Positions 1-64,000 of a stretch of 64,000 nt of DNA are shown piece by piece. Within the stretch, counting starts at the first letter, position 1, and the number at the start of each line of letters is the position of its first letter. The notes under the pieces were generated by a model. It saw nothing but the letters and a program-made list of their open reading frames with translations. It did not search any database and was not told the origin of the DNA. A program made the translations under genes and the position numbers. Source of the stretch: Gossypium raimondii (taxonomy: Eukaryota > Streptophyta > Magnoliopsida > Malvales > Malvaceae); NCBI RefSeq assembly GCF_025698545.1, contig NC_068576.1, positions 1,805,501 to 1,869,500 of the forward strand, read 5' to 3'.

Positions 1-1645
1 GGCAGATAAACATTGTAATTGTCCTGAGCTTTGTGATCTTTTTCCTGGGTTTGGAACTGACTTTTTTCTCCTCAGTTTTATGGAGTGTGACAGATGGAAG
101 TTGGATAATCTTGGTTTTTGCTGTGATAATGTTTCTCATTATGTATATCTGGAATTATGGTAGCAAGCTTAAGTATGAAACTGAAGTAAAGCAAAAGCTC
201 TCAATGGATTTGATGCGAGAATTGGGCTGCAATCTTGGGACAATTAGAGCTCCTGGCATTGGTTTGGTTTACAATGAGCTGGCAAAAGGAGTACCAGCTA
301 TATTTGGCCATTTTCTAACTACACTCCCTGCAATCCACTCCATGATCATCTTTGTCTGCATAAAGTATGTCCCTGTTCCTATGGTGCCTCAGAGTGAAAG
401 ATTCCTGTTCAGGCGAGTCTGCCCTAAGAGTTACCATATCTTTCGTTGCATTGCCAGGTAAGATGCTCTGGCTGGAAACCCCAAACCTGTTATCTTGCCT
501 AACCCAGTTCCTTTTTGTGTTAGTTGGGATTTATCATCATTTCAGGTTCAATCTTTGAAGTGCAATATTTATCATAGAAACTAACTAGCATGGTAAAAAA
601 GAGATAAATCTCAAAATTATACGAGAACTCTAGTCCAATGTGCAATGTGATAGGTGAACTTTGATTTTGTGCAATTGTATACATAAAAATTGTGATTTTA
701 TTCAATTTTTTACAAACCACTAACTATGTGATTGATGTAACATCACTTTATGTTTACATATTACATAAACAATTGCATTATCCCACATGAAAATAAATGG
801 ATATATTTATTTTTCTAAATTCATACAATTGTATCAAAATCAAAGTTTTAATTGTATGATTGAACCAAAATCAAAATTTTACATGTACAATTGCATCAAA
901 TCAAAGTTTAGGTATCACATTTCGTATTAGATTAAAGTTAAGGTGTAAATTTGAGACTTATCCCTCGTTAAAATGCCACCTTGACTGGAAGTTGTCAATA
1001 TTAAACTGGCAATAAAATCGGAAAAGTAGATTATATATTACTATGCGTGCAATTCCTTCCTTTTTTTCATTTTTCTTCAGCCTTATCCCTTTCTCCATTC
1101 TCAGGTATGGTTATAAGGATGTCCGTAAAGAAAATCACCAGACATTTGAGCAGCTGCTGATCGAGAGTATTGAGAAGTTCATTCGTCGAGAAGCTCAGGA
1201 AAGGCAATTGGAAAGTGATGGCGATGAAGACACTGATAATGAAGAGGATACCTCTCTCTCAAGGGTTCTCATAGCTCCCAATGGAAGTGTTTACTCACTT
1301 GCTGTTCCACTGTTGGCTGAGTTCGGGAGCTCTAGTAATAATCCCATTTCTGAAGCAAGCACCTCAGAGGAGGTGACGGCAGATTTGCCTGTAGATCCAT
1401 CAATTTCTGATGCGGAGCATGGTTTAGAGAGGGAGCTATCGTTCATACGCAAAGCTAAGGAATCTGGAGTTGTTTATCTTCTTGGTCATGGAGATATTAG
1501 GGCAAGAAAGGATTCCTGGTTTATTAAGAAACTAGTTATCAATTACTTCTATGCTTTCTTGAGAAAAAATTGCAGGAGGGGCATTGCAAATTTGAGTGTG
1601 CCCCATTCGCATCTCATGCAGGTTGGCATGACTTACATGGTTTGA
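1..1645 (+). CDS. KUP7: Potassium transporter, KUP/HAK/KT family, KUP7-like (3' part; two exons seen)
   Basis: Partial gene; its 5' part lies outside the window. Coding exons are 1-457 and 1105-1645 (stop TAA-type codon ends at 1645). The donor after the CAG at 457 and the acceptor at 1103-1104 join in phase to give ARYGYKDVRKE. The protein is a K+ uptake permease, expected in the plasma or tonoplast membrane. Exon 1 encodes the last hydrophobic segments (QINIVIVLSF, SWIILVFAVIMFLIMYIW) and the cytosolic GCNLGTIRAPGIGL region. Exon 2 encodes the long hydrophilic tail, with an acidic ESDGDEDTDNEED stretch, and the family-typical end VPHSHLMQVGMTYMV. The tail has the serine-rich insert and ERELSFI..AKESGVVYLLGHGD block of the KUP7/KUP12 branch. 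Gene order supports KUP7 rather than KUP12. No break is seen in the visible part. Confidence 0.93.
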
Positions 1646-3542
1646 TGGTACATTTTTGCAAACCAAAATAAGGTGCATAATTTTTCTCACTTTGAAAAGA
1701 ACGGTTCCACAAAGGAAGATGAACATTCAGAAAGGGCCTATCTTTTCAGCTTATCTCTGATCGAAGCTGCATCGTGGAGCTCAAGTCAACTGCTAACAGT
1801 AAGTCTTAAACCTTTCTCTTGATAACGCCGGCCCCTTGAATCTGCAAATTTGTTATGGAATACTGTTTGTTTTCATTTTGTTTTGCTGATTAGGAAGTTT
1901 TGTAACGATTCTGGAGTTGCCTTTCCTTTTCCTGTATTGGTTTTTTCTCTGTTAGAAGCTGGTTCATATCAAATTAAATCTTGTTGTAATTATTGGGGCA
2001 GATATTTTAATTTTAACTTTTTCCGTTAAGTGAATAGATATTTTGGTCAAATCTTAATATATATAAAAAATTGAGTTAAAAAATTACTTGTTATTTTAAC
2101 TCTACATGCCAACGGTGTTGTAGTTTTTTCTAGAAATTATTATGGTAATGGTATTTATTAAGGATCTGGTTATCAGTTAAGAAATAATAAAAAATTTGTA
2201 CTGAATTAGAAAGGCATTAATTATTATTTTTGAACGTAAAGAATGCATTAATTATGATCTTTGTATATAGACATCATATTAACTAGTGTGGATTAGTTCA
2301 CCTTTTTCCTTACTAGAATTTTATATTTTGAGAAAAAAGTTTTAGAAAAATGGATATATGTTATTTAGAATAATATTCATGTATTTTTGGAGTGAATTGA
2401 TATTTTGTTGTGCAAAAATATATTATATTAATTGTAGGAAGAAATAATTACTCGTATTTCTAAAAGAACAGGTACATTTTAAAGGGAAAGAAAAGGTACA
2501 ATTTAAAAATGTAAAAAGTATATTGAATAATTGGTTATGTTTTATTTCTTAGTTATTTAATAAACATTAAAAGATTATTATTATTGTGATTTTAGTTTAG
2601 GTTCAAAAGTAAGAGTTGGTGTGATATCAAATTAAGTAGAGAGTTTGATAACAGTAAGATAAGTACTGTGTTATGTTTTTTTTTAAGGCTTGAGGATTGA
2701 GAAGGGATTAACACCCTTTGATTTAGATGGTGGACAATGACAGAATCCTCTCCGATAGGGCATCAACCCATCATAATGGGTCATGGTTTCTGTCCTACCA
2801 TGGGCACAAACAATGTTTACAGAGTACCCTCCTCCTTACCACCTTTTCTTTTTTTCATTTTATGAAAATTTGTTAAATTCTAATTTTGGTACTTTTAATA
2901 TGCTTCATTTTGAGATCTAATCTTTATACTTTAATTTGGTCTCTATGTTTTTATAATTTTATTAATTAATTCAAATTCTTAGCTTTTTAATTTAAATATT
3001 ATGTGGTTATATGTATTTGAAAGCAAATTTTTTAATTCCATAAAGTTGAGAAATTAAATTTTTGAAAATAAAAGTTGGAGTACTTAATTTCAAATGTATG
3101 AAGTGTAGAGACTTAAAATCATGGTTATTTGAACTGGTCGAACCATTCGAGGTGCCAGTCCGAAGAAATGCATCAGATTGGTTGACTTGCGAACTAGTAC
3201 ATGCTTGTAGAACTAGACTAAAAAATCAATTGATCCGATTTTTTATTTTTAAAAATATTTTTATTTTTATGTTTCTAATGATTCATTTAATCTAATAATA
3301 CGAACTAGTAGTTTGACCAGCTCAACTGCTATTTTAATTCTAAAAATTTTGCTTAGAGTATATTTAATTTTCAAATTTTTATTATATAATTTCATTCAAA
3401 TAAATAATTAATCTAGCACGGGTAAATAAACCATATTAGTAATAAAACTAAACTAAGGTAGGAGCAAATAAGGACGCAGAAATTCAATAATAAAGGACTA
3501 AAAGTGGTAGAGTTGCTAAAATACCTTTTCAAATTCAGATAG
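1646..3542. other. 3' flank of KUP7 and AT-rich intergenic DNA
   Basis: The first 150 bases probably belong to the KUP7 3' UTR; a possible donor (CAGTAAGTC) near 1799-1806 could mark a 3'-UTR intron. Beyond about 2000 the DNA is AT-rich with no coding signal. A more GC-balanced patch at 2690-2850 contains ACCCATCATAATGGGT (imperfect dyad) but I could not assign it to a gene or element. Confidence 0.5.
3110..3345. repeat. Dispersed repeat rich in GGTCGAACC/GACCAG motifs (copy 1)
   Basis: This segment shares a run of motifs with 63460-63680 in the same order: a GGTCGAACC motif, a GATTGGTTGACT-type block, ACTAGTAC/ACTGGTAC, CAATTGAT, a T-rich stretch, then TTCTAATGATTCATTTAAT and a GGTCGAACC/GTTTGACCAG block. 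The two copies are diverged. I infer a medium-copy non-coding family; no terminal repeats or target duplication could be fixed. Confidence 0.5.
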
Positions 3543-4472
3543 GTAGGTTACCGGCTTTTCTTATAAAACTAACCTAAAAAAACAATTAAATACTTAAATA
3601 ACCTTTTTTTTTTCTATAAAATACGAAAATAACGTAAAATCTATAGTAAAAGTTGGTGGAGACAAAGTGTTTAGTGCCACCAACATGCCACGTCAGCAAT
3701 CTGTATAAAAAAATTAATTGCTTGGTGGAGCCATGTAGAATGGTGCCACTAGTATAAATATTAAAGAAATATTGCGATTTTTAAAAAAAATGAGAGAGCT
3801 TTAAACAATTTTACATTTTTCTAGTGGAGCCAAATAATTTGGCGCTTTCAACACCCTAACCTAATCTGCTGCCTATTCAAACAACCTGAATTTTTTTTTC
3901 ATTCGTTGCTTTTTCTGATTCTTTCTTTCATTTCTTTGTCCTTTTTTTATATTTTGTTTTTCTTTATTTACTTTTTCAGTTTTTTTATCCTTTATTTGCT
4001 TTATTTATTTGTTTATTATTGGCTTTATAATATTTTAAATATTTTAAATATTGTTTTTTAAAATTTAAATATATATTTTAAAAATTTAAACATATTTTAA
4101 TATTATAAAACATTTAAAATATATTATTTTTAAATATATAACCTTTCAAATTTATTATTTGTTTTATAAAATTTTTAATGTATATTTTAAAATTTTAAAA
4201 TTATTTTAAAGATATTCAAACGTTTTTTAAACTATATTTAAAATTTTTAAAAATAGTATTTTATTTGGTGGATTCATTTAGAATGACTCCATTTAGAATG
4301 GCTCCACCACTTTATTACAAGTGTAATTTTTTTAAAATATGTTTTTTTAATATAAAATTTTAAATTTTAATATTTTATTTTGGAGCCAATAAGAATGACT
4401 TCACCTCTTGGTTCTCTAGTATATATAGAATGGTGAAGTTGTTGTATTTAGTAGGAGAGTTCAAAAATTCTG

Positions 4473-5430
4473 TTGAAGATGAATAACGAGGTGTTTTTGG
4501 TGTACGTTCTTTTTTATGGTGAAATTGTTGAAGGTGATGTTAGTTGTGTATTTCAAGGTCGGCAAAGAGTAGGGTTGCGATTCAAAAAAAATGTGAAGCT
4601 GGCAGAAATGAAAAGGAAGATTAGTGTGAAAATAGCTATCTGTTGTGGAAGGGCGATGTCCAGATTATTTTACAAGTTTCTAATCTCTACATATCCATTG
4701 AAATTTTGTGAGATGCAACTATTAGATGATGATGACTTGGACACTATGGTGGTCGACTGGAAGTGAGAACTCTCAACCAGTTGAGTTACTTGCTGAGTTA
4801 GAGGACATAAAGCCTGTTGAGAATGTTAGTCCAATGAGTCAACATCGCGAATTTGACTTTAATCTTAATGCCGGATGGACAGACCAGTTAGAATGCGAAG
4901 AGACATCGCAGATACCCGAAAATCCAAATTATGGTGGGAGTTCGTATAACAACTCTACCCTCGATCCCAATCTACAAATACTTCGGAAGTGATAATAAAC
5001 ACAGAGGCAAACATCGGGGAAAGGACCAATAATGGTGAAGATTCTGATCAGGACGTTGAAGATTTTAGTGACCCCAATGTTGATGAAGTTCTAGACGATA
5101 TTGATGATGAAGTCCCGAAGGAGGTTGAAGATGTTCACGGCCCTTCATTCAATAACTGGAGTCGTGGCATTGTTTTACGAAATGAACCTGGGGGCGACAT
5201 GTTGAACGTAAATCCAGATGCAACGCATGCATCCGAGTTCCCTAGGTACGCCGATATAGTACCTGCTCATAGATTGGCATCAAATCCGTAGTTGGAGGAG
5301 GAGTTGTTCGTTGGGAAACAGTTTGAGAACAAGACAAACTGTGTGTTTGTCATCAAACAGTACAACATGAAGTTGTTGATTGATTACAAGGTTGCCAAGT
5401 CTACACCGACATTAACAGTTAAACTTGATA
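4473..5430 (+). pseudogene. MULE transposase gene, N-terminal part only (PB1-like and MuDR N-terminal domain)
   Basis: The reading frame begins MKMNNEVFLVYVLFYGEIVEG and has the basic stretch KKNVKLAEMKRKIS and the ISTYPLKFCEMQLLDDDDLDTMV ending seen in the leading PB1-like domain of plant MULE transposases. It continues, with frame changes near 4760 and 4985, through an acidic linker (EDSDQDVEDFSDPNVDEVLDD) to a MuDR-type segment at about 5290-5430 (LEEELFVGKQFENKTNCVFVIKQYNMKLLIDYKV), after a stop near 5290. The zinc-ribbon, DDE catalytic core and SWIM finger that normally follow are missing; sequence switches directly to the oppositely oriented plant-mobile-domain segment. I see at least three breaks, so no transposase can be made. 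Confidence 0.8.
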
Positions 5431-5506
5431 AAATATTATCCACACTTATGAGTCGTTAAATGTTAAGTATAAATTTGTTTTTACCTATTTACAAGTGGCC
5501 ACGATT

Positions 5507-6180
5507 ATGGTTGGTGCCTAACAGCCGCTAGAAACGGCATCCTATATAGAGCCCAGGATTGCAACAGACCCAGGCAACCAGCCATTTTACTAACCCCATG
5601 TTTTGTTGCTCGGCAAAGCTCACGGTACAATATGGCCAACACTGCTGATCCCTAGCTGTAAGTACCGGCACGAGAGAAATCATCCAATAGAGGCAAGTAC
5701 TTTAAATGGACCCTATTAGACGTGTTGTCTGGCATAAGTACCCCCGATCAACTGCATAATATAGGTTCGAGCAGCACACATCACCTCGTGCTCAGTGACG
5801 GTGCTCGATAACTCCTTAAAATTTGCTCTCAAACATGCCAATGTCAAGCATGTGAAATTCTGTTCCCTATCACTAGGGGCCCGTCGAAGCAATCTGTGGC
5901 ATAGTACTGAAGGTTCCAACACTTTGCTTCGGCCCGTGACCACAACACCTTCAACTCGTAACCCAAGTTGCATAGCGCATCTTCCAATGTGATAGTTCAC
6001 TCCCCGCATGGCATAATAAAGGTGTAGGTCTCCGTACACCACCGCTCAACCAAGGCGGATATTAAGTTCACCATTAGGTTAAACATTAGGATCAATGCGA
6101 CGTCCCCAAATCTCGCCAACTGTAAGTATGACATGATTCGCTAGTCCAGATCGTACTTGGGAAAATGAAACCGCGACCTC
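5507..6180 (-). pseudogene. Plant mobile domain (PMD, MAIN-like) remnant inside the MULE
   Basis: Read on the minus strand, pieces in several frames match the plant mobile domain in the expected order: SYLQLARFGDVALI, NLISALVERW, ETYTFIMPCGECTITLEDA, MQLGLRVEGVVVTG, ARTYIMQLIGG, LPLLDDFS, SAVLATLYRELCRATKHG, and MAGCLGLLQSWALYRMPFLAAVRHQP near 5510. PMD proteins are host genes and also frequent passengers of MULEs and some retroelements. This copy has several frame changes and stops, so it is a decayed passenger. It lies tail-to-tail with the truncated transposase segment; the two are about 75 bp apart. Confidence 0.8.
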
Positions 6181-6184
6181 AAAA

Positions 6185-7433
6185 CCCGATACTCATCCTG
6201 TATGGTAAAATTTTTATAAAAATATGATAAATCAATTATCTATATAATTTAAACATAAAATTATATATTGAAAAGTAAAACTAAAAGGTTGAGAAAACAA
6301 AAACATCACATTTATACTATACCAATGTAGTCATTCTAAGTATTTTTTATTTAATTTAAATTAAATGAGTAATAAAATATTAATAATAGAATAAAGATTT
6401 GTCATAAAATATCAATAATAACACGTAGAGATCAAATGTGATTATTATGTACTAATCATAGTTAAGCATTAAAACAAAAGGCAACCATATAACTACAAAA
6501 AGTACATAAAAAACGATAATGTTCTAAAAAACATAGGTGGTATGGGTAAATATAAAATAAAAGACTTATTTTCATTGAATCGATATCGATAATAATACAT
6601 AGAATTTTACATATAATATAAATTAGGCATATTCAAACTCGAAAATTTATTTTACATGCGAGAACTTTTATAAAATTAAGCGTAAATATCGTCATATTAA
6701 AAAATTAATATATAAATTTATGAATGTGTCACAAATTAAAAAAATTATAACTAACACATAGAGATCAATTTCATGCAAACATGAGTTAAAAGGGATAATA
6801 ACAACTAAATAGAGATCAGTTTTACACAATCAAAACACGTTGAGCAAAGTAGCGCTTAGTAAGAAAAAACGAGAAACTAAAACATTTTTTATTTAATTTA
6901 TAATCAATTTTACTGTTTCGTTGATACTTGATGAAGTGTGATCCGTATTTACTCCGTAAAATATTTTGATATATGTATAATTTAAAAAATTATATAAATT
7001 AAATATAATTAATTATTATATTACAATAACTATAAAATACAAAATACAAACTATAAATAACTTACTAGTTTTTATTTTTCCTTTCTTCCTTCTTTTTTTA
7101 AAATATTTGACGGGGAGACCAAAACCTCACATTATTAAATAAGACGTTCTTCTTCTCTTTTTTTTTTTAACTAACAATTATTAGGCTAATGACTAGTTAC
7201 ATCGCTGATGTCACTGTCACGATGTGACTAGCCATAATATATAATTTTAATTTTTAATATACATATATTTTAAAAAGTCATAGTTTTTAACAAATAAATC
7301 CTTTTTATTTTTTTCCAATCAATTCAATTTTCACTTTTTTATCATTTTTTCAATTTTTTGGTCCTTATTTTTTTATTTCTATTAAAAGTGTCTCTTTAAT
7401 TTTCTTAATTTCACATTACATAAATTATTTATA
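6185..7433. other. AT-rich interior of the MULE, no gene seen
   Basis: Very AT-rich sequence between the PMD remnant and the right terminal region. Neither strand carries an open frame with recognisable homology. Confidence 0.5.
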
Positions 7434-7545
7434 GGCTTTTTTTATAAAACTAACCTAAAAAATTAATTACATAAATTACCTATTTTTGATAAAATACGTA
7501 AATAACTTAAAATCTACAATAATTATATAAATATACATAAAATAT
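7434..7545 (+). repeat. Extra copy of the MULE end, in left-end orientation
   Basis: GGCTTTTTTTATAAAACTAACC at 7434 and the following 90 bases repeat the outer left end (3553 onward): AATTAATTACATAAATTACC, TTGATAAAATACGTAAATAAC, TTAAAATCTACA. It faces the right terminus at 8203, so 7434-8203 resembles a small deletion derivative of the same family. The bases left of 7434 (AATTATTTATA) do not match those right of 8203, so this end does not pair with 8203 as a separate insertion. Confidence 0.6.
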
Positions 7546-8207
7546 TATAAAAATAAAAAATAAACAAATAAATAAACAAATAAAGGACAAATAAATAAAA
7601 TATTATTTTTAAAATTTTAAATATAATTTAAAAATGTTTGAATATCTTTAAAAGAAATTTTAAAAATAATAATTTAAAAATATATATTTAAATTTTTTAA
7701 AAATAATTTTAAAAATTATATTTAAATTAAAAAATGATTTTTAAAAATTATATTTAAATTAAGGACAAATAAAAGAAACTGAAATAGTAAATAAAGAAAA
7801 ACAAAATAAAAAAATGAAAGAAAGAAATAGAAAAAGCAACGAATGAAAAAAAGTAAAAAACATTCAGGCTGTTTGAATAGGCAACAGAATAGGCTAGGGT
7901 GTTGGAATCAGGTGGCGTTAAATTATTTGTATCCATTAGAAAAAGGTAAAATTTTTTAAAGCCCTCTATTTTTTCAAAAATTACAGTATTTTTTTAGTAT
8001 TTATACAAGTGGCGCCATTCTATATGGCTCCACCAAAAAAATAATTTTTTATGTAAATTGCTAACATGGCATATTGGTGGCGCCAAACACTTTGGCTTCA
8101 CCAATTTTTACTGTAGATTTTAGATTATTTTTGTATTTTATCAAAAAAATAAATCATTTAAGTAATTAATTATTTTTGAGGGTTAATTTTATAAAAAAAA
8201 GCCGTAG

Positions 8208-8633
8208 GTTCCCCATAGACCTATCCATGGGTCGGGCTCGAAAAAAATTTCGGCCCGACTCTTAGGACCGGCCCGAAATATGGGCCTAAAATTTTGCCCA
8301 GGCCCGGCCCGGAAAAAAATAATAAGCCCGAGCCCGGCCCGGCCCGGCCCGATTTTTAATAAACATAAAAAAATATTTTAAAAATAAAAAAATAAAAATA
8401 TTTTTAAAGTATTTTAAAATTTAAAAATAAAAATAAAAAATATATTTATTATATTCGGGCCAGGCCGGGTCGGGCTCGGGCCAAAAAAGTTGAGCCCGAG
8501 CCCGGCTCATTTTTTAAACGGGCCTCATTTTTTTTCCAAGCCCATATTTTGGGCCTATATTTTTACCCGAACCCTCTCATATTTCAGGCGAGCCGTCGGG
8601 CCCGACCCGGCCATGGACAGGTCTAGTTCCCCA
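8208..8633. mobile_element. hAT-type miniature element (GGCCCG-rich, 410 bp) with 8-bp target duplication
   Basis: Element 8216-8625. The left end TAGACCTATCCATGGGTCGG pairs with the reverse complement of the right end (TAGACCTGTCCATGG, then CCGGGTCGGGC). Just inside are many GGCCCG/CGGGCC units around an A/T-rich core, so the whole unit can fold back. The flanks are GTTCCCCA on both sides (8208-8215 and 8626-8633), a perfect 8-bp duplication, the size used by hAT transposases. There is no coding capacity. It sits four bases from the right target duplication copy of the MULE end and is strikingly GC-rich against its surroundings. Confidence 0.87.
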
Positions 8634-8984
8634 CTCCAACATTATTTTCCTGACACTCGCAATCATACATTTCCATAAATCCTCACACCTTGCCTCACCT
8701 CGTCTCCTTCACACATTAATTACTCTTGAAAATCTGCACGTTGTAAATCGCTTACACTACATCGGTTGCACTTGTCTATTCATTTGGTAGTCCTTTTCAC
8801 ATATAAAATACCACAACCTTTTTCATCATTACATTTGTTAAATAAGGTTAATTTGAAATTCAAAAAGATTTGTACATTTAAAATGTAAATTAAGCTTGAG
8901 TTTTAAAATTTAAATCTATATCTTTTAATTTGATGTCCACAAAATTAACTAAAATTTGACTAAAGTAAGTTCATCTATCAATTA
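8634..8984. other. Intergenic DNA, no gene seen
   Basis: About 350 bases of unique-looking sequence. It contains the target-site copy of the hAT miniature element at its left edge and otherwise no recognisable gene or repeat. Confidence 0.5.
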
Positions 8985-10146
8985 ATAGTATATCTATATT
9001 GAGCAAAGATATCATTCCCACGAAGACTAAAAATACTAGTAATTACTGTCTTTCTATTATTTATTCGATAAATTCAAGTGATTGATGAAAAACTAAAATT
9101 AACTAAATTAATTAACTAACAAACACGGCAAAAAACAAAACATGAAAATAACCAATTAACAACCAAGAAACAAAGCGATGCCCAAGAAATAATTCACCTA
9201 GACTTCACCTATCACTATCAACCTAAATTACACAATTTATTTAATTAGTAACTTGATCTGTAAAAATGCCTAAATTAGGCTAATATCTCTTTCGATAGTA
9301 AGGGCAATTGACTCTAGGTTGATTAATTGAAATTTCTTTCTAATTAAAACCTCTATTATTGCATTAACTCGTGCTATGGATTCCCTATTAGATTTGACTA
9401 TAATCCTGTAGATTTATGTTGTCCTAGTTCTAGGATTGCATGCAACTCCACTCAATTACGCAAGACATACTCTTAAACAGAGTCTATTCCTCCTCTCATT
9501 TAAGCACACCAAACATGTATCAATAACCTAGAAATATCAAACCAAGAATTAAGCACACATTATTGAGAATAAGAAACTAAGTATTTATCGCATAAAATAA
9601 AAATCAAACGACAGAATCCATCATAGGGTTTATCTCCCCTAGACATTTAGAAAATTAGTTCATGCTTGCAAATAAAAACAACTAAGAGACAGGATAATCG
9701 AAAGAAACAAAAAAACTCATGATATTCTTCTAAGAAATCAATTGGGAATCTTCAATCTTGACGGAAATCCGCTTTAGAATTGACTTCAATTTTATTTTTC
9801 GAGTTGTTTTCTTGAATATTTTATGACGGCTCACTCTCATCTTCTTATTTTTGTGATATATAAGCCTTAGAATGCCCGAAAAACCTAAAAACACAATTTC
9901 TTGCAATTTAGGGTGCAAATTCACGAAATCGACACGGCCTACCAAATAGTCGTGTGGTCTGCCCGTGTGGCCCCCATAGCTTGCTCTGATTTTCCATTTT
10001 TACTCCTTTTGCTTCAAAATGCTCTATTAAGCATAAAAACATGAATTTAAAGGATTATGAACATTAAAATCACAATTAACATCGAATAATCACCCAAAAA
10101 CGCATTAAGAATGAAGTTGAAACATATTACTTTTAACACTTATCAT
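8985..10146 (-). mobile_element. LTR-type fossil, probably a Ty3/gypsy solo LTR (minus orientation)
   Basis: On the minus strand it starts TGATAAGTGTTAAAAGTAAT and ends with a block containing TCGTGGGAATGATATCTTTG, the kind of stretch common near the 3' end of plant gypsy LTRs. Inside are a CACGGGCAGACC / GGCCGTGTCGATTTCGTG segment and a leader-like AT-rich body. No internal protein region adjoins it on either side, so it looks like a solo LTR. Exact ends, and a 5-bp target duplication, could not be fixed, suggesting an older insertion. Confidence 0.6.
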
Positions 10147-10356
10147 AGGTAGTGCATTAATCTGCATAATATAGTACTTAATAAATTAACCTATATGAGT
10201 GTGAAATGGAGTTGCTTTTATAAGATTTATGGAAAAGTCTTTAAAGCACTCATGAAAATTTTATGTTTCATCATTTATTCCGTAAATTATGTCTCATTCT
10301 TTCTTGTTATAGTATATAGTCCAAAAGACACTAGAGTCGATGTGTTATATCTAAAT

Positions 10357-10503
10357 AGAAGGGTCAAGGTGTAATACACTTAGCGGTTGCACTTGCTTAT
10401 GATCAGGCAATAAAACTGACTGTTACTGCTGGAGTTAGTATAAATTTTTGTGATGCTAATGGATGGACAACAATGCATTGGGCTGCTTTCTGTGGCAAGC
10501 AAG
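10357..10503 (+). pseudogene. CAMTA (calmodulin-binding transcription activator) relic, ankyrin-repeat segment
   Basis: One frame of about 49 codons reads KGQGVIHLAVALAYDQAIKL, then TVTAGVSINFCDANGWTTMH and WAAFCGKQG. This is the ankyrin region of CAMTA factors (family form: GQGVLHLAAALGYDWAI, GVSINFRDVNGWTALHWAAFCGRE). CAMTAs bind DNA with a CG-1 domain and calmodulin with IQ motifs; none of these was found nearby. Homology stops after about 10503 and the frame soon meets a stop, so this is a fragment. Its place between the KUP7 and OM64 genes is where Arabidopsis carries CAMTA1 (At5g09410), so I read it as the in-place remnant of that gene. Confidence 0.82.
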
Positions 10504-12172
10504 GACTCTATAAACTTACTCTTATCATTTGTGGTATATGCAAGCATCATTTTTTTGCTACATATGGAGACATCGACTCTCTTTTGGATGCTGATGCTTT
10601 CATGTCTATCGCATTTGAATAAGATCTCCTGCCAACTTTTCCCCTGCATGTCCTACCCCAAAAAAGTCCGGCAACATCTTTGCAGCATTATGGATGCGGT
10701 AACTTCATTTTGTCTGTAAATATAATATCTAACAATTTTAGGGTCTAAGGTATTGTGCTTGTTTCTAGGTAACGCAGAAAAAGTGTTTCTTTTCGGGTTT
10801 AATAGTTTCTAATATCCCAAATTCTTAACTAAAGGGTTAGAGTAGTACTTATTGCTTGCTGAGTTTGTTGGATAAAATTATTTGTAGAGTAAAAATAAGT
10901 GAGTTAAATGAGTTCACTTTCATAGCGGGGCCAATTGTTGTGGTTATAACTTAGATATTTCGTGGAATATGAATACATTAATTCATTGTGTGTAGACCTT
11001 ATAATCCATATTTTTATATTGAATTTTGTGTTATTTTCATGTTCTATAAATTTTGATAAATAATAATGTGATATAAGTTTTACTAATTAGCATGTTCATG
11101 TTGTCTAGGTGTGATTTTTTAGTTTCATGTTTTTTTTTGGGGGGGGGGGTGGGGGGATTAGACTTGATTGGTAGGCTCAATTAAACTCAACAAGATGTTC
11201 CAAAAAATCGATAAGAGATTTCCCAACTTAGTGCTTCTTTTAAAGGTGTGCTTGGTTGGATAGAAAAATGAAGGTATGGGAGGAGGAAGTAGAAAAGTGA
11301 AAACAAAATAAATTTTAAGTATGTTTGATTGGGAAGAAGAGTGAGAAGAAGAAAAATAGGAGGATGACCACTTTTCATCCTAATGCATAAAAACCGACCT
11401 TTTCAAATTGGAATGATGAAACAAGAGAAAATGAGAGAGGCGTGTTATGCATTTTTCAGATGTTTTTTCTTCTTTCATTCAATTTTTTATCTCTACCAAG
11501 TAATGAATGGAAAGAAAATGTAAAGTGACAAGATCTAATACCAATTGAAGTTTGTAAAAGATTGCTAAGATAAAAGTTACACATTATAAAGGAGTGACTA
11601 GAGAGTGGGCATTACTCTTTCACCATTGGAAGTAAAAACATTAAACAAGCAGAAGACTCAAGAGTTATTTACGCAGTTCTGTTTTCCTATGTCTGCGGAG
11701 CTTAGTTTAGTGAAAAATATTCATTATCTTCAACACTTAAAACAAATTATTATAATTTATCGCACACCAGTGGCAATTTCCTTACATTTACACTTGTAAA
11801 TTCAACAAATAAAACCACAATAGACAAGTTTTTACAACCAATATGCATCCGTAAAATACTGTTTAATAAATTGTCAACATCTCAAATATGAAAATTGTCT
11901 AATATAGCTCCAATAACACTCAATTAATTGTTTAATAATTTTCAATATATTCTCAAGTTACCCAATCTCAATTCTCTTTGCCAATTTTTCCATACTGTCT
12001 TTGATTAGTGATTTAGTTAACTTTTGCAAGATCATGATCTAGTTTAGTGGTAACTTTGATTTGATATCAGATTTTGTGTTTAGTGTTACTTTTATGTGCA
12101 TAAATTATATATCAGTTCACCCGACTTTCCCAGGATTATGACTATACTTACTGTGTATTATAACAAATTGCA
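10504..12172. other. Intergenic DNA between two gene relics; contains a T/G homopolymer
   Basis: No gene recognised. At about 11131-11156 a run of T is followed directly by 11 G, one T and more G, an unusual strand-asymmetric tract. The segment 11210-11470 is purine-rich on the plus strand (GAAGAAGAG-type) and could be part of a miniature element starting near GTGTGCTTGGTTGGAT, but no ends were fixed. Confidence 0.45.
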
Positions 12173-12847
12173 GGAGGAGTTTTGGACCAATACCATCAGG
12201 TCCATCTCTAAAGCTTACGAGAAGACAGGCCAGGAAATTCTCTTACACATTCCTGACCCGGGAGGACAAGCTATAGAAATGAGAATCGATCATGCGCCCA
12301 ACACCGAGCGCGGAAGCATCGAGAACAGAGGTGGCTTTGTCTCCAACATGTCATGTTAATCGACAACTATTTTCTGCTTATGTCTAATTTTCTCTTTAAA
12401 GACCATACTCTCCTGCATAACTGAATGGAAGTGAACAAGGACGGTATTGTGGCTGTCAATGTGTATGCGTCACGGTCTACACCCGTGGTAAAGTTCGAGC
12501 ATGTGAAATATGCATATGACCAGCTACATCTTATATGCTTTCAAATGTAGTTTATACATCTTATATGACTTAACATGAGACGTAGCAAGAGTGAATGACC
12601 AATTTGATGACAAGAACATTAAATCACACCTCCAATGCTGATATCGACTCAGATACCCAACTTCTCATCCTTGCAAGTTACGGTCCATGGACATGTTTAT
12701 TTTCTTTTTGCTCATGCCGAATCCATTCTAATGCAAGCCATGTCCGATCAAGAAGCAGTTGATATTGCGAAAAAGACCAAGGATGAAGGATCCATAGAGA
12801 GTGGCATAATAGTTAGCGAACAAGGCACTGAACTGAGTAAGGACTGA
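12173..12847 (+). pseudogene. PP2C-type protein phosphatase relic (clade of Arabidopsis PP2C58)
   Basis: Three blocks match this PP2C group in order. Block 1 (12173-12355), after an acceptor-like TTGCAG, reads EEFWTNTIRSISKAYEKTGQ, then EILLHIPDPGGQAIEMRIDH and APNTERGSIENRGGFVSNM. It lacks about 35 residues (the TAVTAI...VGDSRAVL region) between PDPG and GQAI. Block 2 (about 12601-12632) reads FDDKNIKSHLQ. Block 3 (12642-12847) reads [15 protein letters not shown] and, after a frame change, QAMSDQEAVDIAKKTKDEGS, in place of LILASDGLWKV..QEAVDIA. The metal-binding Asp of ASDG is Tyr here. Intron-like spacing and the acceptor argue for a duplicated genomic copy rather than a reverse-transcribed one. 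It cannot encode an active phosphatase. Confidence 0.85.
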
Positions 12848-13669
12848 GGACAATATCTCCTGTAATGTATTTCGTTTCAAGGGGTAAAATCAAAACTGGA
12901 ATATAATCCAAAAACATACCCCAGACTGCATAATATAAAAGAATCAAAGGGAAACATGATGGTGAAAATTCCTCGTAATCTTATCTGATTTAATACACAT
13001 AGTCCTATTATAAAATAAAAACATAAATTTCAAAATTTATTTTTATTTAATTCTAATAAATATTTTAAATTATATTTTATCAAAACTATTTTACAAAAGT
13101 TTACAAATATAATTATATCTATATCGAATAGTTTTTGTGTTATTTATTTTGGATATAATTATATTTTTAAATTTGTAAATTTTCTATAACCCAATTTTTC
13201 TAAAATTAAATTATTTAAGTAAATTGAATTCTAAAATGTTAGCATTTTAAAATTTTCAAAATTTCAAACTCTTCGCTTCAAATGTTACGGATCAAGAATA
13301 GTTCCATTTAATTAATTTATTTCTATGGGATGTTGATAGCAAGATAAATTTGTATTTTTAATATATTTATTTTTGACTAATTATCAAACAAAATGCTATT
13401 AAATTTTGATTTTTCTTATCAGGAATGAAGTTGGTGTGCTGAATTCAAACTCTTACAAAAAGGGGCTAAATTGAAACAAAAAACAAAGAGGAGGGCTTGA
13501 TTGAAAGATTGAAGATTCAAGGATATCTCGGTAAAGAAAAAGTGACTGGATAAAGATCGACAGATTTTTTTATATTGTTACAACTCTCTAATTAGTTTAA
13601 ATTTGATTTTTAAATTTTGAATTATTTAGTGATAACATTTAGGAAAAAATCTAACTAAATTTTAGCACT
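12848..13669. other. AT-rich intergenic DNA, no gene seen
   Basis: The stretch between the PP2C relic and the PIF/Harbinger element shows no recognisable coding or repeat structure. Confidence 0.5.
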
Positions 13670-13890
13670 TAAGAGTGCGTTTGGTTCGCTGTATTGGATT
13701 AGAGGTGTATTGGATTAGAGGTGTATTGGGATTAGAGGTGTATTGGATTAGAGGTGTAATAGCTAATCCACTGTTTGGTTGAATGTAATGGAATAGAGGC
13801 GTAATAGTAATCTTGTGTTTGGTTGAATGGAATAGAGGTGTAATAACATAATGGAAAAAACTAAAATGACTAGAATACCCTTAGCATAAA

Positions 13891-14335
13891 ATTGTTTTGG
13901 TAAATGATTATTGTTATTGTTATTTAAATTTTAATAAGATTATTATTATCAGTAATAAATATTTTAATCATATTTAAACATAATTATAATTAAATATATT
14001 TTAATTAAAATATATAATTTAATAAAATTCTTATAATTAGCGAAATTTGTTTTGGTAAATGATTATTGTTAATGTTATTTAAATTTTAATAAGATTATTA
14101 TTATCGTAATAAATATCTTAATCATATTTAAACATAATTATTATTAAATATATTTTAATTAAAATATATAATTTAATAAAATTCTTATAATTAGCGAAAT
14201 TTGTTATTGTTATTTAAATTTTAATAAGATTATTAATATCAATAATAAATAATTTAATCATATTTAAACATAATTATTATTAAATACATTATAATTTTGG
14301 TATATAATTTAATAAAATTCTTAATAATTCATATT
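13891..14335. repeat. Tandem repeat, about 155-bp unit, three copies
   Basis: Units start near 13891, 14046 and 14200. Each contains TTATTTAAATTTTAATAAGA, then TATTTAAACATAATTA and AATTTAATAAAATTCTTA. Copy 3 lacks the GTAAATGATTATTG beginning. It lies next to the left end of the PIF/Harbinger element. Confidence 0.8.
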
Positions 14336-14622
14336 CTTATATGAATTTACTCAAATCATAATATAATGAAGATTTGAAATAATTAATATTAAATATATTT
14401 AATTAAAATATATGATTTAATACAATTTAAAATAATTATTATTAAACATAATTTCATAAAATGTTCTTATGAATTTACTAAGATAAAAATATAACTTGAG
14501 AATTATTTTCTGCATAAACATAATTAACTTATACTAAGAAAAAGTTAGATGAAAATGAAATTGTACATCATAATCCATATGTTATATAGTTTTACAACAT
14601 CAAAAAGTTTGAACATTGATAT

Positions 14623-15694
14623 TTAATGGTGAGAAAGAAATCTTCTGACCCATTCCAATCGGGCAACAGAAGGTAAACTAAAGAAAACGATCATTTGATT
14701 TGGATGATCGGGAATTTTACTCAAAGCATCATACCGCTGATCGTCGGTTAAACCTTCAATTGACCATAAGGCTGAATATAAATTTGAAGCTTTTTCTTCC
14801 ATATTCTCTTCTGACTTGTGCTGAACTACCACCTCGGAGGCAATACTCCTATTGATTTTATCACCAACGGCCTGGATTTTTTCCCCCAACAAGGTGGCAG
14901 CCTCCTCAAATGAAGAATACACATCATCACGAGCATCAGATTTCTTCTTTCTCTTGTTTGAAGATGAGGAACCCCCTTGGTCTCTATCTCCTCGCGGATC
15001 CATACCAGAAACATCCATGTCGTCTAAAGAGACGTCAGCTTCGCAGTCATAGAATGTGTTTCTCTCTTCATTCATATCTGTAGTACGTTCATCCTCAGCA
15101 TGTATTTCTTCAAGAACATCAGCAGCTGTTTGAGCGTCTTTCCCAGTCGCCCGATCTCTTGCGTATATGGCAGTAAGCTGGTTGTAGTAAGGGAAAGAAC
15201 GATGTCTGAACTGAGAGGCTTCTTTGTGACTCTAAAAAAAACGAGGAAATCATATTAGTCCATGTGTTTTGTAAAAAAACAAATTAATACTTGAAATACA
15301 TTTTACCTTAACATAGGATTCCCAAACAAGATCTTCAAGAACAACGAGTGCTTATGCTCGTCCCAACCAAAACCGCATTGTTCGACCATTAAGCATGTCG
15401 TGACGATCGACCATTCCTTTTTAGGCACCTAATCCGAGATTCAATATTTGGTCTCGCCTTCAACATTGCTCTTGGTAAAGCCTTTTCTAGCATTTTCTCT
15501 AGCTCGTTCAAATAACCGGCTTTGAACCCTAGACGATTAAATGTTCCTACATTGTGCAAATCTACCATGCAAGAAACCAAGGTCGCATCCTCTTCGAACC
15601 CATTTTCTTTTGCTTCCTCGAGAAGCTTGAGAAGAAGCACCCGTTGGTGGAACACCTGACATATTGTTCTTAAGAAAAAAAAACAAATACACAT
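14623..15694 (-). pseudogene. Myb/SANT-like protein of the PIF/Harbinger element (second gene)
   Basis: Two exons on the minus strand: about 15694-15307 and 15231-14623, with donor AAG|GTAAAA and acceptor TTTTTTAG. Exon 1 contains the trihelix-like domain of this family: ATLVSCMVDLHNVGTFNRLG, FKAGYLNELEKMLEKALP, KARPNIESRIRCLK, then GFGWDEHKH. Exon 2 encodes SFPYYNQLTAIYARDRATGK, DAQTAADVLEEI, a polar linker with SSSSNKRKKKSDA (nuclear-localisation-like), and a helical C-terminus (DDQRYDALSKIPDHPNQMIV). Such proteins help the transposase reach the nucleus and bind the element ends. A one-base shift in the A-run at LKR-NGRS (about 15415) changes frame in the middle of exon 1; otherwise the gene is well preserved. 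Confidence 0.82.
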
Positions 15695-15931
15695 TATTTA
15701 CTATTTTGAATATCATGAATCAAAAGGTGAACAGTTTATATATATTATATCGGTAGTTCAATACTAAATTTAAATTTATAACACATGCTGAATGAAAAGA
15801 TAATTAAATTATAATTCAACAAAGTTTAGTACAATACAGAATTGTAATCAAAGATTACCAAAGTTTAATAAACTAGATACATAAAATAACATCAACAAAT
15901 CAATTCAAACTCAAATTGTCCCTAAACCTAA

Positions 15932-17316
15932 CTAATTTCTAGATGCTTGCCATTCATCGAACATTTGGTTGGCTAGTTCCATCCTCCAAGTAGCCCAAAC
16001 ATCCGATGGATGAATATTTGTTATATTCAGTTCATCGTCATCCACCACATTAGTAGGTAATCCTTCTCCCACCTCCGCTTCAATGGGATCAATACTCATA
16101 TGGGTTCGAATAAAATTATGGAGCAAACAACATGCAATAATAATTCTATTGTGCACCCTTACAGGATAAAACGATGGACTCCTAAGTATTCCCCATCTAA
16201 GTTTTAATAAGCCAAAGCATCTTTCAATGACATTACGTCTTGAGGCATGTTTCATATTAAAAACTCTTGCGGAGAACTTGGCTGATAACCCTGACGCCAC
16301 TCGTTCAGATGATATCGCTGTCCTCTAAATGGTGCAAAAAAAACCCTCACAATTTGTGTATCCAGCATCAACTAGATAATAACAACCTATAAAATAAATT
16401 GGCTAAAAATGATTAATTCAAGCAAACAAAGTTTGATCTTAATGAATAATTCAAATTCCTCTAACTATACACTTTGTACCATGAGGAACTTTTAGTCCAT
16501 GTCTTCTACTAATTGCATCTCAAGCACCCGTCCATCGAATCGAACCTTCCCAACCAGGAAGAACATAAACAAATTGCATCTCGGTGTACAAACACCTAGC
16601 ATATTTGTTGCTATGTCACCTTTTCAAAAGCGATATCTAGGTTTATCAACTGTTGGCACCCTAATCTTGATGTTGGTTCCATCAAGAGCACCTAAGCAAT
16701 TCTATATCACATGATATAGAACATTGAGTTAGAACACTATGATTAATCATATTAGTCAACTAAATATTGTACAAGCTATATATAAAACTCGCCTAATACC
16801 TTAAACCATTTCCACCTTGTGTCGGAAGAATCACCAGAATCGGGTCCGCTTTTAAATAAGACATCTTGTAAGCGTATGACAAGATTTAAAACATTATGAA
16901 ATGCTCGCTTACGCTTCCCGGACCTCCTAAAGTGATGCTTGATAACTCGATTTTTAGGTGATGGGAGATGATATGTAAAACATTGCTACTTGCTCATCAA
17001 CAAGCATGAACCTTGACGACTTCAATCCCCTATCGATTCTAACATCTCACATAGTTTAAAAAAGGCACTCTATTCATCTGACTTGTTCAATACAAGTCTC
17101 GTCACTAGCATATACAAGCCTCTTCACATAATCCCGTTGTGCATAAAAATCTACGGTATAGGACCTAATCCTTGGTCTATAAGTATGTAGGCTAAGGCTG
17201 GCACCCATTCTAAATAAGAACCAAATCGCGATTCTACAGATTTCCAACCAAATTGTCAATGCAGCACCGATTATTTTACGCCTCACACTTTGTACAATTA
17301 AAGGCAGACGAGCCAT
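15932..17316 (-). pseudogene. PIF/Harbinger transposase (HARBI1-like, DDE_4 nuclease)
   Basis: Three minus-strand exons: about 17316-16800, 16697-16481 and 16386-15932. Exon 1 carries the N-terminal helical part (SDETCIEQVRMNRVPFFKLCEML). Exon 2 carries CLGALDGTNIKIRVP, with the first catalytic Asp, then DIATNMLGVC and VYVLPGWEGS. Exon 3 carries YYLVDAGYTNCEGF, with the second catalytic Asp, then MKHASRRNVIERCFGLLKLR, with the third acidic residue, and RIIIACCLLHNFIRTHMSID; it ends WQASRN. These are the hallmarks of the family's nuclease, which cuts at TAA/TTA targets. There are several stops and frame shifts (in exon 2 around YRF-stop-KGD and near the end of exon 2, and in exon 3 around GYTNCEGF), so the copy is broken. 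The gap between exons 1 and 2 is 102 bp. Confidence 0.88.
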
Positions 17317-17519
17317 TACTGCAATATATTAATGTGTTCCATATTGTCAAATCGCAGTAAAAAAAAGTCACATTTCTCTAATCATAATTTCAATAACAGT
17401 AAAATGAAATTAAATAATTTATTTGCTTCAATAGGAAGCAATATCACACTATCAAAGAAAATGATCAGCACAAATTTAGAATCTTAACGAAGCAAAAATA
17501 GAACTTTAACATTAACATT

Positions 17520-17870
17520 AACAATGAATATTTGTTTTCTAATCAACAATGTTACCAAATACTTGTTTTTAATCAAGTTATTTTTAATCAATCATAATAA
17601 CAATGAATATTTGTTTTTAATCAAGTTGTTTAATTGATTATATCTAATGATCCAATTTTAATATATTGAATATTTGTTTTCTAATCAACAATGTTACCAA
17701 ATACTTGGTTTTTAATCAAGTTGTTTTTAATCAATCATAATAACAAAGAATATTTATTTTTAATCAAGTTGTTTACTTGATTATATCTAATGATCCAATT
17801 TTAATATATTGAATATTTGTTTTTAATCAAGTTCTTTACTTGATTATACCTAATGATCCAATTTTATATG
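17520..17870. repeat. Tandem repeat, about 142-bp unit, 2.4 copies
   Basis: GAATATTTGTTTTCTAATCA starts units at about 17526 and 17668, and a shorter unit starts at 17811. The shared inner blocks are AATGTTACCAAATACTTG and TTGATTATATCTAATGATCC. The tract sits upstream of the transposase gene in the PIF/Harbinger element. Confidence 0.8.
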
Positions 17871-20800
17871 AATTTACTCATGATTGGATTGGGTTAAATT
17901 GATACATATTCAAAAGTCGATATATATGTAATGATATATGAATAATATTTTTAATTTGTTTTATTTAAAATATTTTTAAATAATGTGTTGTATATGAATA
18001 TACACATTTAATTAGTTTTTTAATAAAATGTTTCTAATTTATTACTTCAATTTTAAGCACCTTACAATTTTAATTAGTTTGATTATATCTAATGCCCCAT
18101 CTAATAGAAATTCACACCAAAAGCTTATGTTATTAGGCTTTAATACCAATTAAAAATGTGTTCGGAAGGACTTGTTAAATAGACTTGTTGTATATACTTG
18201 TAGGCATAAATGGTGAGACAAAAATATTTGTTTAAACAAATCCAAGAGCAATTAAGTTCATTTGCTTATGCAATTCAATATCAAATCTTTCTAGAATCTA
18301 CTACTAAACTCATAATACGATAAAAATAAATACCTAAAAGACCGAAAAAGAAAATAATTTCCAAAAAAAATTAAAAGTCCATGAAAAAAATCAGCATGTA
18401 TGTGTTTTACTGTGTTTCTCTGTATTTGATTTTGAAGTCTTACAATTTTAGAAGATTGGATAAGTTAACAAACCTCTTCAATTGCAACTACAGCTTCAGC
18501 TTGCCAACGATTTTTGTCTGGAGCAAATCGGTAGCTAACAGTCCAATACCTACAAAATTTCACATAGAACATCAATTTACTGGAACAACAGTGGTCAGAT
18601 ACACTAGGCGCAAGAAATTTAACAACTGTGCTAATATACAAAATAATTTACACTTCTAAGAATTCGACTAGTATTAAAATCAATCACACATGAATTAGAT
18701 AGGCACCTATATTTCCTGGTAAAGTATATGAGATCACATATGCTAATTTTCAATCAAACCCCAGTTTTAGGGGACTGCTTCAACGAGACAAGGAATAGGT
18801 GAGCAAATAATGGAACTAAAAAGTTGTATTAACCCCAGGAGATAGAAATAAAGAAAGTAACAGAAGAAGAGTAAGAACAGCTAGTGATGGGCTAGTGTTT
18901 GATTTCATGGCTATGTTAAAATGTTAGGAATCCTTGTTCATTTAGTGAAACAAAGTTGTTTTATGTTTTGGTTTCTTTCTCCCAATCTTGATGCTTATAA
19001 AGTTGTAGAAAACGAAAATTTTAAAGTGAGATATCATGTGCAGTTCAGTAGTGGTTTTATTTTTTGTTCAGACTTCAGAGGGTTCATGTGATTAGGCAGG
19101 TTATTTTTGACTAATTTTGTTGTTTGTTTGTCTTCCTGAGATAAAAGTGACTAGTTTTATATTTCAAAACAACCATAATTGAGCAAGCATTAAAGGATAG
19201 AAAGGAAGTAGAGGGTGAAAATGTTGCTTAGGAGGTAGAAATCTAGAAAGAAGAGAACTAAAACACCACAAAAACCTGCTAGTAGGAAAATGAAACAGCG
19301 AGCTAGCATGTAAGCTATATATAAAACTGTGAAAAGGCTAAACTTATATTTATGAACCATAACAATCCAATCTCCATCAATGAAACTAATCAGAGCAAAT
19401 GAATATTCATAAAATTTAATCCTACTACGCTTGCTAGCTTAACTACTCTTGAACAATAAACACCAAACAGTCCAAACCCCAAAGATTAACAAGCACAAAA
19501 AATATATTATAGAGGAACAAATGCCCATGGAAAGGGTAAAGAAACCTCATAAAGCCATCAAGCAAACAACTCGCAACAAGAACCATTAATAAATGGTACA
19601 AATTAACTACCAAAATTGAACAACATTTTCCCAGATATTTTCCAAGATGGATTCTTTAAGATGTCATTTGTGCGAATGAATTGACTAAAGAAATGAATAG
19701 CAAACATGGTATTTAGCATTGTTGATTTTTCATGATTTTGGCGAGAATGATCTTTCTGTGGAACTTGTAGGTTCATACAAGTAGAACAAGTCTTGGGGTA
19801 TATATTGATTTTGAGATTGTTGAATCGAGTACTGAAGAGTTTAGGAGCAACACAACTTGAGATGAAGAATGAATGAAGAAAATAGCAAATGTCCCAATGA
19901 TGATGAAAGCAAAGACAAATATGGGGTAGAGGGAATAGATCACCACCAAATGAAGCACATCCAAATGGCGGTAAAAGTATAAGGAGGCCCCAAATAGGAA
20001 TCAAATTGTATTTTAAATTATTCATTGTCCATTAGATCAAAGAACAAATTAATCCTTTCTATTAAAATTTCATTCATTTGTACTCTTAAAACTAGCATAA
20101 CTAATAGAATAATGTGACACGTGGCATCTACCTCATACTAAGGTATGAAGACTAAGAATGACCAGCTTGCTCTTTGATGTAATGTACAAATATTAATTTA
20201 CCTATTTTAGTAAAAGAAACAAAATACAATCTGATTACTAATAGAGGAGCCAGGTGTCAATTTCAAAAAAGCAAAAGAGTCAATGATCATACCAAACTGA
20301 AATCACATATCCAAAGACATCATCAATCTCCCTAACAAAGAAACAACCATTGCGCTTTCATAACTATATTCAAGTAAATAAACTAACGAGTGAGGCGATA
20401 AGATCGGATGTGTAGTCGAAATTGCCAATAGCTCATGTGAAAACAATCTAGTCTCAAATACCACAAAGGAAACGCAATGAAAAGCATACACAACTCGTTC
20501 AAATTCTTCACAAAAACACATTTATCAATTATTGACCATAGTGGTTAACAATTTAGATCAAACATACATAATGTGGAATGAATTTAGAACAAATGAATCC
20601 GCAAACATTTCACTCGGAATCGATTGATGATATAATTGAATTATTGAATCCAATCACGAGAACTATTTACCTAATGAACTAATCCTACTACAAATTGCTA
20701 GCTTAACTACTCTTGAATAATAAACACCAAACAGGTCCAAACCCCAGCATTAACAAGCACAAAAAAAATATTATAGAGGGAACAAATGCCCATGGAAAGG

Positions 20801-21490
20801 GTAAAGAAACCTCATAAAGCCATCAAGCAAACAACTCGCAACAAGAACCATTAATAAATGGTACAAATTAACTACCAAAATTGAACAACATTTTCCCAGA
20901 TATTTACTGAAGCTCACATTTATTTAGACCAAACAATATAACTTTATATAGGACGCAATAGAGATGGAGAGAACCTGAAGGTTATGGGATTTGATATAGC
21001 TCCAGATATGCTTAACAAAGATCGGACGGAAGCCTCTGGGCTCCAAGGAATCGAGCCAAAGTAGGAGAAACAGGGGTAAGTTTAAAAATCCCAGAGGGTC
21101 GAGTGGTAGTTCGAGGAGTAGCTGGTTTTTCAGTCTTGGGTTTTGAAGCAATTTACATTGCTAATTAAAACAGAGAAAACGAGACAATTTACATTGCAAT
21201 CGAGTTCCAATTTCCACCAGCAACAAAAACCTTTAAGAAATAGAAATCTACTCGGAACTTAAGCTAATTAAAATACAGGAATCCATATAAATTTGAGAGC
21301 AAAAGAGAGTTAGAAATATGAATTTACCTTTCCAGTTGCAGTAAACTCCGAAAATAAAAGGTTGAGAAGGCCAAGCGTCGATTCTATTGTAATCTTCAGC
21401 AAAAGAAAGATGAAGGAAGAAAAGCGAAGACGGAAAGGGAAGCGGGAGGGTAAAACAGGTCTAAAACTCAAGCAAGACCTAATCGAGAAA
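17871..21490. other. Right half of the PIF/Harbinger element, without a recognised gene
   Basis: About 3.6 kb of non-coding DNA between the transposase 5' side and the right end. It includes the direct repeats at 19417 and 20680. A minus-strand frame at 19603-20025 (140 codons) has no family resemblance. The purine-rich 21300-21470 stretch may be the promoter or leader for the minus-strand genes. Confidence 0.45.
19417..20905 (+). repeat. Near-identical direct repeats of about 225 bp, 1.26 kb apart
   Basis: Copy 1 is 19417-19640 and copy 2 is 20680-20905. They begin TAATCCTACTAC, share the block AACAAATGCCCATGGAAAGG, and end AACATTTTCCCAGATATTT, with only a few differences (small indels such as GAACAATAA/GAATAATAA). 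The 1.04 kb between them shows no gene I recognise. They could be traces of a local duplication or of an insertion that left direct repeats. Both copies lie inside the PIF/Harbinger element. Confidence 0.8.
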
Positions 21491-21657
21491 GAGGAACGTA
21501 ATAGAAATCGGTGGATTTTGGGGATTAGGGGTGTAATGTAATAGACGGGTATTAGCCAATACCCTGAACCAAACAGAGGATTGAAGTGGGATTAAATGGG
21601 GCCCACCGATTAGGGGTGTATTGGCTTAGCCAATACACCAAACCAAACAAGTTGTAA

Positions 21658-23640
21658 GAGTGTGTATAAATACCTAATGACTACATCCAATTGAACACAC
21701 ACTTTGCTTTTGGCATTTAATAAATTCTCTATTTCTTTTCTCCCTCCTTGCGTTGCTCTTTCCCTTTCCACTTTTTACAATTTCATTTGAACCATTTATT
21801 TTTAAGCATAATTCTTTTCATGATTAACTAAACCCTTTTCAGCTTTAACTCAAAAATTGTTCCAACTAAACAATCGTGAGATGTGAACCTGCTCAACAAA
21901 CCTCTCAACGCAATATTTTCTATCTCTCTGGTATATGGGATAATATAAATTCATCCCTTAAAAGTTGATTTAGTTTCAATTCAAAAAATGCACGTTGGGT
22001 TGAAGTTATTTGGTGTACAGTTGGGAAGACGAATCGGCCGTGCTATGTTCGAATTCCTGCGAACAAATTGGTGTGTCTAGGTGGGAAAAGCCAGTTGGGT
22101 TCTGTCAAGGGACATAGATATCGGATTTAAACAACCCACGCGGTTGAGGTTGTTGATTGGAGTACATCGAAGCTAAGGCTAAGCTTATGACTGTGACCGT
22201 GACAACGATTCTGGTTACGGAAAAAGGCGAAATTAGATAGCCAATCTTTGTGAATTCGACCCTTTATATTTTATGGATTCGACGCCCATTAGATATTCTG
22301 TGCGCATTTGTTATATACTTTAATTTGCGGCTCATGACACAAACATATACTAAAACTAGAATTAAAATTAAAAAGTTAACATGGTGGCCTCCATGTACAA
22401 AAATTTATGATTTTGTCAAATATGAGTATCACATTAGAGAAAAAATAAGTACCAAATTAAATAAAAGTACTAAATGATGTATTAAGCTTAAAAAATATAA
22501 AAGGTAAAACATCAATAATAACTTTCTTTAAAATGTTATTTTCTTTTTGAGTGAACGAGTTGATATTCAACTCAAGAAATGGTTTATAATAGTATAAACA
22601 AATGCAAATAATATAAATGGAATAATGATTTATTTGACCCTTCAAATAAAAAGAGAGAGGTCATTTTAACATTTTATTTAGTTTTTCGTCTCTTTTAGCT
22701 TTTAAATTTATTTGTTAAGTTACCCCAAAATGGATGAAAAATTAATATTTGTTAACTTTGTTGGTGTGTCATACATGTGGATGTAACATCAAGAATTAAT
22801 TAATGAATTTTTAATTTTAAAAATTCAAAAATTAAAACATTTTAATTATTAAAAAGTATAAAATATTAAAGACTAAAAGAGACAAAAAATTAAATAAAAA
22901 TTAAAACAACTTTTTTCATAAAATTAGAAGTCAAATCATGTATAAATTTAATTAAAACTATGTTGATTTAGTCTTCGTTTATTTGTACTTGAAAAACAGC
23001 TTTTGATTAGTTGTAGGTTGAGAAAACTCGATTCGATTATAAAAATCAAATAAATTTGAATTTTGAGTTAATCGAATCGAGTCATTTTTAAAATGAACAA
23101 ATTGTGCATCTCAACAAAAATTACAAAAATGTTCAAAATAATTTCCAAAATTTTAAAATAATTTTAAAATTCAAAATTTATATTAAAATTTTTAAAATTT
23201 CTAAAAATATACAAAGAAAGTTAAAATTTTAAAATTTTCTAAAATAATAATTTTGGGACCTAAATAAGTTAATTAATAATTTAATTTTATCATATTAACT
23301 TGTTTTTATTTTTTGAATTTTTAACTATATATGATTTCAAATTAAATTAAGATAATAAAATAAAACTATCAACTTGATTAACTCAAAATTTTTCATTCGA
23401 TTCAACTCAATTTCATCGAACGGATCCTAATAGATTGGTATATGTAAAAAAAAAAAAAGAAAAAGGAAAGTCCTTGGGTCGTTTTTAAAAATGAAATAAA
23501 AATATGGGAAGACTTGGGCTTTGTCCAAGAAGAAAAAGGAAGACTTCGGCTCGTCTTTAATTAGGCATTTAACCCCGACACACGGCAGAACATTCCAATA
23601 TCTGTTCCAAATCACAATCCCTTTAAAGATCAGATTAAAT
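21658..23640. other. Intergenic DNA; possible MITE near 22970-23430
   Basis: 21700-22240 is a more GC-balanced stretch (GTGTATAAATACC just right of the PIF element; CTATGTTCGAATTCCTGCG near 22043) that looks like decayed leader or LTR-like sequence, but I cannot assign it. Between 22970 and 23430 partly inverted blocks (CTCGATTCGATT...GAGTTAATCGAATCGAG and GATTAACTCAAAA...CATTCGATTCAACTC) suggest a small fold-back element without secure ends. Confidence 0.4.
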
Positions 23641-23713
23641 TGTCCCAAGTCAAACCCACCTTTGACGTCTTCCCCGCTTCTCTGGATTGGAGAGCTTCTC
23701 TTGGAATCCGATA

Positions 23714-26700
23714 ATGTCAAAAACCATTAATCTAATAAAAGCCAACGCTTCTAACCCTAAGGTTTGGATTGTGGCGGGAATTACAGTGGCCGGAATCCTA
23801 CTTCTGGCTGACACCACTAGAAGGAGGAGGAGGAAAGCTATCATCATCCAAAGACAAGATTTTGGCGCTTTCTTGGAACGCTTCGACTTAATCCCTTTCC
23901 CCCAGCCGCCAACTCCTCCCGCCAAACTTCCATTACAAGGTCTTACATTTGCCATCAAGGACATGTTCGTCATTCCACATCCTTTCTCTTTCTCCCTTGC
24001 TATACTTTTGTTATAATTTTGGTTTTCCCTTTCAATCTTTTTCTTTCTTTCTTTTAATGATTGCAACAGATTTGATGTAAAAGGTTACGTAACGGGGTTT
24101 GGGAATCCCGATTGGCGTAGAACACATGAGCCGTCTGATAAGATGGCGCTGGTGCTTACTGCTTTGTTGCAAAACGGTGCTAAATGTGTGGGCAAGACAG
24201 TCATGGACGAACTGGCTTTTGGGTAACCTTTTATTTGGATTACTAGGAAGAAAGTTGTTATGAAGAAGAGCTGGAGCAACATAGATTGATTTCCCAAATG
24301 TGACAATTCTTGCTTTTGTTTTCCAATTATTAGAATAACGGGGGAAAATAAGCATTATGGAACACCTATAAATCCCAAAGTGCAGTCAAATATTCCAGGA
24401 GGTTCTTCAAGTGGTTCTGCTGTGGCGGTTGCAGCTGAATTTGTGGACTTTGCTCTAGGTAATTTCTTCACTCCCTTACATTGCCAGTACTCAATAGTCA
24501 GTCAAATCCCCACAGCTCTTTCCCTGTTTGTTATGCTTTTCTTTTGTTTTGTGCATGATTAATTAGTTTCTAGCCTTGAATGGCATAGCTTATCTTTTCC
24601 ATTCCCTTCCTAAAAGCCTTCGCAGACCCTTTTTTACTGAATCTTGTTGATATACAGTTTGTCTTCTTCTTACTGTTATCTTAGCATAGAAGGCTTTTTC
24701 ATCACATTGCAGGTACTGATACAATTGGCTGCATTAGACTTCCGGCATCCTTCTGTGGTATTCTTGGCTTCCGTCCATCTCATCAAGCTGTATCTACTAT
24801 TGGGCTTATTCCAAATTCCCAAAGTTTGGATACTATTGGTATTGTAATGTGGCCTTCTTGTTCAGATTGTTAAGATGTTCTAATTGTGCAGTGTGGCCAT
24901 GGTATTTTGATCCTTGAGATGTTTGTTGAATCTACTCGTAGATAATAGCTGTTGATAGTTTTAGCTAGTCTGAATTATATAATTATGTGAATTCATTTTG
25001 TATTCACCTAAATATATTATTTCTTAACTAAAATGTGGTGCAACTGAATGTCTGATCTATTAGTGAATGGATGCTGCCTCCGGAAAAGGAGCAGACAACT
25101 TTGCCCCTCTAGGTTTGTGGCACATGTCATTGCTGTTCTATCATAAGAATGGGCTGTTCAAATAATCAATGGGTATTTATTTGTTTGAGTCTAATTTATT
25201 GCTTAGCATTAAACTTTTGGAGAGTTTGCTTTGCCTTCCTCTAGATTTCCTTTGCTTCTCTTGATTTCGTCAAATGTTGATTTTAAAGGATGGTTTGCTC
25301 GTGATCCATCTGTTCTACGCCGTGTTGGACATGTTCTACTTAAAGTAAAAGCAGTGGAACCTAAAAGGGAAAGGCGCCTTGTGTTTGCTGATGATCTATT
25401 CCAGCTTTCAAAGGTTACCAAGCAGAAGACAGTTTATGTTGTTAGCAAAGCAATAGAAAAGCTTTCTGGTTGTAAGTTGTATGGCCTTCAATTTTTATTT
25501 ATATCAGTTGCATGTTTTTTGGGTCTCAAAATCATGATCCTAACTCGGTGCTACCACTTCTGTTATGATGCTGTAAGTTTTACTTAATGATTTGTCTACC
25601 TCTTGTTGATTGCACAGACCAGCCTCCCCAGCATATTAATTTTTCTCAGTATGTTGCTTCAAATGTGCCCAGTCTAAAAGCTTTTGGTCAAAATTCCTCA
25701 AACCTGCAATATGGAATTTCTGCTTTGAAAGCTCTTTCATCAGTGATGGTGTCATTGCAAAGGTACTTGAGAATAATGTGTTACACGCAGGAGTACATAT
25801 ACCTCTTCGACCTGCTTTTATTGTTGCAATCCCTAAATCAAGATATAGTCATTATTAATATCAATTCTTGGCTTTGTCCACTTACCAGTTCTAATATCTA
25901 GCAGTATTACTTTTCAGCTATGAGTTCAAAACAAACCATGAGGAATGGGTTAAAAATGTTAAACCAAGACTAGGACCTGAGATTTCTCATCGTGTTCTTG
26001 CAGCAATCAACACTAAATATGAGAACGTGAAAGTTTTGTACAAAGTCGGGACAGAAATGCGCGCTGCTCTGCAAAGTCTTCTTAAGGTGTGGTTGCTTCT
26101 TCTCCTTCCTCTTTTCTTTCTGCTTCCATTTGTTTCAACTAATGTGATAAGTTTTTGTACCATTTGTTACTGTTATTCTTTTCTATAAGAGTGTTCACTA
26201 TATACCAAGGATTATGAAGTCTCCCTGGTCATTGCTATAATACATTTGTTACAATATACCAATGAAGTTGTCTCCAGGCAGTTCTGTGCTTCATTTTTAA
26301 TCAAAGAGAGAAGCAAACTGTAGTGTCTTATTAGCAAACTTTAGCTTTTTTTTTATCTGAGACATGATTATTGGTTTTTGGTTCCAGAACACCGATCATA
26401 TTTCAAAGGGCATGCAAGATAAACTGTTCTTTTCATAGTAAACTTTTTTTTATGTTTACACTGTATAACTGAGACACGTTTAATAATAACAATCTTGTTA
26501 GAGGTGCCTGGAAAGGAGACATTGGGCAGATGGGATATTATCTATGATTAATCTAATTGAGAAAAAATGCTAAGAATGTCGGGGGCTTATCATCAGTATC
26601 TACGAAGGTGCCTACCTCTGCTGAATTTAGGGTTATTTTTATGGATCCAAAGGTTCTCAGATTTCTGGTGTTGTCTTGAATTGCTATAGTCTACGATGTT

Positions 26701-27174
26701 AGAATGGCTTTGAACTGGATGAACTCAGATAACCAGGTCATCTTTTTTGTTTCAGGATGATGGAATATTAGTGATTCCCACAATTGTGGACCCTCCACCA
26801 AAGCTTAATTCAATGAAAGATTATTCCACTGAGTTTCATGATAGAGCCTGTGCAGTATTGAGCATTGCTAGCATGTCAGGGGGCTGTCAGGTGACTTACA
26901 ATGTTACTAGGGTTAAGTTGTCATTCTTATTTGTTGTAGCTTGGATATCAATAATTCATTTGACCGTAGAATCTCTTCCTAGGCTTGTGTTCCATTAGGA
27001 AATGATGCTGGTTGTCCTGTTTCTGTTTCGTTTGTCTCGTGCCATGGAGCAGACAAATTTCTTCTTGATGCAGTTTTGGATATGTATGCATCTCTGCAAG
27101 ACCAAGTCAGCAATGCATTCAAGTCCGCGCTATTGTCTGATGTCAATGGTAATATGGATGCTTCTCAATGGTGA
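23714..27174 (+). CDS. OM64: Outer membrane protein OM64-like (amidase-like), ending before the TPR domain
   Basis: Nine exons: 23714-23964, 24070-24222, 24334-24458, 24713-24838, 25289-25471, 25618-25762, 25918-26086, 26756-26890, 26983-27174; every junction keeps phase and gives 492 residues. The start [20 protein letters not shown] with a hydrophobic anchor ([13 protein letters not shown], residues 19-31) followed by RRRRRK matches mitochondrial OM64 of plants, a relative of chloroplast Toc64. The amidase-like domain follows (AIKD around residue 82; GGSSSGSA near 158-164; GTDTIGCIR near 177-185). OM64/Toc64 proteins normally end with three TPRs that dock Hsp70/Hsp90-bound preproteins. Here the frame meets TGA at 27172 right after NGNMDASQW; one missing base in CAATGGTGAAGG relative to the family (Q-V-V/M-K-E-K) would explain it. 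No TPR coding sequence was found downstream, so the copy is C-terminally truncated. The donor of exon 1 (CAT|GTTCG) is weak. Confidence 0.88.
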
Positions 27175-27182
27175 AGGAAAAG

Positions 27183-28935
27183 GTCTGCCTTGCAATATCT
27201 TAATTGATTTTTCTAACAAAATCTATATGTCTATGTGAATGACATCCCTGATTTTATTAGTTGACGGGTGTCAGTGATTCCCACAAATCCAAAATGAAGT
27301 TTTAGTTTTGCCTATTTGTATTCTTTATCTCGTAATAGTATATTGTTTTACTAAATGGCATATTACTTGACAAGTAAAAAGTAGGAAGGACGAGTTCCTT
27401 TTGGGTTATACGGAGTTCAATTATTGCTGTGATGTGAATGACATGTAGATCTTGAAAAGATGCCATTAACTTGATCTGCGCTATAAAATTGCAGAACTGA
27501 GCTACAGGAAAAGAAACTATTTCATATCCAAATTGCTAGTCAAACAAGGAGGAGAAGCGACCAGATATTGAAAAGAATGGGATTGCAAGAATGACACATA
27601 AGAAAGAAATTTGCTAACTTATTTCTTAAACATGCCAATCATGTCTTAGCTAAGGGGAAATCTTCACTATATGAAAACCTTGGGTTTTAAGCATATCTGC
27701 GGGTCATCTCCAACTGATGGATTCAGACGCCTATCTTCAGCGCTGAGCCCTCCCAAATCCCAATAGAACGCCAAGAGTTGGTTATGGGGTAACTGGTCAA
27801 ACCGAGGTCAATTTTTTTTCCTTTCATTTTATTTTACTTTAGAAAATTAGGTGTAAAGGTTGAACACAGATGACATATGGATGTCTTGTATAAATTTGAT
27901 TTTCCTTTCTATCATTTCCTAATGGAACACAATTTAAAGAGGAATAAACAGACCTTATCTTCTTCATAAGGCCATGCACATAAGCCCATTTTTAAGTTTT
28001 GATTAGTGCAATAATTTGACCTTCAACTACTCTTTATTGGGAGTATAAATGCTCCTTTTATAGAGAAAAGAAAGAAAATTTTGCCTCTTCTAGGCTAGTC
28101 AAATTCTTACTAGAATATACGGCCATTGTTGTTACTTCATTGAGAGTTCTAGATTAGAGGTGATTCAAGATTTGCTTACTTTGGTTTGTGAGTGATTCAA
28201 AGGAATCGAGAACTACTATTATAAGTAGATCCTATTTTATTCTCTTCTATTCTTTTAATATCTTAAGTAGGATTCAAGAAAAATTTTATATTTTTTCCTT
28301 TCCATTTTCTGATTTTTATTCTTGAATTCCAAGACAAAGACATGAATGGGTTAAATGATATAAGAATCTTCCTTTTCTAATTTTAATTTAAGTTTTAAAA
28401 AACACCTAATAAGAATATAAATATCTTTATATTTATACACATTTTGCTTTACCCTTTTTTAATTTTATTGATAGAGTTGATGTTTGATTAATTTTACGAC
28501 ATTAAATATAGTCAAACAATAGATACAACTAGATCACAGTACTCCCATGATGCAAGTGAAAAATTATACAATAAATATATTTATTAACCCACTGAGTAAA
28601 AAAGTTTATGTGAAAAATATATTTATTAAAAAAAGAAATTATAGTTAAAATTGTAAAGTTGAGATGTTGAAAACCAAGTTGCCTTAACTTCAAATTGTTG
28701 GATTCAGTGCTCTTAGTAAAATATTTTAATCAATATGTATATTTGTATTTTTTGAATAAATTGATTTAATAAAATATCAATTAATTACGTTAATAATATT
28801 TGAATATTATTCTTAATGGTTTTTGCATGCAAAGTAAAATGGAAGCATTATTATGTGGTCGAATCATAATACAGAAAGATAACTTATATTAGTAGATAAT
28901 CTAAACACGTCATTAGTCTAATCGGAAATGAGTAG
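27183..28935. other. Downstream flank of OM64, no TPR exons or other gene seen
   Basis: I searched by eye for the usual TPR coding blocks (GNAAYK, NRAAAYLEL, CTKA, YLRRGTAR) in all frames and saw none. An acceptor-like TTGCAG stands near 27495, followed by ordinary-composition sequence to about 27810 that may be an untranslated or decayed exon. The rest is AT-rich. Confidence 0.5.
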
Positions 28936-29099
28936 ATGTTTTGTCCAATTGTAAGACTAATATGTCGTCTATAAGTTCAATTGGGTAGATATTTGTTTTG
29001 AGCATCATTCCACAATGGGAGAATATGTAACCCAACTAAAGGGTAAAATATATCCTTTTATTGGCAGTATATAATAGGTGAAAAATAAACGTGGTTGCG

Positions 29100-29800
29100 G
29101 GTAATGTAGTCGGTTCCACACCTGTTCAAATTGCACCTGTCAGTGCACACCTTTCCGGTTATAAATCGGAATGACTACTCTTTTCGCACCGGTGTAAATT
29201 CTGGTCTGTACCGGTTGCACCGGCTTGTTACGGCTAATGTCGGTTACACTGACCGGTGCATGAATAATGTTAAAAATAGATAAAATTACCATTTTTTATT
29301 AATCAATTTTAAATTTTAACAAAAATAAAGGAGAACTTTAAAATTTTAAGTAAATAATTAATGAATAATAAAAAGTAAATAATTTATATAACAAACAAAC
29401 TAAAGAAAAAAAAGTCTAAATGCTTCACGAACACAACATTTTATGTATGTTCTTTTGTTAAACTTTCATTTTATATATTTAATGTGGGATGATCTTATTA
29501 TAATTTTAAAAAAATATATTGCGGATAATTTTGTTATTTAATGAGATGTTTTTTCTTTGTTTACTTTAAATTTGTTAAATGATGAAATTTTATTTGCGAA
29601 GTTATGGATAAATATTTTATATAATCGATTAATATTTTTATATTTGAAATTATTTAATCTAATCCATTTGATGTATTTAATATTTTTTTAAAATCAATAA
29701 ATTCGAAACGGTACACCGAAATAGACTGGTACTATTATGTACCAATTCTAGTAGAAAAACAGTGCACCCACGAGTGTGGTACTGACTACCTTGATCACGG
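29100..29800. mobile_element. Miniature inverted-repeat element with ACCGG-rich ends, about 0.7 kb
   Basis: The left end (GTAGTCGGTTCCACAC, about 29105-29120) is an imperfect inverted match to the right end (reverse complement GTAGTCAGTACCACAC, about 29774-29789), followed on each side by GTGCACC-type blocks. CACCGGTG/TACCGGTTG units cluster at the left. The interior is AT-rich and non-coding. The flanks GCGGGTAAT and ACGGGTCAT may be a decayed 9-bp target duplication, but this is not secure. Confidence 0.55.
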
Positions 29801-29829
29801 GTCATTTGTCTTTGTGATAAATGACTTGA

Positions 29830-31001
29830 TTACTATTTGACAGTAATTGACTTTATTGAAAGAAGATTAATGATTACTGTGAGATAAAATAAGATTATAT
29901 TGAGAAAATAACTTTATCTCATAGAGATTAATGATATTCTATAAGAATAACACACTAATGATAAAGTCATTAGGTGAACATTTATTAAGTTGCTTTCGTG
30001 ATGATATACAATAAGGGAGAACTCAGTCACGATACTTTAGTTGAATGATTTCGTGACTAAATAAATGTATAATTAATAGGCGAAAAGCCAAAACTTAATT
30101 ATAAATTATTTGAGCCCTAATTGTATATATCTGATTGGTCTTTCTGTTAGCTCGTTGAAACAAAAAAATAAATTGCATGTAGAACTAAATGAATAGAAAT
30201 GATGAAATAAGAGAAATGGATCGCATTCATAGTAAATGTGTTTTTCTCGCTAAATATAGAAATGACTTGAAAATTAATTTAAAGTTTTTGAATTATGGTT
30301 TAATTAATTATAATTAAATAATTGGAATTCAAAAATGAGGTTAAATTAATTAGTCATTATGAATATGTTAAATAAGAAAATTAAATATATTTCCTCATAG
30401 ATTCTATTACAAGAAAATTGTTATGACTTCAATGAAAATAGAATTGGTTTGAAAATATTATTTATTTGATAAATTAATTTAGTTAATTTAAATTAATTGA
30501 ATAAATAATATTTAATTTGGGAAATAGAAACTAAGTATTAGGTTAGATTAAATTATAAAATGTTGGGTCAAAAGTCTTAGTGGTGAGCACATATAATTGA
30601 ACTCAATATATGAGAGGCCCAAATTTCTCTCATACAACATGTGTGGGGCACTAATTAGGGTGTGTCGCCCCTCTCTCTAGTTAAATTGGAAGTGCATTTT
30701 CTATTTAAATAATATTATTTATTAAGGGTTTGTTCAATCATGATTCTTATATATCTCCTTATAAATAAGAGCATCGGTTGACCTAAAAGCACACTTCATA
30801 GATTATTGAGTTATCGTTATGTTGCCAGAAAGTAGTGATAATATATTTCCTAGAGAATAAATTTTACTTTTCGGAGATTTTTACCAATTTTTATAAAGAG
30901 AACTTACTTTCCAACTGAAAGTAAGTAAATTGTTTCTATTTTGTTCTTTGGTTTGTGTTGCTCGATCTCACACTCGACACAATTTGTGGTACGAGGATAG
31001 A
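29830..31001 (+). mobile_element. LTR-type fossil, probably Ty1/copia LTR (plus orientation)
   Basis: The segment has a promoter-like CTTATAAATAAGAGCATCGG near 30760-30780, a downstream GAGTTATCG...TTTTCGGAGATTTT stretch and a TTTGTTCTTTGGTTTGTGTT end region, as in plant copia LTRs. No gag-pol coding sequence adjoins it. Its ends are not precisely fixed. It directly abuts the LTR-like segment starting at 31007. Probably an old solo or partial LTR. Confidence 0.5.
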
Positions 31002-31006
31002 GTCAT

Positions 31007-33108
31007 TGTAACACCTCATGCCTAACCCGATCATCGAATGCGGACTACAGGGTGCTACACTTCATAGCTCAAAATGAACTAACGCATTCTTTAATGAATA
31101 TTCCGCCATTCTGACTTAATGCAACTATTATTAAATTACAGTTATCTAATTGATCATGCCACATGAATTTAATTCGATTATGTAACCTTAATATAATATA
31201 CAAAATATTTTACAATTTAGTTTAAACATCTCGAATATTTGCTTAGTTTGGAAATAATATTCTTATCAAAATCAATTACAAATAAAACTCTGACCCTGAG
31301 ACTCCACCTCTGGGTCATCCCACTTTATACATATTACGACAAGGAAGCACAACTGCCTAATCACAACAGATTCTGGTTCGGCCCATCCATGAATTATCAA
31401 ATTCCCTTATTACAGGTAATACATAATTACACAAACATAAATTCAAATGAACTTAATGAGTTATCCATACCTCATATTAGCAGAATGCTATTAAGCTTAC
31501 AAATTTTGAACTAAAGTCTAACTGTCTATACTAGGACAGTTCACCAATCTCATTGGTGTGGTATTTACGTTACAAGATTTAGCTCACTTGTACTTGGTAC
31601 ATCATCTTCAAAGACACTGTCGCTTAATCACTTGCACAACCTGGAGAACAAATCATCTTTCTTGACTGCCTTTGATCTATTACGGATGATTTGAAAACAG
31701 AAAATTTCGTAATCGGCTAATGAGCCTTGCACATAAAAAGCTCTCACTAATGAGACTTCACATATGTAATATTAGAATGCAGATAAACGTTTGACCACTT
31801 GGCTAATTATCCCCATGAATTCTATCTTCATTAGTTGCCCTTGCAAACCCATATGCAGCTTCTTCCTTGAGAGGAAATCTTCGTGGATTTTTACTAGTGG
31901 ACTTATGAAAGTAAACCCATCTCACCATTTTTCCACAATAATATATCGTTATCCATATAATACAGATCTTGGCGGATAGTTCCTGTTGCGAACTGCCATT
32001 AGTGGTTTGTCCTAACGGATTCAGATCCGTAATGCGATCCTTATAGGTTCCTATTTCAGGCCCAAGTCTATGGATTCATACCTTGCGAAAATATACCAAC
32101 AAACTCATAAGTAAAACTCCCATTACAAGTTAATAAGAAGACCAATTTATCTCAATCAAGCCGACGATTCTGGTGGATTGGCGAATCCCGCCTTTGTCTC
32201 GCAATAATAGATAAACCATTCATAGTGGTCCACCTTTAGAAATAGATAACATGTAGGCAAATTCTTAAAAGCAAATTCCTTATCGCGATACCATACATGT
32301 AAAATAGCCCTGACAGATTGTTATATCTTGCTCATATGGACTGGCATATACAAATAACTCTTTCTTAGCGGATTTATTAAGAAGGGATCCCTTCTTTGCG
32401 AAATCTTATTTGTAAAATAGTCTTGATAGATTTTCACTTATAAGATAGTCCTGATGGACTTCCACATATAAGATAGTCCTGACGGACTCCACATATAAAA
32501 TAGTCTTGACGAACTTCCACATGTAAGATAGTCCTGACAGACTTATCAACTAAATCAGGTGAACTTTCATAATTTTTCATAACTTTCATATGTCATGGCT
32601 ATGAACTTACTTTCACTTATGAGGCTTAAAGTCTTAGACTCCACAAAGCCTCGTACATTCATAAAACTCACGTTGGATTATCATATTCATTTGCACATAT
32701 ATCTCTGTACAATCCAACCAAACCTCTGCAAACTCGAAAACCATGCATATACATTCTCTGTACTATCCACCCAAACCTCCGCAAAGGCAGTTAACACGTG
32801 GCATAGAGTGCACAATATGACAATTCTTCATCTTTCATCCGCCAAAACATCCTTCCGCTCTCCGCATATCAAACACATGCATTTCATACATAGGCATTCT
32901 ATCAACACCACTGTTCAAGCATGACACACATCACGCCAACATTTCATGCATTTTCATAACAACACAACAGATCTCACGATACATCAATATTCAACTACAA
33001 AGTAATTCATCAATTACGCATCATTCAGCCATAGGATGACGCATCATTTGCTCAACACTCAACCAACATAACCAACAAACATCATGCCAAACATCTCATT
33101 TATACCTA
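31007..33108 (+). mobile_element. LTR-type fossil, probably part of a long Ty3/gypsy LTR
   Basis: It begins TGTAACACCTCATGCCTAAC, close to the start of the LTR at 54255 (TGTAACACCCCCTAACCCC), and runs about 2.1 kb with low coding signal and a tandem-repeat tract at 32412-32546. The matching right end (GGGTCATTACA type) was not found, so it is probably incomplete. Fossil; age not estimated. Confidence 0.55.
32412..32546 (+). repeat. Tandem repeat, 28-bp unit, about five copies
   Basis: The unit is of the form TAAGATAGTCCTGACGGACT followed by TCCACATA. Units start near 32413, 32441, 32469, 32496 and 32524 with a few differences each, and a related unit stands at about 32309. The tract lies inside the gypsy-type LTR fossil. 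Confidence 0.82.
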
Positions 33109-34592
33109 GGGGTGTTCATGTTGGAAAAAACGAATTTGAAAAACGCAGCGGAAAATAAATTTAGGGAAAACATAATTTTAATTTTTTTTCCAAAACAAGA
33201 TCTTGGTTGTGACATCTAAAGTAATAAATACTTCATCAAAATTGTACTTTTTCCATTCGTCTAGGATGAGCGCTTCAACCGAGTAGTACTCTCTGCTATC
33301 CTCAAGTTCAAGTCTACCAAGTGTGTGCTCGTTTCAAATCAGAAAATTTTTCACATAAATTACTAGTGGAGTAATTTCACAATTTCTCTAAACTTTTGGG
33401 TTAAGCTGTAAATCAGAAAAATATCTCTAGAAATTTTATAAAATAATCTATTCAGAGAATTTTTTCTCTACAACTTTCTCTTGAATTCAAGTATTAATGA
33501 CCCAAGGCTCCTTTACATAGGAAGAGTTTATAGAGTTAAACTATGATTAAACTTAATCCTTTTAAAATTAGCATAATATTTATAAATATAAATATTAGAT
33601 TAAATTTAATATTAAATCTTGTTATAATAATAGAATATTTATCTATAATATAAATATTAAATTAAATTTAATATTAAACTACTAAAATAATATTATTTTT
33701 TGAATAGTTAATCTGAAATCAAATTCTCTGGTAGAGTCCCAGTAGGAGTGTAACTCTTCTACCGCTCAACCACCGAAGACCAATCACCGCCGGTCACTTG
33801 AACGCCGCCATCGTAGCCGTTTGTACCACAGTGTTCGGTGATGCAGGTGCGACATCTTTATTGCACCCATAGCCGGTTCAGTTGCTGTCGGTTTGGCCCG
33901 TGTCAGTGACAATCTGATCGGTCCGATCTAGCCACCGGCTAGACCGTCAGCCCGGTTTCACATACCGTGCCCCGTTCGACCAATATTTGGGTCTTAGTCT
34001 CAGTTTTGGGCTTCCAGACTCAATTTACGATTTCAGGTCTAATGTTCAAGTTTAATTACCCATTGGACCAATTGTTTGACTTGAAAAATAATTTCCAAAA
34101 ATATCATATTAATTTTAATTAATTTGATTAATTTAATTTTACTTGATCAAAATTAATTTTCCCAAAAATCACTTAGATTTTCCAAATTAAATTTTCAAGA
34201 AAATTCTTTAATTAAATTCTCTAGTTGAACAATTCTCACGACCCGAATTTGCAAAAAAAATTATTGTTTTGCTGTTGTTTTCATAATTATGTTGCTACTA
34301 TTTTGTTGTTATTATTTAGATATTGTATAACTCTTGTTTTAGTGTTAATTTTGCTACTATTTTAGAGGCATTTGCTTGTTAAGTTGCACCTATCTTAGTG
34401 TTATTTGAGTATAAAGACTTTTTAAAATTTATTTTCAATTTGTTGAGAAACTTTTATTTTAATGTTTTTAGTGTTTTTAATTTATTATATTTTTTATTTT
34501 TTATATAAAAAATAAAAAAATTAATACGGGCTAGACCTAGAGTTTTGTTAGGACTCAATCTGAATCTGACTCGACCCATGAACAAGTCTAAT
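33109..34592. mobile_element. hAT-like miniature element remnant, interrupted by a copia-type LTR
   Basis: The left end TAGGGGTGTTCATG (about 33110-33123) and the right end (reverse complement TAGACTTGTTCATGGGTCG, about 34573-34591) are of the TAG...TTCATGGGTCGGG type common among plant hAT miniature elements. Most of the space between is a copia-type LTR (about 33119-34245). An 8-bp duplication could not be confirmed, so the pairing of these two ends is tentative. Confidence 0.45.
33119..34245 (-). mobile_element. Ty1/copia-type LTR fossil (minus orientation), probably solo
   Basis: On the minus strand it runs from about TGAGAATTGTTCAACTAGAG to the typical copia LTR end TTCCGCTGCGTTTTTCAAAT followed by GTTTTTTCCAACA. 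It includes GCGCTCATCCTAGACGAATG and CAACCAAGATCTTGTTTTGG near the 3' end, features I associate with plant copia LTRs. There is no adjoining coding region on either side. No secure target duplication was found. Confidence 0.65.
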
Positions 34593-35315
34593 ACGATATG
34601 TACAAAATGTTGTAGCAATAGCATTCCCAACCTTCAATATTTTTCAATGTATGGTTATATACCATGTACATTAAATGAATGTTGTAGCATTCCTAAAAAT
34701 TACGTGAACATTGAAAAACAGGTTACTATAGTATTAAATATGCTGAATAACATGCCATTGTCAAAATGGGAAAAACATAATGTAATTAGTCGCACACAGT
34801 TTACAACTAGGAGAATATCTGTTGACAATCTATGTTATCCATAAATTGACATGGAAATGAATCAGATACAACATTTGGTGTAACTTTTTAACTTTAATAG
34901 ACAACTTAGAAGATATGGTTTTTGTTTGTTTGTTTGTTTACGCAGAATCAAGCGAGCCACCTCTGGCAACAGAGCGAAAAGCGAAAATCGCGCATGTATG
35001 GAATCTTGTTGGACTCTCCTATCCTCTCAGCAAACCAATATGCTCCTCTTAATTTGTGGCAAAGATTTTCTAGCCATTCTTGTCTTTCCCCCTACGTAAC
35101 TGATCTTTGTTTCGGGACGCTAATGTAACTTGGCGATTTTCACGCTTCATTTTTGTCAAATTTATTTACCCCCAAAATATATGCTACAACAAATTTTGAA
35201 AGCTGAATTTGTCATCTGGATTCAATATGGAACAACATCATCGAACTCAACACCAGGAAATTTGAAATTTCGTTTGATTTTTTTTTTTTTTTTTTTTTGC
35301 AATTAGAAGAACACA
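34593..35315. other. Upstream flank of the alpha/beta-hydrolase gene, with a long T-tract
   Basis: No gene recognised. An almost pure T-run of about 23 bases (about 35277-35299) lies just upstream of the start codon at 35316, probably in the 5' UTR or core promoter. Confidence 0.5.
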
Positions 35316-37374
35316 ATGCGCCATTCCAAGTTGTCAAGGTACTTCAGCTTCACGGCGTCTCGCGATTGGTTCTACCGTTATTCGTTCGGCAATGCAGGCC
35401 TTCGTTCGATCAGGACTGATCTCGGCGAAGGCACCGTCATGCACTGTTGGGTACCAAAATGCCACAACGCTTCCAGGCCCAATCTCCTCCTTGTTCACGG
35501 ATTCGGTGCCAATGCCATGTGGCAATACGGTGAGCATCTCCGCCACTTCACATCTCGATTCAACGTCTATGTGCCGGACCTTATCTTCTTCGGTGAATCC
35601 TACACGACGAGAAGCGAGCGGACGGAGTCGTTCCAGGCTCAATCGTTGATGAAACTGATGGAGGCGCACGGAGTGCCAAGAATGAGCTTGGTAGGCATAA
35701 GCTACGGCGGGTTCGTGGGGTACAGTATGGCGGCACAGTTTCCAGAGAAAATGGAGAAGTTGGTGTTGTGCTGCGCTGGGGTTTGCTTAGAGGAGAAGGA
35801 TTTGGAAGAGGGTTTATTTAATGTATCGGATTTGAATGAGGCTTTGAGTATTTTGTTGCCACAGACGCCTGAGAGACTGAGGGACCTGATTAAATTTTCC
35901 TTCGTCAAGCCAATAGGCAAGTGGGTGCCAAGCTTTTTTCTCTCAGATTTCATTGATGTAAGCTTGCTTCACTTTCCCTTCCCATTCTAATCCTATCATT
36001 ATATTCTTCTAATTATTGCAAACTTTTTAGTAATTCAATTTTATTGACTTGAAAAGTGCTAACGAAGAATGTAGCGATTTCAATGCAACCAAGTAAAACT
36101 AAACCCTGAACTTGTATTTTCAGTATTTCATCATTGCATATATGTTTGCTGTAGGTAATGTGTACAGACCATCTTAAAGAGAAAAGAGAGCTGCTAGTGG
36201 CAATACTAGAAGATAGAAAGCTCAGCAACATTCCTAAGATCACACAGGTTTAAGCTCTTCTCTTGTTCCCTTCTTTCAATTTTGTTTTCTTACACCCTAT
36301 ATAACTTCAACATTTCAACCCCGGGGTTTACTTAGTGCCAAATAAAGTCTTATTTGCTAATATTATTAGATAACCGCCTTAAATTACAAATTAAATATTA
36401 AAAAGTTAACATAATTATTTTTAGATGTCAAAATGTATAAATTTTTCATATATCACAAACATGGTACCACATTGTATAAAATATTAAATTCAGGTACTCG
36501 ATAACCAATTGAATAAATAAAAAATCGAAAACCAAATTATTTCGATTTATTCGGTTTGATTTTCTCAATTTCACCGATATCTTGCAAACTCTTACCCCTC
36601 ATTAGGTTTTAGTGTCAAATGGATTTGTTTGATGGGTAAAAATATCATGGAGGCCCTTGTACTAAGAGTTAAATTACATTTTGCCCCCTCTTTTAAAAAA
36701 ATATGCAAATTAGTCCTTCTGTTAAAAATTACATATATTTCTACTATTAAAAATTGATCTATGTATGTCATAATAAGGTACACGTGACACACCAAGTGTA
36801 ACTTTCTAGTTATTCTATTAGCCACATCGCTTTTAACGATAGAAATGAATGAAAATTTTAATAGAAAGGATCAAATTACTCTTGTAAAAAAAATTAACTT
36901 TCTATTCTTTTAAAATAGTGTTCTCATAGTTAACATTTGTATTTGTTTATTTGTACAAAAAGTTTTGAAAACAAAATGAAACCCATTACTTTTATTCTTA
37001 TATTAATTTAATTTAACTCTTCTTCTTTTTTCTTATTCTTAAAGAGCCTATTGATAATATGGGGAGAAGAAGATAAGATATTCCCATTGGAACTTGGCTA
37101 CAGATTAAAAAGGTTAGTAACCATAATAATGTGTTTTCTTTTCCTTTGACGTATGAGCTGGTACTGATTAATCTGTATTTGAATGTGTTGTGTTGTGTGG
37201 TGTAGGCATGTGGGGGAAGAGGCTAAGATTGTAGTGATTAAGAATGCAGGGCATGCTGTAAACATAGAAAAGTCAAAGGATTTCATGAAGCACTTAAAAT
37301 CTTTCCTTTTTGATTCTCTAACACCTCATCGTCCCCCTTCCCTTTTACCCCTTTTCGATTCTTTATGGTCCTAG
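35316..37374 (+). CDS. Alpha/beta-hydrolase fold protein (serine hydrolase), 323 aa
   Basis: Four exons: 35316-35957, 36155-36247, 37045-37112, 37206-37374; all junctions are GT-AG and in phase. The protein has the oxyanion-side motif LLLVHGFGANAMWQY (residues 57-71), the nucleophile elbow LVGISYGGF with Ser129, the acid in IIWGEEDKIFP (about Asp255) and the catalytic His in KNAGHAVNIEKS (about His284), so the triad is complete. PDLIFFGES replaces the more common DLLFFGDS of its plant relatives. There is no clear signal peptide; the leading RYFSFTASRDWFYRYSF region is typical of the group, which resembles monoacylglycerol lipase/epoxide hydrolase-type enzymes. The substrate is unknown. It corresponds by order to Arabidopsis At5g09430, next to OM64. 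Confidence 0.92.
36620..36900. repeat. Probable miniature element in intron 2 of the hydrolase gene
   Basis: This intron segment begins GGAGGCCCTTGTACTAAGAG, continues with TTAAATTACATTTTGCCCCC and ends near a complementary-type block (GGATCAAATTACTCTTGTA). Such 'receding-phrase' repeats (AAATTACATTTTGCCCCC) are common dispersed elements of cotton-like genomes. Ends and target duplication are not fixed. Confidence 0.4.
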
Positions 37375-38655
37375 TTTTAACTTTACATTTCAATATTAGT
37401 ATTACCTCTCTCTTTTTTCTTCTCAATAACTTCAATCTCATCCATCCTTTTATTTATACATTTTTATTACATTTAAATAATCCTTCACTTTTTAAATTAA
37501 ACCTTAGCTTTTCATTTATATCCAAATAAACCCTTAATATAATTACTTCTTTTTTCATTTAAAATAAGGGTTTATTTAGATAAAATGATAAGAGTTTATT
37601 TGGAATAAATGTCAAAGGGTTAGGCTTCAGCTCTCTGTTGAAGATGTTGAAAGGGTTTAGACAAAATAAATAGGGTTTGTATTGTCTCTAGCTCAAGCTA
37701 AAGGTTTATCTCTCAACTCTAATTAGACATATACGCTTGCCATTTAAAGGGAAAAGATTCAAACCTACTATTCGTGGATGCTCATGTTTACAGGTGCTCT
37801 TACTCTATAAACTCAGCCTAAAGCATTTTAGCTCTTATCAAAATCAGGAGACAAAATCCTAGTTTAATTAAGGGAAAATATTGACTCGTTAAGGGGTTCG
37901 ACAGCTTTAGTTGGTCAATATTTTGTAAACTTTTTTGAAATAAATTAGCCTCCCGTCAATATATATTAATCATTTATAATATATATGGTATTAATACCAT
38001 GCATATGGCACGAACTTGATCTAACTAAAGAAATTTATGAACTAATAAGATTATGATCCAATTTTAAATTACTTAAAAATAAATAAAAAGATTTCCATTA
38101 CGCACATGAAATTAAATATTAATATATGAAATAAAATTAATTTACTAATATTAGAATTTAGGACAAAAACTAATTTCTACCGCTTAATAAATAAAATATT
38201 ACTTTATAAAAATTAAATTTCCAGAAAACTCTAATAGCTTCCGCAGGTTAGTGTCCTGTTGGAGTCTTTACGTCATTTCTTCCACTTCATAGCGATGGGA
38301 ACTCTCGAGTGTTTATTCAAAAGCAAAGCATTGCTCTGCTTTCAAACGTTTCCTTCCCCCACTCATCTCTGCCCAAGGCAGGAAAGGCGCCTCTTGCAGT
38401 TCATTATTCAGCTACCAACAGTGGAACCCATAGCCTAAAAGCTTGAGAAGAAGAGCCATATTTGGTAGTTTCAGGTAACTAGTTTATCAGAACTCAAGTA
38501 ACCCAACTTCTAATCTATATGTTCTCTGATATATCTAGTAAGTTAAAGAAATATGCTGCGGTTCTCGTAATTGCTTTGGCTAACAAGGTTTGCTAGGATC
38601 GTTTCTCTTTTACTGCTTGTTTCCTAGATTAACTTCTGATTCTTTGTTTCAGAGT
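37375..38655. other. Intergenic DNA and 5' leader of the DnaJ gene
   Basis: AT-rich up to about 38220; 38230-38475 has the higher GC and CT-richness expected of a promoter and 5' UTR. TTTCAG|GTAACTAG at about 38475 and TTTCAG at about 38652 suggest a 5'-UTR intron ending just before the start codon. Confidence 0.5.
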
Positions 38656-41650
38656 ATGGCGACGGCTATACCTTGTGGAAACACAGTGGTGACTGGGCTT
38701 CGACCGCGGCTTTTGTCAAGCTTGAATACCAACAAATGGCGGATATCTCAAGCGCGGTGAGATTTTCTCCTTGGAGGTTTAAGAGTTGTGTATATATATA
38801 TATATATATATTATATGTCATGGAGGTTTAAGTTCTTTTAATAAACGTCTTAATATAGAAGGTTAAATTTTTAAATCATTTAGCTGGTGCACTGCAGCTT
38901 TTAGGTTCTGGAAAATATGTTGTCTGCAGATTATCAATAATGGTTTTTGCTTTAGAGCAACAATTTTAAGTGTTTATGTTGTGTTATGCAGTGTTTCAAC
39001 TGAGATAGGAGCGTTATCATTTTCAAGTTCAAGCATTTTTCCTCCAAATTTGACGCATTTGTTATTCAATTCATGGTCACCTAAAATCCCCTGTCACCAC
39101 TTGGCAAGGCGTCTGATTGTCAAAGCTGCTCGGGTAGAGTATTTATCTAGCAACTATGGTTCTAAACTTTTCTTCTTTGGTTATTTTTCCTTTCTTTCTG
39201 GTATTTTCTTTCTTAACTGCATACATTTTGCAGGACTACTATTCCATCCTTGGAGTATCTAAAAATGCCAGCAAATCAGACATAAAAAGCGGTGAATGAA
39301 CTACCCTGTTTATTCTTGACTTCTATGTGTTTACCCCATCTGCTTTTTTCTTTTTCAACTTGACATGGTTTGCATATGATGGCTTGTGTTTTGCATATGG
39401 TCTTGAGGTCTACATTTATCGAAGGCTTCCCCTATGACTTCATTTACACATTCATGCTTTACGGCTATCATCCTCATTGGAAGTTTTAAAATCAATGCTT
39501 TTATTGTGACATTTTAAGTGTCTGCCAAGAGTTTCTTTGATTTAGAATCCAAATCTTATTCTGTTACTGTGCATAGTCAGCCTTATTTACTGAAGTATGT
39601 AGGACAGTAGGAGTATTCCCCTTTGTATTATTTCTTGATTTGGTATAGTCATGTAATTTAGGAGCTATAAAAATATTGATTTTGATTCATTTGTACTGAC
39701 TACACCCTTTTTTAACTTTCAGCTTATCGAAAACTCGCCAGGAATTATCATCCTGATGTGAACAAGTAAGTTAAAGAACCTTTTTAATTTTTGCAATTAT
39801 TTATATTATTTAGGTATCAGCTGGAATGTTAAATCTATCATGTATCAGTCCCCCCTCTGCTGGGGAAAAAATCCATTTTATCATTTTTTTTTCTTTAATT
39901 TATTGCTACAATGTGATCAAAACCGGTAAGCATAACCTTCAAACCTAGACATTTTGGATTCTTCTATTGATTTGTCACCTTGACTCCACTGCTGTGTTGC
40001 CACCTTGAAACACAGTAAGCTTCCAAAATAGTTTATTTAACATGTCTCACTTGCTAACTTGAAGGCTTAATTATTAAATTGACGTGTGCTTTAGTGGTTA
40101 CTAGTCCTACCTTGATTAGATAACAAGAAGTGCCCATTGAAAATTGAGCTTTTGTAGCAATTATGAAGATCAATTTGAGGGGATGTTGTGGAAATTCTTA
40201 TTGTCCCACAAGACTGAACCCATATTTTTCTTATCATGTTGTCTTTCCAGTCCTTCCATTAGCAAAACATGTAGTTGTAAATCCTCATTTTTCACTATTT
40301 TATCCTCTGTATGTCTGTTCCTAATTCTGTTAGCACACATTCTTGCCAAAATAGATGCAGGTCTCTTTGTATGCTAAACATAACATACCTTAAATGACTA
40401 CGCTTCTTTATCGGTTTGCAATTTTAATTCTATGCTAATATATATCGTGCCTTCAGGGAAGCAGGAGCTGAACAGAAATTTAAGGAGATTAGTGAAGCTT
40501 ATGAGGTACAAATCTGATTTCAAACATCAGTGATTGGTCATGGGTGCCGGATTGAACTTGGGATTTGATGTGCAACTTCTTTTGTTCAGGATATTTGTAT
40601 AATAAAGATGAAAAATATGCGGTGCAGGTCTTGTCAGATGATGAGAAGCGTTCTATATACGACAGATATGGTAAAGATGGTTTTAAAGGTTCTACTATGG
40701 ACATGGGGGTAAGTTACTTCGATCAAAAGAATGAATCTGTGAAACTTTACCAATATCTCTATTTTTGGCACATCTCTCTTCCTAATAAGTCAAATCTTTT
40801 CCGTTTATTCTTGTAGGACTTTAGCAATCCATTTGATCTATTTAGCTCATTATTCGACATGGACATCAGAAATAGAGGTGCTAGAAATATGGCCGCAGAT
40901 GGCGAAGATCTAATTTGCAATCTAGTATTGACTTTCAAGGAAGCTGTCTTTGGGGTAGAAAAAGAGATCGATGTGTCCAGGCTTGACAACTGTACAACCT
41001 GTGATGGTTCAGGTGCAAAGCCAGGGACCAAGGCATATACTTGCACCACATGTGGTGGGCAAGGGCAAGTTGTCTCATCATCAAGGACTCCACTGGGTGT
41101 CTTCCAGCAGGTAATGACATGTTCTGCCTGTAGTGGGACTGGGGAAACATTCACTCCTTGTAACAAATGTGGCGGCGATGGAAGAGAAAGGAAATCAAAG
41201 AAGATTAGCCTGAAGGTGCCTGCTGGGGTTGATTCCGGTAGTCGGTTGAGGGTCAGATCAGAGGGCAATGCTGGAAAGAGAGGGGGTGCTCCTGGTGATC
41301 TTTTTGTCGTCATTGAAGTGATCCCAGACCCTGTACTGAAACGGGATGACACGAACATTCTCTATACATGCAAGATTTCATACATTGATGCAATCTTGGG
41401 GACAACAGTGACGGTACCAACAGTTGATGGATCGGCCGATCTTAAAATCCCTGCCGGTGTCCAGCCTGGAACAACCTTGGTGATGTCAAAGAAAGGAGTG
41501 CCGTTGCTGAACAAAGGCAAAATGAGGGGGGACCAATTAGTGAGAGTGCAGGTGGAAATCCCAAGGCAGCTAAGTGATGAAGAAAGGAGGCTTGTTGAAG
41601 AACTAGCCAACCTGAAGAAAACCAAGACTTTGAATGGTAGCAGGAGATAA
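38656..41650 (+). CDS. Type-I (A) DnaJ/Hsp40 co-chaperone, probably chloroplast, 435 aa
   Basis: Seven exons: 38656-38756, 38992-39133, 39234-39291, 39723-39765, 40457-40505, 40628-40708, 40817-41650; phases agree throughout. The N-terminus (about 80 residues, rich in Ser/Arg/Leu, few acids, ending RRLIVKAAR) looks like a plastid transit peptide. It is followed by the J-domain [20 protein letters not shown], with the HPD motif in NYHPDVNK; a short G/F-poor linker; four CxxCxGxG zinc motifs ([32 protein letters not shown]); and the two C-terminal substrate-binding domains ([43 protein letters not shown]). It stimulates the ATPase of a plastid Hsp70. It is closest to the plastid DJA group (DJA4-DJA7 of Arabidopsis); I cannot say which. 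No defects seen. Confidence 0.94.
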
Positions 41651-42436
41651 TAGGGTATATTAGCATAAGCATTTTTCCTGGAATTCATGTATTTCTTATA
41701 TTACAAGTTTCTGACAAATTTACGATTAGAAAGATCTATTCAGATGGTGAGCTATAAAAAGAAGCTTGGAAGAGATTAAATGGCGTACCTGACAGGCCAA
41801 GTGCCATTCTTCCGACTCTTAATTTTTTACATTTTCACTATAAAACTTTGGAATATTATCTTTATTTAATTTTAATTTTATGTTTTTAAAAACATTTTTA
41901 ATTTTTAAAAATTTAATGATATTTATATTGCATTTTTTTATTTAGTTATTTTTAGTATCATTATTAACTTTTATAATTATTTGTTAATTAATGATTTCAA
42001 TAGCTTAATTTTTTTAAATTATTATTTATCTAAGTAAGATAATCACAAATACTAGTAGTTTGAGTTTGAAGTGATGCATTTTAAAATATTAGCATTAAAT
42101 GAAAATTTAAAATAATTATAAAAATAATGATATTAAAATAAATAATACAAAATATGAGTATAGTTTGATCTGTAAAATGTATAACAATTTTAATAATATG
42201 GACAAAAGTCACATTTTAAAGTTAATTTTTATTTTATTTTATTGTGGGATCATATCCTTTTGTTTCATCGAAAATAGTTTCGGAAAATGACTTACTTTTC
42301 CGGAAAAGCTAATATTTTCGTGTGTTTTGATGAATCTTTGTAAAATATTTTGTTGTTTGACAAATTTTTGAAAATATTTTATAAAAGTTGTTTTCAATGA
42401 AACAAACATACATTTGAGATTATGATAAGTAGTGAA
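41651..42436. other. 3' flank of the DnaJ gene, AT-rich; start of a fold-back-like element
   Basis: No gene. From about 42255 a block with TTTCGGAAAATGACTTACTT and TTTTCCGGAAAAG begins. A related inverted block (GTTTTGTTTCAACGTAAATT on the minus strand) ends near 43293, so 42255-43293 looks like one miniature element split by the LTR at 42437. Confidence 0.45.
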
Positions 42437-43101
42437 TTGATTACAAAGTGATGTTAGGGTGAAATTATAATAAATAATAAATCTTCTTGAGGTTAAGGAT
42501 TAAATTGTAAAATGTGAAATCTATAATTGAAACAAGAGAAGTGATATGCTTGAAAATTTGTCATATGACATAAGATATTATAATAAATTATTTGATTAAA
42601 ATGCTTATATGGTGAAAATTAAATTACATGGCAATAGAGACTAAATTGAAAAATGTACAAAAGTTTAAGTGTGAAACAATTTAATATGTGAATAAGAGAA
42701 TTATGGTAAAAGTTTAATGAATGTGTTATGAGATGATGAAATATGAATAATGTGTTGTAAAAGTGAAATTGTGAAAAATATGAAATTTTATGATAACAAG
42801 GACTAAATTGTTAAACTTGAGAAATATGTGGACTAAATAATATACAAAGTGAAATACATAGAAATTTGATATGTGAAACAAGATATTGAGATAAATTATG
42901 TGATTAAAATGTAACAAGAAAGAAAATTGATTTAATATGATTAACTAGTAAATATTAAACTTTTATGACAAAAAGGGACTAAATTGAAAAATTATGAAAG
43001 TTTATAAGAAAATATTTGATAAGTAAAAAATGTAGTAGAGAATGTAATATCCTGGTGCTTTGACCCGATGTTTGGGTCGGGTACGGGGATATTACAGTGA
43101 A
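42432..43101 (-). mobile_element. Short LTR-type fossil (solo LTR, about 660 bp, minus orientation)
   Basis: The element is about 42437-43096. On the minus strand it begins TGTAATATCCCCGTACCCGA, a beginning typical of cotton-like gypsy LTRs. The beginning carries a small inverted repeat: TGTAATATCC and GGATATTACA 51 bases apart, around GACCCGA/TGGGTC. The body has the phrase GGACTAAATTGTTAAA repeated in variants. GTGAA flanks it on both sides (42432-42436 and 43097-43101), a probable 5-bp target duplication. No internal region adjoins it. Confidence 0.6.
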
Positions 43102-43763
43102 CAGAGCATAATCAGTTTAGAAAATGTCTTGCGGAAAAAAATGTGGTAAGACATTTACGAGAATAATGGGATAATTTTATGTTAGTTGGAAAACCTTTTA
43201 CATTAACCATCCTATTTTACTTGAAACAAATATCGAAAAAGGCTGAAAATATTTTATATAAAAAAATTTACGTTGAAACAAAACGGAGCCTAAATGAAAA
43301 GAATTTTAAAAAAATCTTTAGGTGGAGTTGGAATTGTGAATTTAAGTTATTAAAAAATTGAAATTTTTAAAATTTTCAAAACCTTGATAAAATAAAAATT
43401 TTATCCAAATCTTAACCCAAACATACTCTAAAATTTTAAAATTATTAATACAATCATATACTTAATACTAAGAATAGGGAGATGGTTTTTTATTATCAAA
43501 ATCAATTTTTAAAATTATTTTGTAATACTTTAGTCATGGTTACAGATTTGTATTTTAAAATGATGTACATTTAAATTCTAAAATATTTATCTTAATCCTT
43601 AATTACAAAAAAGATGGTTGACTGAGTCTTAATTTGATATTGATATTGTTGTCGGAGGAGGAGAATTTGGATTTAAGCACGTTGAGGCGTGTTTATCCTT
43701 CTATTTAAGTGTGAGAATGAATTTTGCCTAGTTGTAAGCATTGTATTAAAAAAAAAAAAAAAG
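43102..43763. other. Non-coding DNA between LTR fossil and long-TIR element
   Basis: AT-rich. The left 190 bases belong to the element split by the LTR at 42437. A run of about 16 A stands at 43747-43762, immediately before the next element. Confidence 0.5.
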
Positions 43764-44847
43764 GATAGATTACCTAGTTGGTCACCTAACTTTTAGGGCA
43801 TTTTCATTTTGGTCACCGAAAACAAAATCTTTACAATTTCGTTACCCAATTTTTAAAGCACTTTTATTTTAGTCACCCAATTGTTAAATCTCAAATGGTA
43901 GTTAACTTGTACACGCCACATCATGTTCATATTTTTATTTTGATAACCTAACTTTTAAGGTACTTTCATTTTGGTCACCTAATATGAAATCTTTACAATT
44001 TCGTCACTCAATTTTTAGAGTGTTTTCATTTTAATCACCAACCGTTAAATCTCAAATGGCGGTTAACTTGTACACGTAATAGTCATATCATGTTCACACT
44101 TTTATTTTGGTCACCAAAAAAATATTTTTATAATATTGATTGGGTAAAAATATTAAGGATTAAAGTAAAAAGTGGTAGAAACTAAAATAATGCTTTAAAA
44201 TTCTCAAATTGTACTTATTTATCTCATTGCCAAAAGTTCTATTTTTTCAATATTAAAATTTTAAATTTTAAAACATCAAAAATTAATTAAATAAGTTATT
44301 CAATTTTTTATCATTTGATAGTGTCAACCGATTTGTTACTATAATATTGAAATTAATTAAATTAATTAATTTAGTCTCATTTAAATCTTAAAATTTTATT
44401 TTATGTTTCTAAATTAAAATCAACTTAAATAAATAATCTTTAATAAGTGTACGTGAAACCCAAATTTCTATTGATTATATTATATCAAGCTTTCATACAA
44501 AGCTAAAAGCAAAGAAAAATCATTATAATTAATTTTTAATTAACTAATTTTATATTCCATGCCAAACAAAATCCAAAAAATTATCACTTCTTTACTCAAA
44601 TGAAGAACAAACAATTAATTTAATTAATTGCAATGATTTTTTTTTACTTTTAGTTTAGTATAGAAGATTCAAGATTATATAATCAAAAGAAATTTAAGTT
44701 TCATAAACAATTATTATATATGAGTTATCGAGATGATTTCATTAAAAATAATATAAAAACATAAAATAAAATTTGAAAATTTAGAAGGAGATTAATTTAA
44801 TTAATTTTAATATTACAGTAACAATTAGTTAACATTATCAAGGGATA

Positions 44848-46259
44848 ACAAAATTTGGCTATTTTACCAAAATAATCCAAAAAAATTTTATATTTACAAA
44901 AATAACTCAAGTATTCACCAAAATAACCCGAAAATAATAGTAAAATGGGGTTGTGGCCTGTTAATAGCCAGCACCACCTGGTATTTTGGACCCATGATTG
45001 CCTAATAATTGTGTCAGACTTTAAAAAAATGAATTTTTTGGTTCTGGCCTGTCAATGGCCGGAACCCGTGTATTTTTTTTAAATCGTATATTACTGGTAT
45101 ACAGAAAACCGAAAAAAAAGGGAAAAAAATTTTGGGTGCTGGCCTGTCAATGGCTAGCACCCCTTTATACAAAAAAAAAATTTGGGTGTTGGTCTGTCAA
45201 TGGCCGGCACCAGAATACGAAAAAAGCAAAAAAAAATATTGGGGTGGCCTGACAATGGTCGGCACCCTTTTTCTACAATATTTTTTTTTTTTACTTTTGG
45301 TGTGTCAATGGCCGGCACCAGTATAAGAAAAAAGTAAAAAAAAATTGGGTGGCCTGGCAATGGCCGGCACCCCCTTTCTACAATTTTTTTTTTTACTTTT
45401 GGTGTGTCAATGGCCGGCACCAGTATACGAAAAAAGTAAAAAAAAATTTTGGGTGGCCTGCCAATGGCCGGCACCCCCTTTGTACAATTTTTTTTTTTTT
45501 TACTTTTAGTCTGTCAATGGTTGGCACCAGTATACGAAAAAAGTAAAAAAAAAATAATTGTACAAAGGAAGTATACAAAAAAAAATTAATTGTACAAAGG
45601 GGATGCCGGCCATTGCCAGGCCACCCAAATTTTTTTTTTTACTTTTTTCGTATATTGGTGCCGGGTTGTCGGTCATTGACACACCCAAAAGTAAAAAAAA
45701 ATTATTGTAGAAAAGGGGTGCCAGCCATTGCCAAGCCACCCCCAAATTTTTTTTTTTACTTTTTTCGTATTCTGGTGCCGGCCATTGACACACTAAAAGT
45801 AAAAAAAAAATTTATTGTAGAAAGGGGGTGCCGGCCATTGCCAGGCCACCCAAAAATTTTTTTTTTTACTTTTTTCGTATTCTGGTGCCGGCCATTGATA
45901 GACTAACACCCGAATTTTTTTTTTCATATAAAGGGGTTCCGGCCATTGACAGGCCAGCACCCAAAATTTCTTTTTTTTCCTTTTTTTTCGATTTTCAGTA
46001 TACCAGTAATATACGATTTAAAAAATACACGGGTTCCGGCCATTGATAGGCCAGAACCAAAAAATTCATTTTGTTTTAAGTCTGACACAATTATCAGGCA
46101 ATCATGAGTCCAAAATACCAGGTGGTGCCGGCCATTGACAGGCCACAACTCCATTTTACTGTTCATTTCGGGTTATTTTGGTGAATGTTTTAAAACCTGA
46201 GTTATTTTTGTAAATATATTTTTTTTTTTGATTATTTTGGTAAAATAGCCACAAAATTT
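44848..46259. mobile_element. Fold-back Mutator-type element, 1.39-kb near-perfect palindrome with 9-bp target duplication
   Basis: The element is 44857-46250. Its left end GGCTATTTTACCAAAATAAT pairs with the right end (reverse complement GGCTATTTTACCAAAATAAT), and the two arms pair almost base for base up to a small centre near 45550-45590. Both flanks are ACAAAATTT (44848-44856 and 46251-46259), a perfect 9-bp duplication pointing to Mutator-type mobilisation. Each arm holds several repeats (about 100 bp) built on GGCCTGTCAATGGCCGGCAC. The open frames here are low-complexity repeats (KKKKFWVLACQWLAP-like), not genes. A transcript of either strand would form a long hairpin. Confidence 0.9.
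45030..46150. repeat. Inverted arrays of a GGCCGGCACC unit
   Basis: The 20-base motif TGTCAATGGCCGGCACCAGT and its variants recur about every 50-110 bases, separated by poly-A/poly-T spacers (TACGAAAAAAGTAAAAAAAA). About six copies read left to right up to 45530, and about six in reverse from 45605. They form the arms of the fold-back element. Confidence 0.85.
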
Positions 46260-46664
46260 TCAACAAATTATTTAATTGATTTTTATGTTTTGAAATTTAA
46301 AAACTCAATATTTTAAAAAAATTCTAGAATTTCGGCAATGTGATAAACAAGTACAATTTGACAATTTTTTAATGCATTGTTTTAGTTTCTACCATTTTTC
46401 ACTTTAATCCTTAGTTTTTTTAATCTCAATCAATACTTTAAAATTTGGTACTTTTGGGGTGACCAAATTGAAAGCAACCTAGAAGTTGGGTGATCAAAAC
46501 AAAAGTGTGAACATGATGAGGCATATACTGTTAACCATCATTAGAGATTTAACAGTTAAGGGACTAAAATGAAAGTGTTCTAAAATTGAGTGATGAAATT
46601 GCAATGATCAAAATAAAAATAACCTAAAAATTGGGTGACCAACTACGGTAATTTACCTTAAAAA

Positions 46665-47185
46665 AAGGATATGGTAAAAAAAATTATAAATTAAAAAAAA
46701 TAGTAACTAAAATAAAAATCTATAGGGTTGGAACAAATCAAAATTTATTGTGTGGTTAATGATCCGTTTACGACTTTACAAAAAGTCTATATACCCTTTT
46801 TGTCTCTTCTTTGTTACCGTGGGTAGCGGCGGATCTAGAGGATTAGCAGGGTCCGAGCTTCTGAAAAAAAAAAAATCTCAGTTCGCCCTGGTGCAATGAC
46901 AGTCTTCCCATCGGCTATTCATTTGATGTATTTTAAGATACCGTCCTCTATTTACATACAAATGCTCCAATGATCTCGTAGGTGGGCCAACAAAACAGTC
47001 TTTAACTACAGTGACATGACACGTTGCGATCAACCTTAATGTGGGATAAGATTTGGACTAAACAAAGTGGGGGACTCTCTTCTTATCCTCTTATGGTTGT
47101 TTTGATGTCAACCTCTTTATTAATTTAAACATGCCTTTCTTGTTCCATTGGAGAGTGTGAGTGCTACACGTTTTCAAAGGGCCAA
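46665..47185. other. Upstream flank of the UGT gene
   Basis: A remnant at about 46822-46900 (GGCGGATCTAGAGGATTAGC, then GGGTCCGAGC and an A-run) resembles the edge of a dispersed plant repeat. 46960-47185 probably contains the promoter and short 5' UTR of the gene starting at 47186; no clear TATA box was fixed. Confidence 0.4.
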
Positions 47186-48699
47186 ATGGAAGCTGGGAAG
47201 CCCCATGCTGTCTGTATTCCTCTACCAGCTCAAGGCCACATTAACCCTATGTTATTACTTGCCAAACTCCTCCACTTCCATGGCTTCCATATCACTTTCA
47301 TCCATACCGAGTTCAACTACCATCGCTTGATTCAGTCGAGAGGACTCGACTCGCTCAGGGGCTCACCCCATTTCCGGTTCGAAACGATAACCGATGGTTT
47401 GCCATCGACCAACATGCGGGGGATACAAGATTTACCCGACTTGTGCTTGGCGTTGACGGTTCATGGGTTACGTTCGTTTCGAGAGCTCATAATGAAACTT
47501 AATGCTAGGTCAGATGTCCCTCCGGTTACTAGAATAATATCGGATGGGGTGATGAGCTTCACCTTGGAAGTTGCTGAGGCATTTGGCATCCCTGAGATGG
47601 TTCTTTTCACTCCTAGTGCTTGTGGCATGTTGGGTTACCTTCACTTTGAAGACCTTAAGGAACGTGGGTACTTCCCATTGAAAGGTACTTACAATTTACA
47701 TACATAAGTTTGTTCTGATTTATATGATGACCCTTCGTTTAAATAATATTATTTGCAGATGAGAGTGAGTTGAATAATGGATATCTTGAGACGGAGATTG
47801 ATTGGGTACCAGCAATGAAAGGGGTTAGGTTAAAAGATATCCCCACTTTCATTCGAACCACCAACCCTGATGATATCATGTTCAATTACAACTTGCAATC
47901 CGTCAACAATGCCAGGAAAGCTGCTGCTGTGATCCTCAACACCTTTGATGATTTTGAACATCATGTTTTGGACGCCATTAAAACCAAGTTACCCAAGCTC
48001 TACACTGTTGGTCCTTTATCAATGCTTCAACGCCGGCTTTGTCCCACAAATTTGGACTCCATTGGATCGAATTTGTGGAAAGAAGACACCCAATGCTTGG
48101 GTTGGTTGGACAGATGGAAACCCAAGTCAGTTGTGTATGTAAATTATGGGAGCTTGATAACAGTGACGCCTCAACATTTGCGTGAGTTTGCATGGGGACT
48201 TGCGGACACCAACTACCGGTTCTTGTGGGTTATTAGGCCGGACATTGTCGATGGCGGTGGAGAAAGAATATTATCCAAGGAATTCACGGCGGCGATAAGC
48301 GGCAGGGGTCTGCTTGTGGGGTGGTGCCCACAAGAGAGGGTATTGAGCCACCCTTCAGTGGGAGTGTTTTTAACGCATTGCGGGTGGAATTCCACCATGG
48401 AAAGTGTTAGTGAAGGGGTGCCATTGATTTGTTGGCCATTTTTTGCAGAGCAACAGATGAATTGTTTCTACTCGTGCACCAAGTGGGGCATTGGGATGGA
48501 GATTGACAGTGATATCAAAAGGGAGAAAGTTGAAAGTCTTGTGAGGGAGTTGATGGAAGGGATGAAGGGGCAAGGTTTAAGGCAAAACGCCATAGATTGG
48601 AAGAAGAGAGCTGAAATAGCTACAAGCCCTGATGGCTCTTCTTACATTAATTTTAATAAGATGGTTATACAGTTGAAACAAGGGATGCCAAATGCTTGA
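47186..48699 (+). CDS. UDP-glycosyltransferase, UGT85 family, 479 aa
   Basis: Two exons, 47186-47684 and 47759-48699, with the intron at the position conserved in this family and in phase (LKG|DESEL junction codon). The protein has the N-terminal acceptor-binding motif PLPAQGHINPM with catalytic His18, its partner Asp in RIISDGVMS (about Asp120), and a full 44-residue PSPG sugar-donor box at about 355-398 (WCPQERVL..HPSVGVFLTHCGWNS..ESV..GVP..CWPFFAEQ). The last Gln suggests UDP-glucose. UGT85 enzymes glucosylate small molecules such as cyanohydrins, terpenols, cytokinins and phenolics; the acceptor cannot be told from sequence. It is cytosolic, without signal peptide. The FAEQQMNC end is typical of UGT85A. 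The gene looks intact. Confidence 0.95.
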
Positions 48700-48861
48700 A
48701 CTGTATCAACTTCCAAGTTTCTGCTATGGAGATTTGCTTTTTTGTGTTATTAAATCGGATAAAAGTTCACATTACATATGTGTAAAACTAGAATACTAAT
48801 GAAATAGCTTTTAAAACTGTGTAACTTCAGCAAATAAGGTATAAAATTCACATAATCAATT

Positions 48862-51800
48862 TTAGATCGAGTCCGGATTAAATGTTTGGCGGATAAGAAA
48901 TTGAGCCGCTTCAACCAGCTTCTTTACAACTTGTCCGGCAGGTAGAATTTCCTTGATGAGGCCTACACTTTGGCCTGCGTACATCACCATGCTTTCAATG
49001 TCACCTGTTGTTGTTGGGTTCGGAACTGTACCGGCAAAACGCCGAATTTCTCTTTCCTATCAAACAATCATCGAGTTAACACAAGGTTAGATACTTCATT
49101 CACCATAATATCATTTCAGTGATATCTCTCTAGCCCCACTCTTGTGGAATGAACCGATTAGGAAATAGTTCTATTGTTGAAAATGTCATTATGCAACATT
49201 ATTTTAATAATGCGTTGTCTAACATTCTCACCACGCCGTGTATTATTGTTCGACCAATGATAGGCTGATTAGTTTCATTTTCTTGAGCATTAAGGCATTT
49301 CCAATCACAGAAGAAGGGTGTTTGAAGGACACGGTGTGGTGCACCAGGCCACCTTGCTCTGCCAAAGACATCTGTATACTCGGTTTTATCGTATTCAATC
49401 AGTTTCCGCTTGTACGTAGGGTGCGCATAGCTTTCATGAGTTGCCAGAAACCTGCAGAAACTCAATACTTTAGGACAAACTTAAGAGACTATAAATGCTC
49501 CAGAATTTCTGCATGGTTCAACAAAAACCTCAATGATTTTGGCTTAAGCATGATTCCATAACTTAACTTCTTACCTTTCAGTTATTGCACAAGACTAGCT
49601 GGAGCTAAAATGATTTTGACACACACAAAAGAGGCAAAACACCATAAAAATTCAACGAAACAAAGATGAGAATATTTCACATGCATCATGCTCGAGTTGA
49701 ACATATTTAAGCACCACCAGTCTTGGATGAAACCAAATGTCCAGATTATTGTAAGTGGATACTTTTTATTTTACACTGACATGGTCCTAACCTTGTGCCC
49801 ATGCAAATGCCTTTAGCACCAAGAGCCAAAGCAGCAACATAACCACGAGCATCTACAATGCCTCCAGCAGCAATAACAGGAATACCGTGATCACCAACAA
49901 GATCGACTACTCGTGGCAACAAGGAAATTAGACCTTCCTGGAAATAATAAAACATGACATTTTTACAAGTTTTATATGATTGAGAAACACATCTTACTAA
50001 TCCTCAAAGTATAATGACATTGAATGCATGGGACGCAATTGTTAATTTTGGCAAGCAGTAGCTCCAAGATAATTATTACTACTATAGTTGAAATATAATA
50101 AATAAACTCAAGAAATGCTCATACCTGTCCGATTACATGCCCTCCTGCTTCACGGCCTTGGACAATGATTGCATCTACGCCCACATTAATTGCTTTTTTT
50201 GCTTCCTCCAAACTCCCAACCTTCAGTGGAGTTACATTTAGCTCATGATATAGTCTAAGAGAAAGCACAATACAGATGAAATATACCATCATACCACCCT
50301 TCACCTCCATTTCAAAAATTGGCAAAGAATTTGATGACAACATGAGCCTTCAAAATGAGTGTTCTTAACTTCTTCCCCCACAAATGAATGCATATTATTG
50401 TCCCCATACAGAATTTCCTCATGTTATTCTTGCATGCCATTACATGATAAGTACTAGTTAACTACTGGCACAAAGTAAAACCTTATCCCTACCTTGCACA
50501 TCTCGCTTGGATCCAAAAAGGCAAAAACTAATGGAATTACTTCATCATATGTGCAGAACTATATATATCATAAGAAAACGTTATTGATGAACTAAAAATG
50601 CAATATGAAAATGAAGTTTCTGAAAGCGTTCAAAAAATCACATTAAGTAGGCAAAGTCACTCCATTACATGGTAATGTCGAACTATCATGGTATGGCATA
50701 GAGTACTGGGAACGAGTAGGGGTTTTCTCTGCCCCCAGCGCCTTCCCACAAACTTCTCAATATTAAATGTATATATCATTTTGAGATTAATACACTTAAC
50801 AAAACGATCATATCATATAGGCGATACAAAGTTGTATCTTTTTGCTTGTTTTTGGTTGAATTAGGATTCCACGATCCAGAAAAAGACATAAGGCATGTTT
50901 AACTATGAAATGAGAGGGAAAAAAGGATACTCACTTGGGGAACAACCTTGACCCCAGCATTATGAGCTTCTATGACAAGCTCCTTTGAGCATTCTCCCCA
51001 ATACAGTTGCAACACTGCTACCTTCTCTTCTAGTATAGCCTTTACATTTTCTTTGTGAGGAAATGCCAGAACAACACCAACCCCAAAGGGTTTGTCGGTT
51101 AACTTCCGAGTCTTCCTTATCAACTCCTTCACATAATCTGGTGATTCCTGGTACAACAAAGTACGGGGAAACCAACAGTTGATTGATAGTTTAAGCAGAG
51201 CTAGAACTAAGGCTAGTAACAAGTAACCCATTTCTGAATTTCAAAATAAAATCCGCAATTGTAATACCTTAAATCTACTTGGGAATCTAAAATAAACTCA
51301 AACCAGACCTTATTTTATCTACTTGTGTTAAGTTGCATAATTTGGATAACTTACCAGTACCTTGAAAGCTGTTCAAGATTGAGAAGAGTAAGTACATTAT
51401 TAGTAAATAGTCATATACAACTCATTGGTTAGGAATTCCCAATCTTGAACCTGTAACTTGAAGACTATATTGGCTTAACCAAGAAAACAGTAAAAACCTT
51501 CTTTATATATTCATCGGCTGCCTACATTTAATAAGGTTTCTCATGCTATACAAATCAGAAAGTCTCAGAAACCAAACATGGTATTTGAGTATAATTGTAA
51601 CTAATCAGAGGTGGTCAAATGAGATTCAAAGCAAACATTCTAGTGAAACTTAAACAACAGAAGAGGAAGATCAAACTATCTACATATAAAAGAGGAAATA
51701 CTAGAATTCAATATCCAATCAGGAGCTCTAAAGCGCTAGTATTTACCAAAGGAAGATCAAACTATGAACATATAGAAAAGGAAATACTAGAATTAAATAC

Positions 51801-51935
51801 CCAATCAGGAGTTCTAAGAAGGCCAAGTCCACCAGCGTTTGCAACAGCAGCAACTAGCTCCGGACCAGCAATATCCGGTCCCAAAGGTCCTTGAACAATT
51901 CCATACTCAAAACCCAGAATTCCTTTCCACCCCAT
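48862..51935 (-). CDS. Nitronate monooxygenase / 2-nitropropane dioxygenase-like FMN enzyme, 334 aa
   Basis: Six minus-strand exons: 51935-51801, 51147-50935, 50220-50125, 49937-49792, 49451-49232, 49056-48862; all phases agree. The protein is a TIM-barrel flavoprotein of the NMO family. The N-terminus [20 protein letters not shown] is the FMN-loop start typical of the family, followed by [39 protein letters not shown] (conserved His in the active site of NMOs), [30 protein letters not shown] (FMN phosphate binding) and the C-terminal [10 protein letters not shown]. Such enzymes oxidise nitronates to carbonyl compounds and nitrite; the plant role is open. Its closest counterpart by memory is At5g64250. 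Intron 4 carries 49452-49791 without gene. It is convergent with the UGT, the stop codons about 160 bp apart. The gene looks intact. Confidence 0.95.
51663..51828. repeat. 88-bp-spaced tandem duplication across the exon 1 donor of the NMO-like gene
   Basis: GGAAGATCAAACTAT starts at 51663 and again at 51751. The copies share GGAAATACTAGAATT and the CCAATCAGGAG that forms the end of exon 1. The exon-proximal copy has the donor GTATTT (minus strand), while the distal copy reads ATATTG at the same place and so has no donor GT. The duplication therefore does not disturb splicing. Confidence 0.75.
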
Positions 51936-52559
51936 ATCTCTTCAACCGTTTTTGATTTGTTTTAAGTTCATATGAATACTTTAAATAGGCCAGAGCTTGA
52001 GTGCACTGCAGACTGGTCAATCAGGAGTGTCGAAATTGTTTTTTGATACCAGACTGGTCAACCAGTAATTTTGTTGGTTTCCCACATTAATTTTAGTTTT
52101 CTAAGGAACCAAACAGCGGATAGCGCTATGGGTTGGGCCTTTTTCATTATATAAATAGGAGATTTGGTGTTTGGAGTCAAGCAGTGCAAGTGAGAAACGT
52201 AAGCAGCGACGTCTGAAGGACACAGGACCCTTTCATCTACTCTTTATTTTTTACCCAAAGATGCTGCCTACACCACGCCACGCCGCATCACTAGTTTGTT
52301 TATTATTAATCCCTTCGTTAATAGATAATGGAGGCAAAAGACGGTGACGTTACATTAATGTTTTATCCTTTCCCAGTAAAAGCAGCCAATTGGTGAGCAA
52401 TCTTTTTAGCCGCCCTTCCTTTTGGTGAGGTTCACTTCACTATGTATTGGTCCGCACAGATGAAAATTTTCGTTGTTATTTAACTCCAATGCCTCGTGAT
52501 AGTCACTTTTAACTATAGACCGTCCTGTACACCAGCATGTCTGTTGCATAACATGTGCT
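51936..52559. other. Upstream region of the NMO-like gene
   Basis: Presumed promoter and 5' UTR of the minus-strand gene in the first few hundred bases. GACTGGTCAA repeats twice (about 52012 and 52065). From about 52200 the DNA is of higher GC, with no recognised gene. Confidence 0.45.
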
Positions 52560-52930
52560 AATTGGTATTATTGTGATCACCATGATTTCTTCTTATGTAC
52601 TAAAATTACTCTGTAGTAGCTCCATGTTTTGGTTCCTTGGTCTATGAGGTCGTCAACTGTGTTTATTCAACTTTTGTATTGCGTCTCCCATTTGAATTAG
52701 CACCAACTAGGTTTCCTCCAGGCACCCATCTGTCATTGAAATATCAATGGATCTACCATTGCCCACTTGTCTTTCTACCATCCCTTTCAAACCATATATG
52801 CTTCTTATAAAAGAAGGGTTCTGACTTGTGACCAAGTTCATTACATAAGACTCTTTGGAAATGCCTATAGGATTACTTACACAAAAGTAGATTTTCCACC
52901 TTGTGAAACAGCCCTTAACAAACCAAAAGT
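52560..52930 (-). mobile_element. LINE (non-LTR retrotransposon) remnant, region between RT and RNase H
   Basis: Read on the minus strand, one region gives NPSFIRSIYGLKGMVERQVG, then NGRSIDIS, and in a neighbouring frame VDDLIDQGTKTWSYYRV. This is the plant LINE ORF2 pattern NPSF.WRSI...KGLLE.G...VGNG.SI.IW.D.WLP followed by V.DLID..T..W. Frames shift at least twice and the Trp of WRS is lost, so it is a short dead fragment. There is no poly-A tail or target duplication in view. Confidence 0.6.
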
Positions 52931-53636
52931 AGTATGAAAACCCAACCTAATTATCATAAATAGTTCCAACCGAACTCACATCTGCTTTTAAGCACCCACT
53001 AAAAAGTCTGTATCCCTTTTTAAATAATAGTGTCCCTAATGGCTATTCGCGTGCTGCTAATGCATACATGCATATATAGCATCCAAAATTTCTACATCTA
53101 CTACGGGTGTTTTTTCTTTAAAAATAATTCAAAACACTAATCTAACTACAATAAATGTAAGAAATAGTAATACTCACTTCAATCCATTCAAAACACCAAC
53201 CACACATTTGGTTCGCTAAAATAGAATAAGAATAGAATTGTAATAAAATAATCATTCTATGATAATAGAATAGAACCGTAATAAAATTGAATAGGCATAA
53301 AAATAATTTGGTTGGATGAAATAAAATGAATATTATAATAGTATTCACGATTTGACGAAGAAGAATAGATATATAATAATAATAATAAAACTCAAATGAC
53401 AAAATGCTTTTAATAAATTAAATTATGTAATATAAAATATTTACTCTCAAGTGAAGTTAATAATATTTTATTTTTATATACATTACAAAAATAAATCAAT
53501 TATATGTATTAAAATTCAGAATAAAATATTAAAACTTTAATATCTATGAATATAATAAGAAATAATATCTATAATTATAATAAAAATAATATTTTAAATA
53601 CATAATTAATAAAACAATACATGTAAATGTATTTTT

Positions 53637-56600
53637 CACATTGTAATACCCAATTTTACTAAGCCTAAAGCCCAAACCCATTACAAGCCCAAGTCACTAA
53701 CCCAAATCCCAGCCTAACCCTAAGCAGTGGCTAACAGCAGATTACGCCAAGAAGCAACCTCTCTGTGTAGCAACCGTTCTACTGCCCACGTTGTGCTTGC
53801 ACGACACACCTCCTTCACGTTCTCCTTCACCTGCAATAAACCACAGACAGTAGGTGTAACTGAGAAGGGAACAAATTGTAAAAAAGGATTTGGCTATAAA
53901 AAGCCAATGAATTTTTGTAATAGGGGTTAGCAAATTTTGTATTGAAATTAAAGAAAATAAAACAGAAAAAAACAGAAAAGCAAGGATTTTGAAGGTGATT
54001 TTCTGGGTCTATTTTTTTTCTTACTCACTGATTTCTTTGTTTGTTTTTTTTTCTTTTCCTTTGCACACCAAACAAAAATAAAAGGAGGAGGAGAAATCCT
54101 TACCAAAAGAGGCGCGCTGTCGACATCTTTGCTTCTCTTCGTCCAAATCGAAGTTGGAAGGGGGGAGTTTGGCTTGAAAACAGAGGAGAAGGTGGAGCAG
54201 TCCTTGTGGTGGCTGCTGTTGCAGAAAAGGGAAATGATTTTCGGGTTTTAAAATTGTAACACCCCCTAACCCCAAATCGTCGCCGGAATAGGATTACGAG
54301 GCATTACCGGACATATCAAACAATTTACAAATAAATCGAAATAAATAACCAACATATTAAAATAATTCATAAATTGTTATAAATTTGTACTAATTGATTT
54401 CATTCATTTTTTTTTTATAAAAATTTCGGCAGCATTTCGACTTATTTTTACATTAAACCCCCTGCAAAATTTCAAACATAACCAACCCAATTTCAGTATT
54501 TCAACCAATGCATTTATATACTTAATCCTACTTGACATATAGACATAACAACTTAAGTAAATAAAATCCTATTATCATTTCTAATTAACACATAAAACTA
54601 ACTAAGCCATTTCAACTTGATACCAATGCTATAAAAATAACTTATACCATTTTCTAATATAATCATCAAAACACATAATATCTTACTTTATAACAAAACT
54701 ATATAACATGTCAAAATAACTATTATAAATCCTATGTACATGCCACTTTCTCTTAAAGGAAGAAAACATCACCAAAATCTTTATGTCGAGTCGGGATTGT
54801 CACGGATCTTGAACCGAGACTCTAACCCTTTTCAACTGCAAGACGAAACAACCGCATTTGAGTATTTTATACTCGATGGTATTACTATAAATTAAACTAT
54901 TTAATAATAATAATATTTCAAATATTGACCATAGTCTTTAAAAATCACTTTAAACTAAATATAAATATTCATATATCATTCCATAAATCTTAAATTTATA
55001 TATTTAAATATTTACATACTAAATCAATTCATAATTTATATCATACATTCTTTCTCATATTTTTCAATAATGTCAAATCAACTAATCTCATTTTCAAATT
55101 TCCATCTCAATTATTTACCCTATTAACAAGGCTCGGACTCTGACAGATACGCGGATTCCACCCAAACACACCAAAATATCCAACCTAAACACACCCGGAA
55201 TAATTTAAATCCTCCATAACACACCAATATATCATATCCTCCCAAACACACCAATAAGGCATTTAATGCCTCTTCGGATAAACCGAAGCATATAATAACA
55301 TAGTCATCTTCTCGGCCGAACTACAAATCTCCTCATCACATCACAAATCCTACGGCATGCCATTTGTATCCAATCTAGTCCGATAAGTTAATAGGGTATT
55401 ATTTTACTTTTCCAATTTCGAATTCATTTCCACAACAATTTCAAATATTCAATCAATACAAAACATCTATTATTTCAATTCACATATAATTCAATATTCA
55501 CACATATTCTTACTTAATTTCAAATGTTAATACTTACCTTCCTTTAAATGTCTCATGAATACAATTTCAATATAGCATTTATTAAATAGATTAAGTTATA
55601 GTAATACAAACCCGGAATACGCGTTTACTCCTCAACGATCTTTTCTTTTCCTTTAGATGCCGATGCCTCGTTTTCCTTGTAAGCTACGAAAGTAATAATT
55701 ATTTTCACTATTAATTACAATCATTAAAAATAATAATTATTATTATTATATTAACAATAATAATAATAAAAAAATTCTTATTCAATTCCTACTTATTCCC
55801 AATTTAATTCTAACTAAGCTTACTTATTTTTCTAACTTAATTCACACTCTATTTCTATTCAAATTTCTTCTAAACTCAAATTTATCTACTAATTTTTCAG
55901 CATTTTTCACTAATTTCGAATTTTCCTCAATTTAATCCCTAAAATTCAAAACTTATAGTCTAGTTCACAATTTAATCCTTTTATCAACTCTAACTAGAAA
56001 CTCTATCAAATAAACCCTCAATTTAACAACTTGTTCAAAATGAATCATGTTCAAAAACCTATGAACTTCCATAACCTCCACTTAACTTCAACAAAATTTT
56101 GTTTTAAAGCTTTTAAAATATCAAAATGAAGAGGAAACGGCTAAATTTAGCTTACCAATTAACTTGAAGCTTTAAATCCTCAGTTTGCCCTTTTATTTTT
56201 CTTTCCCCTTATCTTCCCCTGTTTTCGTCTCTTTCCCTGCTTCTTTTCTAGCTATTCTATTTCTTTTCTTCTTTGTTTCTTTCTTTCTTTTACTTTATAT
56301 CTTTTGTTTTAACTAATAATATTAATAATAATATATTAAAAAAATCTTTTACTTATTAATTAAGCACATATTTATTTTTATTACAAGTGTACCCATGTAA
56401 TTATTACTATTACACATGTCTTCAATATTTACCATACATTTGTCATCTTTTTTTTTTACTTATATAATATAATACAATATAATATAATATATTATATTAT
56501 ATTATATAATAAAATAATATATATAAAACATAAAATCTATGATTTTTATCACTTTTACTGTCCCATTTCTTATTAATGGCTTAATTTCCATTTTAATCCT

Positions 56601-58454
56601 TTTTATTTTTTATTAATCTATAATTCAACTTTTACCCCTAGATCAATTTAGTCCTTTTTTCTTAATTTCTCTTAATTAAACTAAATTCACCCAATTAATA
56701 CCTAATTAAACACACAACTAATCTAATAAATATTTCTAATAATTATTTTCGAACTCAATTTACTAAGACGGAGGCCCGATAATGTACTTTTTCGGTGCTT
56801 GTGAATTTTGGGTCATTACAAAAATGGGATTTTATAGGGTTCAAAATGGGCCATTTACGCAATTGGTCCCCTTTTTTACAGTTTTTTTAAATCATTTTTT
56901 ATTTCTTTTAAATTTCGTAATATGTTTTATTTCTGTTTCAAATTGATCCAAATGATGTGCAGCGTTTTGGGCAGTTTGGGTAAATTTCCCTTTCGGTCCT
57001 CTTCCTATTGTGCGTGTTTTGAATTGCTCCCTTTCTCGTTTTCTATTTTTGAATTTAACCTTTAAACTCTGTTTATTTTCAAATTAATCCTTAATTTATC
57101 ATTTTATATATATATATTTTTTAAATACTGTTAAATTGTATTATTATTACTGTATTATTGTTAGCATTTATTATTATCACGATTATTTCCATACCAATAT
57201 ATATGCATATATGTATCTTATTATATAAATATATATATATGAATATATTTTAAATGGTTTTAAATACATATGCATAACTTATATATTTTATTATTACTTT
57301 ATTCTTCTTAGTTTTATTACGTATCTATATTTATACTTTATAATATTCATATAGTTTTTTCGTATTTTATAATGCAAATATATATACATTTTTATAATAT
57401 GTAAGTACACACTATTCAAAGTTGTTATAAATATATTTTTTGCATTTTCTTATATATATATATACACACGTTTTCATAATTTATTAATATATTTTACTTA
57501 TATGTTTATATACCTATCCATATTTTATAATTTATTTTCATAACTTTCATACATGTTTTCATACATGCATATACATATCTTTAAAATTTACTTATATATC
57601 ATATTTTATTTTGTGAATACGTGTACATATAATTTAAATTAAGGTAATGGTTTCATGTTATGCATTAACATTTTAGCATATTTTAAAGAAAATATCTTTT
57701 GGTTTCGTCAAATCATTAAAATCGTTTTTAAATTTTAAGTATTTGGCATTCTTGATTCTCAAGAAAGATCGTGTCCTAACTTACTGGATTGTTATTATTT
57801 TTCGATGAATTTGGAAAACTAAGTATTTATTTTGTAATAAATTCACAAAGATTTCGAATAAAAACTTATTCTCGGGAATCCAAAAATGTCGGGTCCTAAC
57901 TTACTGGTCGTGACATTTCGTGATCTCGAAATAAGAATTTCTAAAACAAAAGGCAATGTTCCGCATTTGGGAAATTCGAGTGATTGTGCCCTAACTTACT
58001 GGGTTTCGATTTTTCTCCTTTAACCCAAATAACCGAATATCCTCTTAAGTTTTAAATACATGAGTTTTAAAAATCAAAAGACGAACTTAATTTTGAAGAT
58101 TTAAAAATATTGTGCCCTAACTCACTGGGTTTGATGTTTTATTTCTTTGAAATAAGAATGTTTATCATTTTAATTCATTCACGAGTTTAAAATTTTTTAT
58201 TTTAACTCTTTTCAAATTTTCGACATCAAGACATAAAATAATCAAATTTGGTACCGATTTTTGGGCATTACGAGGGTGCTAACCCTTCCTCGTGCGTAAC
58301 TGACTCCCGAACTTGGTTTCTCAAATTTCGCAGACCAAAATAGTTTTTAAGGTGAGCCGATCACACCTCAATCAAGGATCTGTGGCGACTCCAATTTTTG
58401 TTTTTAAAGTCGATAACTTATTTTTGTTCTCAAAAAAATAGTTTCGACACACAT
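53637..58454 (+). mobile_element. Long solo LTR fossil, Ty3/gypsy (Tat/Ogre-like), with perfect 5-bp target duplication
   Basis: The LTR is 53642-58449, of which about 2.24 kb is its own sequence and the rest is the inner solo LTR. It starts TGTAATACCCAATTTTACTA and ends TTTCGACA. The stretch near its end (GGGCATTACGAGGGTGCTAA, CTTCCTCGTGCGTAAC, GTGGCGACTCC) is characteristic of Tat/Ogre LTRs, as are the repeated phrases TCCTAACTTACTGG (57775-58130, four times). CACAT stands on both sides (53637-53641 and 58450-58454). No internal region remains, so it arose by recombination between two LTRs of one insertion. The intact duplication suggests moderate age. Confidence 0.85.
54250..56825 (+). mobile_element. 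Solo LTR fossil, Ty3/gypsy, 2566 bp, nested in the LTR above, with perfect 5-bp target duplication
   Basis: The LTR is 54255-56820. It begins TGTAACACCCCCTAACCCCA and ends TTTTGGGTCATTACA. AAAAT flanks it on both sides (54250-54254 and 56821-56825). Its beginning resembles that of the fragment at 31007. It is non-coding throughout, with a T/A-rich body and an AT-repeat (TATAATATAAT type) near 56460-56520. As it interrupts the outer LTR it is the younger of the two. It is orientation-parallel with the outer LTR. Confidence 0.88.
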
Positions 58455-58795
58455 CAATTTAATATTAAAGAACAATATTTTCTATCAAAAGAATAATATT
58501 TTATTTTTATATTTTTTGAAATTTAGAAACAATATTTTATATTAAATTATTTAAATTATTTTTTGTTCTTACCATTTTTTCTTTTCCTTTATTATTTTTG
58601 GTCGGGTTAAAATGGAAATAAAAGAGAAGAATCTATTCTGAGTTGCTATTCAAGAACTATGAGGAATAATCCTGTAATAAACTATTCTGCTTAATAACAT
58701 TCGGCCAACCAAATTAACAGAATACTGTAGCACTCAGAATGGATCTAGAACCGAGTGGTTACTACAACCAACCAAACACACTTTAAATATCGTTC

Positions 58796-59143
58796 CTTTT
58801 CTTTAAAAAAAATGATTACAAGAATCAACTGAGCTAAGCTTAGGGTTCATAACTAACACTTAATTCTTAACAGGTACCGATTAAAAACTTCAAATGACCT
58901 AAGGAACTTAGAAAACAATACAGGCACTGGCCAGCTCAACATAAATGGAAATGCATTAATGTTAGGAGAGGCAACATGGGCAGTGCAAGAAAGATAGTTG
59001 CATAATTCACCACCAATAAAACTAGACCAAAATTCTTGCATAGTTCTGGCACATCAACCAAATTGATTACAATAAAAAAATTCCCTCACAAACTTTCCCC
59101 ATCGATCAAAAGTATTTGGAGCTAATAGTATGGCCCTTGATGT
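58796..59143. other. 3' UTR and downstream flank of the PABN gene
   Basis: Probable 3' UTR on the minus strand (59143 down to perhaps 58830) with no separate gene. Confidence 0.5.
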
Positions 59144-61947
59144 CTAATAATAGGGGCTATATCGTGTTGCCATTCTCAACCTTGGAACCTTCCTGCAACG
59201 CATAGAGGATAAAGTTTAACTACATTCAGGTTGCTAAAACTGAAAACGAAAGCACAATAGTATACATGTGTGTGTACATATATGAAGGTAATCCAAATTA
59301 AGATGGATAACAAACGCTGCAAACATACCCATATCCATAAGGAGAAAAGAAATATGGAGCCATAAATGGGTCCCTGGGTTGCATAAAAGGGTTGGACCGG
59401 CGTGGCCGATATTGTTTCATCCCAGGTATATTGGTCCGCTTAGCAGTAACCTGCAAAGACATAGAGAAAGAAAGCACATGATGTTTGAACAGTTCAACAG
59501 ATGAAAGTTTTAAAGGGGGAAAAACCTAAATTTTACCTTCAACTGCCTGCCATGCAGTTCAGATTCATTTAAAAGAAGAGCCTCTTGAACAGCCTCAGCT
59601 TCAAGGAACTCCACGTAAGCATAACCCTTTGGCTGGCCATATTTATCAGTACGGATAGTAACCCTATTTACAGTCCCACAAGACTGAAAATGCTGTTGAA
59701 CTTCCTCGGGTGTACATGAATAATCCACCTGTATTCACAGAATGTTTTATATGTAGCCAGTAAATTGTGCAGAACAGGATATTCTAAAATATTAACAATA
59801 TAGAACAAGGGGCTGCAAATATTAATTTGTTATAAGAAAGCAGCAAACAAGGTCACTTGTGCAGCAAGTATCTACTTACTAATCACCTTGTTAAGAAAGG
59901 CCAGGCGGCCTGAATAAAGAACAGGTCTTAGTTTACAAGATTAAACATGTCCCGGGTGTTTCTAACAAAGGAGTCAAACTAAATAAGCAAATGGTTAAAA
60001 ATCTTCTCAAGCAATTAGCATTCACATAGGAAAGATACTGTTGATAGATAGGGCCAACACATTGGTCAATGATCTAAATAACCCAAGTAAATATAGACAG
60101 ATTATATAAACTTGATAAATGTACGGAGGACAGCACATAAAAGGATATTTCCGAGTTCGCTAAGTCACGAACCAGGCCAGTGCCATATTACAGCCACATC
60201 ATCCTTACATGACCAAACTAGGGTAAAGTTCATTTTAACAAGCACAGGTAAAGAAGAAAAATCCATTACATTCTTCAAAAATACAGAGAAGAAAACAAGA
60301 GCACATATGCAAATGTTTCATGAGAAAATATTTTGACAACTTGAGTTATATGTTGTGGAAAAAGAAACACAATATTTGCTTTCATCAATGTGTAATAATA
60401 CTGCATCAACCTTTACTTAATTTCTTTCACAATAGAAACACCATAATCAGAACTAAAAACCAGATTCAGAGTTGATCACGATATGTTTCATTTCAGTCAC
60501 TTTTTAAACAACTAACAAACTCATTATTCAATAGTTATTGTAACTTTCTAAACGGCTTTCAAGTTATAATTATAATTTCATCCTTCTTCACGTCCACACA
60601 AACATGTCAGGATTCAGGAAGATGCAGCCTTCCATGCTTGGTTTCTTCATGCATGTAGAGAACCTCTGGCACTAGTCTCACACAAAGAAGAGCCCAAAGC
60701 TGTCCAATAAGATGCTGCTGGGTAGTGGCTCTTAATCCAGCATATCTACTGGTAAAGCTGGACAACTAGTTGAAACAATTTGAATTACAATTACATTTTA
60801 AGTTCAGGTATGATTGATCCGAATACTGGTATTACTGTGTCCAGCCTCAATTACTTGGAATAAGAACTTGCAAGAATGTACAGATATTTCTAGAGCTGAT
60901 AGGATAAGTTCAACCTGATGCAAAAATTAACTATTCTCATGCAGTTGGCAAAGGCTTACTTCGTTGTTGCGGTTGTAGATTCAGAAGATAGCATGTCATT
61001 TACCTACTCATTATGACTCAAACTTCATAGATATTTCTATATATTTGATAATGGAGGTGAATATACGCGTGGAATAGCATTATAGACATGTGCGAAGGCA
61101 AGCAGAAAAATAAGCTAGGGAAAGTAGCCTCACATTGCCAACAAAGATTGATCGGGAATCTACTTCCTCTCGATTAGCCTGAGATGTAGCAGCAGCAGCA
61201 GGATCTATTGCAAAGAAGCAAATCCAACAACAAAGATGAGAATGCAACTAAAATTTAAAGTACAGAAGATAGAAGGTAATCATCTTATATGATGCACACA
61301 TATCCACAGGATTCAACATTCCAGCAAAGTGTTCCATAACAGATACCATCGGAAGTTTAGCCTAAAAATTTTGAAAACCTATACGGGATTTGCTTTGGAT
61401 TTGAAAGCTTTGTCAATAACAAGAAAAACAAAAATAAGCCAAATGAAAGCATTTATCAGATAGTTTCGCAATCATTTAGCAAGATATCACATATTAAATA
61501 CCAGAAGCCCATTTCTAAAAACCAACAAGAGAAAACAAGGGGAGAAAAACAAAGAGCGCCAATCAAACGCTTTTAATTGAACCTATTAACTACAAAAATT
61601 ATTTTTTCAAAAAAAATAAAAATAAAACCCAAAATCTTAAAACAAAGAAAAAAAAGAGGCACATTGAACCAGGAAAATAGAAAGAAAAACAGATAACCTT
61701 GTACGGAACCCATCTCCTTCTCGACCTTAGCTTGCATGTCACGAAGAGCAGCGGCTTCATCCTCCATCTCTTTCAACCTTCTTTTCATGTCATCGAGGTC
61801 CTGCAAATTTCTCCAAAATTAGGGTTTACTAAAAATAGGAAAAGCCCTAACAATAATAAAAGTGAGAAAAAATATATAAAAATAAAATAGAAAAAATACA
61901 GCTTCAGTGGATTCCGGCGCTGCCATGACTACATCGTCTCCTTCCAT
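59144..61947 (-). CDS. PABN: Nuclear poly(A)-binding protein (PABN/PABP2-like), 194 aa
   Basis: Six minus-strand exons: 61947-61900, 61800-61698, 61204-61134, 59728-59537, 59450-59329, 59192-59144; phases agree. The protein consists of a short N-terminus ([16 protein letters not shown]), a coiled-coil helix ([20 protein letters not shown], about residues 17-50), a single RRM with RNP2 IFVGNV and RNP1 KGYAYVEF (about 69-145), and an Arg/Pro/Tyr-rich tail ([13 protein letters not shown]..., ending RYSPYY). The order matches PABPN1-type proteins, which bind growing poly(A) tails in the nucleus and stimulate poly(A) polymerase. Plant PABN proteins usually have a long acidic N-terminus before the coiled coil; here it is only about 16 residues. 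Arabidopsis relatives are PABN1-3. Intron 3 is long (59729-61133). Confidence 0.93.
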
Positions 61948-62150
61948 CCTCCCTCTCTCTTTTCAAAATAGAAGGTTAGAAAGCAGCCTTTTCGCTTTTC
62001 CCCGTTATAGCTAAATATACTTTCTTCCAGTGTCAGATCCTTTAGCTGATATTTTCTCTCTTTGGTCTTTGCTAGGGATATTTCGTTTCTCTTACCTTTT
62101 CAACCCTAAATTTTACGTCTCCCAGCTACCTTATCCGTGCCACGTCAGAA
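61948..62150 (-). promoter_or_regulatory. Putative promoter/leader of PABN with a G/C-box and telo-box-like motif
   Basis: Upstream of the PABN start on the minus strand are TGCCACGTCA (62138-62147; ACGT core of bZIP sites) and AACCCTAAA (about 62102-62110; telo-box-like, common near plant genes of RNA and translation machinery). A second TAGGGTTT lies in intron 1 (about 61815-61822). These are motif matches only. Confidence 0.4.
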
Positions 62151-63455
62151 TATTAAATTATAATATTAATTTTAGTTTTTTAGTTTTATATATATAAAAA
62201 CTTTTAATTTTGATTTTAATTTTTATTATATATAAAAATACAAAAACCTAGAATTATTTTAAAGATTTTAAAAATTATAAAATATATTATTAAAATAAAA
62301 TAAATAACAAATTTAAAATAAATTAAGTGAGAGAGTATTAAAATATTCCATATCCAATTTTTTTAAAAAACAAAAAAAGTTAAAAAAATTATCCATTCTC
62401 TACTTTTTTTAACAAGAGTCGGTTCCTTGCTAATACCTTTGCACCGACCGAAACACTCCGTTACAATGCTCAATGGAAACACATGGGAGAATTCTGTTCC
62501 GCTCCAAATATCGCCCTATTCTAACGATTTCGGTTTGTACCGGTGCTTTTTGCATGTTCTGGCAAAATGTAGATGTACCGAACCATATTAAAATGAGATT
62601 TAGATGTGGTGCGTTTAATTTTTTTTTATATAATATTATCATAATCGTCATTTTTATATTAATTGTAGATAAACGTATTGCCTATTCAAAATTTACTTAA
62701 AAACGATTTAAAAACTTAATTGTATATGATCAAAATTGAGCTTTGACCAGCTATTACCCAAGCGTGAATGCTTTGGTTCAAAACTTCAAGTTCTAACCTA
62801 ACAAGGAAGACACCCAAGAAGCTGAAGTAGTCTGTCTGCCCTTTCGCAACCTGTACGCCACCGCTCCTCTGCCATCCAGCTGGTAGACGAAGCAAAATCT
62901 TTTCCACTGCTCAACCATTGTTAGTTAAAGCTGCTTACTTTAGTAATTTTCTGTTTTGGTTATTGTATTTTGAGGATGTTAGACGTTGTTGAATGGATGG
63001 AAATTGTGGTTTCCAAATTCATTATTATTTGATTCAGTCCCCTTTGAAGAAAAACATTGGTAGAGAAAGGTGGATTTCTTGAATGATGTATAAGAATTTG
63101 TAAAATTTGTTCGATAATTACATTATACCAAGAGAAAAAAGGGAAAAAAAAACTATAAGAAGTAGTAATGGTTTGTTAGCTAGCTAGTGGGTCTTTGTTC
63201 CAGATTACCATGCAAATACCGAATGAAATAAGAGATGATAATTGTTCTAATATGGAAATTTTACAACTAGAATTGGAATTTAGATTTTAAAATTAACTTT
63301 CAAATTTATGAATTTTTGTTTTTAAATTTTTTTGGGAATTAAAATATTTAAAATTTAAGATTTTGATTTAATTTTAAATTCATTGTTTAGATAATTTAAA
63401 TTTATATTTGGATTTCAATTCATTCAAAACTTTTTTAATTTAATTATTTAGGAGG
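62151..63455. other. Intergenic DNA, no gene seen
   Basis: AT-rich. 62410-62600 contains GCACCGACCGAAAC and GGTTTGTACCGGTGC motifs recalling the ACCGG-rich miniature element at 29100, probably an old relative. 62750-62930 has normal base composition but no recognisable coding sequence on either strand. Confidence 0.45.
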
Positions 63456-64000
63456 ATTTTGAACATTATTGTTTGAATCAGATTGGACCAGTTGGTCGAA
63501 TCGATAATTGACTAGGATACCGGTCTAGAGAAAGGCATTAGATCGGTTGACTCGGGAACTGGTACGGACCAATTGATTGGACAATTAAAACAATTTTTTT
63601 TTTATGAATTTCTAATGATTCATTTAATAGAATTGGTCGAACCAATCATACCAATCAAATTGATCGAATTGATCAAACCGGTTGGACTAGCAAGTCGATT
63701 GCCTAAATATGGAAATTATAAATTAAAAGTCGATGGTTTATAAATTAAAAACATTGAATTACAATATAAATGAAAATTTTGAATATTTATATTGTATTAA
63801 ATTAAATGCATGAAACTTTATCATTGTTTATAGAACCAAATTGGTCAGTCAAACCGATTGGATTGGGAATCAATCGGGTACCAGTCTGAAATAAGGGTCA
63901 GATTGGTTGATCCGTGAATTGGTTGAACCGATCAAACCGGCCAAATCGACGATCGAACCGATTGAATCGATTTATCTATTTTAAAATATTTTTTTATTTC
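63456..64000. repeat. Dispersed repeat rich in GGTCGAACC/GACCGG motifs (copy 2, with an internal duplicate)
   Basis: 63460-63680 matches 3110-3345 in motif order. A second, diverged unit follows at about 63830-63970 (GGTCAGTCAAACCGATTGG, GGTACCAGTCTGAAATAAGG, GAATTGGTTGAACCGATC), continuing to the window edge. The two units suggest a tandem or nested arrangement of one non-coding family. Confidence 0.5.

Follow-up and report, generated by a model that had tools for sequence, protein, structure and literature searches.

In maize fractionation, direct repeats of 3–24 bp lie at 10 of 16 gaps, according to the accessible part of one study (Woodhouse et al. 2010, PMC2893956). A durian and cotton study reports an uncorrected Ks of about 0.52 for the cotton decaploidy, with each cacao region corresponding to five in cotton, and dates the event to 13–14 million years, where earlier work had placed it at about 59 (PMC6324235). 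For the CAMTA family, the table of Pant et al. (2018, PMC5882909) lists seven Gossypium raimondii genes, and the accessible text names CAMTA4 for G. arboreum. In Arabidopsis, the excerpts available describe At5g09400 as HAK/KT7 (PMC6073294), At5g09410 as AtSR2 (PMC3292969) and At5g09420 as TOC64-V (PMC12586335). We analyzed a window of 64,000 nucleotides from G. raimondii (contig C12, positions 1805501–1869500) against the whole genome (750,779,957 bases in 281 contigs). The window carries the relic of a CAMTA gene, which is a further instance of a known process, the decay of a spare gene after an ancient genome multiplication.

The first piece of the relic spans positions 10357–10542 of the window on the plus strand and comprises the end of an ankyrin exon (to 10498) and the start of the following intron. 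Its CAMTA reading frame starts at 10359 and translates as KGQGVIHLAVALAYDQAIKLTVTAGVSINFCDANGWTTMHWAAFCGK, in which the last codon is split by the exon boundary at 10498. Of the ankyrin region, 46 codons plus two bases survive. When compared with its own genome, the fragment matched, well above chance level, C13:6529576 on the minus strand (E 1.7e-21, 82% at the amino-acid level) and C3:59251965 on the plus strand (E 1.3e-19, 76%), among nine places with E≤0.01, the relic itself included. At the DNA level and E≤0.001, the relic matched only itself, C13 and C3 in the whole genome, with 88.8% identity to C13 over 161 columns and 81% to C3 over 186. The similarity continues beyond the exon into the intron, up to 10517 with C13 and 10542 with C3. 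Pfam detected generic ankyrin signals in the 49-residue piece, all slightly below the curated cut-off (the best, Ank_4, at 22.5 versus 22.7 bits), and a PDB search with the fragment returned ankyrin proteins of a generic kind. The CAMTA label therefore rests on the genome comparison, which confirms that 10359–10498 is part of a CAMTA1/2-type ankyrin exon. The first-pass annotation had recognized a 49-codon CAMTA ankyrin stretch here; the identity holds, but the frame begins at 10359 and not at 10357. The intron after this exon appears to start with GC instead of GT in the C3 gene, the C13 gene and the relic (window 10499–10500).

A second piece lies at 10569–10878 on the plus strand and consists of the last coding stretch with its stop codon (10569–10622), followed by 3'UTR, in which similarity covers about 10700–10878. 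It is 91% identical to C3 over 54 columns and 73% over 200, and 66% identical to C13 over 323. Aligned at the DNA level to the 100 kb surrounding each of the C13 and C3 genes, the two pieces keep the gene order and orientation. Thus the loss of a CAMTA gene, as originally proposed, stands, but two pieces remain instead of one exon piece. Relative to the C3 gene, about 1.5 kb is missing between the pieces and about 5.9 kb upstream, the latter counted from the first C13-conserved frame.

Neither DNA nor protein comparison gave a convincing trace of other CAMTA exons at 1.6–10.4 kb of the window. The DNA search of this interval against the C3 and C13 genes (E≤0.05) yielded four weak matches of 32–93 nt with E values of 0.001–0.034, two of them on the wrong strand. 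The protein search (E≤0.01), which covered the window and 10 kb upstream, yielded 15 matches; seven are the relic and eight are weak, 10–30 residues long, with two of these eight inside 1.6–10.4 kb, and comparison stretches on C4 and C5 produced 8 and 11 similarly weak matches. Two further DNA matches to the C3 block, at 3055–3118 and 3210–3287, fall beyond the limits of its CAMTA gene and are presumed to be repeats. As for the domains of a functional CAMTA, CG-1 has weak short matches only within 1.6–10.4 kb, and the ankyrin repeats are reduced to a fragment below the Pfam cut-off. The IQ and calmodulin-binding region matched nothing at 10542–10569 or in the rest of the interval. As regards TIG, Pfam reports none in the C3 frames, and the part of the gene that precedes the ankyrin sequence is unmatched here. 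These C3 frames do contain CG-1 (26.8 and 39.2 bits, cut-off 23.5), Ank_4 (23 bits, cut-off 22.7) and a signal for IQ (20.1 bits, cut-off 20.3); the C3 gene looks complete, and the C13 gene is conserved with it along its length.

Seven of the eight other genome places agree in strand and approximate position with the seven genes tabled in PMC5882909, with contig numbers here mostly differing from the chromosome numbers there. The C13 copy fits GrCAMTA2.1 (Gorai.013G061100; 6.53 Mb minus here versus Chr13 6.63 Mb minus), the C3 copy fits GrCAMTA2.2 (Gorai.005G220600; 59.25 Mb plus versus Chr05 60.34 Mb plus), and C12:21.36 Mb on the minus strand fits GrCAMTA3.1 on Chr08. The relic has the ankyrin exon, intron start, C-terminal end and 3'UTR in common with the C13 and C3 copies, but the CG-1, IQ and calmodulin-binding parts of GrCAMTA2.1 and GrCAMTA2.2 were not found in it. 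It is absent from the seven listed genes, none of which lies near 1.8 Mb of Chr08 in the table, and it accounts for one CAMTA copy missing from the published cotton list. The accessible text of PMC5882909 does not use the word pseudogene. Among the papers listed on CAMTA in Gossypium raimondii and on CAMTA pseudogenes in cotton, titles and abstract openings do not report the relic, and a literature search for CAMTA with fractionation in Malvaceae found nothing. Another CAMTA locus, C5:34852918, has no positional counterpart among the seven genes in that table. In a tree built on 141 nt from eight of the nine places (C9 left out), the relic groups with C13 (support 80 and 85), and this pair is joined with C3 at a support of only 60 and 67.

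Upstream of the relic is the C-terminal exon of a KUP7-like K+ transporter (1016–1642, plus strand; Pfam K_trans_C 35.3 bits, cut-off 24.8), a gene that starts upstream of the window and has its best paralogue at C4:3883980 (86% at the amino-acid level over residues 26–209). Downstream, a PP2C relic at 12000–12896 on the plus strand, with exon sequence missing and an internal deletion, matches C4 and positions 85509–83128 of the C3 block, where the PP2C exon scores 57.3 bits with Pfam PP2C. It is followed on the same strand by an OM64/TOC64-V-like amidase gene at 23666–27184 (Pfam Amidase on one exon, 44.4 bits; the C3 copy is 78% identical over 103 residues) and an alpha/beta-hydrolase exon at 35307–35987 (Pfam Abhydrolase_1 62.5 bits, cut-off 25.8). 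The order in the window is thus KUP7-like, CAMTA relic, PP2C relic, OM64-like and alpha/beta-hydrolase. The order given in the first-pass annotation (KUP7, relic, OM64, hydrolase) is present, but a PP2C gene also belongs to it. If AtSR2 is taken to be CAMTA1 and TOC64-V to be OM64, three of the four Arabidopsis neighbors cited there (At5g09400, At5g09410 and At5g09420) also fit, by gene name only. None of four TPR pieces matched anywhere in the window, where the amidase control did match, and the C3 block has TPR exons; the OM64-like gene (window 23666–29500), seemingly devoid of them, may be another decaying gene.

Comparison with the homoeologous regions of the same genome, which had been suggested as a check, revealed collinearity with two blocks. 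The C3 block has CAMTA on the plus strand, then OM64 and PP2C on the minus strand, which is the gene set of the window with one inversion. The C4 block has KUP7 and then PP2C in the expected order and direction, and in the 20 kb compared no CAMTA match lies between them except weak, control-like ones. On the evidence of these alignments, the C3 and C4 blocks each preserve part of the order KUP7, CAMTA, PP2C and OM64-like, C3 with its inversion, and the gene sets retained in the blocks are complementary, as fractionation would give. The 100-kb C13 block shows no match to the KUP7, PP2C or OM64 of the window; it is linked to the others through CAMTA and a distant flank shared with C3. An apparent similarity of window 56.8–58.4 kb to C13 showed short frames only. 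At C5:18793411–18798703, a PP2C gene and an alpha/beta-hydrolase, arranged as in the window, are separated by about 5 kb and possibly mark a further homoeologous block; no CAMTA was found there within the 7 kb followed.

To gauge the age of these duplications, exon frames were matched to one another with tblastn, with no use of gene models, and Ks was obtained by simple counting; alignments shorter than 40 residues or below 55% identity (20 residues and 40% for the PP2C relic) were left out. Ks was 0.418 for CAMTA C3/C13 (1057 codons), 0.475 for KUP7 C12/C4 (969 codons) and 0.459 for OM64 C12/C3 (652 codons). The relic itself gave 0.358 with C13 and 0.409 with C3 over 64 codons, and 0.212 and 0.475, respectively, on the 47 ankyrin codons alone. 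The range of 0.36–0.48 for the CAMTA, KUP7 and OM64 pairs fits one shared polyploidy, set beside the uncorrected value of about 0.52 published for the decaploidy (PMC6324235). The PP2C values are higher, 0.897 for C3/C4 (349 codons), 0.623 for relic/C3 (101 codons) and 1.279 for relic/C4 (96 codons), and with Ks of 0.62–1.28 not every pair therefore fits one event.

Nucleotide changes confined to one lineage, defined as sites at which the other two copies agree (sites differing in all three were left out), were counted over 64 codons. Those of the relic fall on codon positions 1, 2 and 3 in numbers of 5, 6 and 4, and 11 of the 15 change the amino acid. The corresponding numbers are 1, 1 and 7 for C13, with three of nine changing the amino acid, and 2, 1 and 8 for C3, with four of 11. 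Across all 35 changes, Fisher's exact test gave P = 0.007 for positions 1 and 2 versus 3, and P = 0.041 for amino-acid change. Judged by these codon counts, the relic is free of protein constraint. A crude three-lineage Poisson fit placed 47% of the time since the split in the unconstrained state, with an interval of 9–100% that is too wide for use as a time of death. The missing bias among codon positions also bears on the idea that a short reading frame at 10359–10619 is still used. Both pieces happen to be in the same frame, which gives 87 open codons, but a stop codon immediately precedes them and translation from the first in-frame ATG would yield 49 residues; continued use is therefore very unlikely, and the relic most likely does nothing now.

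The 5' boundary of the relic was defined by comparing both partners of the join with their relatives. Immediately upstream, a dispersed repeat is represented by a truncated fragment at 10146–10362 on the plus strand, which matches 42 other pieces in the genome and shares its last bases with CAMTA. CAMTA similarity begins at 10357 in both C3 and C13, and repeat similarity stops at 10361–10362 in the four copies compared, so that 5–6 bases are shared between repeat and CAMTA. Both CAMTA genes carry the complete six-base motif of the join, AGAAGG. Among the four repeat copies, one has it in full, another has its first five bases, and each of the remaining two departs from it by one or two bases. 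The four copies stay alike well past the join in all six pairwise comparisons. Because the repeat copies resemble each other well beyond this point, both partners must be truncated at it, and a repeat cut off at the join argues for a deletion scar and not a transposon end.

This structure is relevant to the possibility that a transposon picked up part of CAMTA at another locus, the C13 gene, and carried it to this place. The closest copy does lie on another chromosome (89% at the DNA level, with tree support of 80 and 85 for relic plus C13), and a repeat touches the 5' side of the relic. Closeness to a distant CAMTA locus and flanking transposon ends had been named in the first-pass annotation as signs against its reading. 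These signs are present on the surface, yet the adjoining repeat breaks off where it meets CAMTA. Downstream of the relic, the first repeat, among the best 40 of 560 candidates and with very common words skipped, begins at about 11235, about 360 bp past the 3'UTR similarity. Moreover, the two pieces derive from different parts of a single gene and keep their order, and they sit where the C3 and C4 blocks predict the gene to be. We consider capture improbable. A processed, retrotransposed CAMTA copy could explain the inclusion of the gene's 3' end and 3'UTR, but the ankyrin exon is followed by intron sequence, which contradicts retrotransposition, and the position is syntenic; this origin is extremely improbable. 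Loss of a CAMTA gene in place, by deletion after the cotton decaploidy, is very probably the correct reading. Loss in place after polyploidy, as first suggested, is supported by the collinearity with two blocks, the Ks of three gene pairs, the lost codon constraint and the deletion junction.

In the course of events that loss in place would imply, the slot held a CAMTA1/2-type gene, one of several homoeologous copies from the ancient decaploidy, which would be the duplicating event. This copy would have lost its function and then been whittled down by deletions, one of which presumably fused the dispersed repeat to the ankyrin exon via the 5–6 shared bases and left nothing recognizable of the gene upstream. 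Another loss would have removed the following exons, including the calmodulin-binding part, while the tail and 3'UTR stayed. We infer both the number of these steps and the microhomology-type recombination behind them. A CAMTA2-type role would now be carried by the C13 and C3 copies, and the relic leaves the knowledge of CAMTA function unchanged. As in maize fractionation, a gene appears to have been deleted at its site, with short shared sequence at one breakpoint, the 5' join; however, the maize gaps in the accessible text measure 5–178 bp (PMC2893956), compared with losses of about 1.5 kb internally and about 5.9 kb upstream in the cotton relic. It is possible, though rather doubtful, that the loss of cotton homoeologues proceeded mainly through multi-kilobase deletions with an anchor in inserted repeats, unlike the very short deletions of maize. 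In that case, one end of a several-kilobase deletion would have lain in a repeat that had inserted into CAMTA or close to it, and the neighboring PP2C decayed beside it. The locus offers a clear worked example of the loss of a redundant regulatory gene, as a single genome displays the retained copies, the neighbors on two further chromosomes, the scar of a deletion and the lost codon constraint.

Other repeats occupy the region around the relic. A dispersed element with long inverted ends (3553–8204; arms at, for example, 3846–3960 and 7793–7907) is probably MULE-like, judging by its shape; among the best 40 of 6183 candidates, its matches elsewhere have their limits at about 3553 and about 8204. 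Positions 9001–10145 form the right-hand part of a high-copy, presumably LTR-like element that ends at about 10145, as 36 of 42 other matches end at 10143–10152 (query 1143–1152; best 40 of 2654 candidates). On the minus strand, 15932–16321 contains a DDE_Tnp_4 transposase remnant (40.5 bits).
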